From contig NZ_JASZYU010000003.1 of assembly GCF_030316825.1 (NCBI RefSeq), forward strand, positions 248,001 to 312,000: a stretch of DNA of 64,000 nucleotides, in the 5' to 3' direction. The stretch's first letter is position 1; each line of letters starts with the position of its first letter. A program made the translations under genes and the position numbers. Under the pieces are notes generated by a model. That model saw only the letters and a list, made by a program, of their open reading frames with translations, made no database searches and had not been told where the DNA came from. Source of the stretch: Variovorax fucosicus (lineage in GTDB: Bacteria; Pseudomonadota; Gammaproteobacteria; Burkholderiales; Burkholderiaceae_C). Of this stretch, positions 1 through 64,000 are shown one piece after another.

Positions 1-513
1 GAAGCCTGCTTCGACGACCTCTTGTCCGGGCAGGGCGAGGGCACCGGCTGGCGCCTGCCCGCGCGCGACGCCGAAGCCGCGAGCGGCATGCGCAGCATCC
101 ATGGCGCGCAGCTGTGGGGCGGCAATCTCTGCGTGCTGACCAGCCTGCTCGGCACACCCTACTTTCCGGTGATCGACAAGGGCGTGCTGTTTCTCGAAGA
201 CGTGGGCGAGCATCCCTACCGGATCGAACGCATGCTCGAGCAACTGCGGCATGCGGGCGTGCTGGCGCGTCAGAAAGCGATCCTGATGGGCCAGTTCACC
301 GGCTACCGCAAGGTGCCGAACGACCGCGGCTTCAGTCTGCAGGGGGTGGTGGAGCGCCTGCGCGGCCAGATCAAGGTGCCGGTGCTGACCGGCCTGCCGT
401 TCGGCCATGTGCCGACCAAGGTGCTGCTACCTGTCGGCGCAAAAGTGGAAATCGCGGCCGAGGGCCGCGATGTGTTCATGGTGTGGGGACATCGGCACGC
501 TCATCACCATTGA
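1..513 (+). CDS. ldcA: LD-carboxypeptidase (muramoyltetrapeptide carboxypeptidase), C-terminal part
   Basis: The reading frame is open from base 1, so the gene begins before the window and about 170 C-terminal codons are visible. The family (peptidase S66) removes the terminal D-alanine from tetrapeptides during peptidoglycan recycling in the cytoplasm, using a Ser-Glu-His triad. The serine would lie in the missing N-terminal half. The glutamate is visible in the motif LFLEDVGEHPYRIERM (codon 196-198) and the histidine in LPFGHVPTK (codon 406-408), followed by the usual LPVG strand. The protein ends in an HRHAHHH tail, a slightly unusual histidine-rich C-terminus. The downstream gene is convergent. 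Confidence 0.9.
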   Translation, partial: EACFDDLLSGQGEGTGWRLPARDAEAASGMRSIHGAQLWGGNLCVLTSLLGTPYFPVIDKGVLFLEDVGEHPYRIERMLEQLRHAGVLARQKAILMGQFTGYRKVPNDRGFSLQGVVERLRGQIKVPVLTGLPFGHVPTKVLLPVGAKVEIAAEGRDVFMVWGHRHAHHH

Positions 514-535
514 GCGGTGCCAGAGGCGTCTGGCG

Positions 536-868
536 TCAGACGCCGAAGCGATGGTGGGTGCGTGGCCCCATTGTTTCGGGCAGGCGCCCCTTGAACATGA
601 CGTTGATGGGGCGAAGCTGCCGACGCGCCGCTGCCTCGCCGTCGAGTTCGACCAGCGCGGACATCACGTCCTGGCGCAGGTACCACAGCGCTTCGAGGTC
701 ATCGGCGAAGCGCACCCGCTGGGCCACGCGCTGAACGCCATGGCCGCCATGCACCTGGAGCAGGGAGAGCATGGCATTGCGGATGCGACTTGTGTGGCGT
801 GGCTCCGAACCCCGCGATCCGAGGCCCGGAATAGACAGAAGTCGAAAGAAACCACTGAGTGAAATCAT
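536..868 (-). CDS. Small conserved-looking protein of unknown function
   Basis: I do not recognise this family. The frame encodes up to 110 residues from the ATG at 868, or 78 residues from an internal ATG at 772. The C-terminal part, from MLSLLQVHG onward, has a normal amphipathic protein composition (YLRQDVMSALVELDGE, then LRPINVMFKGRLPE). The first 30 residues look less constrained, so the 772 start is a real alternative; neither start has a strong Shine-Dalgarno sequence. There is no signal peptide or membrane segment. The gene is convergent with the LD-carboxypeptidase gene, 22 bases apart. It is kept because its codon pattern looks coding and the opposite-strand frames look random. Confidence 0.5.
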   Translation of the reverse strand: MISLSGFFRLLSIPGLGSRGSEPRHTSRIRNAMLSLLQVHGGHGVQRVAQRVRFADDLEALWYLRQDVMSALVELDGEAAARRQLRPINVMFKGRLPETMGPRTHHRFGV

Positions 869-1198
869 GGCGCAAAGGCGAAGTGCCGGAGCAGTTGATG
901 GCGCTACGTTACGGGTAACGCACCCTCGGCACAAGCGGGGGCACATTTTTTAATGTTTAAAAACAACATACTTCACGAAAGTCCTTATGCGTCTTCTGAG
1001 GAATGGATACCTAAGTTCTACCTTGTTCGTGAGAATGCGAAACTGGTGAAACCAATATGGCAAAGCCCGCGTACCCTGTACTTCACATGCACAGAGTCTT
1101 TTTGAACTGGTCAACAGCGGTTGTCAGTAGGAGCACATCGACAGCGATGAGGCCGGCTTTGCCATAATTTCAGTGCGATCGATACCAAGTTCATAAAA
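869..1198. other. 330-bp gene-free region, AT-richer than its surroundings
   Basis: I find no convincing gene here. The stretch 943-985 is clearly AT-rich (cacattttttaatgttt and following) and could hold a promoter for the minus-strand small gene or an A-tract-type binding site. The right-hand part holds a promoter candidate for the cyclase gene at 1199 (listed separately). Confidence 0.5.
1138..1168 (+). promoter_or_regulatory. Candidate sigma-70 promoter of the FHA-cyclase gene
   Basis: TCGACA (1138-1143) matches the -35 consensus at five of six positions and CATAAT (1163-1168) is a good -10. The 19-base spacer is longer than ideal. The ATG at 1199 lies about 24 bases beyond the expected start site, so the leader would be short; no clear Shine-Dalgarno sequence is present. 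Confidence 0.35.
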
Positions 1199-2146
1199 AT
1201 GGCCGCCCCACCCACCGTTGTGTTTGCTGATTTGACCGGGAGCACTCGCGTGTTCGAGGCCATGGGCAATGCGCGTGCGACGGAAACGGTTACCCGGCTG
1301 GTCCAGTGGATCGGTGGGGTTTGCGAATCGCACCATGGGCGCGTCGTCAAGACACTCGGCGATGGCGTGTTTGCGATATTTCCAGACGGAGCATCCGCTG
1401 TCGGCGCTGTGCTTGAACTGCAGCGCAACCACCAGAAGCGGCTGATGGTCTGGCCGGCGCCGCTGCGCATGGATCTCCAGATCGGGGTGGCCAGCGGCGA
1501 GGTGCTCGAGGTCGACGGCGACTCCTATGGCGACGCGGTCAACCTGGCATCCCGACTGAGCGATCTGGCCGGCCCGGGCCAGATCTGGGCGACCGAATCG
1601 GTGATCGACCAGCTCGGTGAAATCGGCGTGCGGCATCGCAACCTGGGACCGATCAATATCCGCGGCAAGAGTGAAACGCCGATCGTGCACCGCATCGACT
1701 GGCAGGACGAAGTGTCGGAGTTCCTCACTATGCCAGCGTCGCTGGCACACCAGCCACGGCCGTCCGACTCGTCGTTCGGCCAGATCGAGCTGTCGTGGCT
1801 CGATGTGCGCTCGCTGTTTCGGGCGGATGAACTGCCGATCCACCTGGGGCGCGTGGACGAAGCCCAGTTCGTGGTCAACGACCCGCGCGTGTCGCGCCTG
1901 CATGCACGCATCGAGGCGCGGCAGGGCAGTTGTGTGCTGGTGGATGTCAGCACCTACGGTACCTGGGTTCGCTTCCACGGCACCGCCGGGGCCAGTGGCG
2001 AAATCGCGCTGCGGCGCGACGAGTGCGTGCTGCACGGCAGCGGAGAAATCGGTCTGGGCGCACCGTTGAGCGACTTCAGTGCGCCGACCATCTCGTTCAA
2101 TACCACCGGCAACAACGTGCTGCTGGGGCGCAAGAACGCCCGCTAG
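1199..2146 (+). CDS. Class III adenylate/guanylate cyclase with C-terminal FHA domain
   Basis: This 315-residue cytoplasmic protein joins two signalling modules. Residues 1 to about 170 form a class III nucleotide cyclase domain: metal-binding FADLTGST near the start, the second metal motif GDGVFAIF, and the YGDAVNLASRL segment that carries the transition-state Asn and Arg. Residues about 200-305 form an FHA-type phosphothreonine-binding fold, with an IHLGR turn, SRLHA, and YGTWV where the family usually has NGT. No membrane segment is visible. The expected role is making cAMP or cGMP in response to a phosphorylated partner; substrate choice cannot be read with confidence. It ends 12 bases before the convergent PPIase gene, and no Ser/Thr kinase gene lies nearby. 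Confidence 0.85.
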   Translation: MAAPPTVVFADLTGSTRVFEAMGNARATETVTRLVQWIGGVCESHHGRVVKTLGDGVFAIFPDGASAVGAVLELQRNHQKRLMVWPAPLRMDLQIGVASGEVLEVDGDSYGDAVNLASRLSDLAGPGQIWATESVIDQLGEIGVRHRNLGPINIRGKSETPIVHRIDWQDEVSEFLTMPASLAHQPRPSDSSFGQIELSWLDVRSLFRADELPIHLGRVDEAQFVVNDPRVSRLHARIEARQGSCVLVDVSTYGTWVRFHGTAGASGEIALRRDECVLHGSGEIGLGAPLSDFSAPTISFNTTGNNVLLGRKNAR

Positions 2147-2158
2147 GGGCGTTGCCGC

Positions 2159-2944
2159 TTACTCGACCTTCGCGCTGGCGCGCAGGCTTTCCTGGTACTT
2201 TTGCAGCTTCTGCTGCTGCAGCTGCTGCGTGACCTGCGGCTTGACTTCCTCGAGCTTCGGCAGCGTGGCCTGACGGATGTCATCGACGCGGATGATGTGA
2301 TAGCCGAATTGCGACTTGACCGGTGCCGGCGTGGTTTCGCCCTTCTTGAGCTTGATCATGGCTTCCGAGAACTCGGGCACGAAGCTCGCCGGGTTGGCCC
2401 AGTCGAGGTCGCCGCCGTTGGCACCCGAGCCCGGATCCTTGCTCTGCTTCTTGGCGAGGTCTTCGAACTTGGCGCCCTTCTTCAGGTCGGCCAGGATCTT
2501 GATCGCCTGGTCTTCCTTCTCGACCAGGATGTGGCGCGCCTTGTATTCCTTGCCGCCGTTGGCCGCCACGAACTTGTCGTACTCGGCCTGCACGTCGGCA
2601 TCGGTCACCGGGCTGGTTTTGCGGTAGTTGTCGAACAGCGTGCGGATCAGGATCGCCTGGCGTGCGAGTTCGAGCTGCGCCTTGAACTCGTCGCTCTTGT
2701 CGATGCCCTGTTTTTGGGCTTCTTGCATGAACACTTCGCGCGTGACGACTTCCTCGCGCAGCTGCGTCTGCATTTCAGGCGTTACCGGGCGGCCGGCAGC
2801 GGCGAGCTGCTGGGCCAGCATGTCCATGCGGGCCTTGGGCACGGCCTTGCCGTTGACGATGGCGGCGTTCTGCGCGAAGGCAGCCACGGGAATGGCGCCG
2901 ATGAGCGCCGCGGCCGCGATGGCCTGCAGGAGTTGTTTTTTCAT
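2159..2944 (-). CDS. Periplasmic parvulin-type peptidyl-prolyl cis-trans isomerase
   Basis: The 261-residue product starts at the ATG at 2944 because this places a clean signal peptide (MKKQLLQAI...PVAAFA, cleavage after AFA) at the N-terminus; the upstream in-frame extension is arginine-rich and unlikely. An N-terminal SurA/PrsA-like chaperone region (about 25-125) is followed by one rotamase domain (about 130-225) with the typical ARHILV start, GGDLDW and the closing FGYHIIRVD. A charged, glutamine-rich helix ends the protein. It probably assists folding of exported or outer-membrane proteins. Its gene follows bolA by about 50 bases and likely shares the transcript with bolA and yciB. Confidence 0.9.
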   Translation of the reverse strand: MKKQLLQAIAAAALIGAIPVAAFAQNAAIVNGKAVPKARMDMLAQQLAAAGRPVTPEMQTQLREEVVTREVFMQEAQKQGIDKSDEFKAQLELARQAILIRTLFDNYRKTSPVTDADVQAEYDKFVAANGGKEYKARHILVEKEDQAIKILADLKKGAKFEDLAKKQSKDPGSGANGGDLDWANPASFVPEFSEAMIKLKKGETTPAPVKSQFGYHIIRVDDIRQATLPKLEEVKPQVTQQLQQQKLQKYQESLRASAKVE

Positions 2945-2993
2945 GGATGAACGGGGGAGTAAAGAGGGGCGCGACGGCCGCAAGACGTGACGC

Positions 2994-3272
2994 TCAGAGC
3001 GTCTCGATGGCAATGGCGTGAAGGCCCTGTGCGATAAAAATGTGCAACGCATCATACACAAGGCGATGCTGCGCAACACGCGGTTTGCCGGCGAACAACG
3101 GGCTGGCGATGCGCACCCGGAAGTGCGTGCCGTAACCCTCGTCGCCGGCGCCGGCATGGCCGGCGTGCGCGGCGCTCTCGTCGATGACTTCGAGCACCGT
3201 CGGTTTCAGCGCCTCGCGCAGCGCGGCTTCGAGGTCGGCCGTTCGCGGCAGTGGCGTGGTGGTCATGCTCAT
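2994..3272 (-). CDS. bolA: BolA family protein
   Basis: This 92-residue protein has the BolA fold signature: [13 protein letters not shown] near residue 25, a His-Ala-Gly stretch with an acidic insert, [15 protein letters not shown], then HRLVYDAL and a short C-terminal helix. BolA-type proteins partner monothiol glutaredoxins in iron-sulfur trafficking and affect cell shape genes. A second ATG lies two codons downstream at 3266. The start at 3272 overlaps the stop of yciB (ATGA type), which points to translational coupling. Confidence 0.9.
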
Positions 3273-3811
3273 GCGGCGGGCGTGTCGTCGGACTTCAGAT
3301 GGGGCGAAATGTAGAGCCCCTGCGCGATCAGGAAGGCGATCGGGAAGGCATAGCCCCAGAGCTTGAAGTTGACCCAGGCGTCGGTGCTGAAGTACATCGC
3401 CACATAACCGTTGACCGTGGCCATGAACACGCAATAGCCGATCCAGGCGACGTTCAGGTGCGTCCAGATGCGGTCGGGCAACTGCAACTGCTTGCCGAGC
3501 ATCACCTGCAGGAAATTCTTGCGAAAGCCCCAGTACGCGACGGCCAGCGCCAGCGCCATCGCGCCATACAGCGCGGTCGGCTTCCATTTGATGAAGCGGT
3601 CGTCGTGCAGTGCGAGGGTGAGCGAGCCGAACAGCAGGATCAGCACCAGCGTGGCCTTCTGCATCGGCTCCAGCCGGCGCGTGGTGAACCAGATGATCGC
3701 CATCTGCAGCACGGTGCCGGCCATCAGCACACCGGTCGCGACGTAGATGTCGTACAGCTTGAAGGCGCCGAAAAACAGCAGGATCGGAAAGAAGTCGAGC
3801 AGCAGTTTCAT
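3269..3811 (-). CDS. yciB: Inner membrane septation protein A (YciB/IspZ family)
   Basis: This 180-residue polytopic protein has about five membrane segments and starts with the family-typical [14 protein letters not shown]. Internal features match Yci[14 protein letters not shown], a [19 protein letters not shown] loop, [13 protein letters not shown] and the C-terminal [12 protein letters not shown] block. YciB works with the cell-division and envelope-elongation machinery in the inner membrane; mutants in other bacteria have septation and envelope-integrity defects. Its start overlaps the stop of msrB by four bases and its stop overlaps the start of bolA, so msrB-yciB-bolA look co-translated. 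Confidence 0.9.
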
Positions 3812-4233
3812 TCGTTTGTCTTGGTGCTGGGTGTGAAATCGAGCGAGGCCGAGTTCATGCAGTAGCGCAGGCCGGTTTCGGTCGGGCCGTCGGGGAACAC
3901 GTGGCCCAGGTGCGCGCCGCAGTTGGCGCAGACGTTTTCGGTGCGCGTCATGCCGTGCGAACGGTCGACGATGTTCCTGATCGCGCCCGGCACCGCTTCT
4001 TCCGAAAAGCTGGGCCAGCCGCAGCCGGCGTCGAACTTGGTGCCCGATTCGAACAGCTTGGCGCCGCAGCAGACGCAGTGGTAGGTGCCGTCGGCCCAGT
4101 GGGCTTCGTACTTGCCGGTGAAGGGGCGCTCGGTGGCGGCATGGCGGGTCACTTCGAAGGCGCCGCGCTCAGCGCCTTTTTCGGCGAGCAGGGCTTTCCA
4201 TTCGGCGTCGGTTTTCTGGACGGGGGAGGTCAT
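3808..4233 (-). CDS. msrB: Peptide-methionine (R)-S-oxide reductase
   Basis: This 141-residue cytoplasmic enzyme reduces the R epimer of methionine sulfoxide in proteins. Two CxxC pairs (Cys53/Cys56 and Cys102/Cys105) form the structural zinc site. The conserved GCGWPSF lies at about 70-76, and the catalytic cysteine is Cys125 in [10 protein letters not shown]. There is no signal peptide. It is sandwiched between selO and yciB with four-base overlaps at both ends. Pairing with SelO, which is linked to redox proteins, suggests a shared oxidative-stress role (inference). Confidence 0.95.
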
Positions 4234-5711
4234 GATGAACAGCTGATTTCGATGGAGGATGCCCAGTCGGGCGGGAAGCCGGCGTAGGCATCTTGCCCGG
4301 CGTGTTCCTCAAATGGGGTTTCGAGGAGTTTCAGCAAGGTTGCGACGCCCGCGAAGTCCTTGCGGTGCGCCGATTCGATTGCCTGCTGGCCCAAGTGGTT
4401 CCGCAGCACGAATTTAGGGTTGGTTGCCAGCATCAAATCGGCCGCCAACGCCTGCGGGACAGTCGCATGCCGCTCTGAAAATAATAGCAGCCATGCATCG
4501 AAGCCGGCCGTGTCGGCGAACAGGTCGCGCACGGTTTGCGCATCCGCGCCGGCCCTGTGTTGCGACAGGCGGCGCCAGAAGATCGTCCAGTCGGTCTGCT
4601 CCTTTGCCAGCAGCGACAGCGCACCCTCGATGAGCCCGCGGTCGCCATCGCGCGTGTCGGCAAGGCCCAGCTTGGCCCCCATGCACCGCTCGAACTCGCG
4701 CGGAAACACGGTCTTGTACGACTCTAGCGCGGCGATCGCCACCTCTTGCTCACCGATCAGCGGGAGCAGGGCCTGGCCGAGGCAATAGAGGTTCCAGTAG
4801 GCCACGTTGGGTTGCTGGTTGTAGGCATAACGGCCGCCGTTGTCGCTGTGGTTGCAGATGTGGCGCGGGTTGAAGCCGTCGAGAAACTGGAACGGGCCGT
4901 AGTCGATCGTGAGCCCCAGGATGCTCATGTTGTCGGTGTTCATCACGCCGTGGCAAAAGCCGACCGCCTGCCACTGCGCCATCAGCGCCGCGGTGCGCTC
5001 GCTCACGGTTTCCAGCAGCGCCGCGTACGCATTGCCGCCGAAGCGTTCGGTGGCCCGGCACTCCGGGTAGTGGCGATCGATCACGAAGTCGGCCAACGCA
5101 CGCAGTTCGTCGTAGCGCTCATTGGCCGAGAAGTGTTCGAAATGGCCGAAGCGGATGAAGCTGGGCGAGGTGCGCGTCACCACCGCGGCGGTTTCGAGTT
5201 CTTCGCGGCGCACACGCGCGTCGGAGCCGGTCACGCACAGCGCACGCGTGGTCGGGATGCCGAGCGCGTGCATCGCCTCGCTGCAAAGGAATTCGCGCAC
5301 GCTCGAGCGCAGCACCGCACGGCCATCGCCCATGCGCGAGTAGGGTGTTCGTCCGGCGCCCTTGAGCTGCACTTCGAAGCCGCTTTCCGTTTCACCGAGC
5401 AGGATCGCGCGCCCGTCGCCGAGCTGGCCGGCCCAGACACCGAACTGGTGGCCGCTGTAGACGGTGGCGAAAGGATTGGTGTCAGCGATTGGCAGGCTGC
5501 CGGTCAGCGCCGACAGCGTGGTGTCGGATCGCCGCCAGTCGGCCGGCAATCCAAGCTCGCGGGCGGCTGATTCGCTGTGGCCCACCCAGTAGGGATCGGG
5601 CAGTGGCGTCGGTCGCAGGTGGGTGAGAAAGGCGGTGCCGAGGGTCTGGAAACCAGGTTTCCAGCGCAACCCCAGGTCCGCGACGTCCGTGTCTTCAGCA
5701 AGCAGGCTCAT
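4230..5711 (-). CDS. selO: SelO protein adenylyltransferase (YdiU family pseudokinase)
   Basis: This 493-residue protein matches SelO/YdiU, a kinase fold that binds ATP in reverse orientation and transfers AMP to protein Ser/Thr/Tyr; known targets include redox proteins. Visible motifs are [20 protein letters not shown], the nucleotide-binding [31 protein letters not shown], and the active-site segment [10 protein letters not shown] followed by IDYGPF. The protein ends ISCSS. In animal SelO the third-last residue is selenocysteine, and here it is Cys491, as in other bacterial forms. The stop overlaps the msrB start. This is the first gene of the minus-strand run selO-msrB-yciB-bolA-PPIase. 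Confidence 0.93.
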
Positions 5712-5774
5712 GCCCGGATTGTCCGGCAGAGCGCGAAACCCCTTGCCGAGGGGGCCATCGCGGCCCCAGCCGGG

Positions 5775-6851
5775 TTAATGGGCGAGTGCCTGGGTGTCCC
5801 AGATCCGCGCCCGGTACTGCGCGGGCGGCAGGCCGAACCAGCGCTTGCAGGCCCGGAAGAAGTTGCTGCTGTCGACGAAGCCGAGCATGTCCGCCACGTC
5901 GGTGAGCGTGTGGCGGTCTTCCGCCAGGTACTGCTGCGCCAGCTCGCGGCGAGTGCGGTCGAGCAGCGACTGGAACGACACAGACTCTTCCTGCAACCGC
6001 CGTTGCAGCGTGCGCTCCGCCAGCCCCAGACCGGCCGCCACGTCCTGCCGGCGCGGCTCGCCCAGTTGCAGACGGCGCGCGATCTCGGCGCACACCAGGC
6101 TGCTGGTGGTGGTCTGGCCCAGCAGCCCGAGCTGGTCGTCCAGCAGGTGCTCCTGCATCTCGCCGAGGGCGGGGTGGAAGGTGGGCAGCGGCATCGTCAT
6201 GTCTGCGGTCGACAGCAGCAGTCGGTTGGCGACGGCGTTGAAGCGCACTTCGCAGCCGAAGGCCTCGCGGTGCAGCCGGTCGTTGGCCGGCGCGGGATGG
6301 ACGAACTCCATCGCCAGCGGCTGGAGCTCGCGCCGCGTGAGCCACTGGCACTGCATGAGCACGGTCAGCAAGGCGTACTCGACGCGCTGGCGCGGTATCG
6401 GCAGGCTGCCGCCGGTGTGCTCCATCACCATCCAGCAGCCGCGCGCCTCGGGCTGCAGCGAGAAGGCGGTCGCATCCGAGATCACCGCCATGTAGCGCGC
6501 CAGCCGTGCGAGCGCGGCACCCAGGTCGGGGCTGCAGGCCATGGCGTGGCCAACCGTGCCCAGCTTGCTGTGCGTGGCGGCCAGGTCGCGGTGCAGGCCC
6601 AACGTGGGCTTGCCGCCGCGCGCCACCGCGAGCTGCCAGAGCACGGAGATCTCATCCACCGGCACGCGCGTGTTCTGCCGATGCAGCGAGTCGGGGTCGA
6701 AGCCCGCATCGCGCAGCAGCGAGGGCACGTCGAGCCCCTCGGCCTCGAACATCGAGAGCACGCCTTCGAGCCAGGCTGCGGAGCTGGTCCGCAGTTCCGG
6801 CTGCTGCGCGCAGCCCGGCCGACGTTGCGACCGGCGCTGGTGATGCGACAT
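5775..6851 (-). CDS. AraC family transcriptional regulator (OruR-like, arabinose-binding-type N-domain)
   Basis: This 358-residue regulator has an N-terminal ligand or dimerisation domain (about 30-220) and a C-terminal double helix-turn-helix (about 260-355) ending GFVDSSNFFRACKRWFG, the usual AraC signature. I chose the ATG at 6851 because AGGA lies six bases upstream; an ATG at 6869 lacks a ribosome site, and upstream frames are shadow sequence. The gene diverges from the lipoprotein carboxylesterase gene across about 148 bases, so the esterase is the likely target and its ester substrate or product the likely effector (inference). Confidence 0.85.
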   Translation of the reverse strand: MSHHQRRSQRRPGCAQQPELRTSSAAWLEGVLSMFEAEGLDVPSLLRDAGFDPDSLHRQNTRVPVDEISVLWQLAVARGGKPTLGLHRDLAATHSKLGTVGHAMACSPDLGAALARLARYMAVISDATAFSLQPEARGCWMVMEHTGGSLPIPRQRVEYALLTVLMQCQWLTRRELQPLAMEFVHPAPANDRLHREAFGCEVRFNAVANRLLLSTADMTMPLPTFHPALGEMQEHLLDDQLGLLGQTTTSSLVCAEIARRLQLGEPRRQDVAAGLGLAERTLQRRLQEESVSFQSLLDRTRRELAQQYLAEDRHTLTDVADMLGFVDSSNFFRACKRWFGLPPAQYRARIWDTQALAH

Positions 6852-6999
6852 GGAGGTTCCTGAAGTCATTGAATTGGCGCGCTTGCGATAGCGGGGGAAA
6901 CGGCGTGCGTTCCTAGAATTTTTGCGGGCTCGGCGGGCCGGAGTATGGCCACCGGACACCGATGCAGGAATTCCGATTAACCCGGTGTGGAGACAAAGA

Positions 7000-8841
7000 A
7001 TGAATACAGCAGAGACAACGGAAAACCAGGGCGCGGTACGGCAGGCAAAGGTAAAGGCAAAGGCAACGGTGGCCAGGGCCATGGCGGCAGCGGCCTGCAT
7101 GGCCCTCGCGGCCTGCGGCGGCGGCTCATCGGGCTCGGGCTTCCTTCTCCCGCCGGTCGCGCCGCCCGCGGCAGAGCCGCCGGCGCCAGCCACGGTCGTC
7201 GACGGCCCCATGGTGCGCCAGATCACGGTCGGCAAGATCGAAGGCGTGGATGACAGCGCCAGGTCGGGCACCTGGTTCTGGAAGGGCGTTCCGTTCGCGC
7301 AGCCGCCGGTCGGTGCGCTGCGCTGGCGCGCGCCGGCGGAACCCACCGCCTGGAGCGGCATCCGCCCGGCCGTGAAGTTCGGCAATGCCTGCCTGCAGAT
7401 CGGCCGCCTGTTCGGACCCGGCGCCAACAACACCTACGACGCCACCATCGGCGCCATGCTGGGCAAGCCGGTCGGCAGCGAGAACTGCCTGTTCGTCAAC
7501 ATCTGGCGCCCGGCCACGACCGACAAGAACCTGCCGGTGCTGCTGTTCGTGCACGGCGGCAGCAACATTTCGGGCTACACGGCCGACCCGCTGTACGACG
7601 GCGCCACGCTGGCCAAGGCAGCCAACGCGGTGGTCATCACCGCCAGCTACCGGCTGGGCATCCTGGGCTTCCTGAACATCCCGCAACTGCGGCCGGGCGG
7701 CAGCGCGGGCGACGACTCGGGCAACTTCGCGCTGCTCGACAACATGGCGGCGCTGCGCTTCATCAAGAACAACGTCGCCAACTTCGGCGGCGACCCGGGC
7801 AACGTCACGCTGTCGGGCGAGTCGGCCGGCGCGACCAACCTGCTGGCGGTCATGACCTCGCCGATGGCCAAGGGCCTGTTCCACAAGGCCTTCGAGATGA
7901 GCGGGGGCATCTCGCTCGCGAGCAACCTGCCACCGGGTTCACTCCCCACGCTTTCTCCGGCATCGGTCTCGCTCGCGCAGGGCGCCGCCATCCTGGAGAA
8001 GCTGCTCGTGGCCGACGGAACCGCCGCCGATGCGGCCGCCGCCAAGATCTACATCGCCACCCGCACGCCGGCCCAGATTGCCGACTACCTGCGTGCCCAG
8101 GATGGCAGCGCGCTGCTGACCACGGTGGTCGCCGCCGGGCTGGGCAGCGTCGCGCCCATTCCCGACGGCACGGTGCTCCCGACCGACCCGATCGGCGCCG
8201 TTGCGGCCGACCAGTACGTCAAGGTGCCCATGCTCGCGGGCAACACGCGCGACGAGGGCAAGCTCTTCGCATCGCTGCTGGGTTCGATCGGTTTTCCGAA
8301 GCCGGGCTGGATCGTCGCCGACGCCCAGCGCTTCTCGATGATGTTCAACTTCGACCCGGATGCCGCCCCTGCGCTCACGGTGGCCGACATCATCGACCCG
8401 TTCTACCTTCCGGTAGACAAGCCGGGCACCGGTTACAACGCGGCCACGGCGTTCATCACGAAGGGCCTCTTCGAGGCCAACCGCGACAACCTGCTCAACA
8501 CGATGAAGACGCGCCAGTCGAACATCTGGCACTACCGCCTCGACTGGGCGCAGGAGCCCTCGCCGTGGAACGATGTCTACGGTGCCTCGCACGCCTTCGA
8601 TCTGCCTTTTGTGTTCGGCAACTTCGGCGGCTCGCTGCTCAGCAACGTGATGGGCGGCAAGGTCAACCAGTCGGGGCGAATCGCCCTGTCCAACGCCGTC
8701 ATGGCGAGCATCGGCGCCTTCATGCGCAAGGGCGATCCGAACACGCCCGAACTTGGTGCAACCTGGGCACCGTGGCCCTCGCAGATGCTGCTCGATGCAA
8801 CGCCCTCGGCAGCCAGGATCACACCGGTGAACGTGCCTTGA
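7000..8841 (+). CDS. Type B carboxylesterase, predicted lipoprotein
   Basis: This 613-residue alpha/beta-hydrolase matches type B carboxylesterases. The nucleophile elbow is GESAG (Ser275), and the oxyanion-side motif VLLFVHGGSNISG and ASYRLGILGF are present. The catalytic histidine is probably His531 in GASHAFDLP. The start at 7000 follows GGAGA; the N-terminus has a basic stretch, then a hydrophobic segment ending in the lipobox LAAC with Cys39, followed by a Gly/Ser/Pro-rich linker. It is therefore probably a lipoprotein in the periplasm or outer membrane. It likely hydrolyses exogenous esters. It is divergent from the AraC regulator and lies upstream of an acyl-CoA ligase that could activate the released acid. 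Confidence 0.88.
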   Translation: MNTAETTENQGAVRQAKVKAKATVARAMAAAACMALAACGGGSSGSGFLLPPVAPPAAEPPAPATVVDGPMVRQITVGKIEGVDDSARSGTWFWKGVPFAQPPVGALRWRAPAEPTAWSGIRPAVKFGNACLQIGRLFGPGANNTYDATIGAMLGKPVGSENCLFVNIWRPATTDKNLPVLLFVHGGSNISGYTADPLYDGATLAKAANAVVITASYRLGILGFLNIPQLRPGGSAGDDSGNFALLDNMAALRFIKNNVANFGGDPGNVTLSGESAGATNLLAVMTSPMAKGLFHKAFEMSGGISLASNLPPGSLPTLSPASVSLAQGAAILEKLLVADGTAADAAAAKIYIATRTPAQIADYLRAQDGSALLTTVVAAGLGSVAPIPDGTVLPTDPIGAVAADQYVKVPMLAGNTRDEGKLFASLLGSIGFPKPGWIVADAQRFSMMFNFDPDAAPALTVADIIDPFYLPVDKPGTGYNAATAFITKGLFEANRDNLLNTMKTRQSNIWHYRLDWAQEPSPWNDVYGASHAFDLPFVFGNFGGSLLSNVMGGKVNQSGRIALSNAVMASIGAFMRKGDPNTPELGATWAPWPSQMLLDATPSAARITPVNVP

Positions 8842-8896
8842 AGAGCCGCGTCGTTCCATCGTGCAGTGCGGGTTTGTGTCATTGTGCAAGTGGCCG

Positions 8897-8927
8897 AAGC
8901 TTGCGTGAATCTGTTGTTCGCAAGCTT
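8897..8927 (+). terminator. Hairpin between esterase and acyl-CoA ligase genes
   Basis: AAGCTTGCG (8897-8905) and CGCAAGCTT (8919-8927) form a perfect 9-bp stem with a 13-base loop, 56 bases after the esterase stop. No long T-run follows (only tcatttt about 10 bases on), so it may be a weak terminator or a processing or stability element. Confidence 0.4.
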
Positions 8928-8958
8928 TCATGAAGTCATTTTCTTTAGGAGTCCGTAG

Positions 8959-10602
8959 ATGCTGGGTTTGATGCAAGACCAACCGCTTTTGATCTCGTCG
9001 CTGATCGAGTTCGTCGAGCGCCACAACGGCGATGGCGAGATCGTTTCGCGCCGGGTCGAAGGCGACATTCACCGCACCACGTGGGGTGGAATCGCATCGC
9101 GTGCCCGGCAGGTGGCCAATGCGCTGGACGGCGAGCAGTTGCTCTTCAGCGACCGAATCGCCACGCTGGCCTGGAACGGCTATCGCCACCTGGAGCTGTA
9201 CTACGGCGTGAGCGGCAGCGGCCGCGTGCTGCACACCATCAATCCGCGGCTGCACCCTGACCAGATCGCCTGGATCGCCAACCATGCCGAAGACCAGATC
9301 CTGTGCTTCGACCTCACTTTCCTGCCGCTGGTGCAGGCGGTGCATGCCAAGTGCCCCATGATCCGAAAATGGATTGCACTGTGTGATGCCGACAAGCTGC
9401 CGGTCGACAGCGGCATTCCCAATCTCGTGAGCTACGAGAGCTGGATGGGCAAGCAGTCCGCCGACTACGACTGGCCCACCTTCGACGAGAACTCGGCCTC
9501 GAGCATGTGCTACACGAGCGGTACCACGGGCAACCCGAAGGCCGCGCTCTACAGCCACCGCTCGACCATGCTGCACGCCTACGCGGCGGCCTTGCCCGAC
9601 GTCATGCGCCTGTCGGCGCGCGACTCGGTGCTGCCGGTGGTGCCCATGTTCCACGTCAACGCCTGGGGCATTCCGTACTCGGCCGCACTCGTGGGTTGCA
9701 AGCTCGTGTTCCCCGGCCCGGCGCTTGACGGCAAGTCGGTGTTCGAGCTGATCGAATCCGAAGGCGTGACCTTCGCCGCCGGCGTGCCCACCGTGTGGCA
9801 GATGATGCTCGGCCACATGCAGGCTGGCGGCCTGAAGTTCAGCAAGCTCAACCGCACCGTCATCGGCGGCTCGGCCTGCCCGCCGGCCATGATCACTGCG
9901 TTCCAGCAGAAATTCAACGTTGAGGTGCTGCATGCCTGGGGCATGACCGAGATGAGCCCGCTGGGCACGCTGTGCACACTCAAGAACAAGCACCTGTCGC
10001 TGCCGCCCGATGCGCAACTGCAGATCCGCATGAAGCAGGGCCGCGCGATCTTCGGCGTCGACCTCAAGATCGTCGACGGCGACGGTAAGGAGCTGCCCTG
10101 GGACGGCAAGGCCTACGGCGACCTGCTGGTCAAGGGGCCGTGGATCGTCAAGGAATACTTCAAGGGCGAGGGCGGCGACCCGCTCATTCCCGACGAACAG
10201 GGCCGCGGCTGGTTCCCCACCGGCGACGTCGCCACCATCGATGCCGAGGGCTACCTGCAGATCACCGACCGCAGCAAGGACGTGATCAAGTCCGGCGGCG
10301 AATGGATCAGCTCGATCGAGATCGAGAACATCGCGGTCGCGCATCCGGCCGTCGCCCTGGCGGCTTGCGTCGGCGTGTTCCATCCCAAATGGGACGAGCG
10401 CCCGATCGTGGTGGTGGCGAAAAAGCCGGGCGGCGAAGTCACGCGCGAAGAACTGCTGCAGTTCTACGAAGGCAAGACCGCCAAGTGGCAGATCCCGGAC
10501 GACGTGGTCTTCGTCGAAGCCATTCCGCTCGGCGCCACAGGCAAGATCCTGAAGACCAAGCTGCGCGAGCAGCTCAAGGGCTACAAGTTGCCCGGCCTCT
10601 GA
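8959..10602 (+). CDS. Medium/long-chain acyl-CoA ligase (AMP-forming; DmdB/AlkK-like)
   Basis: This 547-residue adenylate-forming enzyme has the full motif set: the P-loop-like [23 protein letters not shown] (A5), [12 protein letters not shown] (A7), [18 protein letters not shown] (A8) and the catalytic lysine region [13 protein letters not shown]. It converts a carboxylic acid, ATP and CoA into acyl-CoA. Its closest style is the fatty-acid and 3-methylthiopropionate ligases, so medium or long chains are likely but not proven. AGGAG sits well before the ATG at 8959. It is the first enzyme gene of the transport and beta-oxidation block. Confidence 0.9.
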
Positions 10603-10608
10603 AACGCC

Positions 10609-10622
10609 CTACCGACCGGTAG
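10609..10622 (+). promoter_or_regulatory. 14-bp palindrome upstream of the Liv operon
   Basis: CTACCGACCGGTAG pairs six bases on each side of a 2-base centre. It lies just after the ligase stop and about 135 bases before the substrate-binding-protein gene. Its form suits a TetR-type dimer operator, but no TetR gene is in the window. Confidence 0.35.
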
Positions 10623-10755
10623 CATCGTCTGTCGCATGGGTGATAGAAACGACTTCGGTGCTGCCTTTCTTACGGGCATTCCCTGAGGGGGGGTCTAGTA
10701 AAGACTTGTACTCTCACCTCGCGTTCGAATACTGATGATCAGGAGACCGATTCCC

Positions 10756-11991
10756 ATGAAATTCACACTCAAATTTGTAGCCGCCGGCGTCATGATGGCC
10801 GCCGCTGCGGGTGCCCTCGCCCAGAAGGGCGAAACCGTCAAGATCGCCATGATCGAGGGGCTTTCGGGTCCGTTCGCCAATGTGGGGCAGAACCAGCTCA
10901 AGAGCTGGCAACTGATGGCCCAGGAACTGAGCGGCGCGAAGAATCCGGCCGGAGTCAAGTTCGAGATCGTCGGGATGGACAGCAAGAGCTCGCCGCAGGA
11001 AGCGCTGAATCTGCTGAAAGCCGCCAGCGACCAGGGCTTTCGCTACGTCACGCAGGGCAACGGATCCAATGTGGCCGTTCCGCTGGCCGATGCCGTCGCC
11101 AAACACAACGAGCGCAACCCGGGCAAGGAAATCGTCTACCTGAACTACGCCGCGGTCGATCCGGTGCTCACGAACGAGAAATGCAGCTTCGCGCACTTCC
11201 GCCTCGATGCCGACACCTCGATGAAGATGGCAGCGCTGACGGCGTTCATGAAGGACCAGCCCAAGATCTCGAAGATCTACCTGATCAACCAGAACTATTC
11301 GCACGGGCAGCAGGTCTCCAAGTTCTTCAAGGAAGGCCTGACACGCAACCGGCCGGATGCCAAGATCGTGGGCGACGACCTGCATCCGCTGGGGCAGGTC
11401 AAGGACTTCGCGCCCTACGTGGCCAAGATCAAGCAGTCGGGCGCCGACACCATCGTCACCGGCAACTGGGGTCAGGACATGACCCTGCTGATCAAGGCGC
11501 TGAACGATTCGGGCCTGAAGATTCCGATCTACGCGTACTACGCCGGCGTTTCCGGCACCCCGACGGCGCTGGCCGCGGGTGGCGAGCTGGAGGTCTATCA
11601 GATCGCCTACAACCACTCCAACTACACCGGCGAAATGGGCCGGCTGATGGCAGATTTCAAGAAGAAGTTCAACGACGACTTCTACACGTTCTCGATCTAC
11701 AACGGCGTCGTGGTTCTGGGCGAGGCGATGGCCAAGGCGAAGTCCACCGATCCGATGAAGGTCGCGGCTGCGATGGAAGGCCTGAAGTTCAAGGGATTCA
11801 ACGGCGACAGCGAAATCCGCAAGTCCGATCACCAGTTGCAGCAGGGGCTCTGGATCTCGAAGTGGCAGAAGGTCGACGCCAAGAACAAATACAGCGTCGA
11901 GAACACCGGCTATACCTTTGCACCGGTGAAATACCTCGAGCCCTACATCGCGAGCACGCCCACCAGCTGCGACATGAAGCGCCCGTTCTGA
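10756..11991 (+). CDS. ABC transporter periplasmic substrate-binding protein (LivK/Peripla_BP_6 type)
   Basis: This 411-residue protein has a signal peptide (MKFTLKFVAAGVMMAAAAGALA, cleavage before Gln) and the bilobed type I periplasmic-binding fold: VKIAMIEGLSGPFANVGQNQ at the mature N-terminus, YVTQGNGSNVAVPLADAV and IYLINQNYSHGQQV. I chose the ATG at 10756, which follows AGGAGACC, over an in-frame ATG seven codons upstream. The ligand cannot be read. The family binds branched-chain amino acids, amides, short peptides, and aromatic or fatty acids. The five following genes and the catabolic surroundings point to an acyl or aromatic acid or an acylated amino acid rather than only leucine. 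Confidence 0.9.
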   Translation: MKFTLKFVAAGVMMAAAAGALAQKGETVKIAMIEGLSGPFANVGQNQLKSWQLMAQELSGAKNPAGVKFEIVGMDSKSSPQEALNLLKAASDQGFRYVTQGNGSNVAVPLADAVAKHNERNPGKEIVYLNYAAVDPVLTNEKCSFAHFRLDADTSMKMAALTAFMKDQPKISKIYLINQNYSHGQQVSKFFKEGLTRNRPDAKIVGDDLHPLGQVKDFAPYVAKIKQSGADTIVTGNWGQDMTLLIKALNDSGLKIPIYAYYAGVSGTPTALAAGGELEVYQIAYNHSNYTGEMGRLMADFKKKFNDDFYTFSIYNGVVVLGEAMAKAKSTDPMKVAAAMEGLKFKGFNGDSEIRKSDHQLQQGLWISKWQKVDAKNKYSVENTGYTFAPVKYLEPYIASTPTSCDMKRPF

Positions 11992-12011
11992 GGCGCACCA
12001 CAACACAGCAG

Positions 12012-12047
12012 GCCGGCGAGTGACGGGAGTCGCTCACCGGCTTTTTT
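12012..12047 (+). terminator. Rho-independent terminator between binding-protein and permease genes
   Basis: GCCGGCGAGTGAC (12012-12024) pairs with GTCGCTCACCGGC (12029-12041) around a GGGA loop, with one mismatch and one G-T pair, followed by six T. It lies 20 bases after the binding-protein stop and 40 before the permease start. The likely effect is partial termination, giving more binding protein than membrane subunits. Confidence 0.75.
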
Positions 12048-12087
12048 GTACACCGGCTTTTGCGAGCGCCAACAACGAACAAATACC

Positions 12088-13035
12088 GTGGAATTCTTTG
12101 TCATCTCCTTGCTGAACGGGCTCAGCTACGGGCTGTTGTTGTTCATGCTGAGTTCGGGCCTGACCCTGATCTTCAGCATGATGGGCGTGCTCAATTTCGC
12201 GCACACCAGCTTCTACATGCTCGGCGCCTATTTCGCGTACACGATCTCCGGCGTGCTGGGTTTCTGGCCGGCATTGGTGATCGCGCCCCTGGTGGTCTTC
12301 GTGCTCGGCGCGCTGTTCGAACGCTACAGCCTGCGACGCGTTCACAAGTTCGGACATGTGCCCGAACTGCTCGTCACCTTCGGCCTGTCCTATCTGATCC
12401 TGGAGCTCGTGCAGTTGATCTGGGGGCGGGCAACGGTTCCGTACGGCCTGCCGGAGCAACTGCAGGGTCCGCTGTTCTCGCTGTACGGCACGCAGTTCCC
12501 CAAGTCGCGCTCGTTCATCATGCTGCTCGCCATGCTGATGCTGCTGTCGGTCTGGCTGCTGCTGACGCGCACCCGTATCGGGCTGGTGATACAGGCTGCG
12601 CTGACTCATCCCGAAACGGTGGAGGCACTGGGCCACAACGTGCCGCGTATCTTCATGCTGGTGTTTGGCGGCGGCGCTGCGCTCGCCGCGCTGGCCGGCG
12701 TGATCGGCGGCAACACCTATGTGACCGAGCCGGCCATGGCGGGCGCGGTGGGATCCATCGTGTTCGTGGTCGTGGTGGTCGGTGGCATGGGTTCGCTCGC
12801 GGGTGCTTTCCTGGCGTCGCTGCTCATCGGCGTGCTGCAGACCTTCGCCGTGGCGATCGACCAGTCGATGGCGTCGGGCCTCCAGGCGATCGGCATCCCC
12901 GTGACCGACAAGACCTTTGGCTACGAACTGCTGCAGCTCAGCGTCGCACAGGTGGCGCCGATCCTGCCGTACCTGCTGCTGGTGCTGATCCTCATATTCC
13001 GGCCCAAGGGTCTCCTCGGCAAGCGGGAAGGTTGA
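12088..13035 (+). CDS. livH: Branched-chain amino-acid-type ABC transporter permease (LivH family)
   Basis: This 315-residue polytopic inner-membrane protein starts at GTG 12088, giving the family-typical MEFFVISLLNGLSYG; an upstream TTG at 12046 falls inside the terminator T-run and is rejected. Diagnostic features are LTLIFSMMGVLNFAH, TRTRIGLVIQAAL followed by TVEALGHNV, and VVVVVGGMGSLAGAF. With LivM it forms the membrane channel of the importer. The gene is followed by livM after a single base. Confidence 0.92.
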   Translation: MEFFVISLLNGLSYGLLLFMLSSGLTLIFSMMGVLNFAHTSFYMLGAYFAYTISGVLGFWPALVIAPLVVFVLGALFERYSLRRVHKFGHVPELLVTFGLSYLILELVQLIWGRATVPYGLPEQLQGPLFSLYGTQFPKSRSFIMLLAMLMLLSVWLLLTRTRIGLVIQAALTHPETVEALGHNVPRIFMLVFGGGAALAALAGVIGGNTYVTEPAMAGAVGSIVFVVVVVGGMGSLAGAFLASLLIGVLQTFAVAIDQSMASGLQAIGIPVTDKTFGYELLQLSVAQVAPILPYLLLVLILIFRPKGLLGKREG

Positions 13036-13036
13036 G

Positions 13037-14335
13037 ATGACCTCTACCAACTACTACCGTTTCAAGCCCTGGAACATCGGGCGCGTGCTGATCTGGACCT
13101 TGTTCGCGCTGATGCTGATCGTCTCGCCGCTGATCTTTCGCAGCAGCCTGGCGCTCACCATGCTGTCGCAGATGGGTTACCTGACCATCATCTGCCTGAG
13201 CTACAACATCCTGTTGGGGCAGGGCGGCATGCTGAGCTTCGGGCACGCCGTCTACACCGGGCTGGGCGCGTTCGTTGCCGTCCACGCGATGAACCTGGCC
13301 GCCGCCAAGGGGGGCGTTCCGATTCCGCTGGTGGCGATACCGCTGGTGGGCGGCCTTGCAGGCTTGCTGTTCGCGATCCTGCTGGGTTATGTCACGACCA
13401 AGAAGTCCGGCACGACCTTCGCCATGATCACGCTGGGCATCGGCGAGCTGGTGGCCGCCATGTCGCTGATGTTTCCGGGGTTCTTCGGCGGCGAGGGCGG
13501 CGTGACGACCAACCGCACTTACGGTTCGTTCTTCGGATGGACATTCGGGCCGCAGATCCAGGTGTACTACCTGATCGCCGCCTACTGCTTCATCTGCACC
13601 GCGCTGATGTTCGCGTTCACCGGCACGCCCCTGGGGCGCATGCTCAATGCGGTGCGCGACAACCCCGAGCGGGTGGAGTTCATCGGCTACGACACGCAGC
13701 GGGTGCGCTACCTCGGCTTCATCATCGCGGGCTTTTTCGCGGGCATCGGGGGGGCGCTGGCTTCCATCAACTTCGAGATCGTCAACGCGTCCGACAGCTT
13801 GAGCGGCCTGCGTTCCGGTGGCTACCTGCTGTTCACCTTCCTCGGCGGCGCCACCTTTTTCTTCGGCCCCATCATCGGCGCCGTGCTGCTGGTGCTGGCG
13901 TCGGTGCTGTTGTCGGAAATGACCAAGGCCTGGCTGCTCTACCTGGGGCTGGTGTTCCTGTTCATGGTGATGTACGCGCCGGGCGGCGTGGCCAGCCTGA
14001 TCATGATGAACCTGCGGGTTGCCCGGTTCGGCAAGTTCAACCGCCTTTGGGGCCTCTATGGCGGGCTGCTCCTGACCGGTGCGGTCATGGTCGTTGCCGC
14101 CGCCGCCATCGTCGAAATGGTCTATCACATGCAGCTCAATGCGGCCCTCGGTGACACCGTCAACTTCATGGGCGTCGAGCTCGACACGACCCGTGCCACC
14201 AGCTGGATCGGCGTCGCCGCGCTGCTGGCCATCGGCGTGGCGCTGGTCGAAGTGGTTCGCCGGCGCTTCGCGCGGGTCTGGGGGCAGGCGCAGGAAGAAA
14301 TAGAAGCCGAGATCAAACGGCGGGAGACGGCTTGA
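13037..14335 (+). CDS. livM: Branched-chain amino-acid-type ABC transporter permease (LivM family)
   Basis: This 432-residue protein has about ten membrane segments and the LivM motifs LSYNILLGQGGMLSFGHA near residue 55, TPLGRMLNAVRDNPERVEFIGYD, and LLFTFLGGATFFFGPIIGA. It is longer than a typical LivM (about 330-420) because of an extra C-terminal region: two more hydrophobic segments (about 340-360 and 390-405) and a charged tail. It pairs with LivH. Its stop overlaps the livG start (TGATG), indicating translational coupling. Confidence 0.92.
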   Translation: MTSTNYYRFKPWNIGRVLIWTLFALMLIVSPLIFRSSLALTMLSQMGYLTIICLSYNILLGQGGMLSFGHAVYTGLGAFVAVHAMNLAAAKGGVPIPLVAIPLVGGLAGLLFAILLGYVTTKKSGTTFAMITLGIGELVAAMSLMFPGFFGGEGGVTTNRTYGSFFGWTFGPQIQVYYLIAAYCFICTALMFAFTGTPLGRMLNAVRDNPERVEFIGYDTQRVRYLGFIIAGFFAGIGGALASINFEIVNASDSLSGLRSGGYLLFTFLGGATFFFGPIIGAVLLVLASVLLSEMTKAWLLYLGLVFLFMVMYAPGGVASLIMMNLRVARFGKFNRLWGLYGGLLLTGAVMVVAAAAIVEMVYHMQLNAALGDTVNFMGVELDTTRATSWIGVAALLAIGVALVEVVRRRFARVWGQAQEEIEAEIKRRETA

Positions 14336-15102
14336 TGCCTTACGCACTGGAATTGAAGGCTCTGCGCAAGAGCTTCGGCAAGACCGACATCATCCGCGGC
14401 GTCGACCTCGCCGTGAGCGCGGGCGAGCGCATCGCGGTGATCGGCCCCAACGGCGCCGGCAAATCGACGCTGTTCAACCTGATCAGCGGCCGGCTCATGC
14501 CGAGCAGCGGCGAGGTGCTGCTGAACGGCCAGCGCATCGACGGCAAGCAGCCCTACGAGATCAACCGGCTGGGCCTGTCGCGCAGCTTCCAGATCACCAA
14601 CATCTTTCCCAAGCTCAGCGTGTTCGAGAACCTGCGCTGCGGCGTGCTGTGGAGCCTGGGCTACAAGTACACCTTCCTGCGCTTTCTCTCCAACCTCGAC
14701 GATGCCAACGAGCGCACCGAAGAACTGGTGCGCCAGGTCGGCCTCGAGAAGAAGCGCGATGTGCACGCGGTCAACCTGACCTATGCCGAGCAGCGCGCGC
14801 TCGAGATCGGCGTGACCATCGCCGGCGGCGCCGGCGTGATCCTGCTCGACGAGCCGACGGCCGGCATGAGCAAGACGGAAACCTCGCATTTCATCGCGCT
14901 GATCAAGCAGGTGACCATCGGCAAGACGCTGCTCACGGTCGAGCACGACATGGGCGTCGTGTTCGGGCTGGCCGACAAGATCGCCGTGGTGGTTTATGGC
15001 GAGGTTATCGCCTTCGACACGCCCGATGCGGTGCGTGCCAACGCCAAGGTGCAGGAGGCCTATCTGGGCTCCTCGGTGGCAGATGCGCAGGCGGGGCACT
15101 GA
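14335..15102 (+). CDS. livG: Branched-chain amino-acid-type ABC transporter ATP-binding protein (LivG family)
   Basis: This 255-residue cytoplasmic ATPase has an intact Walker A (GPNGAGKST), the LivG-type SRSFQITNIFPKLSVFENL, a signature variant LTYAEQRALEIG and Walker B ILLDEPTAGMS, then the switch histidine in TVEHDMGVVF. I use the ATG at 14335; the TTG one codon earlier is less likely. It powers transport with LivF. The gap to livF is one base. Confidence 0.93.
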   Translation: MPYALELKALRKSFGKTDIIRGVDLAVSAGERIAVIGPNGAGKSTLFNLISGRLMPSSGEVLLNGQRIDGKQPYEINRLGLSRSFQITNIFPKLSVFENLRCGVLWSLGYKYTFLRFLSNLDDANERTEELVRQVGLEKKRDVHAVNLTYAEQRALEIGVTIAGGAGVILLDEPTAGMSKTETSHFIALIKQVTIGKTLLTVEHDMGVVFGLADKIAVVVYGEVIAFDTPDAVRANAKVQEAYLGSSVADAQAGH

Positions 15103-15103
15103 T

Positions 15104-15799
15104 ATGTTGAAACTTCAGGACATTCACGGCTACTACGGCAAGAGCCATGTGCTGCACGGCGTTTCGTTCGAGGTCGGGCAGGGCGAGATCGTCGCGCTGC
15201 TGGGACGCAACGGCTCCGGCCGGTCGACCACGGCCAAGGCCATCATGGGCCTGGTGCATGCCGAAGGGCAGATCCACTGGAAAGGCCAGGACATCCTGCG
15301 CAAGAAGGCCTACGAGATCGCGCACCTGGGCATCGGCTACGTGCCCGAGAACCGCGACATCTTTCCCAAGCTCACGGTGTCGCAGAACCTGCTGCTGGGC
15401 CAAAAGGGCGCCGGCAAGGGCAGCCGCTGGACCTTCAAGGACATGTACGAGATGTTCCCGCGGCTCAAGGAGCGCGAGCACACCGAGGCCGGCGTGCTTT
15501 CGGGCGGCGAGCAGCAGATGCTCACCCTGTGCCGCACCCTGATGGGCGACCCTGACCTGATCATCATCGACGAGCCGACCGAAGGCCTGGCGCCCAAGAT
15601 CGTCGAACTGGTCGGCCAGTACCTGCAAACGCTCAAGGCCAAGGGCATCTCGGTGCTGCTGATCGAGCAGAAGCTCACCATCGCCATGCACATCTCCGAC
15701 CGTGCGCTGGTGATGGGGCACGGCAGCATCGTGTTCGACGGCACACCCGACAGCCTTCGGGCCGATGCGGCCACCCGCAAAGAGTGGCTCGAAGTCTGA
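15104..15799 (+). CDS. livF: Branched-chain amino-acid-type ABC transporter ATP-binding protein (LivF family), Walker A Lys replaced by Arg
   Basis: This 231-residue ATPase starts at ATG 15104 (MLKLQDIHGYYGKSHVLHG). It has the LivF signature VLSGGEQQMLTLCRTL, Walker B LIIIDEPTEGLAPKIV and the switch histidine replaced by glutamine in LIEQKLTIAMH, which is normal for LivF. Walker A reads GRNGSGRST: the invariant lysine is arginine (codon CGG). This could weaken nucleotide binding at this half-site and make the importer asymmetric, or it may be a subfamily trait. It is the last gene of the transporter set. Confidence 0.9.
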   Translation: MLKLQDIHGYYGKSHVLHGVSFEVGQGEIVALLGRNGSGRSTTAKAIMGLVHAEGQIHWKGQDILRKKAYEIAHLGIGYVPENRDIFPKLTVSQNLLLGQKGAGKGSRWTFKDMYEMFPRLKEREHTEAGVLSGGEQQMLTLCRTLMGDPDLIIIDEPTEGLAPKIVELVGQYLQTLKAKGISVLLIEQKLTIAMHISDRALVMGHGSIVFDGTPDSLRADAATRKEWLEV

Positions 15800-15830
15800 C
15801 GGCTTCGGTCGTTGTCCCGGCAGCGACTGG

Positions 15831-15864
15831 GGCGTTTTGCGCGGTCATGCAAAACGCCTAGAAT
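15831..15864 (+). promoter_or_regulatory. Perfect 10-bp inverted repeat overlapping a promoter-like site upstream of the fadB/J-like gene
   Basis: GGCGTTTTGC (15831-15840) and GCAAAACGCC (15849-15858) form a perfect inverted repeat with an 8-base spacer, directly followed by TAGAAT (15859-15864), a fair -10 box. TTTTGC with an 18-base spacer is only a weak -35. There is no T-run, so an operator overlapping a promoter is more likely than a terminator. Confidence 0.45.
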
Positions 15865-15984
15865 TTCACAAAAAAGAACACTCGTGCTTTTTGGAGGCAA
15901 CCGGGGGTGCGCAATGCGCCGCCGGTGTCCTGCGCTCTCTCATCGGCTCTTTCATTTTTCAATTCCCTACTTAAGGAACGCAGC

Positions 15985-18087
15985 ATGACGGCTGAATACA
16001 AAGTGCTCGGCGATGTCGCCGTGATCACCATGACCAATCCCCCGGTCAACGGTCTCGGCCACTCGACCCGCATCGGCATCACCGACGGCCTGGCCAAGGC
16101 CAACAGCGACGCAGCCGTCAAGTCGATCGTTCTCACCGGCGCCGGCAAGGCGTTCTCGGGCGGCGCCGACATCAAGGAATTCGGCACGCCCAAGGCGCTG
16201 CAGGATCCCAATCTGCTGAGCGTGATCCTGGCGCTCGAAGCCTCGCCCAAGCCGATCGTGGCGGCGATCCATTCGGTCTGCATGGGCGGCGGGCTCGAGC
16301 TGGCCATGGGCTGCCACTATCGCGTGGTCTCGCCCGGCACCAGCGTCGCGCTGCCCGAAGTCAAGCTGGGCCTGCTGCCTGGCGCCGGCGGCACGCAGCG
16401 TCTGCCGCGCGTGCTGGGCGTCGAGACCGCGCTGAACATGATCGTCAGCGGCGAGGCCGTCAAGAGCGAACTGCTGGCTTCGGCCCCGGGGCAAAAGCTG
16501 TTCGACAAACTGGCCGCCTCGCCCGAGTCGGTGTTCGACGAAGCGGTCGAATTCGCCAAGTCGGTGGCGGCGAAGGGCGGCGAATTGCCGCTGGTGCGCA
16601 ATCTGCCGTGCAAGCACCCGCAGGGCGATGCCTACTTCCAGTTCGCCAAGAACATGGTCGGCGGCATGTCGAAGAACTACCCGGCACCGCTCAAGTGCGT
16701 CGATGCCGTGCAGGCCGCCACCAAGATGAAGTTCGACGAAGGCATGGCCGAGGAGCGCCGCCTGTTCACCGCGCTGATGTTCACACCCGAATCGCTGTCG
16801 CTGCGCCATCTGTTCATGGCCGAACGTGCGGCCAGCAAGATCCCCGACGTGGCGGACGACACGCCGCAGCGCGCCGTCAAGTCGGTCGGCGTGATCGGCG
16901 CCGGCACCATGGGCGGCGGCATTTCGATGAATTTCCTGAACGCCGGTATCCCGGTCAAGATCCTCGAGATGAAGCAGGAGGCGCTCGACCGCGGCGTCGC
17001 CACGATCAAGAAGAACTACGAAGCCCAGGTCAAGAAGGGCAAGCTCAAGCAGGACAAGTACGACCAGCGCATGGCCTTGCTGACCACCACACTGAGCTAC
17101 GACGACCTGAAGGACTGCGACCTGATCATCGAAGCCGTGTTCGAAGAGCTCGGCGTCAAGGAAGCGGTGTTCAAGGAGCTGGATCGCGTGGCCAAGCCCG
17201 GCGCCATCCTGGCCTCCAACACCTCGACGCTCGACGTCGACAAGATCGCCGCCTTCACCAAGCGTCCGCAGGACGTGGTCGGCATGCACTTCTTCAGCCC
17301 GGCCAACGTGATGAAGCTGCTCGAAGTGGTGCGCGGCAAGGCAACTGCCAAGGACGTGCTGGCCACGGTGATGGCGATTGGCAAGAAGATCAAGAAGACC
17401 TCGGTGGTCTCGGGCGTGTGCGACGGCTTCATCGGCAACCGCATGATCGAGCAGTACAGCCGCCAGGCCGGCTTCCTGCTGGACGAAGGCGCCACGCCGC
17501 AGCAGGTCGACAAGGCCGTCGAGAAGTTCGGCTTCGCCATGGGCCCGTTCCGCATGGGCGACCTGGCCGGCAACGACATCGGCTGGGCCATCCGCAAGCG
17601 TCGCGCCACCGAGCGCGCCGACATGAAGTACAGCCGCACGGCCGACAAGCTCTGCGAACTGGGGCGCTTCGGCCAGAAGACCGGCGCCGGCTGGTACGAC
17701 TACCAGGCTGGCAAGCGCGATGCGATCCCGAGCCAGGTCGTGCTCGACCTGATCGAGAAGCACCGCAAGGACGAAGGCATCACGCCGCGCAAGATCAGCG
17801 ACGAAGAGATCGTGCAGCGCCTGGTGTACGCGCTGGTCAATGAAGGCGCGCACATCCTCGAAGACGGCATCGCCAGCAAGTCGGGTGACATCGACATGGT
17901 GTACCTGACCGGCTACGGCTTTCCGATCTTCCGCGGCGGCCCGATGCACTACGCCAGCCAGGTTGGCCTCTACAACGTGTCCGAGTCGATGAAGCGCTTT
18001 GCGAAGAACCCGCACGACGACGCGAGCTTCTGGCAGCCGGCACCGCTGATCCAGAAGCTGGTGGCCGAAGGCAAGAACTTCAGCTGA
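15985..18087 (+). CDS. Fused enoyl-CoA hydratase / 3-hydroxyacyl-CoA dehydrogenase (FadB/FadJ-like)
   Basis: This 700-residue enzyme performs the hydration and NAD-dependent oxidation steps of beta-oxidation. Residues 1 to about 190 form a crotonase domain with the oxyanion segment [10 protein letters not shown] and catalytic glutamates in [10 protein letters not shown] and [14 protein letters not shown]. Residues from about 295 form the dehydrogenase: the Rossmann motif [11 protein letters not shown], catalytic [16 protein letters not shown] and GFIGNRM, then the C-terminal helical repeats. I chose ATG 15985, preceded by AAGGAACG. It follows the Liv genes after 185 bases that contain an operator-like repeat and precedes the M20 hydrolase gene. 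Confidence 0.93.
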
Positions 18088-18107
18088 AGCCGAGACAGGC
18101 CGCAACC

Positions 18108-19577
18108 GTGATCAAACGCGTTTTTCTCGCGCTGCTGCTGGTGCTTGTGGCACTGGCGGCTGCGGTTGCGGTCAACACGCTGCGCACGCCGTCGCGCCAG
18201 GTCGCGGTGGCGCCCGCGCCCCGTCTCGCCATCGATGCGCAGGCCGCCGCCAAACGGCTGGCCGGCGCGATCCCGATGCGCACGGTGTCGAGCTTCGACG
18301 ATGCCAAGGGCAACGACGCCGAGTTCGACAAGCTGCACGCCTACCTCGCGCAGCAGTTCCCCAAGGTGCATGCCACGCTCAAGAAGGAAGTGGTCGGCCA
18401 GAAGGCGCTGCTCTACACCTGGCCGGGCACCGACCCGGCGGCCAAACCGATCGCGCTCATGGCGCACCAGGACATGGTGCCGATCGCGCCGGGCACCGAG
18501 AAGGCCTGGACGGTCGACCCCTTTGCCGGCGAGATCAGGGACGGCTACATCTGGGGCCGCGGCACGCTCGACAACAAGAGCAACCTGTTCGCCCAGATGG
18601 AAGCCGTCGAGCTGCTGATCGGCAGCGGCTTCCAGCCAAAACAGACCGTCTACCTCGTGATGGGCGACGACGAGGAGGTCGGTGGCCTGCGCGGCGCGCG
18701 CCCCATTGCCGAACTGCTGAAGTCGCGCGGCGTCGAGCTCGACTGGGTGCTCGACGAAGGCCTGCTGGTGCTCGACGGCGTGCTGCCGGGCCTTGGCAAG
18801 CCGGCTGCACTGATCGGCCTGGCCGAGAAGGGCTACGCGACGTTCTTCCTCTCGTTCGACACTGCGCCCGGCCATTCCTCGATGCCGCCGCAACACAGCG
18901 CGATCGGCAGCATGAGCGCCGCGCTGGCCCGGCTCGAGGCCAACCAGATGCCGGGCGCCATCCAGGGCGTTGCGGGCGAGATGTTCGGCACGCTGGCACC
19001 CGAGATGGGCGGCATCAACCGCGTGATGCTGTCCAACCTCTGGCTCACCGGCCCACTGGTGGCGGGTCAGCTCGCGAAGAGCCCGAGCAGCAACGCGATG
19101 CTGCGCACCACCACCGCGTTGACCATCGTGCGCGCCGGCAACAAGGACAACGTGCTGCCGGGCCGGGCCGAGGCGGCCGTCAATTTCCGCGTGCTGCCGG
19201 GCGACACGCTGGCCAGCGTCGAAGCGCATCTGCGCAAGTCGTTGGGCAACGACGCGATCCAGGTCAAGGCCTACCCCGGCAACTCCGAGCCCTCGCCGGT
19301 GTCGTCGATCGACAGCACCGGCTACCGCGCAGTGCAGCAGGCGGTGCGCCAGGTGTTCCCCGACGCCGTGGTCGCGCCGGGCCTGATGACCGCGGCCACC
19401 GATTCGCGCCACTTCAGCCTGGTGAGCAGGGCGGTGTTCCGCTTCTCGCCGATCCGCGTGAAGAGCGAGGATCTGCCGCGCTTTCATGGCAACAACGAGC
19501 GCGTGTCGATCGCCAATTACGCCGAGATGATCGGCTTCTATCACCAGCTGCTGCGCAACACGGCGCAGCCGGACTGA
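18108..19577 (+). CDS. M20 family metallohydrolase (PM20D1-like), membrane-anchored or exported
   Basis: This 489-residue protein starts at GTG 18108, 20 bases after the fadB/J-like gene. An N-terminal hydrophobic segment (residues 3-22) acts as signal anchor. The M20 two-zinc site is intact: His120 and Asp122 in LMAHQDMVP, Asp155 in [10 protein letters not shown], the catalytic Glu pair at 189-190 in DDEEVGG, and a C-terminal histidine in DSRHFS. The size and motifs fit the PM20D1 or yeast CPS1 branch; animal PM20D1 reversibly hydrolyses N-fatty-acyl amino acids. A substrate of that type would explain its place between beta-oxidation genes (inference). An ordinary carboxypeptidase is the alternative. 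Confidence 0.85.
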
Positions 19578-19614
19578 CCCTTCCTTCTTTTCCTCTTTCT
19601 CAAAGGACATCACC

Positions 19615-20790
19615 ATGACCAGCGCCGTCATCGTCTCCACCGCCCGCACCCCGCTCGCCAAGAGCTGGAAAGGCGCTTTCAACATGACGCACGGCGCCAC
19701 GCTCGGCGGCCATGCTGTGCAGCATGCCGTGCAGCGGGCCGGCATCGACCCGGCATCGGTCGACGACGTGATCATGGGTTGCGCCACGCCCGAAGGCGCC
19801 ACCGGTTCGAACATCGCGCGCCAGATCGCACTGCGCGCCGGCCTGCCGGTGACGACCTCGGGCATGACCATCAACCGCTTCTGCTCGTCGGGCCTGCAGA
19901 CCATCGCCACCGCAGCCCAGCGCATCATCGCGGGCGAGGGCGACGTGTATGTGGCCGGCGGCGTCGAGAGCATTTCGTGCGTGCAGAACGAAGCCAACAA
20001 GCACATGCTGGCCGACCCCTGGCTGGTGAAGCACAAGCCCGAGATCTACTGGAACATGCTGCAGACGGCAGAACAGGTTGCCAAGCGCTACAACATCGGC
20101 CGCGACGCCATGGACGAGTACGGCGCCGCCAGCCAGCAGAAGGCCACCGCCGCGCTCGAAGCCGGCCGCTTCAAGGACGAGATCGCACCGATCACCGTGC
20201 TGGCCGGCGTGGCCGACCCGGTGATGGGCCTGCGCACCAAGGAAGTGACGATCGAGAACGACGAGGGCATCCGCGCCGGCACCACCAAGGAAGGCATCAG
20301 CGGCATCCGCTCGGCCATGCCCGGCGGTCTGATCTCGGCCGGCAATGCCAGCCAGTTCTCGGACGGTGGCGGCGCCTGCGTGCTGGTCGACGAGAAGTAC
20401 GCGCAGCAAAAGGGCCTGAACCCAATCGGCCGCTTCCTCGGCTTTGCGGTGGCCGGCTGCGAGCCCGACGAAATGGGCATCGGCCCGGTCTTCGCCATTC
20501 CCAAGGTGCTCAAGCGCCTGGGCCTCACGGTCAACGACATCGACCTGTGGGAACTCAACGAAGCCTTCGCTGTGCAGGTGATCTATTGCCGCGACAAGCT
20601 CGGCATCCCGGCCGACCGCCTGAACGTGGACGGCGGCGCCATCGCCGTGGGCCACCCCTACGGCGTGAGCGGCCAGCGCCTGACCGGCCATGCGCTCATC
20701 GAAGGCAAGCGCCGCGGCGCGAAGAAGGTGCTGGTCACGATGTGCATCGGCGGCGGCATGGGTGCCGCGGGCGTGTTCGAAGTTCTTTGA
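19615..20790 (+). CDS. Acetyl-CoA C-acyltransferase (3-ketoacyl-CoA thiolase)
   Basis: This 391-residue thiolase cleaves 3-ketoacyl-CoA to acetyl-CoA and a shortened acyl-CoA. The acyl-accepting cysteine is Cys90 in [10 protein letters not shown], the catalytic histidine is His347 in GHPYGVSG (the usual GHPLGxSG with Leu replaced by Tyr), and the second cysteine is Cys377 in [14 protein letters not shown] precedes the ATG. With the FadB/J-like protein it completes the cycle started by the acyl-CoA dehydrogenases of this block. Confidence 0.94.
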
Positions 20791-20795
20791 CTCTC

Positions 20796-20880
20796 CCCCA
20801 GGCTGCGGCGCACTGCGTGTCGCCTCCGCCAACCCCCTTCCGGGGGCAACGCCAGCAGCCCGGCGAAGCCGGTTCTGCGG
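20796..20880. repeat. Double-hairpin GC-rich intergenic repeat-like element
   Basis: Two perfect short hairpins lie in tandem: CCCCC-ttcc-GGGGG (20833-20846) and CCGGC-gaa-GCCGG (20860-20872), within a stretch that reads ctgcggcgcactgcgtgtcg on its left side. From memory, elements of this form are dispersed in Comamonadaceae intergenic regions. Only one copy is in this window. It separates thiolase from the next acyl-CoA dehydrogenase gene and may end or stabilise transcripts. Confidence 0.45.
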
Positions 20881-20928
20881 CGTTCCACGAATTTTTGCCG
20901 GCTGCCGGCGTTGTGATCGAGACCGACC

Positions 20929-22779
20929 ATGAGCTTGCGTTCCACCCTCGACTTCCTGCTTTACGACTGGCTCGATGCCGCGTCGCTGAGCCAGCGTGAA
21001 CGCTTTTCGGACCATTCGCGCGAAACCTTCGACGCGGTGCTCGACACCTGCGAGCGCATCGCGCGCGAAAAGTATGCGCCGGCCAATCGCATCGTCGATA
21101 CGCAGGAGCCACACTTCGACGGCGAGAAGGTGATCCTGCCGCAGGCCACGCACGACGCGCACAAGGCTTTCGTCGAGTCCGGCATGCTGAGCGCCGCGCA
21201 GGACTACGACATCGGCGGCATGCAGTTGCCCTACACGCTGCAGGCAGCGGCCAACAGCTTCTTCGCGATGGCGTCGGTCAGCATCGGGTCGGGCATGCTG
21301 ACGAGCGGCAATGCCAACCTGCTGATGGTGCACGGCACCGGGACGCAGAAAGAGGTGTTCGCCAAGAACGAATTTTCGGGCCGCTGGGCCGGCACCATGT
21401 GCCTGTCGGAGCCGCAGGCCGGCTCGTCGCTGAGCGACGTGGCCACGCGCGCCGTGCCCGATGATGCCGACTACCAGGACGACCCGCTCGGCCCGCGCTA
21501 TCGCCTGACCGGCAACAAGATGTGGATCTCGTCGGGCGACCATGAACTGACCGAGAACATCGTGCACATCGTGCTCGCCAAGATCCCCGACGCGAACGGC
21601 AAACTCGTGCCGGGCACGCGCGGCATCTCGCTGTTCATCGTGCCCAAGCGCATGGTGAACACCGAGGGCGAGCTCACCGGCGAGCGCAACGACGTGGCGC
21701 TCGCGGGCCTCAACCACAAGCTGGGCTGGCGCGGCACCACCAACACGCTGCTGAACTTCGGCGAGGGCAAGTACCCGGTCGACGGCAAGGCCGGGGCCGT
21801 GGGCTACCTGGTCGGCGCGCCCGGCAAGGGCCTGCACTGCATGTTCCACATGATGAACGAGGCCCGCATCGGCGTGGGCACGGCGGCGGCCATGCTCGGC
21901 ATGGCGGGTTACTACGCCTCGCTCGACTACGCCAAATCGCGGCCGCAGGGCAGGGCGGTGCAGAAGGCCGATGCCGGCGGCGGCGTGGTCAAGGATTCGG
22001 CCAGCCCGCAGGTTCGCATCATCGAGCATGCCGACGTGCGCCGCATGCTGCTCGCGCAGAAGGCCTACTGCGAAGGCGCGCTGGCGCTGGAGCTGTATTG
22101 CGCGCGGCTGGTCGACGTCCAGAAAACCGGCAATGCCGAGGAAGCCGACGATGCCCGCCTGCTGCTCGAAGTGCTCACGCCCATCGCCAAGAGCTGGCCC
22201 AGCGAGTGGTGCCTGGAAGCGAACTCGCTCGCGATCCAGATCCACGGCGGCTACGGCTACACGCGCGATTTCCCGGTGGAGCAGTACTGGCGCGACAACC
22301 GCCTGAACATGATCCATGAAGGCACGCACGGCATCCAGGCCGCCGACCTGCTGGGCCGCAAGGTGCTGATGGAAAACGGCCGCGGCCTGAAGCTGCTGGC
22401 GGGCCGCATCACCGACACCATCGCGCGCGCCGCGCAGGTGCCCGAGCTGGCGCCGCATGCCCGGGCGCTGGGCGAAGCGCTGCAACGCCTGGGCAGCGCG
22501 ACGCAGGCCGCCTGGTCGACCGGCGACCCGCAGGCCGCACTGGCCAATGCCGTGCCGTACATGCAGGCTTTCGGCCACACTGTGCTGGCCTGGATCTGGC
22601 TCGACGTGGCCGCGCGCGCGTTGGCGCTCGACGGCGCAAAATCCAACCCGTCCACCGCCGGAAGAACGGGCGCTGCAGCCTATTTCTTCCATTACGAACT
22701 GCCCAAGATCGGCGCCTGGCTCAACGTGGTGGAAAGCCGCGACGCGACCTGCACCGAACTGTCTGAGGAAGCGTTCTGA
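20929..22779 (+). CDS. Acyl-CoA dehydrogenase (large, DmdC-like)
   Basis: This 616-residue FAD enzyme is longer than classical acyl-CoA dehydrogenases (about 380-400) because of an extra C-terminal helical domain, as in the DmdC/FadE12 group. Motifs include MCLSEPQAGSSLSDV (flavin contact), ITGNK-type LTGNKMWISSGDHE, IQIHGGYGYTRDFPVEQYWRD, and the likely catalytic glutamate in MIHEGTHGIQ. It introduces the alpha-beta double bond into acyl-CoA. The stop codon overlaps the next small gene's ATG (TGATG). Confidence 0.92.
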   Translation: MSLRSTLDFLLYDWLDAASLSQRERFSDHSRETFDAVLDTCERIAREKYAPANRIVDTQEPHFDGEKVILPQATHDAHKAFVESGMLSAAQDYDIGGMQLPYTLQAAANSFFAMASVSIGSGMLTSGNANLLMVHGTGTQKEVFAKNEFSGRWAGTMCLSEPQAGSSLSDVATRAVPDDADYQDDPLGPRYRLTGNKMWISSGDHELTENIVHIVLAKIPDANGKLVPGTRGISLFIVPKRMVNTEGELTGERNDVALAGLNHKLGWRGTTNTLLNFGEGKYPVDGKAGAVGYLVGAPGKGLHCMFHMMNEARIGVGTAAAMLGMAGYYASLDYAKSRPQGRAVQKADAGGGVVKDSASPQVRIIEHADVRRMLLAQKAYCEGALALELYCARLVDVQKTGNAEEADDARLLLEVLTPIAKSWPSEWCLEANSLAIQIHGGYGYTRDFPVEQYWRDNRLNMIHEGTHGIQAADLLGRKVLMENGRGLKLLAGRITDTIARAAQVPELAPHARALGEALQRLGSATQAAWSTGDPQAALANAVPYMQAFGHTVLAWIWLDVAARALALDGAKSNPSTAGRTGAAAYFFHYELPKIGAWLNVVESRDATCTELSEEAF

Positions 22780-23012
22780 TGAACGCCGGAAGCTACATGC
22801 CCCAACTGAATTCAAGCAAGCCACCCAAGCCCCACGCCCGGCTCGAAAACTGGATCTGGATCCTGATCTACGGCGGCCTGTTCCTCGTGATCCTCGGCCT
22901 CGCCAGCGGCCGCACCGACGCCACGATCGGCTGGCTGCTGGCGATCCCCGGCGCGGTGGCGGCCGCGGTCGGCATCGTGCTGATCTACGTGCGCTCGCGC
23001 CTGCCTTCATGA
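22779..23012 (+). CDS. Small two-helix membrane protein of unknown function
   Basis: This 77-residue protein has a short polar N-terminus and two predicted membrane helices (about 26-43 and 50-71) separated by the loop SGRTDATIG, ending in basic RSRLPS. I do not recognise a family. It is translationally coupled on both sides: its ATG overlaps the acyl-CoA dehydrogenase stop and its stop overlaps the DUF2252 start. This suggests a real gene tied to one of those proteins, perhaps as a membrane anchor or assembly partner (inference). Confidence 0.7.
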   Translation: MNAGSYMPQLNSSKPPKPHARLENWIWILIYGGLFLVILGLASGRTDATIGWLLAIPGAVAAAVGIVLIYVRSRLPS

Positions 23013-24403
23013 CCACCCGCCGGCCGCGCCCGACGCCACTGCCGTCGCCCGCGGAGCGGCAGGCTTTCGGCCGCGGCCAGCGCAAGCGCTTCGAGCGCGA
23101 GCAACTCGCGCAGGCGCCCGTGCCGAACGCCGCGGGGCGCGACCCGCTCGGCTGGCTCAAGGCCTCGAACCGCGGCCGCGTGCCGGAGCTGGTGGCGGTG
23201 CGCCATGGCCGCATGCTGGCCAACCCGCTGGCCTTTTACCGGGGCGCCGCCAGCCTGATGGCGAACGACCTGGCAAGCCTGCCGCACAGCGGTGTCATGA
23301 CACAGCTTTGCGGCGACGCCCATCTTGCGAACTTCGGTTTTTTCGCAAGCCCGGAACGCGCGCTGGTGTTCGACATCAACGACTTCGACGAAACGCTGCA
23401 AGGCCCCTTCGACTGGGATCTGCGCCGCCTGGCCACCTCGTTCGTGGTGGCGGCGCGCGAGCTCGGCTTCAAGCCGCGAGTCGGCCGCGATGCGGTCGAC
23501 CGGCTGGTCGATGCCTACCGCGAGCGCATGCGCCGCTTCGCCCGCATGGACACGCTGGAAGCCTGGTACCTGCGCCTCACTTCGCAGACGCTGCTGAAGC
23601 TAGGGGCCGAAGACGAGGCCGAGCTGGCCGTCATCAAGAAGGCGCGCCACAGCACCGCGCGCGTGTTCGCGCAGGAGGCCACGGAGGTAGTCGACGGCCG
23701 CCTGATGATTCGCGACCAGCCGCCGTTCGTCTACCACGACGCGGCTGCCACGCAACGCGAGATCCGCCGTTTTCGCGCCGGGCTGCCGGCCTTTCTGGCG
23801 CAGTACCGCGCCAGCCTCCCGCCGGAACGGCAACGCCTGTTCGACCGCTACGAGCTGCACGACGTGGCCGTGCTCACTCCGGGCGTTGGTTCGGTCGGGC
23901 GGCGCTGCTTCTTGCTGCTGCTGGTGGCCGACCAGCGCCATCCGCTGTTCCTGCAATGCAAGGAGGCCGGCGCCTCGGTCCTCGAAGCGCACCTTGGCGC
24001 GTCGTCGGCCGGCTCGCCCGGCCAGCGCGTCGTGGAAGGCCAACGGCTGGCACAGGCCGCCAGCGACGTGTTCCTGGGCTGGGCCGACGTGCCGGGTGCC
24101 AGCGGTTTCTACGTGCGGCAGCTGCGCGACATGAAAGCCGCCTACAAGCTCGAGGATTTCACCCCGGCCGACCTGGTCGAGTTCGCCGAAGCCTGTGGCT
24201 ACGGCCTGGCACGCGCACATGCCAAGGGCGGCGACGCCTGGGCCATCACCGGCTACCTCGGCCGCTCGAAACGCTTCAACACGGCGCTGGCCGGCTTTGC
24301 AGAGGCCTATGCCGATGTGAACCTGGCCGACTGGCAGCAGCTTGCTGCCGCCGTGACCGCGGGCCGCTTTGCCGCTTTCGTGACAGAGGACAAGGCCGCC
24401 TGA
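23009..24403 (+). CDS. DUF2252 family protein (kinase-like fold)
   Basis: This 464-residue protein matches DUF2252. Diagnostic segments are the FYRGAASLMANDLA block near residue 75, LCGDAHLANFGFFASPE, the acidic FDINDFDETLQGPFDWDLRRLATSF and a late YGLARAHAKGGD. GDAHLANFG followed by NDFDE resembles the catalytic loop of aminoglycoside-phosphotransferase-like kinases, so a small-molecule kinase role is plausible, though unproven. The start at 23009 overlaps the preceding stop. It has no obvious link to beta-oxidation apart from operon position. Confidence 0.85.
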   Translation: MTTRRPRPTPLPSPAERQAFGRGQRKRFEREQLAQAPVPNAAGRDPLGWLKASNRGRVPELVAVRHGRMLANPLAFYRGAASLMANDLASLPHSGVMTQLCGDAHLANFGFFASPERALVFDINDFDETLQGPFDWDLRRLATSFVVAARELGFKPRVGRDAVDRLVDAYRERMRRFARMDTLEAWYLRLTSQTLLKLGAEDEAELAVIKKARHSTARVFAQEATEVVDGRLMIRDQPPFVYHDAAATQREIRRFRAGLPAFLAQYRASLPPERQRLFDRYELHDVAVLTPGVGSVGRRCFLLLLVADQRHPLFLQCKEAGASVLEAHLGASSAGSPGQRVVEGQRLAQAASDVFLGWADVPGASGFYVRQLRDMKAAYKLEDFTPADLVEFAEACGYGLARAHAKGGDAWAITGYLGRSKRFNTALAGFAEAYADVNLADWQQLAAAVTAGRFAAFVTEDKAA

Positions 24404-24445
24404 CGGCCGTTCGATCCCATTCCTTTCTCAATCTTCGGAGACACC

Positions 24446-25243
24446 ATGAACCCCCGCACCGTCCAGCAACTGTTCGACCTCACCGGCAAGACCGCGCTCA
24501 TCACGGGCGGCTCGCGCGGCCTTGGCCTGCAGATGGCGCATGCGCTCGGCGAAGCCGGCGCAAAGATCATGCTGAGTTCGCGCAAGGCCGACGACCTGGA
24601 GCAGGCTGCGGCCGAGCTGCAGGCGGCCGGGATCGATGCCCGCTGGATCGCCGCCGACTGCTCGAAAGAAGAAGACACGCGCCGCCTGGCCGACGAGACG
24701 CTGGAGCGCATGGGCGCGGTCGACATCCTGGTCAACAACGCGGGCGCCAGCTGGGGCGCGCCGGCCGAGAGCCACCCGGTCGAGGCCTGGGACAAGGTGA
24801 TGAACCTCAACGTGCGCGGCTACTTCATCCTGTCGCAGCAGATCGCCAACGCCTACATGATCCCGAAGAAGACCGGCCGCATCATCAACATCGCGTCGAT
24901 CGCCGGCCTCAACGGCAACCCGCCCGAGATGAGCACGCTGGCCTACAACACCTCGAAAACGGCGGTGATCGGTTTCACCCGGACGCTCGCGGCCGAATGG
25001 GGCAAGTACAACATCAACGTCAACGCGATCTGCCCGGGCTTCTTCATGACCAAGATGGCGGCCACGCTGATCAAGTCGATCGGCGAGGAAAAGATGGCCA
25101 ACGCCGCGCCGCTCAGGCGCCTGGGCGACGACGAAGACCTGAAGGGCCTGACGCTGCTGTACGCGAGCGATGCCGGCAAGCACATCACCGGCCAGTGGCT
25201 GGCGGTGGACGGTGGCGTAAGCGTGGTTCTGGGGGCTGCGTGA
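24446..25243 (+). CDS. SDR family oxidoreductase (3-hydroxyacyl/alcohol dehydrogenase type)
   Basis: This 265-residue classical short-chain dehydrogenase has the cofactor motif GGSRGLG near residue 18, NNAG, a catalytic Ser in NIASIAG and the YNTSK active-site motif, then NAICPGFFMTKM. An arginine after the first glycine-rich strand (SSRKADD) suggests NADP(H). Its stop overlaps the next gene's GTG start, coupling it to a hotdog thioesterase. A role on hydroxy- or ketoacyl intermediates fits, but the substrate is not readable. Confidence 0.9.
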   Translation: MNPRTVQQLFDLTGKTALITGGSRGLGLQMAHALGEAGAKIMLSSRKADDLEQAAAELQAAGIDARWIAADCSKEEDTRRLADETLERMGAVDILVNNAGASWGAPAESHPVEAWDKVMNLNVRGYFILSQQIANAYMIPKKTGRIINIASIAGLNGNPPEMSTLAYNTSKTAVIGFTRTLAAEWGKYNINVNAICPGFFMTKMAATLIKSIGEEKMANAAPLRRLGDDEDLKGLTLLYASDAGKHITGQWLAVDGGVSVVLGAA

Positions 25244-25674
25244 GCCTTTCATTCGGTGTCGCGATCCCGTTCGTCGACCACCTAGGCTTCACGCTCGAGC
25301 GCTTCGAGAATGGCGAGTCGGAGCTGCACTACACGGCGCGGCCCGAGCACCTCAACAGCTTCTTCGTCACGCACGGCGGCGCCTGCATGACGCTGATGGA
25401 CGTGACCATGGCCACGGCGGCGCGCAGCGTGCAGCCGGATATGGGCGTGGTCACCATCGAGATGAAGTCCAGCTTCATGCAGCCGGCACGCGGCCCCCTG
25501 GTGGGCAAGGGCCGGCTGCTGCACCGCACTGCCACCATGGCCTTTACCGAAGCGAAGATCTACGACAGCGCCGGGCGCCTTTGCTCCCACAGCACCGGCA
25601 CCTTCAAGTACGTCAAGCGCCTGCCGGTTGGCGGCACCGAAGTGCACGCCATGCAGCCGCTCTCCACCGACTGA
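25240..25674 (+). CDS. PaaI/YbgC-type hotdog thioesterase
   Basis: This 144-residue protein starts at GTG 25240, overlapping the SDR stop by four bases. It shows the hotdog thioesterase pattern: FTLERFENGESELHY, the helix with HGGACMTLMDVTMATAA (the motif holding the catalytic acid), and VVTIEMKSSFMQPARGPLVGKG. It would hydrolyse acyl- or aryl-CoA to relieve CoA trapping or release product. It sits between the SDR and the MDR reductase in the same plus-strand run. Confidence 0.88.
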   Translation: MSLSFGVAIPFVDHLGFTLERFENGESELHYTARPEHLNSFFVTHGGACMTLMDVTMATAARSVQPDMGVVTIEMKSSFMQPARGPLVGKGRLLHRTATMAFTEAKIYDSAGRLCSHSTGTFKYVKRLPVGGTEVHAMQPLSTD

Positions 25675-25695
25675 TTTTTCAAGAGACAAACCACC

Positions 25696-26712
25696 ATGCC
25701 AGTCAACAAGCAGATCCATCTCGACAACCGCCCCGAAGGCGAAGCCACCACCGGCAACTTCAAGCTGGTGACCGGCGAAACCCCTGCGCTGCAGGACAAC
25801 CAGGTGCTGGTGCGCCACCACTACATGAGCCTCGACCCGTACATGCGCGGCCGCATGAACGACTCGAAGAGCTATACCGCCAACCAGCCCGTCGGCCAGG
25901 TGTTCCAGGGCGGCACGGTCGGCGAGGTGGTCGAGAGCCGGCACCCCAGATATGCCGTTGGCGACAAGGTCGTCGGCTTCGGCGGCTGGCAGGAATACAG
26001 CGTGGTCGATGCCTCGCTGCCCGGTGCGCTCAAGAAGGTCGACACCACCCATGTGCCGCTGTCGCACTACCTCGGCGCGGTCGGCATGCCGGGCGTGACG
26101 GCGTGGTACGGCCTGGTCAAGATCATCGCGCCGAAAGAGGGCGAAACCGTCGTCATCACCGCCGCCTCGGGCGCGGTCGGCAGCGCCTTCGGTGCGCTGG
26201 CCAAGGCGCGCGGCTGCCGCGTGGTCGGCATTGCAGGCGGGCCGGACAAGTGCAAGTATGTGACCGACGAGCTCGGCTTCGACGCGTGCATCGACTACCG
26301 CGCGCACCCGGACGTGAAGAGCATGAGCACGGCGCTGAAAGAAGCCTGCCCCGATGGCATCGACGGCTATTTCGAAAACGTCGGCGGCTACATCTTCGAC
26401 GCGGTGCTGCTGCGCTGCAATGCGTTTGCGCGCGTGGCGTTGTGCGGAATGATCGCCGGCTACGACGGCGCGCCGATGCCGCTCGCCAACCCGGCGCTGT
26501 TCCTGATCAACCGCATCAAGCTCGAAGGCTTTATCGTGAGCGAGCACATGGAAGTCTGGCCCGAGGCGCTGGCGGAGCTCGGCAAGCTGGTGGCCACCGG
26601 CAAGCTCAGGCCGCGCGAGTCGATCGCGCAGGGCATCGAGGCGGCGCCGGAGGCCTTCCTGGGCCTGCTCAAGGGCAAGAACTTCGGCAAGCAATTGGTC
26701 AAGCTGATCTAG
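25696..26712 (+). CDS. NADP-dependent MDR oxidoreductase (CurA/leukotriene-B4-12-HD-like)
   Basis: This 338-residue protein belongs to the zinc-free medium-chain reductases that reduce the double bond of alpha,beta-unsaturated carbonyls with NADPH. Motifs include MSLDPYMRGRM (typical of this group), GMPGVTAWYGL, the Rossmann loop ITAASGAVGSAFGALAKARG and GYFENVGG. Zinc-binding cysteines of alcohol dehydrogenases are absent. A purine-rich sequence precedes the ATG. It could process enone by-products or a specific unsaturated substrate of this pathway. Confidence 0.9.
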   Translation: MPVNKQIHLDNRPEGEATTGNFKLVTGETPALQDNQVLVRHHYMSLDPYMRGRMNDSKSYTANQPVGQVFQGGTVGEVVESRHPRYAVGDKVVGFGGWQEYSVVDASLPGALKKVDTTHVPLSHYLGAVGMPGVTAWYGLVKIIAPKEGETVVITAASGAVGSAFGALAKARGCRVVGIAGGPDKCKYVTDELGFDACIDYRAHPDVKSMSTALKEACPDGIDGYFENVGGYIFDAVLLRCNAFARVALCGMIAGYDGAPMPLANPALFLINRIKLEGFIVSEHMEVWPEALAELGKLVATGKLRPRESIAQGIEAAPEAFLGLLKGKNFGKQLVKLI

Positions 26713-26736
26713 TCTTTACCGCGAAGGGGGTTGGCG

Positions 26737-28410
26737 ATGGAAACGACACACGAAGTCTTCAACCAGCCCGCACCCCTCGCGGGCTACAACCTGTTCGAGA
26801 CGAACCGAGCCCTGCGCGATGCGCTGAAGTTCAACGCACCCGCGCTGCAGACGGCTGCGCTGCACGAGCTCGGCGAAACCATCGGTTCGCCCGACATGCA
26901 GATGCATGCGCGGCTGGCCAACGTGCACGCGCCGCAGCTGCACACGCACGACCGCTTCGGCCGCCGGATCGACGAGGTCGAGTTCCATCCGAGCTATCAC
27001 GTGCTGATGAAGGCGGCGGTGGGGGCTGGGCTGCATGGCACGCCTTGGGGCAGCCCTCACCCCAGCCCTCTCCCGGAGGGAGAGGGAGCAAATGCCTCCG
27101 CACACGTCAAGCGCGCCGCTGGCTTCATGCTCTTCACTGAGCTGGAGCCGTCGATGCTGTGCCCGATCTCGATGAGCTACGCGGTCACGCCGGCGCTGCG
27201 CAGCAATGCCGCGATCTACGCCGACTGGGGGCCGAAGCTCACAAGCCTCTGGTACGACCCCGAACTCAAATCTTTCAAGGACAAGCCCGGCGTGACCATG
27301 GGCATGGGCATGACCGAGAAGCAGGGTGGATCGGACGTGCGGGCGAACACGACCCGCGCCGTGCGCACCGGCAGCGATGCATGGGGCGAGCGCTACGAGA
27401 TCACGGGCCACAAGTGGTTCTTCTCCGCGCCGATGTGCGATGCCTTCCTCGTGCTCGCGCAGGCGCCGGCCGGGCTGTCGTGCTTTTTCCTGCCGCGCGT
27501 GCTGCCCGACGGCGAACGCAATGCCATCCATATCCAGCGTCTGAAGGACAAGCTCGGCAACAAGGCCAATGCAAGTTCCGAAGTCGAGTTCCACGGCGCC
27601 ACCGCCTGGGCGGTGGGCGAAGAGGGCCGCGGCATTCCGCAGATCCTCGAAATGGGCACGATGACGCGGCTCGACTGTGCGCTCGGCACCAGCGGCCTGA
27701 TGCGGCAGGCGCTGAGCCTGGCGCTCAACCACACGGCACAGCGCAGCGCCTTCGGCAAACCGCTGATCGCGCAGCCGCTCATGAAGAACGTGTTGGCCGA
27801 TCTCGCGCTCGAGAGCGAAGCCGCGACAGCGCTCGTGCTGCGCCTTGCCCGTGCTTTCGACCACCCCGGCGACGAACACGAGCGCGTGATGGCGCGGCTG
27901 CTCACGCCGGTCGCCAAGTTCTGGATCTGCAAGCGCGGCAGCCACTTTGCGCAGGAGGCGATGGAGTGCCTTGGCGGCAACGGCTACGTGGAAGAGGGCG
28001 GTGAAGGCGTGATGGCGCGCGTCTACCGCGAGATGCCACTCAACTCGATCTGGGAAGGGGCCGGCAACATCATGGCGCTCGACCTGCTGCGTGGCCTGCG
28101 CAAGGGCGACGCCGCCGCGGCGCTTGCGAAGGAACTGGCCCCGGCGCGCGGCCAGCACGTGGCACTCGACCGGCTTGCCGACGCGCTGCCGGCACGGGTC
28201 GAGGCCATGGCCACCGAGATGGAATCGCGCCGGCTCGCGCAGGACGTGGCGCTGGCCGTGCAGGCCGCGCTGCTCGCGCAGACCGCGCCGCCCGCAGTGG
28301 TCGGTGCCTTCTGCGCTTCGCGCCTGGACGGCGACTGGGGCCAGGCCTTCGGCACGCTGGGAACCGGCACCGATTTCGATTCGATCGTCCAGCGCGCGCA
28401 GCCGCGCTGA
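26737..28410 (+). CDS. AidB-like/isovaleryl-type acyl-CoA dehydrogenase with an in-frame REP-like insert
   Basis: This 557-residue flavoprotein resembles AidB and its acyl-CoA dehydrogenase relatives: SYAVTPALRSNA, MGMTEKQGGSDVRANTTRA, ITGHKWFFSAPMCDA, AMECLGGNGYVEE and NSIWEGAGNIMALD with the likely catalytic Glu. I prefer ATG 26737 (GAAGGGGG seven bases upstream) over a TTG two codons earlier. Residues about 106-120 (27052-27096) read SPHPSPLPEGEGANA and correspond to a palindromic repeat translated in frame. Relatives lack this low-complexity stretch as far as I recall. It probably sits in a surface loop. The gene lies between the MDR and GST genes. Confidence 0.88.
   Translation: METTHEVFNQPAPLAGYNLFETNRALRDALKFNAPALQTAALHELGETIGSPDMQMHARLANVHAPQLHTHDRFGRRIDEVEFHPSYHVLMKAAVGAGLHGTPWGSPHPSPLPEGEGANASAHVKRAAGFMLFTELEPSMLCPISMSYAVTPALRSNAAIYADWGPKLTSLWYDPELKSFKDKPGVTMGMGMTEKQGGSDVRANTTRAVRTGSDAWGERYEITGHKWFFSAPMCDAFLVLAQAPAGLSCFFLPRVLPDGERNAIHIQRLKDKLGNKANASSEVEFHGATAWAVGEEGRGIPQILEMGTMTRLDCALGTSGLMRQALSLALNHTAQRSAFGKPLIAQPLMKNVLADLALESEAATALVLRLARAFDHPGDEHERVMARLLTPVAKFWICKRGSHFAQEAMECLGGNGYVEEGGEGVMARVYREMPLNSIWEGAGNIMALDLLRGLRKGDAAAALAKELAPARGQHVALDRLADALPARVEAMATEMESRRLAQDVALAVQAALLAQTAPPAVVGAFCASRLDGDWGQAFGTLGTGTDFDSIVQRAQPR
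27052..27096 (+). repeat. REP-like palindromic element inside a coding sequence
   Basis: CCCTCTCCC (27066-27074) and GGGAGAGGG (27078-27086) form a perfect 9-bp stem with a 3-base GGA loop, preceded by cctcaccccag, the typical look of dispersed proteobacterial REP-like repeats. The segment of about 45 bases is a multiple of three and is translated as part of the acyl-CoA dehydrogenase. Confidence 0.6.
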
Positions 28411-28442
28411 ACACTACAGTCAAGCACCCACAGGAACAACAA

Positions 28443-29381
28443 ATGCCCGACCTGATCCTCCACCACTACACCACCTCGCCGTTCTCCGAGAAAGTGCGCC
28501 TGATCCTCGGCGCCAAGAAGCTGCCGTGGAAGTCGGTCTTCATCCCGCCGATCATGCCCAAGCCCGATGTGGAAGTGCTCACCGGCGGCTACCGCAAGAC
28601 GCCGTTCCTGCAGATCGGCGCCGACATGTACTGCGACACCGCGCTGATCGCCGACGTGCTGGAGCACCTTCAACCCGAAGCCACGCTGTATCCCGAGCCC
28701 GAGAAGGGCATGTCGCGCATCCTCGCGCAATGGGCCGACACCACCTTGTTCTGGGCCGCCATGGCCTGGAGCCTGCAGCCCGTGGGCGCAGCCGAAGTGT
28801 TCGCCAAGGCGCCGCCCGAAGCCGCCAAGGCCTTCGGTGAAGACCGGGGCAAGATGAGTGCCGGCAACATGACACGCCTGCGCCCGGCCGATGCCACGAG
28901 CGCCTACAAGTCGTACCTGCGCCGCCTGTCGGACATGCTCGACGACAAGCCCTACCTGCTCGGCGAAGTGCCGTGCATCGCCGATTTCTCGGCCTACCAC
29001 CCGCTCTGGTACACGCGCCGCATCGAGGCGGTGCGGCGCATTCTCGATCTCACCCCCGCGGTGGTCGACTGGATGGACCGCATGGCAGCCATCGGCCATG
29101 GCGTGCCGGAGAAGTTCAGCGCCGACGAGGCCATCGCGGTGGCCAAGGCCGCGAAGCCGCACACGCTGCTGACCGACAGCACCTTCCAGGACGACCATGG
29201 CATCGCGCTCGGCAGCCCGGTCACGGTTCGCGCCGAGAGCTTCGGCCTGGAAGAGACGGCCGGCACGCTGGTGGCCGCGACGCGCACGCACTACACGCTG
29301 GAGCGCAGCGCCGATCGCGTCGGCACGGTGCACGTGCACTTCCCGCGCATCGGCTACGTGTTGCGCAAGGCAGAGGCCTGA
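28443..29381 (+). CDS. Glutathione S-transferase-like protein with extra C-terminal domain
   Basis: This 312-residue protein starts with a thioredoxin-like GST N-domain (LILHHYTTSPFSEKVRLIL, then a TPFLQIGADMYCDTALI segment) and a helical C-domain to about 200 (PYLLGEVPCIADFSAYHPLW). About 80 further residues form a beta-rich tail not found in ordinary 200-230-residue GSTs. The active-site region has Ser/Tyr rather than Cys. It may bind glutathione or another thiol to detoxify electrophiles. It follows the AidB-like dehydrogenase by 32 bases. Confidence 0.85.
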   Translation: MPDLILHHYTTSPFSEKVRLILGAKKLPWKSVFIPPIMPKPDVEVLTGGYRKTPFLQIGADMYCDTALIADVLEHLQPEATLYPEPEKGMSRILAQWADTTLFWAAMAWSLQPVGAAEVFAKAPPEAAKAFGEDRGKMSAGNMTRLRPADATSAYKSYLRRLSDMLDDKPYLLGEVPCIADFSAYHPLWYTRRIEAVRRILDLTPAVVDWMDRMAAIGHGVPEKFSADEAIAVAKAAKPHTLLTDSTFQDDHGIALGSPVTVRAESFGLEETAGTLVAATRTHYTLERSADRVGTVHVHFPRIGYVLRKAEA

Positions 29382-29407
29382 GCGGCTTCGGTTGACGGCG
29401 TGACGGG

Positions 29408-31201
29408 ATGAAACGGCGACGCTTGCTCCAGGCCGCAACCGCGGCCCCCTTTCTGTCGGCAACCAGCGGATTCGCCGGCGCGGCCGAAGTGCGTTCGCGG
29501 GTTCGACCCGGCGAGGCCGGGTGGCCGCCGGAGGCGCAATGGCGCCAGCTCGGCATGGCGGTCGACGGGGCGCTGATCAAGGTGCAATCGCCGGTCGTCG
29601 CCTGCCGCACAGCGCCCGCCAGCGAAGCCTGCGCGCAGCTGTTCAAGTCGCTCAAGAACCCGTACTTCATCGGCGACGACGTGGCCCTCACGCAGACGCT
29701 GGGCTGGGTCGACGCCTGGACATCGATGCCCAGCGCCTGGGCGGTGGCGGCGCGCGGCACGGCCGACGTGGTCGCGGCGGTCAACTTCGCGCGCGAGCAC
29801 CGGCTGCGGCTGGTGGTCAAGGGCGGCGGGCACAGCTACCAGGGCACGTCGAACGCGGCGGATTCCCTGTTGGTCTGGACGCGCAGGATGAACGGCATCC
29901 GCCTGCACGATGCATTCGTGGGCGAGGGTTGCACCGGGCCGGGGCAGCGCGCCGTCAGCGTCGAGGCCGGTGCCATCTGGTCGCAGGTGTACGACGCGGT
30001 GACCACGCAGGCGGGCGGCTACGTGCAGGGCGGCGGCTGCATGACGGTCGGCGTGGCGGGCCTGGTGCAAAGCGGCGGCTTCGGCAGCTTTTCGAAAGCC
30101 TACGGCCTGGCATCGGCGAGCCTGCTCGAAGCCGAAGTCGTCACGGCCGACGGCCAGGTGCGCATCGCCAACGCCTGCTCCCACCCCGAGTTGTTCTGGG
30201 GCCTCAAGGGTGGCGGTGGCGGCAGCCTGGGGGTGGTCACGCGCGTCACGCTGCGCGTGCACGAGCTGCCAGAAGACTTCGGGGCGGTGAACCTGACGAT
30301 CAAGGCCAGCTCGCCGGCCGCGTTTCGCCGCCTGATCGGGATGGTGCTCGACTTCTACCGGCAGGCCTTGATGAACCCGCACTGGGGTGAACAGATCCGC
30401 CTGCGCCGCGACAACGTGGTCAAGGTATCGATGGTGTTCCAGGGCCTCACCCGCAGCCAGGCGCAGGCGGTCTGGCAACGGTTTCGCGACGCGCTGGCCC
30501 GCGCGCCGGATGAGTTCAGCGTGGAGTTCGCGCCGCTGGCGATCGTGTCCACCTCGGCGCGCGACTTCTGGGCGCCTTCGCTGGTCAAGCGGGTGCTCGG
30601 CTTCATGAGCACCGACGACCGCCCGGGCGCGCCGAAGACCAACCTGTTCTGGCCCGGCGACGAGGGGCAGGCGGGCCAGGTGCTGCACGGATTCCAGTCG
30701 GCCTGGCTGCCGGCCGCGCTGCTGCGCGAGGATCGGCGGGAGGCGCTGGCCGATGCCCTGTTCGCCGCGACCCGCCACTGGCCGGTTTCCCTGCACTTCA
30801 ACAAGGGACTGGCCGGCGCACCGCCCGCCGCGATTGCGGCCGCGCGCGACACGGCGATGAACCCTGCCGTGCTCGATGCCTTCGCATTGGTCATCCTTGG
30901 GACACAGGGGCAACCTGCCTATCCGGGCGTCGCCGGCCGCGAGCCCGACGTGGCACTGGCGCGCGAGCAGGCACAGGCGCTGGAACGGGCGATGGCCGAG
31001 CTGCGCCGGCTGGTGCCCGACGCCGGCTCCTATGTGTCGGAGAGCAACTACTTCGAGGCCAACTGGCAACAATCCTTCTGGGGCGCGAACTATCCGCGGC
31101 TGCTGGCGGCGAAGCGCCAATACGACCCCGCCGGCCTGTTCTTCGTGCACCACGGCGTGGGCAGCGAAGCATGGAGTCCCAACGGCTTCACGCGGCTTTA
31201 G
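29408..31201 (+). CDS. Tat-exported FAD-linked oxidase of the berberine-bridge-enzyme type
   Basis: This 597-residue protein has a twin-arginine signal (MKRRRLLQAATAAPFLSATSG) and a vanillyl-alcohol-oxidase-fold FAD domain. KGGGHSYQGTSNAADS contains the histidine, and VQGGGCMTVGVAGLVQSGG the cysteine, expected for two covalent bonds to FAD. The C-terminus has the BBE-type ending SNYFEANWQQSFWGANYPRLLAAKR shortened around NY..NW and FFVHHGVGSE. It would oxidise an alcohol, sugar or aromatic compound in the periplasm, passing electrons to oxygen. The substrate is unknown. It is the last large enzyme gene of the plus-strand run. Confidence 0.88.
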   Translation: MKRRRLLQAATAAPFLSATSGFAGAAEVRSRVRPGEAGWPPEAQWRQLGMAVDGALIKVQSPVVACRTAPASEACAQLFKSLKNPYFIGDDVALTQTLGWVDAWTSMPSAWAVAARGTADVVAAVNFAREHRLRLVVKGGGHSYQGTSNAADSLLVWTRRMNGIRLHDAFVGEGCTGPGQRAVSVEAGAIWSQVYDAVTTQAGGYVQGGGCMTVGVAGLVQSGGFGSFSKAYGLASASLLEAEVVTADGQVRIANACSHPELFWGLKGGGGGSLGVVTRVTLRVHELPEDFGAVNLTIKASSPAAFRRLIGMVLDFYRQALMNPHWGEQIRLRRDNVVKVSMVFQGLTRSQAQAVWQRFRDALARAPDEFSVEFAPLAIVSTSARDFWAPSLVKRVLGFMSTDDRPGAPKTNLFWPGDEGQAGQVLHGFQSAWLPAALLREDRREALADALFAATRHWPVSLHFNKGLAGAPPAAIAAARDTAMNPAVLDAFALVILGTQGQPAYPGVAGREPDVALAREQAQALERAMAELRRLVPDAGSYVSESNYFEANWQQSFWGANYPRLLAAKRQYDPAGLFFVHHGVGSEAWSPNGFTRL

Positions 31202-31212
31202 CAAAAGCACTC

Positions 31213-31674
31213 ATGACCCGCTCGATCACCATTCGACCTGCCGCCCCCGCAGACTACGCCGCCTGGCGGCCGCTCTGGGACGGCTACAACACCTTCTACG
31301 GCCGGCATGGCGAAACGGCGCTTGCCGAGCACGTCACGCTGTCGACATGGCAACGCTTCTTCGACCCCGGCGAACCGGTGTTTGCGCTGGTCGCGGAGGA
31401 CGAGGGGCAGGTCGTTGGCCTCGCGCACTATCTGTACCACCGCAGCATGATCCGGGTCGAAGACGTGTGCTACCTGAGCGACCTGTTCACGCTCCCGACC
31501 CTGCGCGGCCGCGGGATCGGACGCTCGCTGATCGAGGGCGTCTACGCGCAGGCCGCGGCGGCCGGTGCGACGCGGGTGTACTGGCAGACCCATGAAAGCA
31601 ACGCGGCAGGCCGGCTGCTCTACGACAAGGTGGCCAGCCACCAAGGGTCTCTGGTGTACGTGCGCGAGCTGTAG
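31213..31674 (+). CDS. GNAT family N-acetyltransferase
   Basis: This 153-residue protein has the GNAT fold: RPAAPADYAAWRPLWDGY at the N-terminus, DLFTLPTLRGRGIGRSLIEG (acetyl-CoA-binding motif A), and the closing VYWQTHESNAAGRLLYDKVA. It transfers an acetyl group to an amine; the target is not readable. I chose ATG 31213; the in-frame start 14 codons earlier would overlap the flavin oxidase gene. It follows that gene by 11 bases. Confidence 0.88.
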   Translation: MTRSITIRPAAPADYAAWRPLWDGYNTFYGRHGETALAEHVTLSTWQRFFDPGEPVFALVAEDEGQVVGLAHYLYHRSMIRVEDVCYLSDLFTLPTLRGRGIGRSLIEGVYAQAAAAGATRVYWQTHESNAAGRLLYDKVASHQGSLVYVREL

Positions 31675-31761
31675 GCGTCGCCCGCAAGACAGGCAAATCG
31701 GGGCCGGTGCGGGTTCAATACCCGGCATGCCAGAGACATCAACCGACGAAGGACAGCTTTC

Positions 31762-32667
31762 ATGATTCAGGATTTCAAGGGCAAGACCGCCGTACTCACC
31801 GGCGCAGGCTCGGGCTTCGGGCTCGAATGCGCGCGCATCGGCGCCGCCCGCGGCATGAACCTGGTGCTGGTCGACGTGCAGCAGGACGCGCTCGACAAGG
31901 CCCGGGTCGAGATGGAGGCCGCCGGTGCGCAGGTGTTGGCGCGCAAGGTCGATGTGGCCGATGCCGCGCAGATGGAGCAGCTCGCCGCCGACGTCAAGGC
32001 GCGCTTCGGTGCGCCGCATTTCGTCTTCAACAACGCCGGTGTCGGCGCGGGCGGCCTGGTGTGGGAAAACACCGTGGCCGATTGGGAATGGGTGCTGGGC
32101 GTCGACGTGTGGGGCGTGATCCACGGCGTGCGCCTGTTCACGCCGATGATGCTGGAGGCCGCCGCCAAGGATCCGTCGTACCGCGGGCACATCACCAACA
32201 CGGCAAGCATGGCCGGCCTGCTGACGCCGCCGAACATGGGCATCTACAACGCGGCCAAGGCGGCGGTGGTGAGCCTCACCGAAACGCTGTACCAGGACTT
32301 GACGCTCGTCACCGACCAGATCGGCGCCAGCCTGCTGTGCCCTTACTTCGTGCCCACCGGCATCACCAGCAGCGAGCGCAACCGACCGAACGCGCCGAAG
32401 AACGACGAGCTCACCCGCAGCCAGCTCATCGGCCAGGCCATGAGCAACAAGGCCGTGAGCAGCGGCAAGGTCACCGCCGTCGAAGTGGCGAACAAGGTGT
32501 TCGACGCGATCACTGCCAACCAGTTCTACGTGTTCAGCCACCCCAAGGCGCTGGGCAATGTGAAGAGCCGCATGGAAAACATCGTGTCCATGACCAACCC
32601 GGCCGATCCGTTCCTGGAGCGGCCCGACATCGGCGCCGGCTTGCGCGCGGCGCTGCGCGCGAGCTGA
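31762..32667 (+). CDS. SDR family NAD(P)-dependent oxidoreductase
   Basis: This 301-residue short-chain dehydrogenase has TGAGSGFG as the nucleotide-binding loop, an Asp after strand two (VLVDVQQD) favouring NAD(H), NNAGVGAGG, a TASMAG serine motif and YNAAK as the active site. The length is somewhat above the classical 250 owing to a C-terminal extension. The substrate is unknown. AAGGA lies upstream of the ATG. The DUF1003 gene is convergent, 18 bases away. Confidence 0.9.
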   Translation: MIQDFKGKTAVLTGAGSGFGLECARIGAARGMNLVLVDVQQDALDKARVEMEAAGAQVLARKVDVADAAQMEQLAADVKARFGAPHFVFNNAGVGAGGLVWENTVADWEWVLGVDVWGVIHGVRLFTPMMLEAAAKDPSYRGHITNTASMAGLLTPPNMGIYNAAKAAVVSLTETLYQDLTLVTDQIGASLLCPYFVPTGITSSERNRPNAPKNDELTRSQLIGQAMSNKAVSSGKVTAVEVANKVFDAITANQFYVFSHPKALGNVKSRMENIVSMTNPADPFLERPDIGAGLRAALRAS

Positions 32668-32685
32668 TTCCGGCTTCGGGCGCCG

Positions 32686-33240
32686 TCAGCGGGGCGCACT
32701 GCCCGTTGCTGTGACCAGCCGGGTCAGCAGCGCGAGCTGCTCCGTCTGCAGCGCCAGCAGTTGCTGCCACTGCGCTTCGCGCAGCTGGTCGACCTTGTCG
32801 TGCAGCAGCATGATTTCCAGCTCGGCCTTGAGGTTGACCTCGTAGTCGTGCTCGGCCTGGACGCGGTCTTTTTCAGACTGGCGGTTCTGCGACATCAGGA
32901 TGATCGGCGCCTGGATGGCGGCCAGCATCGAGAGGAACAGGTTCAGCAGGATGTAGGGGTAGGGGTCGAAGCTGCTGCCGCGCGTTGCGGCAAGCACGGC
33001 ATTGAGCCCGACCCAGACCAGCATCGTGGCCGCGAAGAGCCCGACGAAAGTCCAGGAGCCACCGAACCGCGCCACCGCGTCGGCTGCGCGCTGTCCCACG
33101 CTCTGGCCGGATTCGAGTTCCCGGGCGATGTTGCGCGCGATGTGGGTGCGCTGTGCGATATGCCGCGCGACCGTTCTGGCCGGCGCGTCGTCGCGAGACG
33201 CATCACTCGTGGACGCAGCGGGTTCCTTGTGTTTGCGCAT
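32686..33240 (-). CDS. DUF1003 membrane protein
   Basis: This 184-residue protein has a charged N-terminal region, two membrane helices (about 70-90 and 100-122) and a C-terminal coiled-coil-like stretch rich in Glu, Lys and Gln. Key family segments are IADFGGSWTF-like VARFGGSWTFVGLF, FDPYPYILLNLFLSMLAA and IILMSQNRQ followed by DRVQAEHDYEVN. AAGGAG precedes the ATG at 33240. Function is unknown; the family is widespread. It lies 44 bases downstream of the phosphoketolase gene on the same strand and may be co-transcribed. Confidence 0.9.
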   Translation of the reverse strand: MRKHKEPAASTSDASRDDAPARTVARHIAQRTHIARNIARELESGQSVGQRAADAVARFGGSWTFVGLFAATMLVWVGLNAVLAATRGSSFDPYPYILLNLFLSMLAAIQAPIILMSQNRQSEKDRVQAEHDYEVNLKAELEIMLLHDKVDQLREAQWQQLLALQTEQLALLTRLVTATGSAPR

Positions 33241-33284
33241 GGTTTGGCTCCTTTCACACAGGCCTTGCAACCTGGCCGGCGCGC

Positions 33285-35654
33285 TCAGCTCGCCCAGCGC
33301 CAGTCGAGGATTTCCGGCATGTCTTCTCCGTGCCGCCTGATGTACGCATGGTGCTCGAGCAGGCGGTCGCGCAGGTGCTGCTGCACATGGCCTGCGCTGT
33401 TGCGCACGCGTGCCACGCGGTCGATCGCGTCGGCGGCGAGGTGAAAGCGGTCCAGCTCGTTCAGCACCGTCATGTCGAACGGCGTGGTGGTCGTGCCTTC
33501 TTCCTGGTAGCCGTGCACGTGGAAGCTGCCGTGGTTGGTGCGCTTGTAGGTGAGCCGGTGGATCAGCGCCGGGTAGCCGTGGAACGCGAAGATCACCGGT
33601 GCATCGGTGGTGAAGATCGAATCGAACACCGCATCCGGCAGGCCGTGCGGGTGCGCCGAAGGCGACTGCATCGCCATCAGGTCGACCACGTTGACCACCC
33701 GCACCTTCAGGTCCGGCAACTGCTCGCGCAGCAGCTGCACTGCCGCCAGGGTCTCGAGCGTCGGCACATCGCCGGCGCAAGCCATCACCACGTCGGGCGC
33801 CACGCCGGCGTCGTTGCTGGCCCAGTCCCAGATGCCCAGGCCCACGCTGCAGTGGCGGATCGCCGCATCGATGTCGAGCCACTGCGGCGCCGGCGCCTTG
33901 CCCGCGACGATCACGTTCACATAGTCGCGGCTGCGCAGGCAATGGTCGGTCACCGAGAGCAGGGTGTTCGCGTCGGGCGGCAGGTAGACGCGCACCACCT
34001 CGGCCTTCTTGTTGACCACGTGGTCGATGAAGCCCGGGTCCTGGTGGCTGAAGCCGTTGTGATCCTGCTGCCAGACGTGGCTGGTCAGCAGGTAGTTGAG
34101 CGATGCGACCGGCCGCCGCCACGGAATGCCGCGCGTCACCTTCAGCCATTTGGCATGCTGGTTGAACATCGAGTCGATGATGTGGATGAAGGCCTCGTAG
34201 CACGAGAAGAAGCCATGCCGCCCGGTCAGCAGGTAGCCCTCGAGCCAGCCTTGGCACAGGTGCTCGCTGAGCACCTCCATCACGCGGCCATCGGGCGCGA
34301 GGTGGTCGTCGCTGGCGCGGATCTCGGCGGTGGAGGTGCGGTCGGTCACCTCGAACACCGCGCCCAGCCGGTTCGACGTGGTCTCGTCCGGCCCCATGAT
34401 CCGGAAGTTGCGGTCGCCGGCGCTGAGCCGCATCACCTCGCGCAGATAGTTGCCCGTGACGCGCGTCGCTTCGCCACGCGTGGCGCCGGGCCGGTCGACC
34501 GCCAGCGCGTGCTCGCGAAAGTCGGGCAGTGCCAGTGCCTTCAGCAGCAGGCCGCCGTTGGCATGCGGGTTCGCGCTCATGCGGCGCGTTCCTTCGGGCG
34601 ACAGCGCAGCGATGTCGGGGCGCAGGGTGCCTGCCGCATCGAACAGTTCTTCGGGCCGGTAGCTGCGCATCCAGTCTTCGAGCAGACCGACGTGCGCAGG
34701 CTTGTCGGCAAAGCCCGTCAACGGCACCTGGTGCGCGCGCTGCGTGTCTTCGATGGGCAGCCCGTCGACCACCTTCGGCCCGGTCCACCCCTTGGGCGAG
34801 CGCAGCACGATCATCGGCCAGTGCCGCCGCTGGCTGAAGCCGTCCTGGCGCGCCTCCACCTGAATCGCGCGGATCACGTCGAGGGCGGTATCGAGCGCCG
34901 CGGCCATCAGCCGGTGCATCGCTTCGGGCTCATGCCCCGAGACGAAATGCGGCTCGTAACCGTAGCCGCGCATCAATTGGGCCAGCTCCTCGTCGCCGAT
35001 GCGCGCGAGCACTGTCGGGCCGGCGATCTTGTAGCCGTTGAGGTGCAGGATCGGTAGCACCGCGCCGTCGCTGGCCGGGTTCAGGAACTTGTTCGAATGC
35101 CAGCTCGCGGCCAATGCGCCGGTTTCGGCCTCGCCGTCGCCGATCACGCAGCAGGCCAGCAGGTCGGGGTTGTCGAACACGGCGCCGTAGGCATGCAGCA
35201 GCGAGTAGCCGAGCTCGCCGCCTTCGTGGATCGATCCCGGCGTTTCGGGTGCGACGTGGCTCGGAATGCCGCCCGGAAACGAGAACTGCGTGAACAGCCG
35301 CTTCATGCCCTCGGCATTGCAGCCGACGTGCGGATAGACCTCGCTGTAGCTGCCTTCGAGCCAGGTGTTGGCCACCACGCCGGGGCCGCCGTGGCCCGGC
35401 CCTGCGATGAAGATCGCATCGAGGTCGCGCGCCTTGATCGCGCGGTTCATGTGCGCGTAGACGAAGTTGAGGCCCGGCGTGGTGCCCCAGTGACCGAGCA
35501 GGCGCGGCTTGATGTGCGCCAGCGTCAGCGGCTCGCGCAGCAGCGGGTTGTCCATCAGGTAGATCTGGCCTGCCGAAAGGTAGTTGGCGGCGCGCCACCA
35601 GGCATCCAGCAGGTCGAAGTTTTCGGGCGGCGAAGGGTTGGGAGAAGGTGTCAT
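33285..35654 (-). CDS. xfp: Xylulose-5-phosphate/fructose-6-phosphate phosphoketolase
   Basis: This 789-residue thiamine-diphosphate enzyme splits xylulose 5-phosphate (or fructose 6-phosphate) with phosphate into acetyl phosphate and a triose (or tetrose) phosphate. Visible features are the N-terminal [44 protein letters not shown], ThDP-binding [11 protein letters not shown], and the C-terminal [17 protein letters not shown]-like [16 protein letters not shown] chose the ATG at 35654, which overlaps the acetate kinase stop (ATGA). Acetate kinase directly upstream would convert the acetyl phosphate to acetate and ATP. Confidence 0.95.
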
Positions 35655-36853
35655 GAGGGTCGGATCCGTTGAGGTGGGGTGCAGAGGACTTCGCAGGCTT
35701 CTTCTGCGATCACCTGCTCCTCGTCGGTGGGCATGACGAACAGCGCGAGCCGGCTGTCGGCCGCGTCGATGCGTTCGCGCTGCGCGCTGTTGGCCGCAGT
35801 GTCGATGCGGGCGCCGAGCCAGGCAAGATGCGTACAAATCGTTTCGCGAACCGTCGGCTGGTGCGCGCCGATACCGGCCGTGAAGACGATCGCATTGAGC
35901 CCGCCGAGCGTGGTCGCAGTGGCTGCGATCTCGCGGGCCGTGCGCAGCGCCAGCAGCGCCAGCGCTTCGCCGGCTTCGGGTGCGTCGCTGGCCACCAACT
36001 CGCGGCTGTCGGCCGAGAGGCCCGACACGCCCAGCAGCCCGGCACGGTGGTAGAGCATGTCTTCCAGCGCGTCGACCGACATGCCGCGTTCCTTTTGCAG
36101 GTGCAGCAGCACGCCGGGATCGAGCGCGCCGGCGCGCGTGGCCATCGGAATGCCATCGAGTGTCGAAAACGACATGCTGGTGTCACGGCTCTTGCCGGCT
36201 TCCAGGCCACACAGGCTGGCGCCGCTGCCGAGATGCGCCACCACCACGCGGCCGGCGGCCGCCTGCGGATGCCGGCGCTGCAGTTGCGCGGCGATGTACT
36301 TGTACGAAAGGCCGTGAAAACCGTAGCGCTTGATGCCCTCGTCGAACAGCGCGCGCGGCAACGCGAAGCGCCGCACCAGATCGCTCTGGGTGCGGTGGAA
36401 GGCAGTGTCGAACGAGGCGGTCTGTGGCAGCTTCGGCCGCAGGCGGCGCAGCGCGCGGATCAGGCGCAGGCTCTGCGGCTGGTGCAGGGGTGCCAGCGGT
36501 GCCAGGGCCTCGATGGCAGCCAGCGTTTCGTCAGTGACGAGTGTCGGCCCGGCAAAGCGGTCGCCGCCGTGCACCACGCGGTGTGCCACCGCCGCCAGTT
36601 CATCGATCGCGAAATGGCGGGCCAGCCAACCCAGCGTTTCCTCGAGCACCTCATGCAGGTCTTCGGTAACGGCGGCCTTGAGTTTCACATCGTCGACGCG
36701 CGACCCTTGCTCGAGGTGCAGCGACAGCGGCGCATGGCGCAGATCGATCAGGCAGCGGCCGAAAGCGCGCGGCGCACCGCTCTCGACCGCGAACAGCCCG
36801 AGCTTGATCGTCGACGAGCCGGGATTGAAGCTCAGGAGAACGTCGCGGGCCAT
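35651..36853 (-). CDS. ackA: Acetate kinase
   Basis: This 400-residue ASKHA-fold kinase interconverts acetyl phosphate plus ADP with acetate plus ATP. The phosphate-binding N-terminal [15 protein letters not shown], the [12 protein letters not shown] motif, [13 protein letters not shown] and [21 protein letters not shown] are all present, as is the GTAGIG-type [15 protein letters not shown] two codons earlier is a weaker start. It is coupled to phosphoketolase by a four-base overlap. No pta is visible, so this pair forms a self-contained phosphoketolase shunt. Confidence 0.94.
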
Positions 36854-37100
36854 GGGCACATGATGCGGTGTGCCCGTGGCCGACGCTGTCAGGAATGGGC
36901 CCGATTGGCGTGACTTGGAGGGTCCGGGGTGGGATCAGGGCGGCCTACCCCACAGGCCCTACCCCGAAACGCCAAGAGAGAAGCACAAGCCCCATCGGCG
37001 GTAGGCCGTCCGAGGACTGGCGCGCTGGGCGCACAAGGTGAACCATCGACGCATCTATGCCGGCTCACTCCGACCCGGCCGAACCACATTCGGATTCACC

Positions 37101-37376
37101 ATGGTCACACGTTATTTTTTCGCACCACCGCTCGCGTTGCTGCTGGCGGCAAGCCTCGCTGGCTGCGGCCCCTCGGGCGGTCAGCCGACGGCTGCGTCCA
37201 CCACCTCTGCCGACCCGACGCCATACCAGAACGTCATGGGCATCATCTCGGATGCCGAGAAGTTTCCCGCCGCGGGCGACGACCTGACGATGTACATCGG
37301 CGACCGCTTCGCCGAGGTCGAAAAGCAGCTGCTCCTCAGCCGGGTCGAGGGCACACCTGCCGCGCCCTCGTTCTAG
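37101..37376 (+). CDS. Small lipoprotein of unknown function
   Basis: This 91-residue protein has a lipoprotein signal (MVTRYFFAPPLALLLAASLAGC) with lipobox LAGC; the acylated cysteine would be residue 22. The mature part is short and polar, with an acidic middle (DDLTMYIGDRFAEVEKQLL). I do not recognise a family. It stands alone on the plus strand between two minus-strand units, convergent with the aldo/keto reductase gene (13 bases apart). The roughly 245 bases before it show no other gene. Confidence 0.6.
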   Translation: MVTRYFFAPPLALLLAASLAGCGPSGGQPTAASTTSADPTPYQNVMGIISDAEKFPAAGDDLTMYIGDRFAEVEKQLLLSRVEGTPAAPSF

Positions 37377-37389
37377 CCGCCGTGCCGGC

Positions 37390-38421
37390 TCAAACAGGCG
37401 CCGGACTGCGCTCGGAAAACTGCCCGTTCCAGTACGGGTAGTAGGGGTAGGGCGGCGTCGTGGCACTCGCCGCATCGAGCCGCTTCACCTGGTCGGCCGT
37501 GAGCTGCCAGCCCAACGCGCCCAGGTTCTGCCGCAACTGAACCGCGTCGCGCGCACCGATCAGCACGCTCGCCACCGTCGGGCGTTGCAGCAGCCAGTTG
37601 AGCGCGATCTGCGGCAGGGTCTTGCCGGTTTCTTCGGCCACGATGTCCATGGCATCGACCACACGGTACAGATGCTCGTCGACCACCGGGGGTGCGAAGC
37701 CGGCCGTCTCGTGCAGGCGGCTGCCTTCGGGCAGCGGCTGGCCGCGCCGCACCTTGCCGGTGAGCCGGCCCCATCCGAGCGGGCTCCAGACGATGGCACC
37801 CACGCCCTGGTCGATGCCCAGCGGCATCAGCTCGTATTCGTAGTCGCGCCCGATCAGCGAGTAGTAGGTCTGGTTGGCCACATAGCGCTGCAGGCCGAGC
37901 CGGTCGGCGGCCGCGAGCGACTTCATCAGTTGCCAGCCCGAGAAGTTCGACACGCCGATGTAGCGCACCTTGCCGTCGCGCACCAGGTCGTCGAGCGTGC
38001 GCAGCACCTGCTCGACCGGCGTCATCGCGTCGAAGGCATGGAGCTGCAGGATGTCGATGTGGTCGGTGTCGAGCCGCTTCAGCGCGGCGTGCGTCGCCTC
38101 GATCAGGTGGTGGCGCGACGCGCCCACGTCGTTCGGCCCGTCGCCCATGCGCAGCGAGAGCTTGGTCGAAATGATGGCCTGGCCGCGCCGGCCCTTGAGT
38201 GCGGCGCCGAGGATGCTTTCCGATGCGCCGTTCGAATAAACGTCGGCCGTGTCGAACAGGCTCACGCCGGCTTCGAGGCAGATGTCGACGATGCTGCGCG
38301 CGCCGGCCACGTCGGTGTTGCCCCAGGCACTGAAGAGCGGGCCTTGCCCGCCGAAGGTGCCGGCGCCGAAGCCGAGGGCGGGCACCTTGAAGCCGGAGTT
38401 GCCGAGCAGGCGTTGTTCCAT
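37390..38421 (-). CDS. Aldo/keto reductase
   Basis: This 343-residue protein has the (beta/alpha)8 NADPH reductase pattern of the Tas/YajO-like group: FDTADVYSNGASE with catalytic Asp and Tyr, STKLSLRMG with Lys, and LQLHAFD with His, then YIGVSNFSGWQL. AAGGAAACTCC lies before the ATG at 38421. It sits 48 bases downstream of an MFS gene and is likely in one operon with it. It probably reduces a carbonyl compound; the substrate is unknown. Confidence 0.92.
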   Translation of the reverse strand: MEQRLLGNSGFKVPALGFGAGTFGGQGPLFSAWGNTDVAGARSIVDICLEAGVSLFDTADVYSNGASESILGAALKGRRGQAIISTKLSLRMGDGPNDVGASRHHLIEATHAALKRLDTDHIDILQLHAFDAMTPVEQVLRTLDDLVRDGKVRYIGVSNFSGWQLMKSLAAADRLGLQRYVANQTYYSLIGRDYEYELMPLGIDQGVGAIVWSPLGWGRLTGKVRRGQPLPEGSRLHETAGFAPPVVDEHLYRVVDAMDIVAEETGKTLPQIALNWLLQRPTVASVLIGARDAVQLRQNLGALGWQLTADQVKRLDAASATTPPYPYYPYWNGQFSERSPAPV

Positions 38422-38469
38422 GGAGTTTCCTTGAGTTGATGAATTTCAGGCCGAAAGTCAGGCCGAGGT

Positions 38470-39654
38470 TCAGGCGTTAACCGCGACACCTTGCGGCGAT
38501 GCGCTGCGCCTGTCCAGCGCACGGCTCCAGAGCGCGATACCGAGGCCCGCGAGCGTCAGCAGAGCTGCGGCCCGGCCCAGCGCCACGAGGCCCGGGCCGC
38601 GCTCGATCACCATGCCACCGACCCAGGCGCCGAGGGCATTGCCGAGATTGAAGGCCGCGATGTTCAGGCTCGAGGCCAGGTTCTGGCCTGCGCCGGCCGC
38701 CTTCTCCAGCACGCGCAACTGCAACGGCGCGACGGTGGCGAAGGACGCGATGCCGAGCAGCACGATGAACACCATGGTGGGCACCGGCATGCGAATCACG
38801 AGATCCATTGCGCCGAGCACCAGCGCCATCGCCGCCAGCGTGCCGAGCAGGGCAGGCACCAGCGCCCGGTCGGCCAGCTTGCCACCCAGCAGGTTGCCGA
38901 TGGCCAGGCCGCCGCCGAACAGCAACAGCACCGGCGACACGGCCGCGTCGGACAGGCCGGTGACGCGCGTGAGCAGCGGCTGGATGTAGGTGAACACCAC
39001 GAACAGGCCGGCAAAGCCGAGCACCGTGATGGCCAGGCCGAGCCACAGCTGCGGCCGGGCCAGCACGGCAAGCTCGTCGCGCAGCGCGGTGGCCGGGGCA
39101 CCGATCTTGGCATCGCGCGGCACGAACAGCGCGAGCACCGCGAAGGCGACGACGCCGATCACGGCCACGGCCCAGAACGCCGAGCGCCAGCCGAAGTGCA
39201 AGCCCAACCAGGCGCCCGCCGGCACACCGAGGATGGTGGCGGCCGTCAATCCGGTGAACATGATCGCGATGGCCGAAGCGCGCCGCTCGGGCGCCACCAG
39301 CCCGGTCGCGACCACCGCGCCGACGCCGAAGAAGGTGCCGTGCGCCAGCGAGGTGACCACGCGGGCGGCCATCAACGCCTCGTAGCTGGGCGCGAGTGCA
39401 CAGGCGATGTTGCCGAGCGTGAAGATCGCCATCAGCGCGAGCAGCACGGTCTTGCGTGCCATGCGGCGGGTGGCGAGGGTCAGCACCGGCGCGCCGACCG
39501 CGACCCCGAGCGCATAGCCCGAGATCAGCAGGCCGGCGGCCGGGAGGGAGACATGGAAATCCGTCGACACCTGCAGCAGCAGGCCCATGATGACGAACTC
39601 GGTGGTGCCGATACCGAAGGCACCGGCGGTGAGGGCGAAGAGGGCGATGGGCAT
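38470..39654 (-). CDS. MFS transporter (AraJ/YdhP-type, DHA1 family)
   Basis: This 394-residue protein has 12 predicted membrane segments. The N-terminus MPIALFALTAGAFGIGTTEF is typical of the AraJ/YdhP group, and the loop 2-3 motif is present as TLATRRMARKTVLLAL; ARVVTSLAHGTFFGVGA is also characteristic. It exports small molecules by proton antiport, possibly sugars or drugs. An in-frame ATG 15 codons upstream is possible but lengthens the N-terminus beyond the family norm. It is transcribed with the aldo/keto reductase and is separated from a LysR gene by a toxin-antitoxin pair. Confidence 0.9.
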   Translation of the reverse strand: MPIALFALTAGAFGIGTTEFVIMGLLLQVSTDFHVSLPAAGLLISGYALGVAVGAPVLTLATRRMARKTVLLALMAIFTLGNIACALAPSYEALMAARVVTSLAHGTFFGVGAVVATGLVAPERRASAIAIMFTGLTAATILGVPAGAWLGLHFGWRSAFWAVAVIGVVAFAVLALFVPRDAKIGAPATALRDELAVLARPQLWLGLAITVLGFAGLFVVFTYIQPLLTRVTGLSDAAVSPVLLLFGGGLAIGNLLGGKLADRALVPALLGTLAAMALVLGAMDLVIRMPVPTMVFIVLLGIASFATVAPLQLRVLEKAAGAGQNLASSLNIAAFNLGNALGAWVGGMVIERGPGLVALGRAAALLTLAGLGIALWSRALDRRSASPQGVAVNA

Positions 39655-39753
39655 GCTTGTTACTGTGCGGCTCAGGCTGGCTTTCGACCAGTCCGCCATT
39701 CGGACAAGCACTTGTGACCTGAAGTCATCAATGCGCCACATCGGGGAGAGACA

Positions 39754-39774
39754 TATAATGTACAGACCGTACAG
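39754..39774 (+). promoter_or_regulatory. Promoter -10 box with overlapping direct-repeat operator of the toxin-antitoxin pair
   Basis: A perfect TATAAT (39754-39759) is immediately followed by two GTACAG hexamers (39760-39765 and 39769-39774), nine bases apart. The ATG of the antitoxin is at 39789. No good -35 is visible at the right distance. Repeats just after a -10 box fit autoregulation by a Phd-type antitoxin dimer. Confidence 0.5.
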
Positions 39775-39788
39775 AAAGAAGCAGCAGC

Positions 39789-40037
39789 ATGGCTTTGCGC
39801 ACGATAGGGCTCGAACAGGGCCGCAGCACACTTCCTCAACTGGCGTCGCGCGCGCACGCGGGCGAGCCGAGCCTGCTCACGCGGCACGGCAAGCCCTATG
39901 CGGCCATCGTGTCGCCCGAGATGCTCAACAAGGCCCGCCCGCGTGCGCGCTTCCTGGTCTTGCGGGGCAGTGGCAAGGGTCTGTGGAGCGAGTCGCCCGC
40001 CACGGATGTCGCAGCGCTGCGCAACGAATGGGATTGA
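39789..40037 (+). CDS. Phd/YefM-type antitoxin
   Basis: This 82-residue protein has the prevent-host-death pattern: an N-terminal LEQGRSTLPQLASRAHAGEPSLLTRHGKPYAAIVSPE shortened in its key parts to a strand, a helix, TRHGKPYAAIV, then a flexible C-terminal tail that would wrap the toxin. It should bind its own promoter and neutralise the PIN protein encoded one base downstream. An unusual feature is the basic, arginine-rich stretch ARPRARFLVLRGSG before the acidic end. Confidence 0.82.
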   Translation: MALRTIGLEQGRSTLPQLASRAHAGEPSLLTRHGKPYAAIVSPEMLNKARPRARFLVLRGSGKGLWSESPATDVAALRNEWD

Positions 40038-40038
40038 C

Positions 40039-40515
40039 ATGGCGACCCGCAAGAAGACCGCAGGCCGGCCTGCCGCCGTCCGGTCGATGCGTTGGGGTGG
40101 CCTGAACGAGGGCGATCTGGTGGTGGTGGACTCGGCACCGCTGATCTACCTGCTCGACGACCATCCGGAATTCGGCCCTCGTTTCGAAGGCTTGTTCGAG
40201 GCGTACGAGCGGGGTGCCCTGCAGATCGCCATTTCGACGATCGCCATCGCGGAAGTGCTGGCCGGCCCCTTCAAGCACGGCCGGGACGTACTGGCCAAGC
40301 GCTATGAAAGAGCGCTCAGCGGCTTCGAAGTGGTGCCGGTCTCGCAGGAGATCGCCGTCACCGCTGCCCGCCTGCGCGTGAGCACCGGCCTGCGGTTGCC
40401 GGATGCGCTGCAAGCGGCCACTGCACTGGAAGTGGGCGCCGTAGCCCTGGTCACGCACGACCGAGATTTCTCGCGCCTCGAGGGTTTGCGCATCGTGCTC
40501 GGCGACGGCGCCTGA
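40039..40515 (+). CDS. PIN-domain toxin (VapC-like ribonuclease)
   Basis: This 158-residue protein has the four-acid PIN active site: Asp31 in VVVDSAPLIYLL, Glu72 in AIAEVLAG, Asp122 in LRLPDALQAATAL and Asp141/143 in THDRDF. The first 25 residues form a basic extension not typical of VapC; an internal start is possible but would remove little of the fold. The ATG follows the antitoxin stop by one base. Such toxins cut RNA, often initiator tRNA or rRNA. Confidence 0.85.
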   Translation: MATRKKTAGRPAAVRSMRWGGLNEGDLVVVDSAPLIYLLDDHPEFGPRFEGLFEAYERGALQIAISTIAIAEVLAGPFKHGRDVLAKRYERALSGFEVVPVSQEIAVTAARLRVSTGLRLPDALQAATALEVGAVALVTHDRDFSRLEGLRIVLGDGA

Positions 40516-40532
40516 GACGAGGTCGCGCCGCC

Positions 40533-41438
40533 ATGCCCCGCATCGACGTCAACCGTTCCGGCGAGATGGAAGCCTTCGTGCAGGTGGTCGAGCGCGACGG
40601 TTTCTCGGCCGCTGCGCGGCAGCTCGGGATGACGCCCTCGGCGGTGAGCAAGCTGGTCGGCCGGCTCGAAGCGCGGCTTGCCACGCAGCTGGTGCACCGC
40701 TCCACGCGCAAGCTGCAGCTCACGCCCGAGGGCAAGCATTTCTATGAACGCAGCGTGCAGGTGCTGGCCGACATGGACGAGGCCGAGCGCTGCGCGGCGG
40801 CCGGTGCGGCGCCGCGCGGTCGCGTAAGCATCAATGCCAGCGTGCCGTTCGGCGAGCTGGTGCTGCTGCCGCTGGTGCCGCGCTTTCTTGAACAGCATCC
40901 GCAGGTGACGCTCGACGTGACCCTGACCGACCGCGTGGTCGACCTGATGGACGAGCGCACCGACGTGGCCGTGCGCTGGGGGCAACTGCCGGCATCGGAT
41001 CTGGTCGCGCGCCGGCTTGGCGACACGGGCCAGGCCATCGTCGCATCACCGGCCTACCTGGCGCGTTGCGGCACCCCGCGCACGCCGCAGGAACTCGAGG
41101 CGCACAACCGGCTGGGCTCCAACTACCGCCGCAACCTGCCGGACTGGCCCTTGCAGGTCGACGGACGGGCGGTGCTGGTGCCGGTGGCCGGCAATGCACG
41201 CGCCGGCGACGGCGCCACCCTGCGCCGGCTGGCGCTCGATGGGGTCGGCCTTGCCCGGCTGTCGCTCTACCACGTGCAGCCCGACATCGATGCCGGGCGG
41301 CTGGTGCCGGTGCTGGAAGAATTCAACCCGCACGAGCGCGAGCCCATGCATGCGGTCTACCTCGGCAAGCCAGGCCGGCTGCCGGCGCGCGTGCGGGCGC
41401 TGCTCGATTTCCTGGTCGCGAACGTGGTGCTGGCATGA
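40533..41438 (+). CDS. LysR family transcriptional regulator
   Basis: This 301-residue regulator has the N-terminal winged helix-turn-helix (MEAFVQVVERDGFSAAARQ, LGMTPSAVSKLVGRLEARL) and a LysR substrate domain from about residue 95. It starts 17 bases after the PIN toxin stop. Regulators of this subgroup (CrgA/DhcR-like) are often divergent from an MFS or reductase gene, so the MFS and aldo/keto reductase genes on the other side of the toxin-antitoxin pair may be its targets (inference). Its stop overlaps the ogt start. Confidence 0.9.
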   Translation: MPRIDVNRSGEMEAFVQVVERDGFSAAARQLGMTPSAVSKLVGRLEARLATQLVHRSTRKLQLTPEGKHFYERSVQVLADMDEAERCAAAGAAPRGRVSINASVPFGELVLLPLVPRFLEQHPQVTLDVTLTDRVVDLMDERTDVAVRWGQLPASDLVARRLGDTGQAIVASPAYLARCGTPRTPQELEAHNRLGSNYRRNLPDWPLQVDGRAVLVPVAGNARAGDGATLRRLALDGVGLARLSLYHVQPDIDAGRLVPVLEEFNPHEREPMHAVYLGKPGRLPARVRALLDFLVANVVLA

Positions 41439-41986
41439 GCGAAATGGAAAGCGGCGGCTGCGCAGTGTTCGACACCGCCATCGGCACCTGCGGCATCGCC
41501 TGGAACGCACAAGCCGTCATTGCGGTGCAACTGCCCGAAGCGACGGCCGCTGGCACGCGCGAGCGCATGCTGCGCTCGACCGGCGCGCTGCCGGAGAGCA
41601 CGCCGCCGCCCTTCGTGCAGGCCGCCATCGAAGGCGTGCAGGCGTTGATGCAGGGCGCCCCGCGCGACCTGTGCGAAGTGCCGCTCGACATGACTGGCGT
41701 GCCCGAATTCCACCAGCGCGTGTATGCCATCGCGCGCCGCATCGCGCCCGGCCAGTTGCGCACCTATGGCGATGTGGCCGAAGAACTCGGTGACAAGGGC
41801 CTGTCGCGCGCGGTCGGGCAGGCGCTCGGCCGCAACCCCTTCGCGCCGATCGTTCCGTGCCATCGCGTGGTCGCGGCCAACGGCAAGCCCGGTGGCTTCT
41901 CGGGTGGCGGTGGTGCGCTGACCAAGCTGCGCATGCTGGCCATCGAAGGTGCCGCACCCGGCGGCACGCCGTCGCTGTTCGACTGA
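41435..41986 (+). CDS. ogt: Methylated-DNA--[protein]-cysteine S-methyltransferase
   Basis: This 183-residue suicide repair protein transfers the alkyl group from O6-alkylguanine to its own cysteine. The active-site motif is IVPCHRVV with Cys142, followed by GFSGGGGALTK. The preceding helix-turn-helix with LGRNPF and the RTYGDVA arginine-finger region are intact. It has no Ada-type N-terminal sensor domain. The start overlaps the LysR stop (ATGA), so it may be co-expressed with that regulator. Confidence 0.93.
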   Translation: MSEMESGGCAVFDTAIGTCGIAWNAQAVIAVQLPEATAAGTRERMLRSTGALPESTPPPFVQAAIEGVQALMQGAPRDLCEVPLDMTGVPEFHQRVYAIARRIAPGQLRTYGDVAEELGDKGLSRAVGQALGRNPFAPIVPCHRVVAANGKPGGFSGGGGALTKLRMLAIEGAAPGGTPSLFD

Positions 41987-42013
41987 AACAAACAACCAAC
42001 CCAAGGAAACCGC

Positions 42014-43417
42014 ATGTCCGAAATCTGGCGCTTGTCCGCTTCGCAGGTGGCCGCTTCGATCCGCCAGCGCAAGCTCTCGGCCACCGAAGCCGCGCAGGCG
42101 GCGCTGGCGCGGCTCGATGCGGTCAATCCGCAACTCAACGCGGTGGTCGACTGGCGGCCGGACGAGGTGCTGCAACGCGCGGGCGCGATCGATGCGGCCC
42201 TGGCGCGCGGCGAAGACCCGGGGCCGCTGGCCGGCGTGCCGGTCACGGTCAAGATCAACATCGACCAGGCCGGTTTTGCCACCAGCAACGGGCTCAACCT
42301 GCAGAAAGACCTGATCGCGGCCACGAGCAGTCCGGTGGTCGACAACCTGCTGAAAGCCGGCGCGGTGATCGTCGGCCGCACCAATACGCCGGCGTTCAGC
42401 TACCGCTGGTTCACCGGCAACCAGTTGCACGGCACCACGCTGAACCCGCGCGACGCCACGCTCACGCCGGGTGGGTCGTCGGGTGGTGCCGCGTCTTCGG
42501 TGGCCGCCGGCATCGGACACCTGGCGCACGGCACCGACATCGCGGGCTCGATCCGCTACCCGGCCTATGCCTGCGGCGTGCACGGGCTGCGGCCCTCGCT
42601 CGGCCGTGTGGCGGCGTGGAATGCGGCCTTGCCCGAGCGCAGCATCGGCGGGCAGGTCATGGCCATGTCGGGCCCGATCGCACGCACCGTGCACGACCTG
42701 CGCCTCGGGCTCGCGGCCATGGCGGCGCCCGATGCGCGCGACCCGTGGTGGTGCCCGGCGCCACTCGTCGGCCCCGATGCGCCGCGCACCGTGGCGCTGT
42801 GCCTTCGGCCGGACGGGCTCGACACACAGCCCGAGATCGTCAGCGCCTTGCGCGATGCGGCCGACCGCCTGCGCGATGCCGGCTGGACGGTGGACGAGGT
42901 CGACGCGTTGCCGCCGATCCGCGACGCGCTCGACAGCCAGGTGGTGCTGTGGATGGGCGATGGCTACGAGGCAATGGTGCGTGCCGCCGAGCGCGAAGGC
43001 GACCGGGGCGCGATCACCGCGCTGGCCGGCCAGGCCGGGCTGGCGCAGGGCATCACGGCGGCGCAACTCTCGGCCGCACTGGTGAAGCGCGCCACCATCA
43101 CGCGGCTGTGGCAGATGTTCCTGGAGCGCTATCCGGTGGTGCTGCTGCCGGTCTGCGCCGAGCTGCCGTTCGCGGCCGATCTGGACCTGCAGGGGCCGGT
43201 GGCCTATGCGCGGGTCTGGCAGGCGCAGCTCACGATGATCGGCCTGCCGCTCACCGGCCTGCCGGCGCTCACGGTGTCCACCGGCATGGTCGGCAAGAGC
43301 CCGGTCGGGGTGCAGCTCGTGGCCGGGCGCTTCCGCGAAGACCTGTGCCTGGCGGCCGGCGAGGCGATCGAGGCGCGCGGCGTGCCGCCGATGCCGATCG
43401 ACCCTGTCGCAGCGTGA
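42014..43417 (+). CDS. Amidase (amidase signature family)
   Basis: This 467-residue enzyme has the Ser-cisSer-Lys triad of the amidase signature family: Lys80 in VPVTVKIN, the cis-serine Ser155 in TPGGSSGGAASS and the nucleophile Ser179 in GTDIAGSIRYPA. It hydrolyses a carboxamide to acid and ammonia. It is not GatA, because no gatC or gatB is nearby and the C-terminus differs. AAGGAAA precedes the ATG. Its stop overlaps the following GTG start of an MFS gene, suggesting uptake or export linked to the amide. Confidence 0.9.
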   Translation: MSEIWRLSASQVAASIRQRKLSATEAAQAALARLDAVNPQLNAVVDWRPDEVLQRAGAIDAALARGEDPGPLAGVPVTVKINIDQAGFATSNGLNLQKDLIAATSSPVVDNLLKAGAVIVGRTNTPAFSYRWFTGNQLHGTTLNPRDATLTPGGSSGGAASSVAAGIGHLAHGTDIAGSIRYPAYACGVHGLRPSLGRVAAWNAALPERSIGGQVMAMSGPIARTVHDLRLGLAAMAAPDARDPWWCPAPLVGPDAPRTVALCLRPDGLDTQPEIVSALRDAADRLRDAGWTVDEVDALPPIRDALDSQVVLWMGDGYEAMVRAAEREGDRGAITALAGQAGLAQGITAAQLSAALVKRATITRLWQMFLERYPVVLLPVCAELPFAADLDLQGPVAYARVWQAQLTMIGLPLTGLPALTVSTGMVGKSPVGVQLVAGRFREDLCLAAGEAIEARGVPPMPIDPVAA

Positions 43418-44583
43418 GCTTCCGCGTCTTTCTCGCCTCGCTGTTCGTCTCCAAGCTGGCCGACCAGATCCTGCTGTTCCTGGTGCCGCTGGTGGTGTTC
43501 CAGGCGACGCAGAGCGTGGCCTGGTCGGGCCTTGCGTTCGCGGTCGAGGCGCTGCCTCGCTTCCTGTCGTTTCCGGTCTGCGGAGCGCTGTGCGACCGCC
43601 GCTCGCCCCTGAAGCTGCTGCAGTGGAGCCAGCTGCTGCGCGCTGCGGTTTGCGTGGCCGGCGTGCTCGGCAACGAATGGGCGGGCGGGGTGGGTTGGCT
43701 GGTGGCGCTGTCGGCCGTCTGCGGCGTGCTCACCACGCAGGGGATGATGGCGCGCGAGGTGTTGTTGCCGCAGATCGCGGCGCAGGGCGAAGCGGTGCGT
43801 TTCGACCGCGTGCTGGCCTTGTCGCAGGCGGCCGACCAGACCGGCTTCGTGCTGGGGCCGCTGCTCGCGGCCGCGCTGCTCGAACTCTGGCCCTGGCAGG
43901 GCGTGGTGGGCGCCGCCGCCGCGCTGTTCCTGCTGGCCGACGCGACCACCGTGTGGTGGCGCCGCATCGCGCATCTTCGGCTGCGCGACCCAGAGGCCGG
44001 CGGCGGGCCGCTGCTGCGGCCGATCGTCGTTGCGTTCGCGCATGTCTGGCGGTTGCCCGGCCTGAAGCGGCTGGTGCTGCTGGCCGCGGGAGTGAACCTC
44101 ATCATCGGCGTCACGCTGGCCTCGTCGGCCGCACTGGTCACGGGCTTCTACCAGCGCTCGACCGGCGACTACGCCGTGCTGCAGACGATGGGCGCCGTGG
44201 CCACCATCGTGATCCTGCTGACCATTGCGCGCTTCGCGTTCGCGCAGCGCACGCTCGGCGTGGTGTCGTACACGCTGATCTTCCTCGGCGGCGTGTTGAC
44301 CGGGCTGGGCGTGCACCCTGCGGTGTACGCGCTCGGCTTTCTGCTCGTGATCGGCTTCGACAAGATGTTCAACGTCTACATCCGCAGCCGCCGGCAGAAG
44401 ATCATTCCGCCGGCCGACTACGGCAAGACCACTGGCGTCATCGTGATGCTCAACAACCTGACGCAGCCGCTCGCTGGCGTGCTGGTCGGCGCGTTCGCGG
44501 GTGCCGGTGAAACGGGTGTCCTGATCCTCGTGCTTTCACTCGCGATGGGCGTGCTCGGCCTGCTCGCCGCGCGGTCTGCCTAG
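43414..44583 (+). CDS. MFS transporter (DHA3/TetA-like)
   Basis: This 389-residue protein begins at GTG 43414, overlapping the amidase stop by four bases. It has about 12 membrane segments with FLASLFVSKLADQILLFLVPL at the start shortened here to the first two helices, the conserved LPRFLSFPVCGALCDRRSPLKLL loop and AADQTGFVLGPLLAAALL. The pattern fits the MFS_3/enterobactin-exporter-like group. Coupling to the amidase suggests a shared substrate. It ends in a CTAG overlapped by the stop of the convergent DUF924 gene. Confidence 0.82.
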   Translation: MSFRVFLASLFVSKLADQILLFLVPLVVFQATQSVAWSGLAFAVEALPRFLSFPVCGALCDRRSPLKLLQWSQLLRAAVCVAGVLGNEWAGGVGWLVALSAVCGVLTTQGMMAREVLLPQIAAQGEAVRFDRVLALSQAADQTGFVLGPLLAAALLELWPWQGVVGAAAALFLLADATTVWWRRIAHLRLRDPEAGGGPLLRPIVVAFAHVWRLPGLKRLVLLAAGVNLIIGVTLASSAALVTGFYQRSTGDYAVLQTMGAVATIVILLTIARFAFAQRTLGVVSYTLIFLGGVLTGLGVHPAVYALGFLLVIGFDKMFNVYIRSRRQKIIPPADYGKTTGVIVMLNNLTQPLAGVLVGAFAGAGETGVLILVLSLAMGVLGLLAARSA

Positions 44584-45125
44584 CCGGAGAAACCGCCTTC
44601 GTCCAGAAAGCGCTGCTCGTCGGGCGTGCTGGCGCGGCCCAGTGCAGCATTGCGGTGCGGGAAGCGGCCGAAGCGCGCCACGATGTCGCGGTGAAGTAGC
44701 GCGAAGCGCTGCGTGTTGGCATCGAGCGCGGCATTCAGCGCCACAGAGCGCTCCTGGTCTTCCAGGGCTTCGGAGTGCATGAAGGGCAGGTAGAAGAAGG
44801 GGCGCAGCGCCGCCTCGACCTGCGCGTCGAGGCCGGCCGCGATCGCGGCGCGCGCAATGGCCCGGGCCTTGCCGTCGGTCGCGAACATGTGACCGGTCTC
44901 GCGGTAGGCGTTGCGCGGAAACTGGTCGAGCAGCACCAGCAGGGCCAGTGCACCTTCCGCATCGGCGGCCCAGCCGTCGAGCGCACCCGCCGCCGCGGCA
45001 TGGTACAGGGTTTCGAAGCGGTTCTTGAACGCGGCGTCGAAGGCCTCGTCCTTGGCGAACCATTTTTGGGGACCGGCTTCACGCCAGAAGTCAACGACGT
45101 CGTGCGCGGTGGGAAGTGCGTTCAT
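44580..45125 (-). CDS. DUF924 family protein
   Basis: This 181-residue all-helical cytoplasmic protein matches DUF924: VVDFWREAGPQKWFAKDEAFD at the N-terminus (key part FWREAGPQKWF), LLDQFPRNAYRET, FFYLPFMHSEALEDQE, and the HRDIVARFGRFPHRNAALGR block near the end. The family is TPR-like in structure and of unknown function. Its stop overlaps that of the convergent MFS gene by four bases (CTAG). Confidence 0.9.
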   Translation of the reverse strand: MNALPTAHDVVDFWREAGPQKWFAKDEAFDAAFKNRFETLYHAAAAGALDGWAADAEGALALLVLLDQFPRNAYRETGHMFATDGKARAIARAAIAAGLDAQVEAALRPFFYLPFMHSEALEDQERSVALNAALDANTQRFALLHRDIVARFGRFPHRNAALGRASTPDEQRFLDEGGFSG

Positions 45126-45144
45126 GCGCCGAGTATCCGGGCCC

Positions 45145-45921
45145 TCAGGCCGGGCTGTGCGGCGCCGGCCGCAGCAGGCCGGTGGCGGCCTTGGCGCCGA
45201 GCACCATCTCGGTCATCCAGCTCACCAGCAGCATCCCGTAGGCCTGGCGCGAGGCCTCCTGCGAGAGCGCGTGGTCGGCGTCGGACAGCACGCGATAGGT
45301 GACCGAGTGCACGCGCTTCAAGGCCGTCAGGTAGTTCTCGATCACCGGGTGCGGCACGGTCTTGTCGTGCTCCGATTCGACCACCAGCGCATCGCCCTTG
45401 AAGGCAGCGCAGGCGGCCAGCGCGCGGTTGTCGGCCGGTGCGATCACGCTGCGGCGGTAGACCATCAGATCCTCGCGCGCCAGCTTGCCCTTGGGCGTGT
45501 CCCAGGCTTCGTCGCGGTACAGCGCGGGCGCGCGCAGCGCCAGCCAGCGCACCGGCCGCAGCGCGCTCACCAGCGCCGCCAGGTAGCCGCCGTAGCTGCT
45601 GCCGACGATCGCGACCGACTGCGGATCGACCGCCGGGTGGCCGACCAGCGTGTCGTAGCCGGCCAGCACGTCCTGCAGGTTGTCCTCGCGCGTCACTGCT
45701 TCGCGCAACGCCTCGTGCCGTGCATGGCCGCGCAGGTCGATCGTCAGGCAGATGCAGCCGAGCGCTGCGATCTCGTGCGCCCGCGCAAGGTACTGGGCCT
45801 GGCTGCCGTCCCAGCCGTGCACCAGCAGCACGCCGGGAACGGCGGCAGAGGGCGCAACCAGGGTGCCGGCGATGTGGTGGGTGCCAACGGCAATGTCGAT
45901 GGTGCTATGGCGAGTGGGCAT
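45145..45921 (-). CDS. Alpha/beta hydrolase
   Basis: This 258-residue hydrolase has LLVHGWDGS as the oxyanion-hole region, the nucleophile elbow GSSYGG, the acid in VVESEHDKTVP and a histidine in LSDADHALS. It resembles the dienelactone-hydrolase-like peptidase S9 group, so an ester or small peptide is possible. It lies 11 bases downstream of the DUF3182 gene on the same strand; the two look like one transcription unit. Confidence 0.88.
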   Translation of the reverse strand: MPTRHSTIDIAVGTHHIAGTLVAPSAAVPGVLLVHGWDGSQAQYLARAHEIAALGCICLTIDLRGHARHEALREAVTREDNLQDVLAGYDTLVGHPAVDPQSVAIVGSSYGGYLAALVSALRPVRWLALRAPALYRDEAWDTPKGKLAREDLMVYRRSVIAPADNRALAACAAFKGDALVVESEHDKTVPHPVIENYLTALKRVHSVTYRVLSDADHALSQEASRQAYGMLLVSWMTEMVLGAKAATGLLRPAPHSPA

Positions 45922-45932
45922 CGATCCTCATT

Positions 45933-47051
45933 TCACCGCACCACCGCGTACTTGACCAGTTGCCCCGTCTGCTTGTCGACGCCGCGGAAATAGACGGTGG
46001 CGCCAGGCGGCGCTTCCTGCGTGCCGTACACCTCGAAGCAGGAGGCCTCGACGCGCTGGCAGTCGGGCCGGTCGCGAAAGCATTCGAGCCCGGCGATCTC
46101 GGCGCCGGTGGCGCCGCCCATGCGCCAGGACTGCTCCAGCACGCCCGAGCGCTCGGCACCGGCCGATGAACGACCCTGCGCCACGTCGTAGTTGATGCGC
46201 GACGCGAAGAAGCCCGGAAAGCAGTCGAGTGCGGCTTCGTGATAGCACTGCGCCTGCTCGATCCCCAGCCGTACCCGGGGGTCCAGATCGGGCTGCTGCA
46301 GCAGCGCATCGAAGCCGCCGCGCACCAGCGTCAGATCCGAACCGCCGTAGACGATGTTGTCGTGGTTGCTGCGCGTGGTGCGCTGCACGCCGTGGTAGCT
46401 CGCGCACAAGTCACCGACCGTCACCTGGCCCACGCTCAGCGTGATCACCGGCTCGCAGAGGTTTTCTTCGAGCACCAGGCCATGTTCGGCCAGTTCCTCC
46501 GAGCTCATTTCCGCAAGGCAGCGATCCAGCGCCGCGGCGTCCGGCACCACGGTCTGGCCGCGGCCACCCGTGGCACAGGCCGGCTTAGCGCGCACCGGCC
46601 CGTCGGCCAGCAGGAGCGCGCCGGCCTTGCGCGCGTCGTCGTGCGAGAACACCGAGAAGCCGCGCAGCACGGCATCCGCCACCCGTTCCGGAAATGCCGG
46701 CGTCCAGCCAATCGGCGCCACCGCGGCCGCATCCACCAGTGGGTGCGTGATGACCTTGGTGCCGACGAAGCCCCACGGCACTACGCCCCCGAAAAGGTCG
46801 GTGGCGCTGCGCACGCCCAAGCCATGTGCCACATCGGCGGTCAGTGTGTCGCTTGGCACGAGGTAGAGCGGAGCGTCGTACGGGTGGTCGTGCACGTATT
46901 CACCCCGGAACGCGACGCCCTTGAGCGCAGCCAGGCGCCGGGCGGCCTCCGCGCGCGTGGCATGTTCCTGGTCGCTGTCGTAGATCCGGTGGCTGGCGGT
47001 CAGCGCGACGACGTCGGCTGCGCGGGAGTGCAGGGGCGCGAGGGCAGGCAT
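45933..47051 (-). CDS. DUF3182 family protein (ATP-grasp-like)
   Basis: This 372-residue protein matches DUF3182. ATP-grasp hints are VRAKPACATGGRGQTVV (glycine-rich loop after a lysine), GLVLEENLCEP with acidic residues, and a late SRINYDVAQG with Asn and Asp for metal binding. The family may ligate an amino acid or carboxylate to an amine using ATP, but no product is known to me. The C-terminal part has four cysteines within about 70 residues. It is followed by the alpha/beta hydrolase gene. Confidence 0.82.
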   Translation of the reverse strand: MPALAPLHSRAADVVALTASHRIYDSDQEHATRAEAARRLAALKGVAFRGEYVHDHPYDAPLYLVPSDTLTADVAHGLGVRSATDLFGGVVPWGFVGTKVITHPLVDAAAVAPIGWTPAFPERVADAVLRGFSVFSHDDARKAGALLLADGPVRAKPACATGGRGQTVVPDAAALDRCLAEMSSEELAEHGLVLEENLCEPVITLSVGQVTVGDLCASYHGVQRTTRSNHDNIVYGGSDLTLVRGGFDALLQQPDLDPRVRLGIEQAQCYHEAALDCFPGFFASRINYDVAQGRSSAGAERSGVLEQSWRMGGATGAEIAGLECFRDRPDCQRVEASCFEVYGTQEAPPGATVYFRGVDKQTGQLVKYAVVR

Positions 47052-47181
47052 GGGAGTGGCTCACTAAAGAATTGGTGAACCGGCATCACGACATGGGCCG
47101 GGCTTGCCCCAAGAATGAACCTCCGGCCGCCTCAATGCATCAGTTTTTGGCGCACGTCGGCGCCAGCCAATGCCTACAAGC

Positions 47182-48135
47182 TCAGGCGCCGCCGCGCACC
47201 ATCGCCAGCACGCTGGCCGGATTGAGCGTGCGGGCTTTTTCCTGCATGGCCGGCAGGTAGCGCGACTGCAGGCCCTGGGCTTCCTGCGTGACGCTGGCGT
47301 AGGCTTCTTTCAGCATCTGCGTCGACAGCGTCCGGCCGCCTGCGTAGTAGCGCTTGGCCACATGGCCCAGCGCGTAGGTCGTGGCGAAGCTCATGCCCGA
47401 ACTCACTGCCTGGTTGCCGAGGCCGCGCAGCAGCCCGCCGCCGACCTTGCCGAGCAGGCCGCCCAGCAGCTTGCGCCCGGCCTGTTCGAGGTACTGCGAG
47501 GTCAGGCCGACACCGACCGTGGCGATGAAATCCTTGACGTGCCCGCTGTCGAGCTCGTAGCCCTGCGCCTTGCCGATGCGGTACACCAGCTTCATCTGCA
47601 GCGGAATGATGGCCATGGTCGACAGCGTCTCGGGCAGCAGCTCGAGCGCGCCGTTGAGGATTGCGGCGTTGAGAATCGCCTGGTCGAGTTCGGCGCTGTC
47701 GACTGCGGGTGGAGCGGTGGTTGCTGCGCCTGCTGCGGCGGTGGTGGCCAGCGGTGCCGACGCGATCGCTGCGGCCTGCGTGTCGAAAGCCTGCGTGGCC
47801 CGCGCGTCGAGGCCGAGCGAGCTGCGCAAATCGTTCAGAAACAGTTGTTCAGGTTGCGACTGGGCGCCGTCGGCATCGCAGACGCACACCGCCATCTCGT
47901 AGGCGAGCTGGCGTGCCTCGGGGCTGGTGAGCGCTGTGCTCTGGTCGGCCAGCGAAACGCGCTTCATCAGCACATCCTGGTAGAGCGACTGCAGGTTGAT
48001 GTCCTGGCCCGCCTGCGCCAGCCCTTCGGCAATGCGTTTGACCTCGTCGCGCTCGCGCTCATGCTTGTCGCCATCGACATAGGCGGCCATGAGGCACAGG
48101 GTGACAATGGCACGGCTTTCGGAAGGGGTGATCAC
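47182..48135 (-). CDS. TerB-like / DUF697-like membrane-associated protein
   Basis: This 317-residue protein starts at GTG 48135. Residues 1 to about 105 resemble the TerB tellurite-resistance fold: four or five helices with paired acids in YVDGDKHERERDEV and VCDADGAQS. An Ala/Pro-rich linker follows (about 115-145). Residues from about 150 have hydrophobic and Gly-rich helices (IPLQMKLVYRIGKAQGYE, then GVGLTSQYLEQAGRKLLGGLLGK in parts) typical of DUF697/YcjF proteins. It could be a metal-sensing or stress membrane protein. It has no ter operon around it. Confidence 0.75.
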   Translation of the reverse strand: MITPSESRAIVTLCLMAAYVDGDKHERERDEVKRIAEGLAQAGQDINLQSLYQDVLMKRVSLADQSTALTSPEARQLAYEMAVCVCDADGAQSQPEQLFLNDLRSSLGLDARATQAFDTQAAAIASAPLATTAAAGAATTAPPAVDSAELDQAILNAAILNGALELLPETLSTMAIIPLQMKLVYRIGKAQGYELDSGHVKDFIATVGVGLTSQYLEQAGRKLLGGLLGKVGGGLLRGLGNQAVSSGMSFATTYALGHVAKRYYAGGRTLSTQMLKEAYASVTQEAQGLQSRYLPAMQEKARTLNPASVLAMVRGGA

Positions 48136-48207
48136 GTTCGGGGGTTCCTGAGAGTTGAAAGGCTTTGTTCGGGTGGGGCAGGGCGCGAAGGTTCCCCCAG
48201 CCGCAGA

Positions 48208-48798
48208 ATGACCGTAAATCGATCCTGGTTAATTTTGATCTTTGAGAAACTGCACCTTGTGGGCCCCGGACGGTCGAGCTACGAACTGGGCGAGCCCATG
48301 CTCGTCTATGACCGCGGCCGCTTTCTTGGCTCGCTCGACCCGATCGAAGTCAACGCCGACGGGTCGACGGTTCACATCAGCCGCTTCCTGGTTTCACCGT
48401 CGGTGGGAAGCGAGCGGCGCAGCCTCGGCCCGCTGCTGCTGGTCGATGTCACGCTGTTCCTGGCGGAGCGTTTCCCCAGCATCCAGACCGTTTGCTTTAC
48501 CTTGACGCGCGAGATCGAGATCTACGGCGACGGCATGATGGTTGCGACGGCACGCTCCGAGCTGCTCCGGAGCATCGGTGCCACGGGCGTGCATGTCCAG
48601 CTGAAGCCGGATCCGAGTCGGCCGGGCAATTTCGTGGTCCGGGGCGTCTGGAGGTACACGGAAAACAACCTGGCCGCCCTGCGCGCAGCATCGGCCACGC
48701 AGCGTGCGCGCTATCGCGAGGATTGCCCCGAAGTCCGGACCGGGGGATATCCGCTTGCGCTGCTGCGCCGCCTGGCGCGCTGGTGGACTCAGAGGTAG
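48208..48798 (+). CDS. Conserved-looking protein of unknown function
   Basis: I do not recognise this 196-residue protein. It starts at ATG 48208 (MTVNRSWLILIFEKLHLVG). The central part is a regular alternation of strands and helices (FLVSPSVGSERRSLGPLLLVD, then FPSIQTVCFTLTREIEIYGDG in segments) with ARSELLRSIGATGV, which recalls a GNAT-like fold, although no acetyl-CoA loop is clear. There is no signal peptide. The C-terminus is basic (RRLARWWTQR). It overlaps the end of the convergent coniferyl-alcohol-dehydrogenase-like gene by 10 bases. Confidence 0.65.
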   Translation: MTVNRSWLILIFEKLHLVGPGRSSYELGEPMLVYDRGRFLGSLDPIEVNADGSTVHISRFLVSPSVGSERRSLGPLLLVDVTLFLAERFPSIQTVCFTLTREIEIYGDGMMVATARSELLRSIGATGVHVQLKPDPSRPGNFVVRGVWRYTENNLAALRAASATQRARYREDCPEVRTGGYPLALLRRLARWWTQR

Positions 48799-49556
48799 GT
48801 CGATGCCAGTCCGCCGTCCACGGGCAGGTTGACGCCGCTGATCCACCGCGATGCGTCCGAGCACAGGAAGGCCACCACCGGTGCAATCTCGTCGGCCAGC
48901 GCCGGACGCTTCATGCGATGGGCGTCCTTTTGCACGCGTTCCTGGCCCAGCATGGCAACGAAGTCGCCCAGGATGGGCGTGAAGACCGGGCCCGGCGCCA
49001 CGCAGTTCATGCGCACGCCTTTTTCCAGGAACCACTTCTGCGACTGCGTCACGGTCCAGACGATCAATGCCTCCTTGAAATACTGGTAGCAGGTCTCCTG
49101 CGGCACCGGCTGCCCGGCGAGCCAGGCCAGTCCGTCTTCGAAGTTGGCCGTCTCGGCCAGCGCCTTGTGCTGCGCCAGGCGCAGCGGCCATTCGGCGCCG
49201 AGGATCGAGGCTATGTTGACGATCGCGCCGCCCTCGGGCAGGCGTTCGAGCACGCGCTGGCAGAGGTGGCGCAGGCCCAGGTAGTTGACCCGGGCTACCA
49301 GATCCGCGTTGGCAGTGCCCGGCACACCGGCGATGTTGCACAGCGCGTCGATGCGGTCGGGCAGTTGCGCGACGGCCGCGTCGATGGCCGATGGCTCGGA
49401 CAGGTCGGCGCGCACGAAGCCGTCGAGCGTGATCATCGGGTCGTTGCGATCGACGCCGATCACGCGCGCGCCTTGTTGGCGCAGCAACCGCGCGGTTTCG
49501 GCGCCGATGCCCGAACTCGAGCCGGTGATGACGATGGTCTTGCCGTGGAAGCTCAT
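48789..49556 (-). CDS. calA: Coniferyl-alcohol-dehydrogenase-like SDR
   Basis: This 255-residue short-chain dehydrogenase is very like, in my recollection, coniferyl alcohol dehydrogenase (CalA) of Pseudomonas sp. HR199, which has the same length. Matching segments include GIGAETARLLR, VNYLGLRHL, SILGAEWP, CYQYFKEALIVW (YxxxK active site) and the C-terminal NLPVDGGLASTYL. It oxidises an aryl or cinnamyl alcohol to the aldehyde with NAD. The aldehyde dehydrogenase gene lies 14 bases upstream on the same strand, so alcohol to aldehyde to acid is encoded in one operon. Confidence 0.85.
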   Translation of the reverse strand: MSFHGKTIVITGSSSGIGAETARLLRQQGARVIGVDRNDPMITLDGFVRADLSEPSAIDAAVAQLPDRIDALCNIAGVPGTANADLVARVNYLGLRHLCQRVLERLPEGGAIVNIASILGAEWPLRLAQHKALAETANFEDGLAWLAGQPVPQETCYQYFKEALIVWTVTQSQKWFLEKGVRMNCVAPGPVFTPILGDFVAMLGQERVQKDAHRMKRPALADEIAPVVAFLCSDASRWISGVNLPVDGGLASTYL

Positions 49557-49570
49557 GGTGTCTCCTCAGT

Positions 49571-51058
49571 TCAGAACGGGTATTGCGGGGCTTCGCCCTT
49601 GACCGTGACCCATTGCCATTGGGTGTATTCGTCGAGGTCGGCCGGGCCGCCCACGCGGCCACCGTTGCCGGAGCAGCCCATGCCGCCGAAGGGATTGGTG
49701 CACTCGTCGTTCACAGTCTGGTCGTTGATGTGCAGCATGCCGGTCTTGAGCCGGTCGCCGATGGCCATGGCGCGTGCGATCGAGTTGGAAATCACGCCCG
49801 CCGACAGGCCGTACTCGGTGTCGTTGGCGAGCGCCACGGCCTCGTCGTCGGTGCTGAAGGTGGTGAGGTTGACCACCGGCCCGAACACCTCTTCCTGGAA
49901 GGCGCGCATGCCGGGGCGCACGTTGCTCAGCACGGTCGGCTTGAAGAACAGGCCGTCATGCGTGCCGCCGGCTTCGAGCTTCGCTCCTGCCTTGACCGAG
50001 TCCTGCACGATGGCCAGCGCGCGCGCCACCTGCCTGGCGTTGATCATCGGCCCGAGCGCGACCTGCGCGGTGGCGGGGTTGCCCATGGGCAGATGGGTGG
50101 CCTTGGCCACCAGCCGCGCGATCAGCGCCGGCGCCACCTTCTCGTGTACCAGGATGCGGCCCGAGGCCATGCAGATCTGGCCCTGGTGCAGCCATGCGCC
50201 CCAGGCTACGTTGCTGGCCGCGCGGTCGAGGTCGGCCTCGCTCGTGATGTCGTCGAGCACGATCAGCGAGCTCTTGCCGCCCAACTCCAGCGACACCTTC
50301 TTCAGATGCTTGCCGCAGAGTTCGCCGATGCGCCGGCCCACCGCGGTCGAGCCGGTGAACTGGATCATGCGCACATGCGGGTCGGTCACCAGCGCCTCGC
50401 CGGCCTCGGGGCCGCCGGGCAGCACCTGCAGCACGCCGGCCGGCAGGCCGGCTTCCTGGAATACGCGCGCCATGATGAAGCCACCGCTCACGGGCGTTTG
50501 CGGATCGGGCTTGAGCACCACCGCGTTGCCGGCCGCGAGCGCCGGCGCCACCGCACGCAGCGACAGGATCAACGGAAAGTTGAACGGCGAGATCACGCCC
50601 ACCACCCCATGCGGCACGCGGCGCGCGATGTTCAGGCGCCCCGGCGTGGTCGGCAGCGTCAGGCCCTGCGGTTGCAACACCATCCCGGCCGCCAGGTGGC
50701 ACAACGTGGCGGCCTCGCGCACCTCGTGCTCCGCCTTGGCCATGATGCCGCCGGTTTCGCGGGCGACGAAGACCGCCAGCTCCACCATGTGCCGGCTGAA
50801 CAGCTCGCCGGCGCGGCGCAGGATGGCTGCGCGCTCGCGCGGCGCCATCGCGGCCCAGGCCGGTTGCGCCTCGGCTGCGTGTTGTGTGGCCGCGGCAATG
50901 TCGGTGGCGTTGGCCAGGCCGACGGTGGTCAGGGTCTCGCCGGTGGCTGGCTCCTTGACCTCGCAGGTGCCGCCCAGGGCGTCGACCCAGGTCGGCGCGT
51001 AGACGCGGCTGAGCCAGCGCGTGGCGTCGAGGAAGGAAACGGCATCGAAAGCGCCCAT
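49571..51058 (-). CDS. Aryl aldehyde dehydrogenase (benzaldehyde/coniferyl aldehyde type)
   Basis: This 495-residue NAD-dependent aldehyde dehydrogenase has SPFNFPLILSLRAVAPALA, FTGSTAVGRRIGE, LELGGKSSLIVLDD with the catalytic Glu, and GQICMASGRILVHE with the catalytic Cys near residue 297. The HQGQICM form is typical of benzaldehyde, salicylaldehyde and vanillin dehydrogenases. I chose ATG 51058, preceded by CGGAGA. The gene is divergent from a sigma-54 activator, and a -24/-12 promoter candidate lies about 70 bases upstream. Together with the CalA-like SDR it oxidises an aryl alcohol to the acid. Confidence 0.9.
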   Translation of the reverse strand: MGAFDAVSFLDATRWLSRVYAPTWVDALGGTCEVKEPATGETLTTVGLANATDIAAATQHAAEAQPAWAAMAPRERAAILRRAGELFSRHMVELAVFVARETGGIMAKAEHEVREAATLCHLAAGMVLQPQGLTLPTTPGRLNIARRVPHGVVGVISPFNFPLILSLRAVAPALAAGNAVVLKPDPQTPVSGGFIMARVFQEAGLPAGVLQVLPGGPEAGEALVTDPHVRMIQFTGSTAVGRRIGELCGKHLKKVSLELGGKSSLIVLDDITSEADLDRAASNVAWGAWLHQGQICMASGRILVHEKVAPALIARLVAKATHLPMGNPATAQVALGPMINARQVARALAIVQDSVKAGAKLEAGGTHDGLFFKPTVLSNVRPGMRAFQEEVFGPVVNLTTFSTDDEAVALANDTEYGLSAGVISNSIARAMAIGDRLKTGMLHINDQTVNDECTNPFGGMGCSGNGGRVGGPADLDEYTQWQWVTVKGEAPQYPF

Positions 51059-51110
51059 TGGAATCTCCGGAATGGTTGTGGGTGAATGGCATGGCCGCGG
51101 CTTTCGCGGA

Positions 51111-51126
51111 TGGCATACCCATCGCA
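51111..51126 (+). promoter_or_regulatory. Sigma-54 promoter candidate, plus strand
   Basis: TGGCATACCCATCGCA has GG and GC separated by exactly ten bases and differs from the degenerate -24/-12 consensus (TGGCAYR-N4-TTGCW) at only one position. It points toward the activator gene, whose start is about 210 bases away. It shares its -12 GC dinucleotide with the opposite-strand candidate. Confidence 0.4.
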
Positions 51127-51138
51127 ATCCATATTCCA
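51123..51138 (-). promoter_or_regulatory. Sigma-54 promoter candidate for the aldehyde dehydrogenase operon
   Basis: Read on the minus strand, TGGAATATGGATTGCG has GG and GC separated by ten bases, a perfect TTGC at -12 and TGG at -24, with two departures from consensus. A start near 51112 would give a leader of about 54 bases before the ATG at 51058. The divergent gene encodes a sigma-54 activator, which supports the call. Confidence 0.5.
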
Positions 51139-51189
51139 GAAGCTGCGCCAGGCTCCATTTGCTGCCTCGCAGCATTGGCTTTTTTCACG

Positions 51190-51209
51190 GGGAAAGTCGG
51201 TACTTTCCC
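51190..51209. promoter_or_regulatory. Perfect inverted repeat, candidate activator-binding site
   Basis: GGGAAAGT (51190-51197) and ACTTTCCC (51202-51209) are perfect inverted copies around CGGT. The repeat lies 65-85 bases upstream of the minus-strand -12 element, a reasonable place for an upstream activating site. Confidence 0.4.
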
Positions 51210-51264
51210 GGAGGGCGATTGCTGCACTGCACAGGCGGTTTCCCCACGGCAGCAAACTTCTCAT

Positions 51265-51275
51265 TTGAGCAATTT
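51265..51275 (+). promoter_or_regulatory. XylR/DmpR-like UAS half-site
   Basis: TTGAGCAATTT fits the TTGANCAATNT half-site known for XylR-type activators. The second arm is not recognisable. It lies about 140 bases upstream of the minus-strand -12 element. Confidence 0.3.
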
Positions 51276-51332
51276 TCAGAGCCGGAAAGTTCTTAAAAGG
51301 TTATAAACAATAATTACATGGAGACATCCAGC

Positions 51333-53135
51333 ATGCAAAAGCCCGCCCGCATTTCCCTGGCCGATGTCGCGCTGAAGACCGGTGCCATGCTGCGTCGGGG
51401 CGACAGCGCCCATTTCGATGATGGGCAGGCGCCGACCCTGGCCGACTTGACCGAATCGCTGTTCTTTTCGCCGGGCGACGGGCGCATCTGGCTCAACGAG
51501 CAGCGCATGCTGCTGCTGCACAGCTCGTCGATGGGCCATCTGCGGCGCGAACTGATCGACAGCCTCGGACTGGAGCGCGCGCGCGGGCTCCTGACGCGCT
51601 CGGGCTACGTTTCGGGTGCACGCGACGCCCAGCTGGTGCGCGAGCGCTGGCCCCAGGGCGACGCCGCGTCGGTGTTCATGGCCGGCACGCGGCTGCACGC
51701 GCTCGAGGGCATGGTCAAGGTCACGCCGAAGGCCTTCGACTTCGACATCGACCGTGGCATCTACGAAGGTGAGTTTCTCTGGGAACACTCGAGCGAAGAC
51801 GACGAACACATCGCGGCCTACGGCCTGGGCACGGAGCCGGCCTGCTGGTCCCAGATCGGCTATGCCACCGGCTACGTGACCAGCCTGCTCGGCAAGCTCG
51901 TGGTGTTTCGCGAGGTCGAATGCCGCTCCATGGGCTCGCACGTCTGCCGCGTCATCGGGCGACATGCCGAAGCCTGGGGCGATGTGAGTGAGGATCTGCG
52001 CTATCTGCAGGTGGGTGATCTGACCGAAGCGCCCAAGCCAACCGCGGTCGTCCGACCTGCCGCGACGCCGCCAAGCGCCTTGTCTGCGCGTGCTGCCGAG
52101 CCCTTCGATCGGCATGAGATGGTCGGCGCCTCGTCTGCCTTCAACTCGGTCTGCCACCAGCTGGAGCGGGTGGCGCGCACCCAGGCCACCGTGCTGTTCA
52201 CCGGCGAGTCGGGCGTCGGCAAGGAGGCCTTTGCGCGCCGCCTGCATCGCATCAGCGCGCGTGCCGACCAGGCCTTTGTGGCCGTGAACTGCGCCGCCAT
52301 TCCGGACACGCTGATCGAGTCGGAACTGTTCGGCGTCGAGCGCGGCGCCTTCACCGGCGCGACCGCCTCGCGCCCGGGGCGCTTCGAGCGCGCCAACGGC
52401 GGCACATTGCTGCTGGACGAGATCGCCACGCTCAGCCCGGTGAGTCAAGGCAAGCTGCTGCGCGCGCTGCAGGAAGGGGAGATCGAGCGGGTGGGCGGCA
52501 CGCGCACCCTGCAAGTCGACGTGCGCGTGGTCGCGGCCACCAATGTCGACCTGCAGGCGCAGGTGCGGGAAGGGCGGTTCCGCGAAGACCTGTTCTTCAG
52601 GCTCAACGTATTCCCCATCCACCTGCCGCCGCTGCGCGAACGGCGCGACGACGTGCCGCTGCTCATGAACCACTTCCTGCAACGCGAGGCACGGCGCCAC
52701 GGCCGCCAGGTCGCGGGCTTTACGCCGCGCGCGGTGCGGGCACTGTTGCAGTACGCCTTTCCCGGCAACATCCGCGAGCTGCAGAACCTGGTCGAGCGCG
52801 GCGTCATCTCGGCCGAAGACGGCAGCGCGATCGACGTGCCCCACATGTTCCGGCGCGAGCAGTTGTCCGAAGAGACGCTGCTGGCCATCGGCGCACACGG
52901 CGGCCTGACGGTTCAGCCGACCCAGGTCGCGCCGGATCTGCTGGCGCTGCTGGAGCAGCGCCTGGGGAGCGAAACGTTGAGCCTCGCGGAGGTCGAGCGG
53001 CAACTGCTCGACGAAGCGGTCGCACAGGCCAAGGGCAATCTGGCGGCTGCCGCGCGCCGGCTGGGGCTTACCCGCGCGCAACTGGCCTATCGGCTTGGGC
53101 GTGCTGCGTCATCGGCTGGGCATTCGCCCAGCTAG
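51333..53135 (+). CDS. Sigma-54-dependent activator with XylR-N and V4R sensor domains
   Basis: This 600-residue regulator has an XylR-type N-domain (about 20-110), a V4R domain (about 115-210) with the [10 protein letters not shown] cysteine pair, and an AAA+ domain from about 265 with Walker A GESGVGKE near 291 and the sigma-54 contact loop GAFTGAT near 338. It ends with a Fis-type helix-turn-helix (about 555-595). I chose ATG 51333, eight bases after GGAG, rather than ATG 51318. Aromatic effectors bind the V4R region in relatives. It is divergent from the aryl alcohol/aldehyde operon and its stop lies in a CTAG next to an IS5 remnant. Confidence 0.9.
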
Positions 53136-53148
53136 GGAAGGTCTGAAC
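53136..53148 (+). repeat. IS5-type terminal inverted repeat, left boundary of the remnant
   Basis: GGAAGGTCTGAAC directly follows CTAG (53132-53135). IS5-group elements insert at CTAG-like (YTAR) sites and end with GGAAGGT-type repeats. The opposite end is not clear; CCTTCCCTAC near 53485-53494 is a weak candidate. Confidence 0.5.
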
Positions 53149-53345
53149 AGGTACGTGCGCAGCGAGGCGATCTCATACAGGGCTTCTTCCTTCGCTGGGT
53201 CGCTCAGGGCGAACCAGTTCTGCATCAGGTGAACGCGCAGAATGGCTTGCAGCGGGTAGGGCCGACGGCCTCGGCCTGCCATTGGATAGTGGGGCTCGAT
53301 GACTTTGAGCAGCGCCTTCCAGTTCAGGTCTCTCACCCCAGCCCA
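53145..53345 (-). pseudogene. IS5-family transposase N-terminal fragment
   Basis: The translation reads WAGVRDLNWKALLKVIEPHYP, then GRGRRPYPLQAILRVHLMQNW in overlapping parts, and LSDPAKEEALYEIASLR. This is the conserved N-terminal region of IS5-group transposases. After about 65 residues the similarity stops and the sequence runs straight into the terminal repeat at 53136-53148, so the DDE catalytic part has been deleted. No intact start codon is evident. The fragment cannot transpose. Confidence 0.85.
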
Positions 53346-53465
53346 CGTCGTGGACCGGGTATGGCTTGCAACCTCGCCGATGCACGTCGATAGCTGGAGT
53401 TGCACGTCTTTCAGACGAAGTCCTGGCGAATAGAGCACCGCAAAATGTCCGCGACGAGGGTTAAT

Positions 53466-55250
53466 ATGCGCCAGCCATCCTTCCCTACGGAGTCGGCGCA
53501 CGTGAACTCGGCTGATCTCAGGCAGCGCTTGGTGGCGATCCTCGCAGCGGACGCCGCGGGCTATTCGCGCCTGATGGCCGTCGACGACCGCGCCACCGTG
53601 GCTGCCCTCGACGCGGCTCGTGCGGTGTTCCACAGCCGCATCGAGGCCAATCATGGCCGCGTGATCGACATGGCCGGCGACTCGGTACTCGCCGTATTCA
53701 GGACGGCGGCCGGTGCGGTGGCGGCGGCGATGGTCGTCCAGCAGGACTTGGGCGCGTCCATCGACGCCCTGCCGCAAGACCGGCGCATGCCTTTTCGCAT
53801 CGGCATCCACATGGGCGACGTTATCGAGAAAGCGGACGGCACGGTGTACGGCGATGGCGTGAACATCGCCTCGCGGCTGTGCGGCGTGGCCGAGCCGGGC
53901 GGCATCCTCGTGTCCGACGCGGTGTACGGCGCCGTGCGGGACAGGATCGGCGAGGGCTTCGTCGATCAGGGCGAGCAGCCGATGAAGAACATTTCGCACC
54001 CGGTCCACGCCTTCAAACTGACGCGCGCCGCGCCAATGTCCTTGCGAGCGCCGGCACTGCGCTTGCCGGACCGGCCTTCGCTGGCCGTCCTGCCGTTCAC
54101 GAACATGAGTGGAGACTCGGAGCAGGAGTACTTCGCGGACGGCATCACCGAGGACATCATCACCGACTGTTCCAAGATCTCGGGCTTGTTCGTCATCGCT
54201 CGCAACTCGACGTTTGTCTACAAGAAGCAAAGTGTCGACATCCAGGAGGTGGGGCGCAAACTGGGCGTGCGTCACGTGCTCGAGGGCAGCGTGCGGCGCG
54301 CCGGCATGAGAGTGCGTATCAACGTGCAGCTCATCGATGCCGAGTCTGGCGGGCACATCTGGGCTGACCGCTATGACCGCGAGATCGAGGACATCTTCCT
54401 GGTGCAGGACGAGGTCACTCGCAAGATCGTCGAGACGCTCGAGGTCAGGCTCACCGGCAACGAGGAAGCCCGCCGGCAGGAACGCGGCAAGGTCAACGGC
54501 GAGGCCTACGACTACCTGATTCGCGCCAAGAGCTGCATCGTTCAGTTCACGGCGCCGGCGCTGGTCGAGACGCGAGAGATGCTAGAGCGCGCACTGGCGA
54601 TCGACCCGAGCATGGCGCTGGGCTATGCCTACCTGGCGATCGCCGGCGGCATCGAATACGCCAACGCCTGGAATGGCCGGACAGCCGACGATCTGCACGA
54701 GAACCTGGCGTTGGCAGGCAAGGCGTGCGAATGCGATCCCCTTGAGCCCATGGCACACCATGCGCTTTCCAACGCGCTGATGTGGCTGCGCAGGTTGGAC
54801 GAGGCCGAGAGCGCCGCACGTCGCTCGGTCGCGCTCGACCCGAACTCCTCCCAGAGCTATGGGACGCTCGGCGTCATCCTGGATTTCGCCGGGCGCCACG
54901 AGGAGGCGATCGAATCGCTCGCGAAGGCGTTGCGCCTCGACCCGCAGTTCAGCCTTTGGCTGCATGCGCAGGGGCGGGCTCAATTCGTCATTGCGCGATA
55001 TGCAGAAGCCGAAGCGAGCTTTAAGCGGCGCCTCATCCACATGCCGGGTTCGGACGTTACCCGTGCCTACCTAGCCTCGCTCTACGGTCACACCGGTCGC
55101 CATGAGGAGGCGCACCAGATCTGGAGCGAACTAATGGACATCCATCCCGAATATGCAATCGAACTCACGCTGCGCGTCCTGCCCTACAGCAACCCCGCGC
55201 CTCTTGAGCAGTTTGTGGCGGGCCTGCGCAAGGCCGGGCTAACCGCCTGA
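53466..55250 (+). CDS. Class III cyclase-domain protein with TolB-like and TPR domains
   Basis: This 594-residue protein starts at ATG 53466 (GAGGG seven bases upstream); ATG 53445 and GTG 53502 are alternatives. Residues about 15-175 are a class III cyclase domain: ILAADAAGYSRLM with the first metal Asp, AGDSVLAVF with the second, and YGDGVNIASRL. Residues about 200-310 form a TolB/FlgO-like domain (LAVLPFTNMSGDSEQEYFADG in part, LEGSVRR, WADRYDRE). Residues about 380-590 hold TPR-like repeats. Such proteins are common in rhizobia and Burkholderiales; cAMP production by them is often unproven. It lies next to the IS5 remnant. Confidence 0.88.
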   Translation: MRQPSFPTESAHVNSADLRQRLVAILAADAAGYSRLMAVDDRATVAALDAARAVFHSRIEANHGRVIDMAGDSVLAVFRTAAGAVAAAMVVQQDLGASIDALPQDRRMPFRIGIHMGDVIEKADGTVYGDGVNIASRLCGVAEPGGILVSDAVYGAVRDRIGEGFVDQGEQPMKNISHPVHAFKLTRAAPMSLRAPALRLPDRPSLAVLPFTNMSGDSEQEYFADGITEDIITDCSKISGLFVIARNSTFVYKKQSVDIQEVGRKLGVRHVLEGSVRRAGMRVRINVQLIDAESGGHIWADRYDREIEDIFLVQDEVTRKIVETLEVRLTGNEEARRQERGKVNGEAYDYLIRAKSCIVQFTAPALVETREMLERALAIDPSMALGYAYLAIAGGIEYANAWNGRTADDLHENLALAGKACECDPLEPMAHHALSNALMWLRRLDEAESAARRSVALDPNSSQSYGTLGVILDFAGRHEEAIESLAKALRLDPQFSLWLHAQGRAQFVIARYAEAEASFKRRLIHMPGSDVTRAYLASLYGHTGRHEEAHQIWSELMDIHPEYAIELTLRVLPYSNPAPLEQFVAGLRKAGLTA

Positions 55251-55570
55251 ACCCACAAGCGCGGACTGGAACTGACCACATCCGTGGAAAATTCCAGGTA
55301 CCCAAACGAAGAAGCTGCGCCCTCCGGACTGAGCGAATAGGCCACGGTTGACTGAGGAATCGTCGCGAGAGCCGCTGAGGCGAATGAGAGCAGGCATACA
55401 ACACTGAGCCGTCGTGCAATGACTGCATCAGGAAAGGGGTATGAGCGCTCGGCTTGACGCTCAACTCCAATGCGGCAAATGAGCACCGCCTGTGGAGCCC
55501 GAGTTGCCAGCCCAGCAGAACTAAATCCACCCACCAGCACGCCCATCCATCCGTCGCCACAATCAAGCCA
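55251..55570. other. 320-bp region without a supported gene
   Basis: On the minus strand, 55260-55423 encodes a signal-peptide-like stretch (IARRLSVVCLLSFASAALA, followed by TIPQSTVAYSLSPEG) but with no usable start codon in frame and no domain. It may be the remnant of a small exported protein. TGGAAAATTCCA (55285-55296) is a short palindrome. The rest shows nothing I can support. Confidence 0.3.
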
Positions 55571-56773
55571 ATGAGTTCCCGCTTCTTCAAGATGGCCCTG
55601 TTGCTGGGCTTGCTTTCCGCCATCGGCCCGTTCGCAATCGACATGTACCTGCCGGCTTTGCCGGAAATCGGACAAAGCCTGGGGGCCGGCATCGGTGCGG
55701 TGCAGATGAGCCTTACTGCTTTCTTCCTCTCGCTCGGCGCCGGCCAGCTGTTGTACGGGCCGGTGTCGGACATGGTGGGGCGCAAGCCGCCGCTTTACTT
55801 CGGCCTGGTGTTGTTCGCGCTGGCCAGCGTCGGTTGTGCGCTGGCGACCGACGTGCAGACGCTGATCGCGCTGCGCTTCGTGCAGGGGTTGGGCGCTGCG
55901 GCCGGCATGGCGATTCCGCGTGCGGTGGTGCGCGACCTGCACACCGGCACCGACGCGGCGCGGCTGATGTCGCTGCTGATGCTGGTGTTCAGCATCTCGC
56001 CGATCCTGGCGCCGCTGGCGGGCAGCGGGGTGATCGCCCTGGCCGGCTGGCGCGGCGTGTTCTGGGCCGTGACGCTGGCGGCCATTGCCGGGCTCGTGAT
56101 GATGTTCGCGTCGCTGCAGGAAACGCGGCTGCCGGCGCAGCGGGTCGACAGCGGCCTGCGCAGTGCGCTGGCCGGCTACTGGCTGCTACTGCGCGACGGG
56201 CACTACCTCGGGCTGGTGTTCATCGGCGCGTTCGCGATGGCCGGCTTCTTCACCTACCTGGCCAACTCGTCGTTCGTGCTGATCGACCATTACGGACTGT
56301 CGCCCACGATGTACAGCGTGGCATTCGGCGTCAACGCGGCGGCGTTCTTTGCTGCTGCGCAGCTCACCGGCACGCTGGGCGAACGCTACGGGCTGGTGCG
56401 GCTGGTGCAGTTCGGCGTGCTGGCCAGCGGCGTGGTGATGCTGGCCATGCTCGCCTACTACGCGATGGGCGGTGACCGCCTGGCGGTGCTGATCGTGCTG
56501 TACTTCATTGCCAGCGGTTTCATGGGCCTGGTGATTCCGACCACCGGCGTGCTCGCGCTTGAGCAGCACGGTGCCATCGCCGGCACCGCATCGGCGCTGA
56601 TGGGCACGCTGCAGATGCTCACCGGTGCGCTGATGATGGCGCTGGTGGGCCTGTTCACCGACGGGCGGCCGTTGCCGATGGTGGTCGGCATGGCGGCCGG
56701 CGCGCTAGTGGCGCTGGTGCTGACCTGGTTCACGCTCGGCGGCCGGCGCGCAGAGCCGTCGCTGGCGCGCTAG
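55571..56773 (+). CDS. Bcr/CflA family drug-efflux MFS transporter
   Basis: This 400-residue, 12-helix transporter has Bcr/CflA hallmarks: the first helix with IGPFAIDMYLPALPEIG, the loop GPVSDMVGRKPPLYFGL and RFVQGLGAAAGMAIPRAVVRD. It exports drugs or small metabolites by proton antiport. I chose ATG 55571, which gives MSSRFFKMALLLGLLSAIG; the upstream extension is not conserved-looking. It precedes another MFS pump by 23 bases, possibly one transcript. Confidence 0.9.
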   Translation: MSSRFFKMALLLGLLSAIGPFAIDMYLPALPEIGQSLGAGIGAVQMSLTAFFLSLGAGQLLYGPVSDMVGRKPPLYFGLVLFALASVGCALATDVQTLIALRFVQGLGAAAGMAIPRAVVRDLHTGTDAARLMSLLMLVFSISPILAPLAGSGVIALAGWRGVFWAVTLAAIAGLVMMFASLQETRLPAQRVDSGLRSALAGYWLLLRDGHYLGLVFIGAFAMAGFFTYLANSSFVLIDHYGLSPTMYSVAFGVNAAAFFAAAQLTGTLGERYGLVRLVQFGVLASGVVMLAMLAYYAMGGDRLAVLIVLYFIASGFMGLVIPTTGVLALEQHGAIAGTASALMGTLQMLTGALMMALVGLFTDGRPLPMVVGMAAGALVALVLTWFTLGGRRAEPSLAR

Positions 56774-56796
56774 GCTCACGGCAGAACAAGCAGAAC

Positions 56797-58236
56797 ATGG
56801 CGCCTCCTTCTTCCGTACTTCCCGTGGCCGTTGATGGCCTGCCGTGGCCGGCACGCGGCCGTGCGATGGCGGTCATCATCCTCGGCATCACGGTGGCGGT
56901 GCTCGACGGCACCATCGTCAACCTCGCGCTGCCCGGCATCGCGCGCGAGCTGCAGGCCACCGCCTCGCACTCGATCTGGGTGGTCAATGCCTACCAGATC
57001 GCCACGCTGGTGATGCTGCTGCCGCTGGCCACGCTGGGCGACATCGTCGGCTACCGGCGCATCTACATCGCAGGCATCGCGCTGTTCACGGTGGCCTCGC
57101 TCGGCGCCACCTTCTCCAACTCACTCGGCACGCTGATCGCGGCACGTGCGCTGCAGGGGTTGGGCGCGGCCGGCATCATGAGCGTCAACTCGGCGCTGGT
57201 GCGGCTGATCTATCCGAGGGCGCAGCTCGGGCGCGGCATGGCCCTCAATTCGATGGTGGTCGCCACCTCGGCGGTGGCGGGGCCGTCGATGGCAGCGGCG
57301 ATCCTGTCGGTCGCGTCGTGGCCCTGGCTGTTCGCGCTCAATGTGCCGCTGGGCATCGTCGTGCTGGCGCTGGCCACACGCTCACTGCCGGCCAACAGCG
57401 CGCCGCCGCCGGCCGGGGCACGGTTCTCGCTCGTCGACGTGGTGCTCAACATCCTGATGTTCTCGCTGATCTTCGTGGGCGTCGACCGGCTCGGCGTGCG
57501 CGAGGAGCAGCAGGCCGCGCAGGGCGCGTCGCCACTGGCCTGGGGCCTGCTGCTGGCCGGCATCGCGGTCGGCTTTGTGTTCATCCGGCGGCAACGCAAG
57601 CTGGCACTGCCGCTGTTCCCGGTCGATCTGCTGCGCATTCCGGTGTTCGCGCTGTCGATGGGCACCTCGGTCGCGGCCTTCGCGGCGCAGATGCTGTCGT
57701 ACATCGCGCTGCCGTTCCTGCTGCTCGACACCTATGGCCGCAGCCACATCGAGGCCGGCCTGCTGATCACCGCCTGGCCGCTGGCCATCGTGGTGATGGC
57801 GCCGGTGGCGGGGCGGCTGATCGGCCGCTACCCGGACGGGCTGCTCGGCGGCATCGGCCTCGGCCTGCTGGCCAGCGGGCTGGCGCTGCTGGCGGCCTTG
57901 CCCCCGCATCCGGCCAATGCCGACATCGTCTGGCGCATGGCGTTGTGCGGGCTCGGCTTCGGCTTGTTCCAGTCACCCAACAACCACACGATCGTGACCG
58001 CGCCGCCGGCGCACCGCAGCGGCGCTGCGAGCGGCATGCTGGGCACCGCGCGGCTCACCGGCCAGACCGCGGGCGCGGTGATGGTGGCGGCGGTGTTCAG
58101 CGTCTGGAGTCCGTTGAGCGGCAAGGGCCCGGTCATCGCGCTGGTGCTGGCGGCCTGCTGCGCCGGCGCGGCCGCGGTGTTCAGCACGTTGCGCCTCCGG
58201 ACGACGGCACCCGCGGTGCCGCAGCACCGTGCGTGA
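56797..58236 (+). CDS. MFS transporter, DHA2 (EmrB/QacA-like) family
   Basis: This 479-residue protein has 14 predicted membrane segments, with DHA2 motifs VAVLDGTIVNLALPGIA in helix 1, LATLGDIVGYRRIYIAG (loop 2-3), ARALQGLGAAGIMSVN and NVPLGI. It likely exports toxic compounds. It has no EmrA-type partner next to it. Its last eight bases overlap the GTG start of pqiA-1, so export and the Pqi lipid-transport system look co-expressed. Confidence 0.9.
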   Translation: MAPPSSVLPVAVDGLPWPARGRAMAVIILGITVAVLDGTIVNLALPGIARELQATASHSIWVVNAYQIATLVMLLPLATLGDIVGYRRIYIAGIALFTVASLGATFSNSLGTLIAARALQGLGAAGIMSVNSALVRLIYPRAQLGRGMALNSMVVATSAVAGPSMAAAILSVASWPWLFALNVPLGIVVLALATRSLPANSAPPPAGARFSLVDVVLNILMFSLIFVGVDRLGVREEQQAAQGASPLAWGLLLAGIAVGFVFIRRQRKLALPLFPVDLLRIPVFALSMGTSVAAFAAQMLSYIALPFLLLDTYGRSHIEAGLLITAWPLAIVVMAPVAGRLIGRYPDGLLGGIGLGLLASGLALLAALPPHPANADIVWRMALCGLGFGLFQSPNNHTIVTAPPAHRSGAASGMLGTARLTGQTAGAVMVAAVFSVWSPLSGKGPVIALVLAACCAGAAAVFSTLRLRTTAPAVPQHRA

Positions 58237-58846
58237 GGTGCCCGACACCATCGCCTGCGAAGGCTGCGATGCCGTGTACCAGCGCGCACCGCTGCAGCCA
58301 CGCGACGTGGCGCGCTGCCCGCGCTGCGGTTCCGAGCTCGAGCGCCATGCCGGCAACCAGCGCCGCCGCATCCTGCCGCTGACGGTGGCCAGCCTGATCA
58401 TGTTCGCCATTGCCAACCTGTTTCCGATCGTCGAAATCGAGTTGCAGGGCCTGCGCAGCCAGACCACGCTGGCCGGTGCGGTGATGGCGCTGATGGCCGA
58501 GGGCATGTCGGTGGTGGCCATGCTGGTGCTGGCCACGACGCTGCTGTTTCCGCTGCTGCAGCTCTGCATCCTGGTGTGGCTGCTGGTGCCGCTGGCGCGC
58601 GAGCGGCAGGCGCCCGGCTTCGCCTGGCTGGTGCGGGCCATGCAGTCGCTGCGGCCGTGGGGAATGATCGAGGTGTTCCTGCTCGGCGTGCTGGTCGCGA
58701 TCGTCAAGCTGTCGAGCATGGCCACGGTGGTGGCCGGGCCGGCGCTCTATGCCTTCATGGCGCTCACGGTGTTGCTGACGTCGGTGCTGTCGTTCGATCC
58801 GCGCGGCTTCTGGGAACTGGTGTTCCAGCGGCAGGAAGGCGCATGA
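58229..58846 (+). CDS. pqiA: PqiA-type membrane protein, first half
   Basis: This 205-residue protein starts at GTG 58229. An N-terminal zinc-ribbon pattern (CEGC then CPRCGS) precedes four membrane helices with NLFPIVEIELQG and SLRPWGMIEVFLLGVLVAIVKL in separate segments, typical of one PqiA domain. In Escherichia coli PqiA is a single protein of two such domains; here they are two genes. PqiA is the inner-membrane part of a phospholipid-transport system across the envelope. Its stop overlaps the next start (ATGA). Confidence 0.9.
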   Translation: MREVPDTIACEGCDAVYQRAPLQPRDVARCPRCGSELERHAGNQRRRILPLTVASLIMFAIANLFPIVEIELQGLRSQTTLAGAVMALMAEGMSVVAMLVLATTLLFPLLQLCILVWLLVPLARERQAPGFAWLVRAMQSLRPWGMIEVFLLGVLVAIVKLSSMATVVAGPALYAFMALTVLLTSVLSFDPRGFWELVFQRQEGA

Positions 58847-59529
58847 TCCCCCACGGCCACCACGAAGACGCCCCGGTGCCGACCGTGGCCGGCCTCGGCC
58901 TGCTGGCCTGCCACCATTGCGGCACGGTGTGGGCGCAGGCAGAGGAGGGCGCCGCCTGCGGCCGCTGCGGCACGCACCTGCAGCGCCGCAAGCCCGATAG
59001 CCTCAACCGCACCTGGGCGCTGCTGGTCGCGGCCTGCCTGATGTACATACCGGCCAACCTGCTGCCGGTGATGATCACCAAGACGCTGTTCGGCACGCAG
59101 AACGACACCATCCTGAGCGGCGTCATCTACTTCTGGGTGTCGGGCGCCTACGGGCTGGCTGCGATCGTGTTCGTCGCGAGTTTCCTGGTGCCGCTGTTCA
59201 AGCTCACCGCACTCATGCTGCTGCTGATCACGGCGCAGCGCCGCACCGCTTGGCGCCGCCCCGAGCGGGCCAGGCTCTATCACATCATCGAGATCATCGG
59301 CCGCTGGTCGATGCTCGATGTGTTCGTCGTGTCGCTGCTCACCGGGCTGGTGCAGATCCAGGGCTTTGCGGTGATCACGGCCGGCGTCGGCATCGCGGCC
59401 TTCGGTGCGGTGGTGGTGCTGACCATGCTGGCGTCGATCAGTTTCGACCCGCGGCTCACCTGGGACGACAGGCCGGTAACACCAGCCGGTGACAATGAAG
59501 TCGAAAAGAAGAAAACCGCAACCGCATGA
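58843..59529 (+). CDS. pqiA: PqiA-type membrane protein, second half
   Basis: This 228-residue protein repeats the PqiA domain: zinc-ribbon CHHCGTVW and CGRCGTH, then four helices with IPANLLPVMI, TILSGVIYFW, ASFLVPLFKL and IGRWSMLDVFVVSLL. The stretch IGRWSMLDVF is the PqiA signature of the second domain. Coupled by four-base overlaps to the first pqiA gene and to pqiB. The two halves probably form a heterodimer equivalent to full-length PqiA. Confidence 0.9.
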   Translation: MIPHGHHEDAPVPTVAGLGLLACHHCGTVWAQAEEGAACGRCGTHLQRRKPDSLNRTWALLVAACLMYIPANLLPVMITKTLFGTQNDTILSGVIYFWVSGAYGLAAIVFVASFLVPLFKLTALMLLLITAQRRTAWRRPERARLYHIIEIIGRWSMLDVFVVSLLTGLVQIQGFAVITAGVGIAAFGAVVVLTMLASISFDPRLTWDDRPVTPAGDNEVEKKKTATA

Positions 59530-61169
59530 GTGAACAAACGACGCCACCTCCGCCACCCGAACCGGGCGCACCGCCCGCACCGAAGGTGGTGCGCCGGCGC
59601 GACTGGCTGCCCTCGCTGATCTGGCTGATCCCGATCGTGGCCGCGCTGGTCGGCATGACGCTGGTTGCGCGCATCCTGATGCAGCGCGGCCCCGAGATCG
59701 TGCTCACCTTCAAGACTGCCGAAGGCCTGGAGGCCGGCAAGACCGCCGTCAAGTACAAGGACGTGCAGATCGGCATCGTGCAGTCGCTGCGGCTTGCGCG
59801 CGACCGTTCGCACGTGCGCGTGACCGTGCAGCTCACCAAGGAAGCCGACGGCTTCACCGCCAGCGACACGCGCTACTGGGTGGTGCGGCCGCGGCTCGAC
59901 ACCTCGGGTATTTCTGGCCTTGGCACGCTGCTGTCGGGCGCCTACATCGGCGCCGATGCCGGCACTTCGGAAGACAGCGCGAGCGAGTTCACTGGCCTCG
60001 AGGTGCCGCCGATCGTCACGCGCGACGCCTCCGGCCAGCAGTACCTGCTGCGCGCCGCCGACATCGGCTCGCTCGACGTCGGCTCGCCGGTGTATTTCCG
60101 CCGCATCAAGGTCGGGCAGGTCGCGGCCTACGAGCTCGATGCCGACGGGCGCGGCGTGACGCTGCGGGTGTTCGTCAACGCGCCGTACGACAAGTTCGTC
60201 GGCGTCAACACACGCTTCTGGCATGCCAGCGGGCTCGATGCGTCGATCACCGCCAGCGGCGTGAAGCTGCGCACCCAGTCGCTCGCCACCATCCTGCTCG
60301 GCGGTATCGCATTCCAGGCGCCCGAAGGCGAGATGGGCCCGGTCGCCAAGGAAAACACCGCGTACGCGCTGGCAGAGGACGAGTCGCTCGCCATGAAGGC
60401 GCCGGACGGGCCTTCGCAGCCCATGCTGATGTACTTCAACGAGTCGCTGCGTGGCCTCGCGCCGGGTGCGGCGGTCGACTTCCGCGGCGTGGTGATCGGC
60501 GAGGTCAAGTCGATCGGCGTCGAGTTCGACCGGACCGAGCGCGAGTTCCGCATGCCGGTGTTGGTGCAGATCTACCCCGACCGGCTGCGCCGCCCGGCGG
60601 GCGAGACGGCGCCCGAATCGCGCTACTCGCAGGAGCAGCGCCTGCAGTTCCTGATCGGCAAGGGCCTGCGCGCCCAGTTGCGCAACGGCAACCTGCTGAC
60701 CGGCCAGATGTATGTGGCGCTCGACTTCTTTCCGAAGGCGCGGCCGGTCAAGGTCGACGTGTCGAAGACGCCGGTCGAGCTGCCGACGATCCCGGGCAGC
60801 CTGGAAGACTTGCAGACGCAGGTGCAGGAGATCGCGACCAAGGTCAACAAGATTCCGTTCGAGGAACTGGGCAAGGACATGCGTGTTTCGCTCGCCACGC
60901 TCAACAAGACGCTCACGGGTGCCGAGCAGCTGGCGAAGACGCTGAACAACGATGTATCGCCCGAAATCACGGCGGCCTTGAAGGACGTGCGCAAGACCGT
61001 CGACAGCGCCAACCGCACGCTGTCGGACGATTCGCCGTTGCAGCAGGACGTGCGCCAGACCTTGCAGGAACTCACCCGGGCCGCCGGTTCGATGCGCGTG
61101 CTGACCGACTACCTTGAGCGCCACCCCGAGTCGCTGCTGCGCGGCAAACCGGACGACAAGAAGAAATGA
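59526..61169 (+). CDS. pqiB: PqiB, MCE-domain lipid-transport protein
   Basis: This 547-residue protein has an N-terminal membrane anchor (about 33-53), three MCE domains (about 60-150, 175-265 and 295-405, e.g. TFKTAEGLEAGKTAVKYKDV in part, VYFRRIKVGQVAAY, AAVDFRGVVIGEVKSIG) and a long C-terminal helical region rich in coiled-coil residues (about 430-540). MCE rings with such helices form a tube across the periplasm for lipids. The start overlaps the pqiA-2 stop and the stop overlaps pqiC. Confidence 0.94.
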   Translation: MSEQTTPPPPPEPGAPPAPKVVRRRDWLPSLIWLIPIVAALVGMTLVARILMQRGPEIVLTFKTAEGLEAGKTAVKYKDVQIGIVQSLRLARDRSHVRVTVQLTKEADGFTASDTRYWVVRPRLDTSGISGLGTLLSGAYIGADAGTSEDSASEFTGLEVPPIVTRDASGQQYLLRAADIGSLDVGSPVYFRRIKVGQVAAYELDADGRGVTLRVFVNAPYDKFVGVNTRFWHASGLDASITASGVKLRTQSLATILLGGIAFQAPEGEMGPVAKENTAYALAEDESLAMKAPDGPSQPMLMYFNESLRGLAPGAAVDFRGVVIGEVKSIGVEFDRTEREFRMPVLVQIYPDRLRRPAGETAPESRYSQEQRLQFLIGKGLRAQLRNGNLLTGQMYVALDFFPKARPVKVDVSKTPVELPTIPGSLEDLQTQVQEIATKVNKIPFEELGKDMRVSLATLNKTLTGAEQLAKTLNNDVSPEITAALKDVRKTVDSANRTLSDDSPLQQDVRQTLQELTRAAGSMRVLTDYLERHPESLLRGKPDDKKK

Positions 61170-61801
61170 AGTTCATCACCACCACCGCCTTCTGTGCGGC
61201 CATGGGCATGCTGGTACTGGCCGGCTGTGCGAGCCCGCCGACGCGCTACTACACGCTGGCCGCTCCGGTGTCGGCGGTGGCGCCGCCGGCTGCGCCGCCT
61301 GCCGCAGCCGCGCCGCTGTGGATCGAGCTCGCACCGCTGGGCATGCCCGAGCGGCTGGCGCGGCCGCAACTCGTGGTGCGCCCGGCCGGTGACGGCAGCC
61401 GGGCGGAGGTGGAGATTCTGGAGCAGCACCGCTGGGCTTCGTCGTTCGAGAACGAATTGCGCGATGCGTTGGCCAGCGGTATCGCTGCACGCCTGGGCGC
61501 GCTCGACGGCACCCGCGGGGGCCGGCCGGCCGCGGCGCCGGTCACGCGCATCGCGGTGCAGGTGCGGCAGTTCGACGCGGTCGAGGGTGGCAAGGTCGAG
61601 GCCGACCTGGGCTGGACACTGCGGCGCGCAGAGCAACCGCGTTCGATGGTGTGCCGCATCACCCTCAGCGAGCCGGTCGCCGGCACAGGCATCGATGCCG
61701 TCGCGCAGGGCGCGCAGCGGCTCACGGCCAATGCCTCGGCGGCCATCGCGCGCAGCGTGGCCGCGCTGCAGCAGAATCCGGACGCGGCCTGTCCGATTTA
61801 A
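61166..61801 (+). CDS. pqiC: PqiC, outer-membrane lipoprotein of the Pqi system
   Basis: This 211-residue protein has a lipoprotein signal (MKFITTTAFCAAMGMLVLAGC) with lipobox LAGC, followed by SPPTRYYTLAAP, the usual start of the ABC-type transport auxiliary lipoprotein (DUF330) domain. ELAPLGMPERLARPQLV and WASSFENELRDAL match this family. It docks the PqiB tube to the outer membrane. Coupled to pqiB by a four-base overlap; a hairpin follows 17 bases after its stop. Confidence 0.92.
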   Translation: MKFITTTAFCAAMGMLVLAGCASPPTRYYTLAAPVSAVAPPAAPPAAAAPLWIELAPLGMPERLARPQLVVRPAGDGSRAEVEILEQHRWASSFENELRDALASGIAARLGALDGTRGGRPAAAPVTRIAVQVRQFDAVEGGKVEADLGWTLRRAEQPRSMVCRITLSEPVAGTGIDAVAQGAQRLTANASAAIARSVAALQQNPDAACPI

Positions 61802-61818
61802 GCAATCTGCGCCGCCAG

Positions 61819-61835
61819 CGCCCGTGCGACGGGCG
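61819..61835 (+). terminator. Hairpin after pqiC
   Basis: CGCCCGT (61819-61825) and ACGGGCG (61829-61835) form a perfect 7-bp stem with a 3-base loop, followed by a modest T-rich stretch (ttgattgctatt). This is a plausible weak terminator of the pqi operon. Confidence 0.4.
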
Positions 61836-61841
61836 TTGATT

Positions 61842-61858
61842 GCTATTAATTCGATAGC
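61842..61858. repeat. GCTAT-N7-ATAGC palindrome
   Basis: GCTAT and ATAGC flank seven bases just before the next MFS gene. From memory, variants of this palindrome are dispersed between genes in Comamonadaceae genomes. A half copy (CGATAGC) appears at 63453-63459 after the MFS gene. Confidence 0.35.
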
Positions 61859-61866
61859 GTGTCGGC

Positions 61867-63450
61867 ATGATCGGGATCGGCAAGGCGCCCTGCGACAACA
61901 CGCTGATCCAGCATGCTGCCCCGGCGACGCCTTGCCCTGAGGGCTCCAAGCGCTGGGTGCTGGCCGCCGCGATCATCGGCTCCAGCATGGCTTTCATCGA
62001 CGGCACGGTGGTCAACGTGGCGCTGCCGGCGATCCAGCGCGATCTGCATGCAACCGCCTTCCAGGCGCAGTGGGTGGTGGAGTCGTATGCGCTGTTTCTC
62101 GCAGCGCTGCTGCTGGTCGGCGGTTCGCTCGGCGACCACTTCGGGCGGCGGCGCGTTTTTGCGGCCGGCGTTGCGCTGTTCGCGCTGGCGTCGGCCGGCT
62201 GCGCACTCGCCACCGAGGTGCAGCACCTGATCGCGGCGCGAGCAGTGCAGGGCGTCGGCGCGGCGTTGCTGGTGCCGGGCAGCCTGGCGCTGATCAGCGC
62301 GGCCTTTCCGGAGAAGGAGCGCGGCAAGGCGATCGGCACCTGGTCGGGCTTCAGCGGCATCACGGCCGCGATCGGGCCGGTGCTGGGCGGCTGGCTGGTC
62401 GACCACTATTCGTGGATCTGGGCCTTCCTGGTGAATGTGCCGATGGCCTTGCTGGTGCTGGGCATCGTCTGGCGCCATGTGCCGGAAAGCCATGGCCCCG
62501 ACACATCGAGCCCGCTCGACTGGCCCGGCGCCGTGCTGGCGACGCTGGCGCTCGGCGGCATCGTCTATGCCTTCATCGAAGCGCCGACGCAGGGCTGGGG
62601 CGCTCCGCTCGTGGCGGGCGCACTGGTGCTCGGCCTGGTGGCCGGCGCGGCCTTCGTGGCCGTGGAGCGGCGCAGCCGGGCGCCGATGCTGCCGCTCGGC
62701 CTGTTCCGCCTGGCGAACTTCGGCGCGGCCAACCTGCTGACCTTGCTGCTCTACGCGGCGCTGGGCGGGGGGCTCTACTTTCTGCCGCTGAACCTGATCC
62801 AGGTGCAGGGCTACTCGGCGACCGTGGCCGGTGCGGCGCTGCTGCCGTTCATCCTGCTCATGTTCCTGCTCTCGGGCTGGGCGGGCCAGCTGGTCGACCG
62901 GTTCGGGCCGCGGCTGCCACTGGTGATCGGGCCGGCGATCGCCGGCGTCGGCTTCGCGCTGCTGGCGCTGCCGGGTTTGCAGGTCAACTACTGGACGGGG
63001 TTTCTGCCGGGCGTGCTGGTGCTCGGTTTCGGCATGACCGTGACCGTGGCGCCGCTCACCACCACGGTCATGAACGCGGTCGGGCCGGAGCTGGCCGGCA
63101 CGGCCTCGGGCGTCAACAACGCGGTGTCGCGGGCGGCGGCGGTGCTGGCGATCGCGGTGTTCGGCGTGGTCATGGCCTGGGCCTTCGATGCGCGGCTGGC
63201 CGAAGGCTTGCAGGCGGTTGGCGCAACCCCCGAGACCATCGGCTACCTGCAGGCCCGGCGCAGCCAGCTGGCCGGCATCGAATTGCCGCCGGGCACCGAG
63301 GCGGCGACGGCGGCGCAACTGCGGCAGGTGGTGCAAGGCGCCTTCGTGGCGGGCTTTCGCTGGATCATGGGCATCAGCGCGGTATTGGCGCTGCTGAGCG
63401 CACTCAGCGCCTGGTGGTGGATACGCCGCGCAGGCCCGCCGCGCTCTTAA
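61867..63450 (+). CDS. MFS transporter, DHA2 (EmrB/QacA-like) family
   Basis: This 527-residue protein has 14 predicted membrane helices. DHA2 motifs are MAFIDGTVVNVALPAIQ in helix 1, GSLGDHFGRRRVFAAG (loop 2-3), RAVQGVGAALLVPGSLALI and IGPVLGGWLVDHYSWIW. It exports drugs or other hydrophobic compounds. A 20-residue polar N-terminus precedes helix 1; no conserved internal start is better. It follows the pqi operon after 65 bases. Confidence 0.9.
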   Translation: MIGIGKAPCDNTLIQHAAPATPCPEGSKRWVLAAAIIGSSMAFIDGTVVNVALPAIQRDLHATAFQAQWVVESYALFLAALLLVGGSLGDHFGRRRVFAAGVALFALASAGCALATEVQHLIAARAVQGVGAALLVPGSLALISAAFPEKERGKAIGTWSGFSGITAAIGPVLGGWLVDHYSWIWAFLVNVPMALLVLGIVWRHVPESHGPDTSSPLDWPGAVLATLALGGIVYAFIEAPTQGWGAPLVAGALVLGLVAGAAFVAVERRSRAPMLPLGLFRLANFGAANLLTLLLYAALGGGLYFLPLNLIQVQGYSATVAGAALLPFILLMFLLSGWAGQLVDRFGPRLPLVIGPAIAGVGFALLALPGLQVNYWTGFLPGVLVLGFGMTVTVAPLTTTVMNAVGPELAGTASGVNNAVSRAAAVLAIAVFGVVMAWAFDARLAEGLQAVGATPETIGYLQARRSQLAGIELPPGTEAATAAQLRQVVQGAFVAGFRWIMGISAVLALLSALSAWWWIRRAGPPRS

Positions 63451-63467
63451 AACGATAGCAGCCCGGC

Positions 63468-63473
63468 TACAAT
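63468..63473 (+). promoter_or_regulatory. Candidate -10 box of the final small-gene pair
   Basis: TACAAT is a good -10 hexamer 48 bases before the ATG at 63522. The -35 region (TCTTAA at 63445) is poor. Confidence 0.35.
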
Positions 63474-63521
63474 CGGGGGTTCGCCGCTTGGAATCTCGCC
63501 AATCGGCCCCAACTCCCCCGC

Positions 63522-63869
63522 ATGAACGCATCCCACACCACCGCCGCGCACATGACGAACCTGGTCACGCTCGCCGAACTGCTCGAGCGACTGGAGCACA
63601 GCGCCGTGCCGGTCGCTGCCGATCAGTACCGCTCGGTGGTGACGCACCTGGTGCACGAGTTCAACGACGTCACGCCGGATCCGGCGTTGGGCGTGCTGCT
63701 CGACACCCACCCGGCTGCGGCCGAGTTGTACGAAAACCTGAATTACCAGCACGCGGGCCTCTGCCGCAGCGGGCTGGACATGGCGCTTGGCGCTGAATTG
63801 AAAGCCAGGGAAGCCATTGCCCGCGCAATGCGCCCCCTGAACCCGGGAGCCATGAATGGCCAAAGCTGA
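63522..63869 (+). CDS. Small soluble protein of unknown function
   Basis: This 115-residue protein is mostly helical and has no signal peptide or membrane segment. LVTLAELLERLEHSAVPVAAD, LVHEFNDVTPDPALGVLL and AAELYENLNYQHAGLC are its main segments (the first two partly shown). I do not recognise a family with confidence. ATG 63522 and ATG 63552 are both possible; neither has a ribosome site. It overlaps the next gene by 14 bases, so the two are probably co-translated. Confidence 0.65.
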   Translation: MNASHTTAAHMTNLVTLAELLERLEHSAVPVAADQYRSVVTHLVHEFNDVTPDPALGVLLDTHPAAAELYENLNYQHAGLCRSGLDMALGAELKAREAIARAMRPLNPGAMNGQS

Positions 63870-64000
63870 TACGAAGACTGCCGTGGTCGAAGGCGGCCTG
63901 CGCTACAAATCCAAGCCTTCGGGCTCGCCCTATGCCGAGGTTTCGTCCTTCGGCGGCAGCACCATGTCGTGCTACATGTGCGGCAAGCACCGTGCACGCG
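63856..64000 (+). CDS. Small CxxC protein of unknown function, cut by the window end
   Basis: Forty-eight codons are visible, starting at ATG 63856 inside the end of the preceding gene. The sequence is basic at first (MAKADTKTAV, GLRYKSKPSG) and then has SCYMCGKHRAR, a CxxC-x-x-H arrangement that suggests a zinc knuckle or ribbon half. The rest lies outside the window, so function cannot be assigned. Confidence 0.6.
   Translation, partial: MAKADTKTAVVEGGLRYKSKPSGSPYAEVSSFGGSTMSCYMCGKHRAR

Follow-up and report, generated by a model that had tools for sequence, protein, structure and literature searches.

The gene for an M20-family hydrolase lies between a fadB-like gene and a thiolase gene in the window (the whole 64,000-nucleotide stretch of Variovorax fucosicus DNA that was analysed), and this position is held across at least 20 genera. 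The operon is preceded by a palindrome that recurs before other fatty-acid genes. We consider it about an even call that the enzyme belongs to the fatty-acid regulon as an accessory component and cleaves N-long-chain-acyl amino acids or closely similar amide-linked lipids, the acid then being burned. The features on which this reading draws are collected in Table 1.

Table 1. Features of the M20 locus, in window coordinates.
Feature	Position	Strand	Basis and remarks
Acyl-CoA ligase	8959..10602	+	NF005426, 1001.6 bits (cut-off 822); 5' of the operon, inconstant neighbour
Liv-type ABC importer (binding protein, two permeases, two ATPases)	10735..15799	+	NCBIfam/Pfam matches for all but the first permease; inconstant neighbour outside the genus
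Probable promoter/operator of fadB	15859..15892	+	-10-like TAGAAT at 15859-15864; near-palindrome AAAAAGAACACTCGTGCTTTTT at 15871-15892; putative FadP-type operator
fadB/fadJ-like gene (enoyl-CoA hydratase + 3-hydroxyacyl-CoA dehydrogenase)	15985..18087	+	PF00378, PF02737, PF00725; ATG start
M20 hydrolase	18108..19577	+	489 aa, GTG start; NCBIfam, Pfam, active-site alignment, predicted structure
N-terminal hydrophobic helix of M20, probable uncleaved membrane anchor	18111..18185	+	Residues 2-26 of the predicted model; anchoring and membrane side are predictions
Thiolase (acetyl-CoA C-acyltransferase)	19615..20790	+	NF005494, 776.4 bits (cut-off 615); also Pfam
Acyl-CoA dehydrogenase with PF12806 C-terminal domain	20929..22779	+	Pfam

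The M20 gene starts 20 bases past the end of the fadB-like gene and ends 37 bases before the start of the thiolase gene, distances that the first-pass annotation had given and that the ORF coordinates bear out. Because the first gap is only 20 bases long, there is no room for a promoter between fadB and M20. The first-pass annotation had also described a single plus-strand run with the acyl-CoA ligase and Liv genes; the shared strand stood, but it need not mean one transcript, because ~185 bases carrying a conserved palindrome lie between fadB and the Liv genes. The window's genome also encodes two other FadB-like proteins, 47% and 33% identical, so the fadB-M20-thiolase genes need not be its main fatty-acid operon. 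Elsewhere in the window, a probable lipoprotein carboxylesterase (PF00135, 6994-8841) was found 5' of the acyl-CoA ligase gene; a hydrophobic small ORF of 77 aa and a DUF2252 protein (PF10009) lie between the acyl-CoA dehydrogenase gene and an SDR gene (22779-24403); and an ORF resembling, by eye only, a PaaI-type thioesterase lies 3' of the operon on the same strand (25240-25674).

The M20 ORF matched NF006113 (PRK08262, "M20 family peptidase") essentially full length in the NCBIfam scan, over residues 1-487 at 858.8 bits against a cut-off of 503. The name of this model gives neither a substrate nor a pathway. The Pfam domains of the ORF were Peptidase_M20 (PF01546) and M20_dimer (PF07687), so that the lid/dimerisation domain is present. 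When 50 of the 61 sequences in the M20 tree set were aligned, H120, D122, D155, E189, E190, D216, E217 and H460 were unchanged in 50/50 rows and H256 in 49/50; the protein thus carries the two-metal site and catalytic residue of M20A enzymes. The predicted structure (pLDDT 94.2, pTM 0.90) showed the M20 fold and matched DapE-type and carnosinase-type chains (4ppz, a DapE: Z 32.5, rmsd 2.3, 366 aligned), and the top PDB match by sequence was human aminoacylase-1 (1q7l, E 7.9e-15). These nearest solved structures give no pointer to a lipid substrate. PM20D1 was absent among the PDB-sequence and fold matches listed for M20, which carries no weight against kinship.

A hydrophobic N-terminal stretch was present in 48 of the 50 aligned rows, a lipobox was found at the N-terminus in none of the 50, and an N-T-x-R-like sequence behind the helix was kept by most Burkholderiales rows, as judged by eye. 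The retention of this sequence suggests an uncleaved anchor and a periplasmic enzyme, and we infer that the helix holds M20 in the inner membrane while the catalytic domain faces the periplasm. The invariance of the active-site residues together with the hydrophobic helix upholds the earlier description of an intact metal site on an N-terminally anchored protein. The window's genome holds no second close copy of M20; its other five M20 matches were short alignments at no more than 41% identity.

Conservation of the linkage among relatives, a comparison that the first-pass annotation had proposed, was followed in four overlapping samples (family, order, genus and named loci). In the family draw of one genome per genus (120 genomes, presence threshold E 1e-60), M20 was found in 26 genomes including the window's and was missing from 94. 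Among the 25 other bearers, fadB, M20 and thiolase were contiguous on one strand in 19; a contig end interrupted one locus ahead of fadB, and five had M20 elsewhere. The order draw returned M20 in 10 of 199 other genomes, three linked (all one genus) and seven unlinked; for two of the latter the contig is short and covers little besides the downstream flank. Within the genus, 56 of 61 genomes carried the gene and it was linked in 29/29 examined loci other than the window's, while 60 of 62 named loci were linked and the remaining two were cut by contig ends. Median gaps across the samples were 19-39 bases for fadB-M20 and 28-47 bases for M20-thiolase. The named relatives at 75-87% identity were mostly Variovorax, with Xenophilus, Pseudacidovorax and Xylophilus besides, which places the window in the Variovorax group of Comamonadaceae. 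Linked loci kept the position down to 53-54% identity to the query.

The recurrence of this arrangement across genera is not chance. By its conserved, co-oriented place, M20 belongs to the beta-oxidation (fadB-thiolase) operon, and linked loci in many genera exclude the case in which M20 stands beside thiolase in one strain only. In the M20 protein tree (61 rows; fragments L055, L056 and L076 excluded; only 2 of the 29 genus and 3 of the 62 named loci entered), the linked label required 5 changes, compared with an average of 20.3 when labels were shuffled. Linkage is clustered on the tree yet was gained or lost several times, and does not mark one simple clade. Across the phylum, NF006113 was matched in 26 of 398 genomes at 1e-90, with five above its cut-off.

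Further evidence comes from the region 5' of fadB. The core GAACACTCGTGCT was found there in 50 of the 53 named loci in which the start of fadB is included, and GAACGNNCGTTC in 13 of 19 linked loci of other genera (family and order), with variants in three; the palindrome was absent from the three linked loci outside the family. The 19 loci, 365,235 bases in all, contained no exact GAACGNNCGTTC site besides those 13. A sigma-70 consensus scan of 8600-26000 returned no promoter-like site, and the fadB promoter was read by eye from conservation. A pattern that also fixed the distance to the -10 element matched once in four genomes, since that distance varies, and the palindrome alone was used instead.

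Scanning four related whole genomes with GAACGNNCGTTCNWTT yielded 13 distinct places, and none with the reversed control. These precede fadB (4), a TetR/acyl-CoA dehydrogenase pair (3), etfBA (etfB-etfA; 1), GDSL or secretory-lipase-like genes (3) and chalcone-isomerase-like genes (2), identities confirmed by Pfam for eight proteins from seven loci and by likeness for the others. The window's genome gave seven places with a looser pattern against four for the control, and most of these seven may be chance. They include an exact site before fadB and a one-mismatch site before etfBA; one of the five two-mismatch sites shows the palindrome of other genera and stands before a TetR/acyl-CoA dehydrogenase pair, and the remaining four look like chance. 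In two genera (L271 and L266) the chalcone-isomerase-like protein behind the palindrome is secreted-looking (PF16036), possibly a lipid-binding member of the regulon.

FadP is a TetR regulator of fatty-acid degradation predicted in Comamonadaceae (PMC5343134, as far as the available part of that source goes). The palindrome, which stands before fadB, etfBA and the TetR/acyl-CoA dehydrogenase pair, fits such TetR control of fatty-acid degradation genes and is a plausible FadP-type operator, a likeness judged independently of the published FadP motif and gene list, in which M20 may already figure. M20 is probably co-transcribed with fadB and thiolase and switched on together with the fatty-acid genes. 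For the tie of M20 to beta-oxidation that the first-pass annotation had proposed, the support is now stronger than that annotation could offer: many genera keep the gene at one position, with fadB before it and thiolase after it, and other fatty-acid genes have the same operator-like palindrome.

The Liv-type importer fared differently. Its ATPase gene lay directly 5' of fadB in 48 of 50 named loci (mostly Variovorax). Among linked loci whose upstream region could be assessed, it did so in 8 of 15 from the family draw and in 1 of 3 from the order draw. Outside the genus it is an inconstant neighbour, and the conserved palindrome falls between it and fadB. We therefore rejected the importer as a general partner, and the case for it as a part of the unit, taking up the amino acid or the conjugate, is weak.

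The proposed function builds on what is directly established for M20: the family to which it belongs, its conserved active site and predicted fold, its constant position in the operon, the palindrome common to other fatty-acid genes, and its presence as an optional gene. Enzymes of this family act on an amide next to a free carboxylate, and N-acyl amino acids suit this chemistry. As an accessory member of a FadP-type regulon for fatty-acid degradation, the periplasmic domain of M20 would most likely split N-long-chain-acyl amino acids or similar amide-linked lipids, releasing the amino acid and the fatty acid. The latter would be activated by an acyl-CoA ligase, and FadB, the thiolase and the acyl-CoA dehydrogenase would then degrade it. 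M20 would thereby serve amide-linked fatty acids as the secreted lipase-like enzymes behind the same palindrome may serve esters. The genomic context strengthens the N-acyl-amino-acid reading of the first-pass annotation, in which substrate and reaction direction are both predictions.

The main rival to hydrolysis of N-acyl amino acids is an ordinary peptidase carried as a passenger by an active operon. M20 would then be a periplasmic dipeptidase or carboxypeptidase, comparable to yeast carboxypeptidase S, that travels with an expressed fatty-acid operon; the space between fadB and thiolase would be a site that tolerates insertions, and the arrangement would have been retained by descent. The loci that lack M20 or its linkage bear on this. 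Among 40 M20-less genomes of the family (at E 1e-60), 32 had a close thiolase, and 30 returned loci were examined. The fadB gene lay 5' of the thiolase gene in all 30, with gaps of 9-161 bases in 27 and 642-679 bases in three, which indicates that the fadB-thiolase pair is the older unit and M20 an optional addition to it. Beta-oxidation is independent of M20, since 94 of the 120 family-draw genomes do without the gene. At two of the three long-gap loci (two of the 30 in all), L223 and L230, a different gene occupies the gap (L223:647-1291 and L230:712-1393; ~210 aa, HD-domain-like by eye, similar in these two genomes of the same family), which suggests that the gap recruits accessory genes; a third locus (L236) has a 652-base gap without a clear gene. 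The site may simply tolerate insertions.

Unlinked M20 relatives had varied neighbours with no recurring context (30 proteins scanned at 18 loci), and none recurred among the scanned M20 neighbours outside Burkholderiales. Some of the neighbours of unlinked relatives were lipid- or CoA-linked (PhyH, CoA-transferase III, Mpo1-like). Left out of this neighbour survey were L137, L139 and L146-L150 (7 of 33 loci, M20 uncalled) as well as L043, L056, L072, L075, L142 and L151. At L134, a distant M20 relative (7049-8542) begins 16 bases past a gene for a penicillin-amidase-family acylase (PF01804). We counted against the lipid reading the unlinked relatives (5 of 25 in the family, 7 of 10 in the order), the 94 of 120 genera without M20 and the other gene in the gap at 2 of 30 loci. 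The same observations fit a peptidase passenger, as do the two other FadB-like proteins and the closest solved folds, which are desuccinylases and dipeptidases. Against such a passenger, the place between fadB and thiolase has been held from genus to genus despite divergence to 53-54% identity and absence from many genera, and the palindrome before the operon also stands before lipase-like genes. On this evidence we regard the peptidase explanation as unlikely, if the most serious of the alternatives.

A further alternative overlaps the preferred one and differs in the substrate: M20 would serve quorum-signal or membrane-lipid turnover, hydrolysing ring-opened acyl-homoserine lactones or lyso-ornithine-type lipids, with beta-oxidation as the acyl sink. 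Two PF13444 proteins are encoded in the window's genome, one resembling an OlsB-type acyltransferase by eye and the other a LuxI-type synthase, so that N-acyl amino compounds may be made by the organism itself; the acylase gene next to the distant relative at L134 points the same way. M20 showed no linkage to the PF13444 genes, however, and the known AHL acylases are Ntn hydrolases (PMC5474475, in its available part), which leaves turnover of this kind improbable in our judgement.

Animal PM20D1, an N-fatty-acyl-amino acid synthase/hydrolase of the M20A group, shares with our protein the peptidase family and the types of active-site residues, and presumably a closeness beyond these. That M20 might work in reverse or in both directions in vivo, joining excess fatty acid to amino acids in the manner described for PM20D1, would fit an operon predicted to be under fatty-acid control, but sequence cannot give direction and a catabolic operon favours hydrolysis, so we give this very little credence. 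PM20D1 is a secreted enzyme (PMC7145423). M20 differs from it in being bacterial, probably membrane-anchored and encoded in a beta-oxidation operon. The metal and catalytic residues of M20 also match, in type and spacing, the published residue list of MsAA, on which its likeness to the bacterial M20A aminoacylases MsAA, SamAA and SmAA was judged; the available part of that source gave no beta-oxidation operon context for these three (PMC11511702). PJ15_1540 of Acinetobacter (ochratoxin) was dropped as a relative, as the accessible part of its description makes it a D,D-carboxypeptidase of PBP architecture.

N-acyl amino acids are produced by animals and by several bacterial phyla, as the available parts of PMC7145423 and PMC12479983 report. 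In the open-licence literature searched, no bacterial pathway for eating them was described as a unit, and no publication that ties an M20 enzyme to FadB and thiolase came up; the primary FadP description may list the M20 gene. The parts are known, and their combination and its regulation look undescribed. The arrangement, present in many Variovorax relatives, suggests that bacteria have a way of consuming fatty acids conjugated to amino acids. In its widest form the proposal is that Comamonadaceae have a dedicated route of this kind, in which a bacterial counterpart of PM20D1 sits in the fadB-thiolase operon and answers, along with secreted lipases, to the fatty-acid regulator, and that N-acyl amino acids regularly supply these bacteria with carbon in soil and around roots; we advance this tentatively, at a little short of even chances. 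If true, it would suggest a function for a bacterial M20 family named only "peptidase" and offer an enzyme source for acyl-amino-acid surfactants.

The two PF13444 genes of the window's genome lie at separate loci. The OlsB-like protein (L289), which by eye resembles an ornithine N-acyltransferase, is a possible endogenous source of N-acyl amino acids. The LuxI-like synthase gene (L290:1234-1809, minus strand) has a divergent LuxR-like gene close by.
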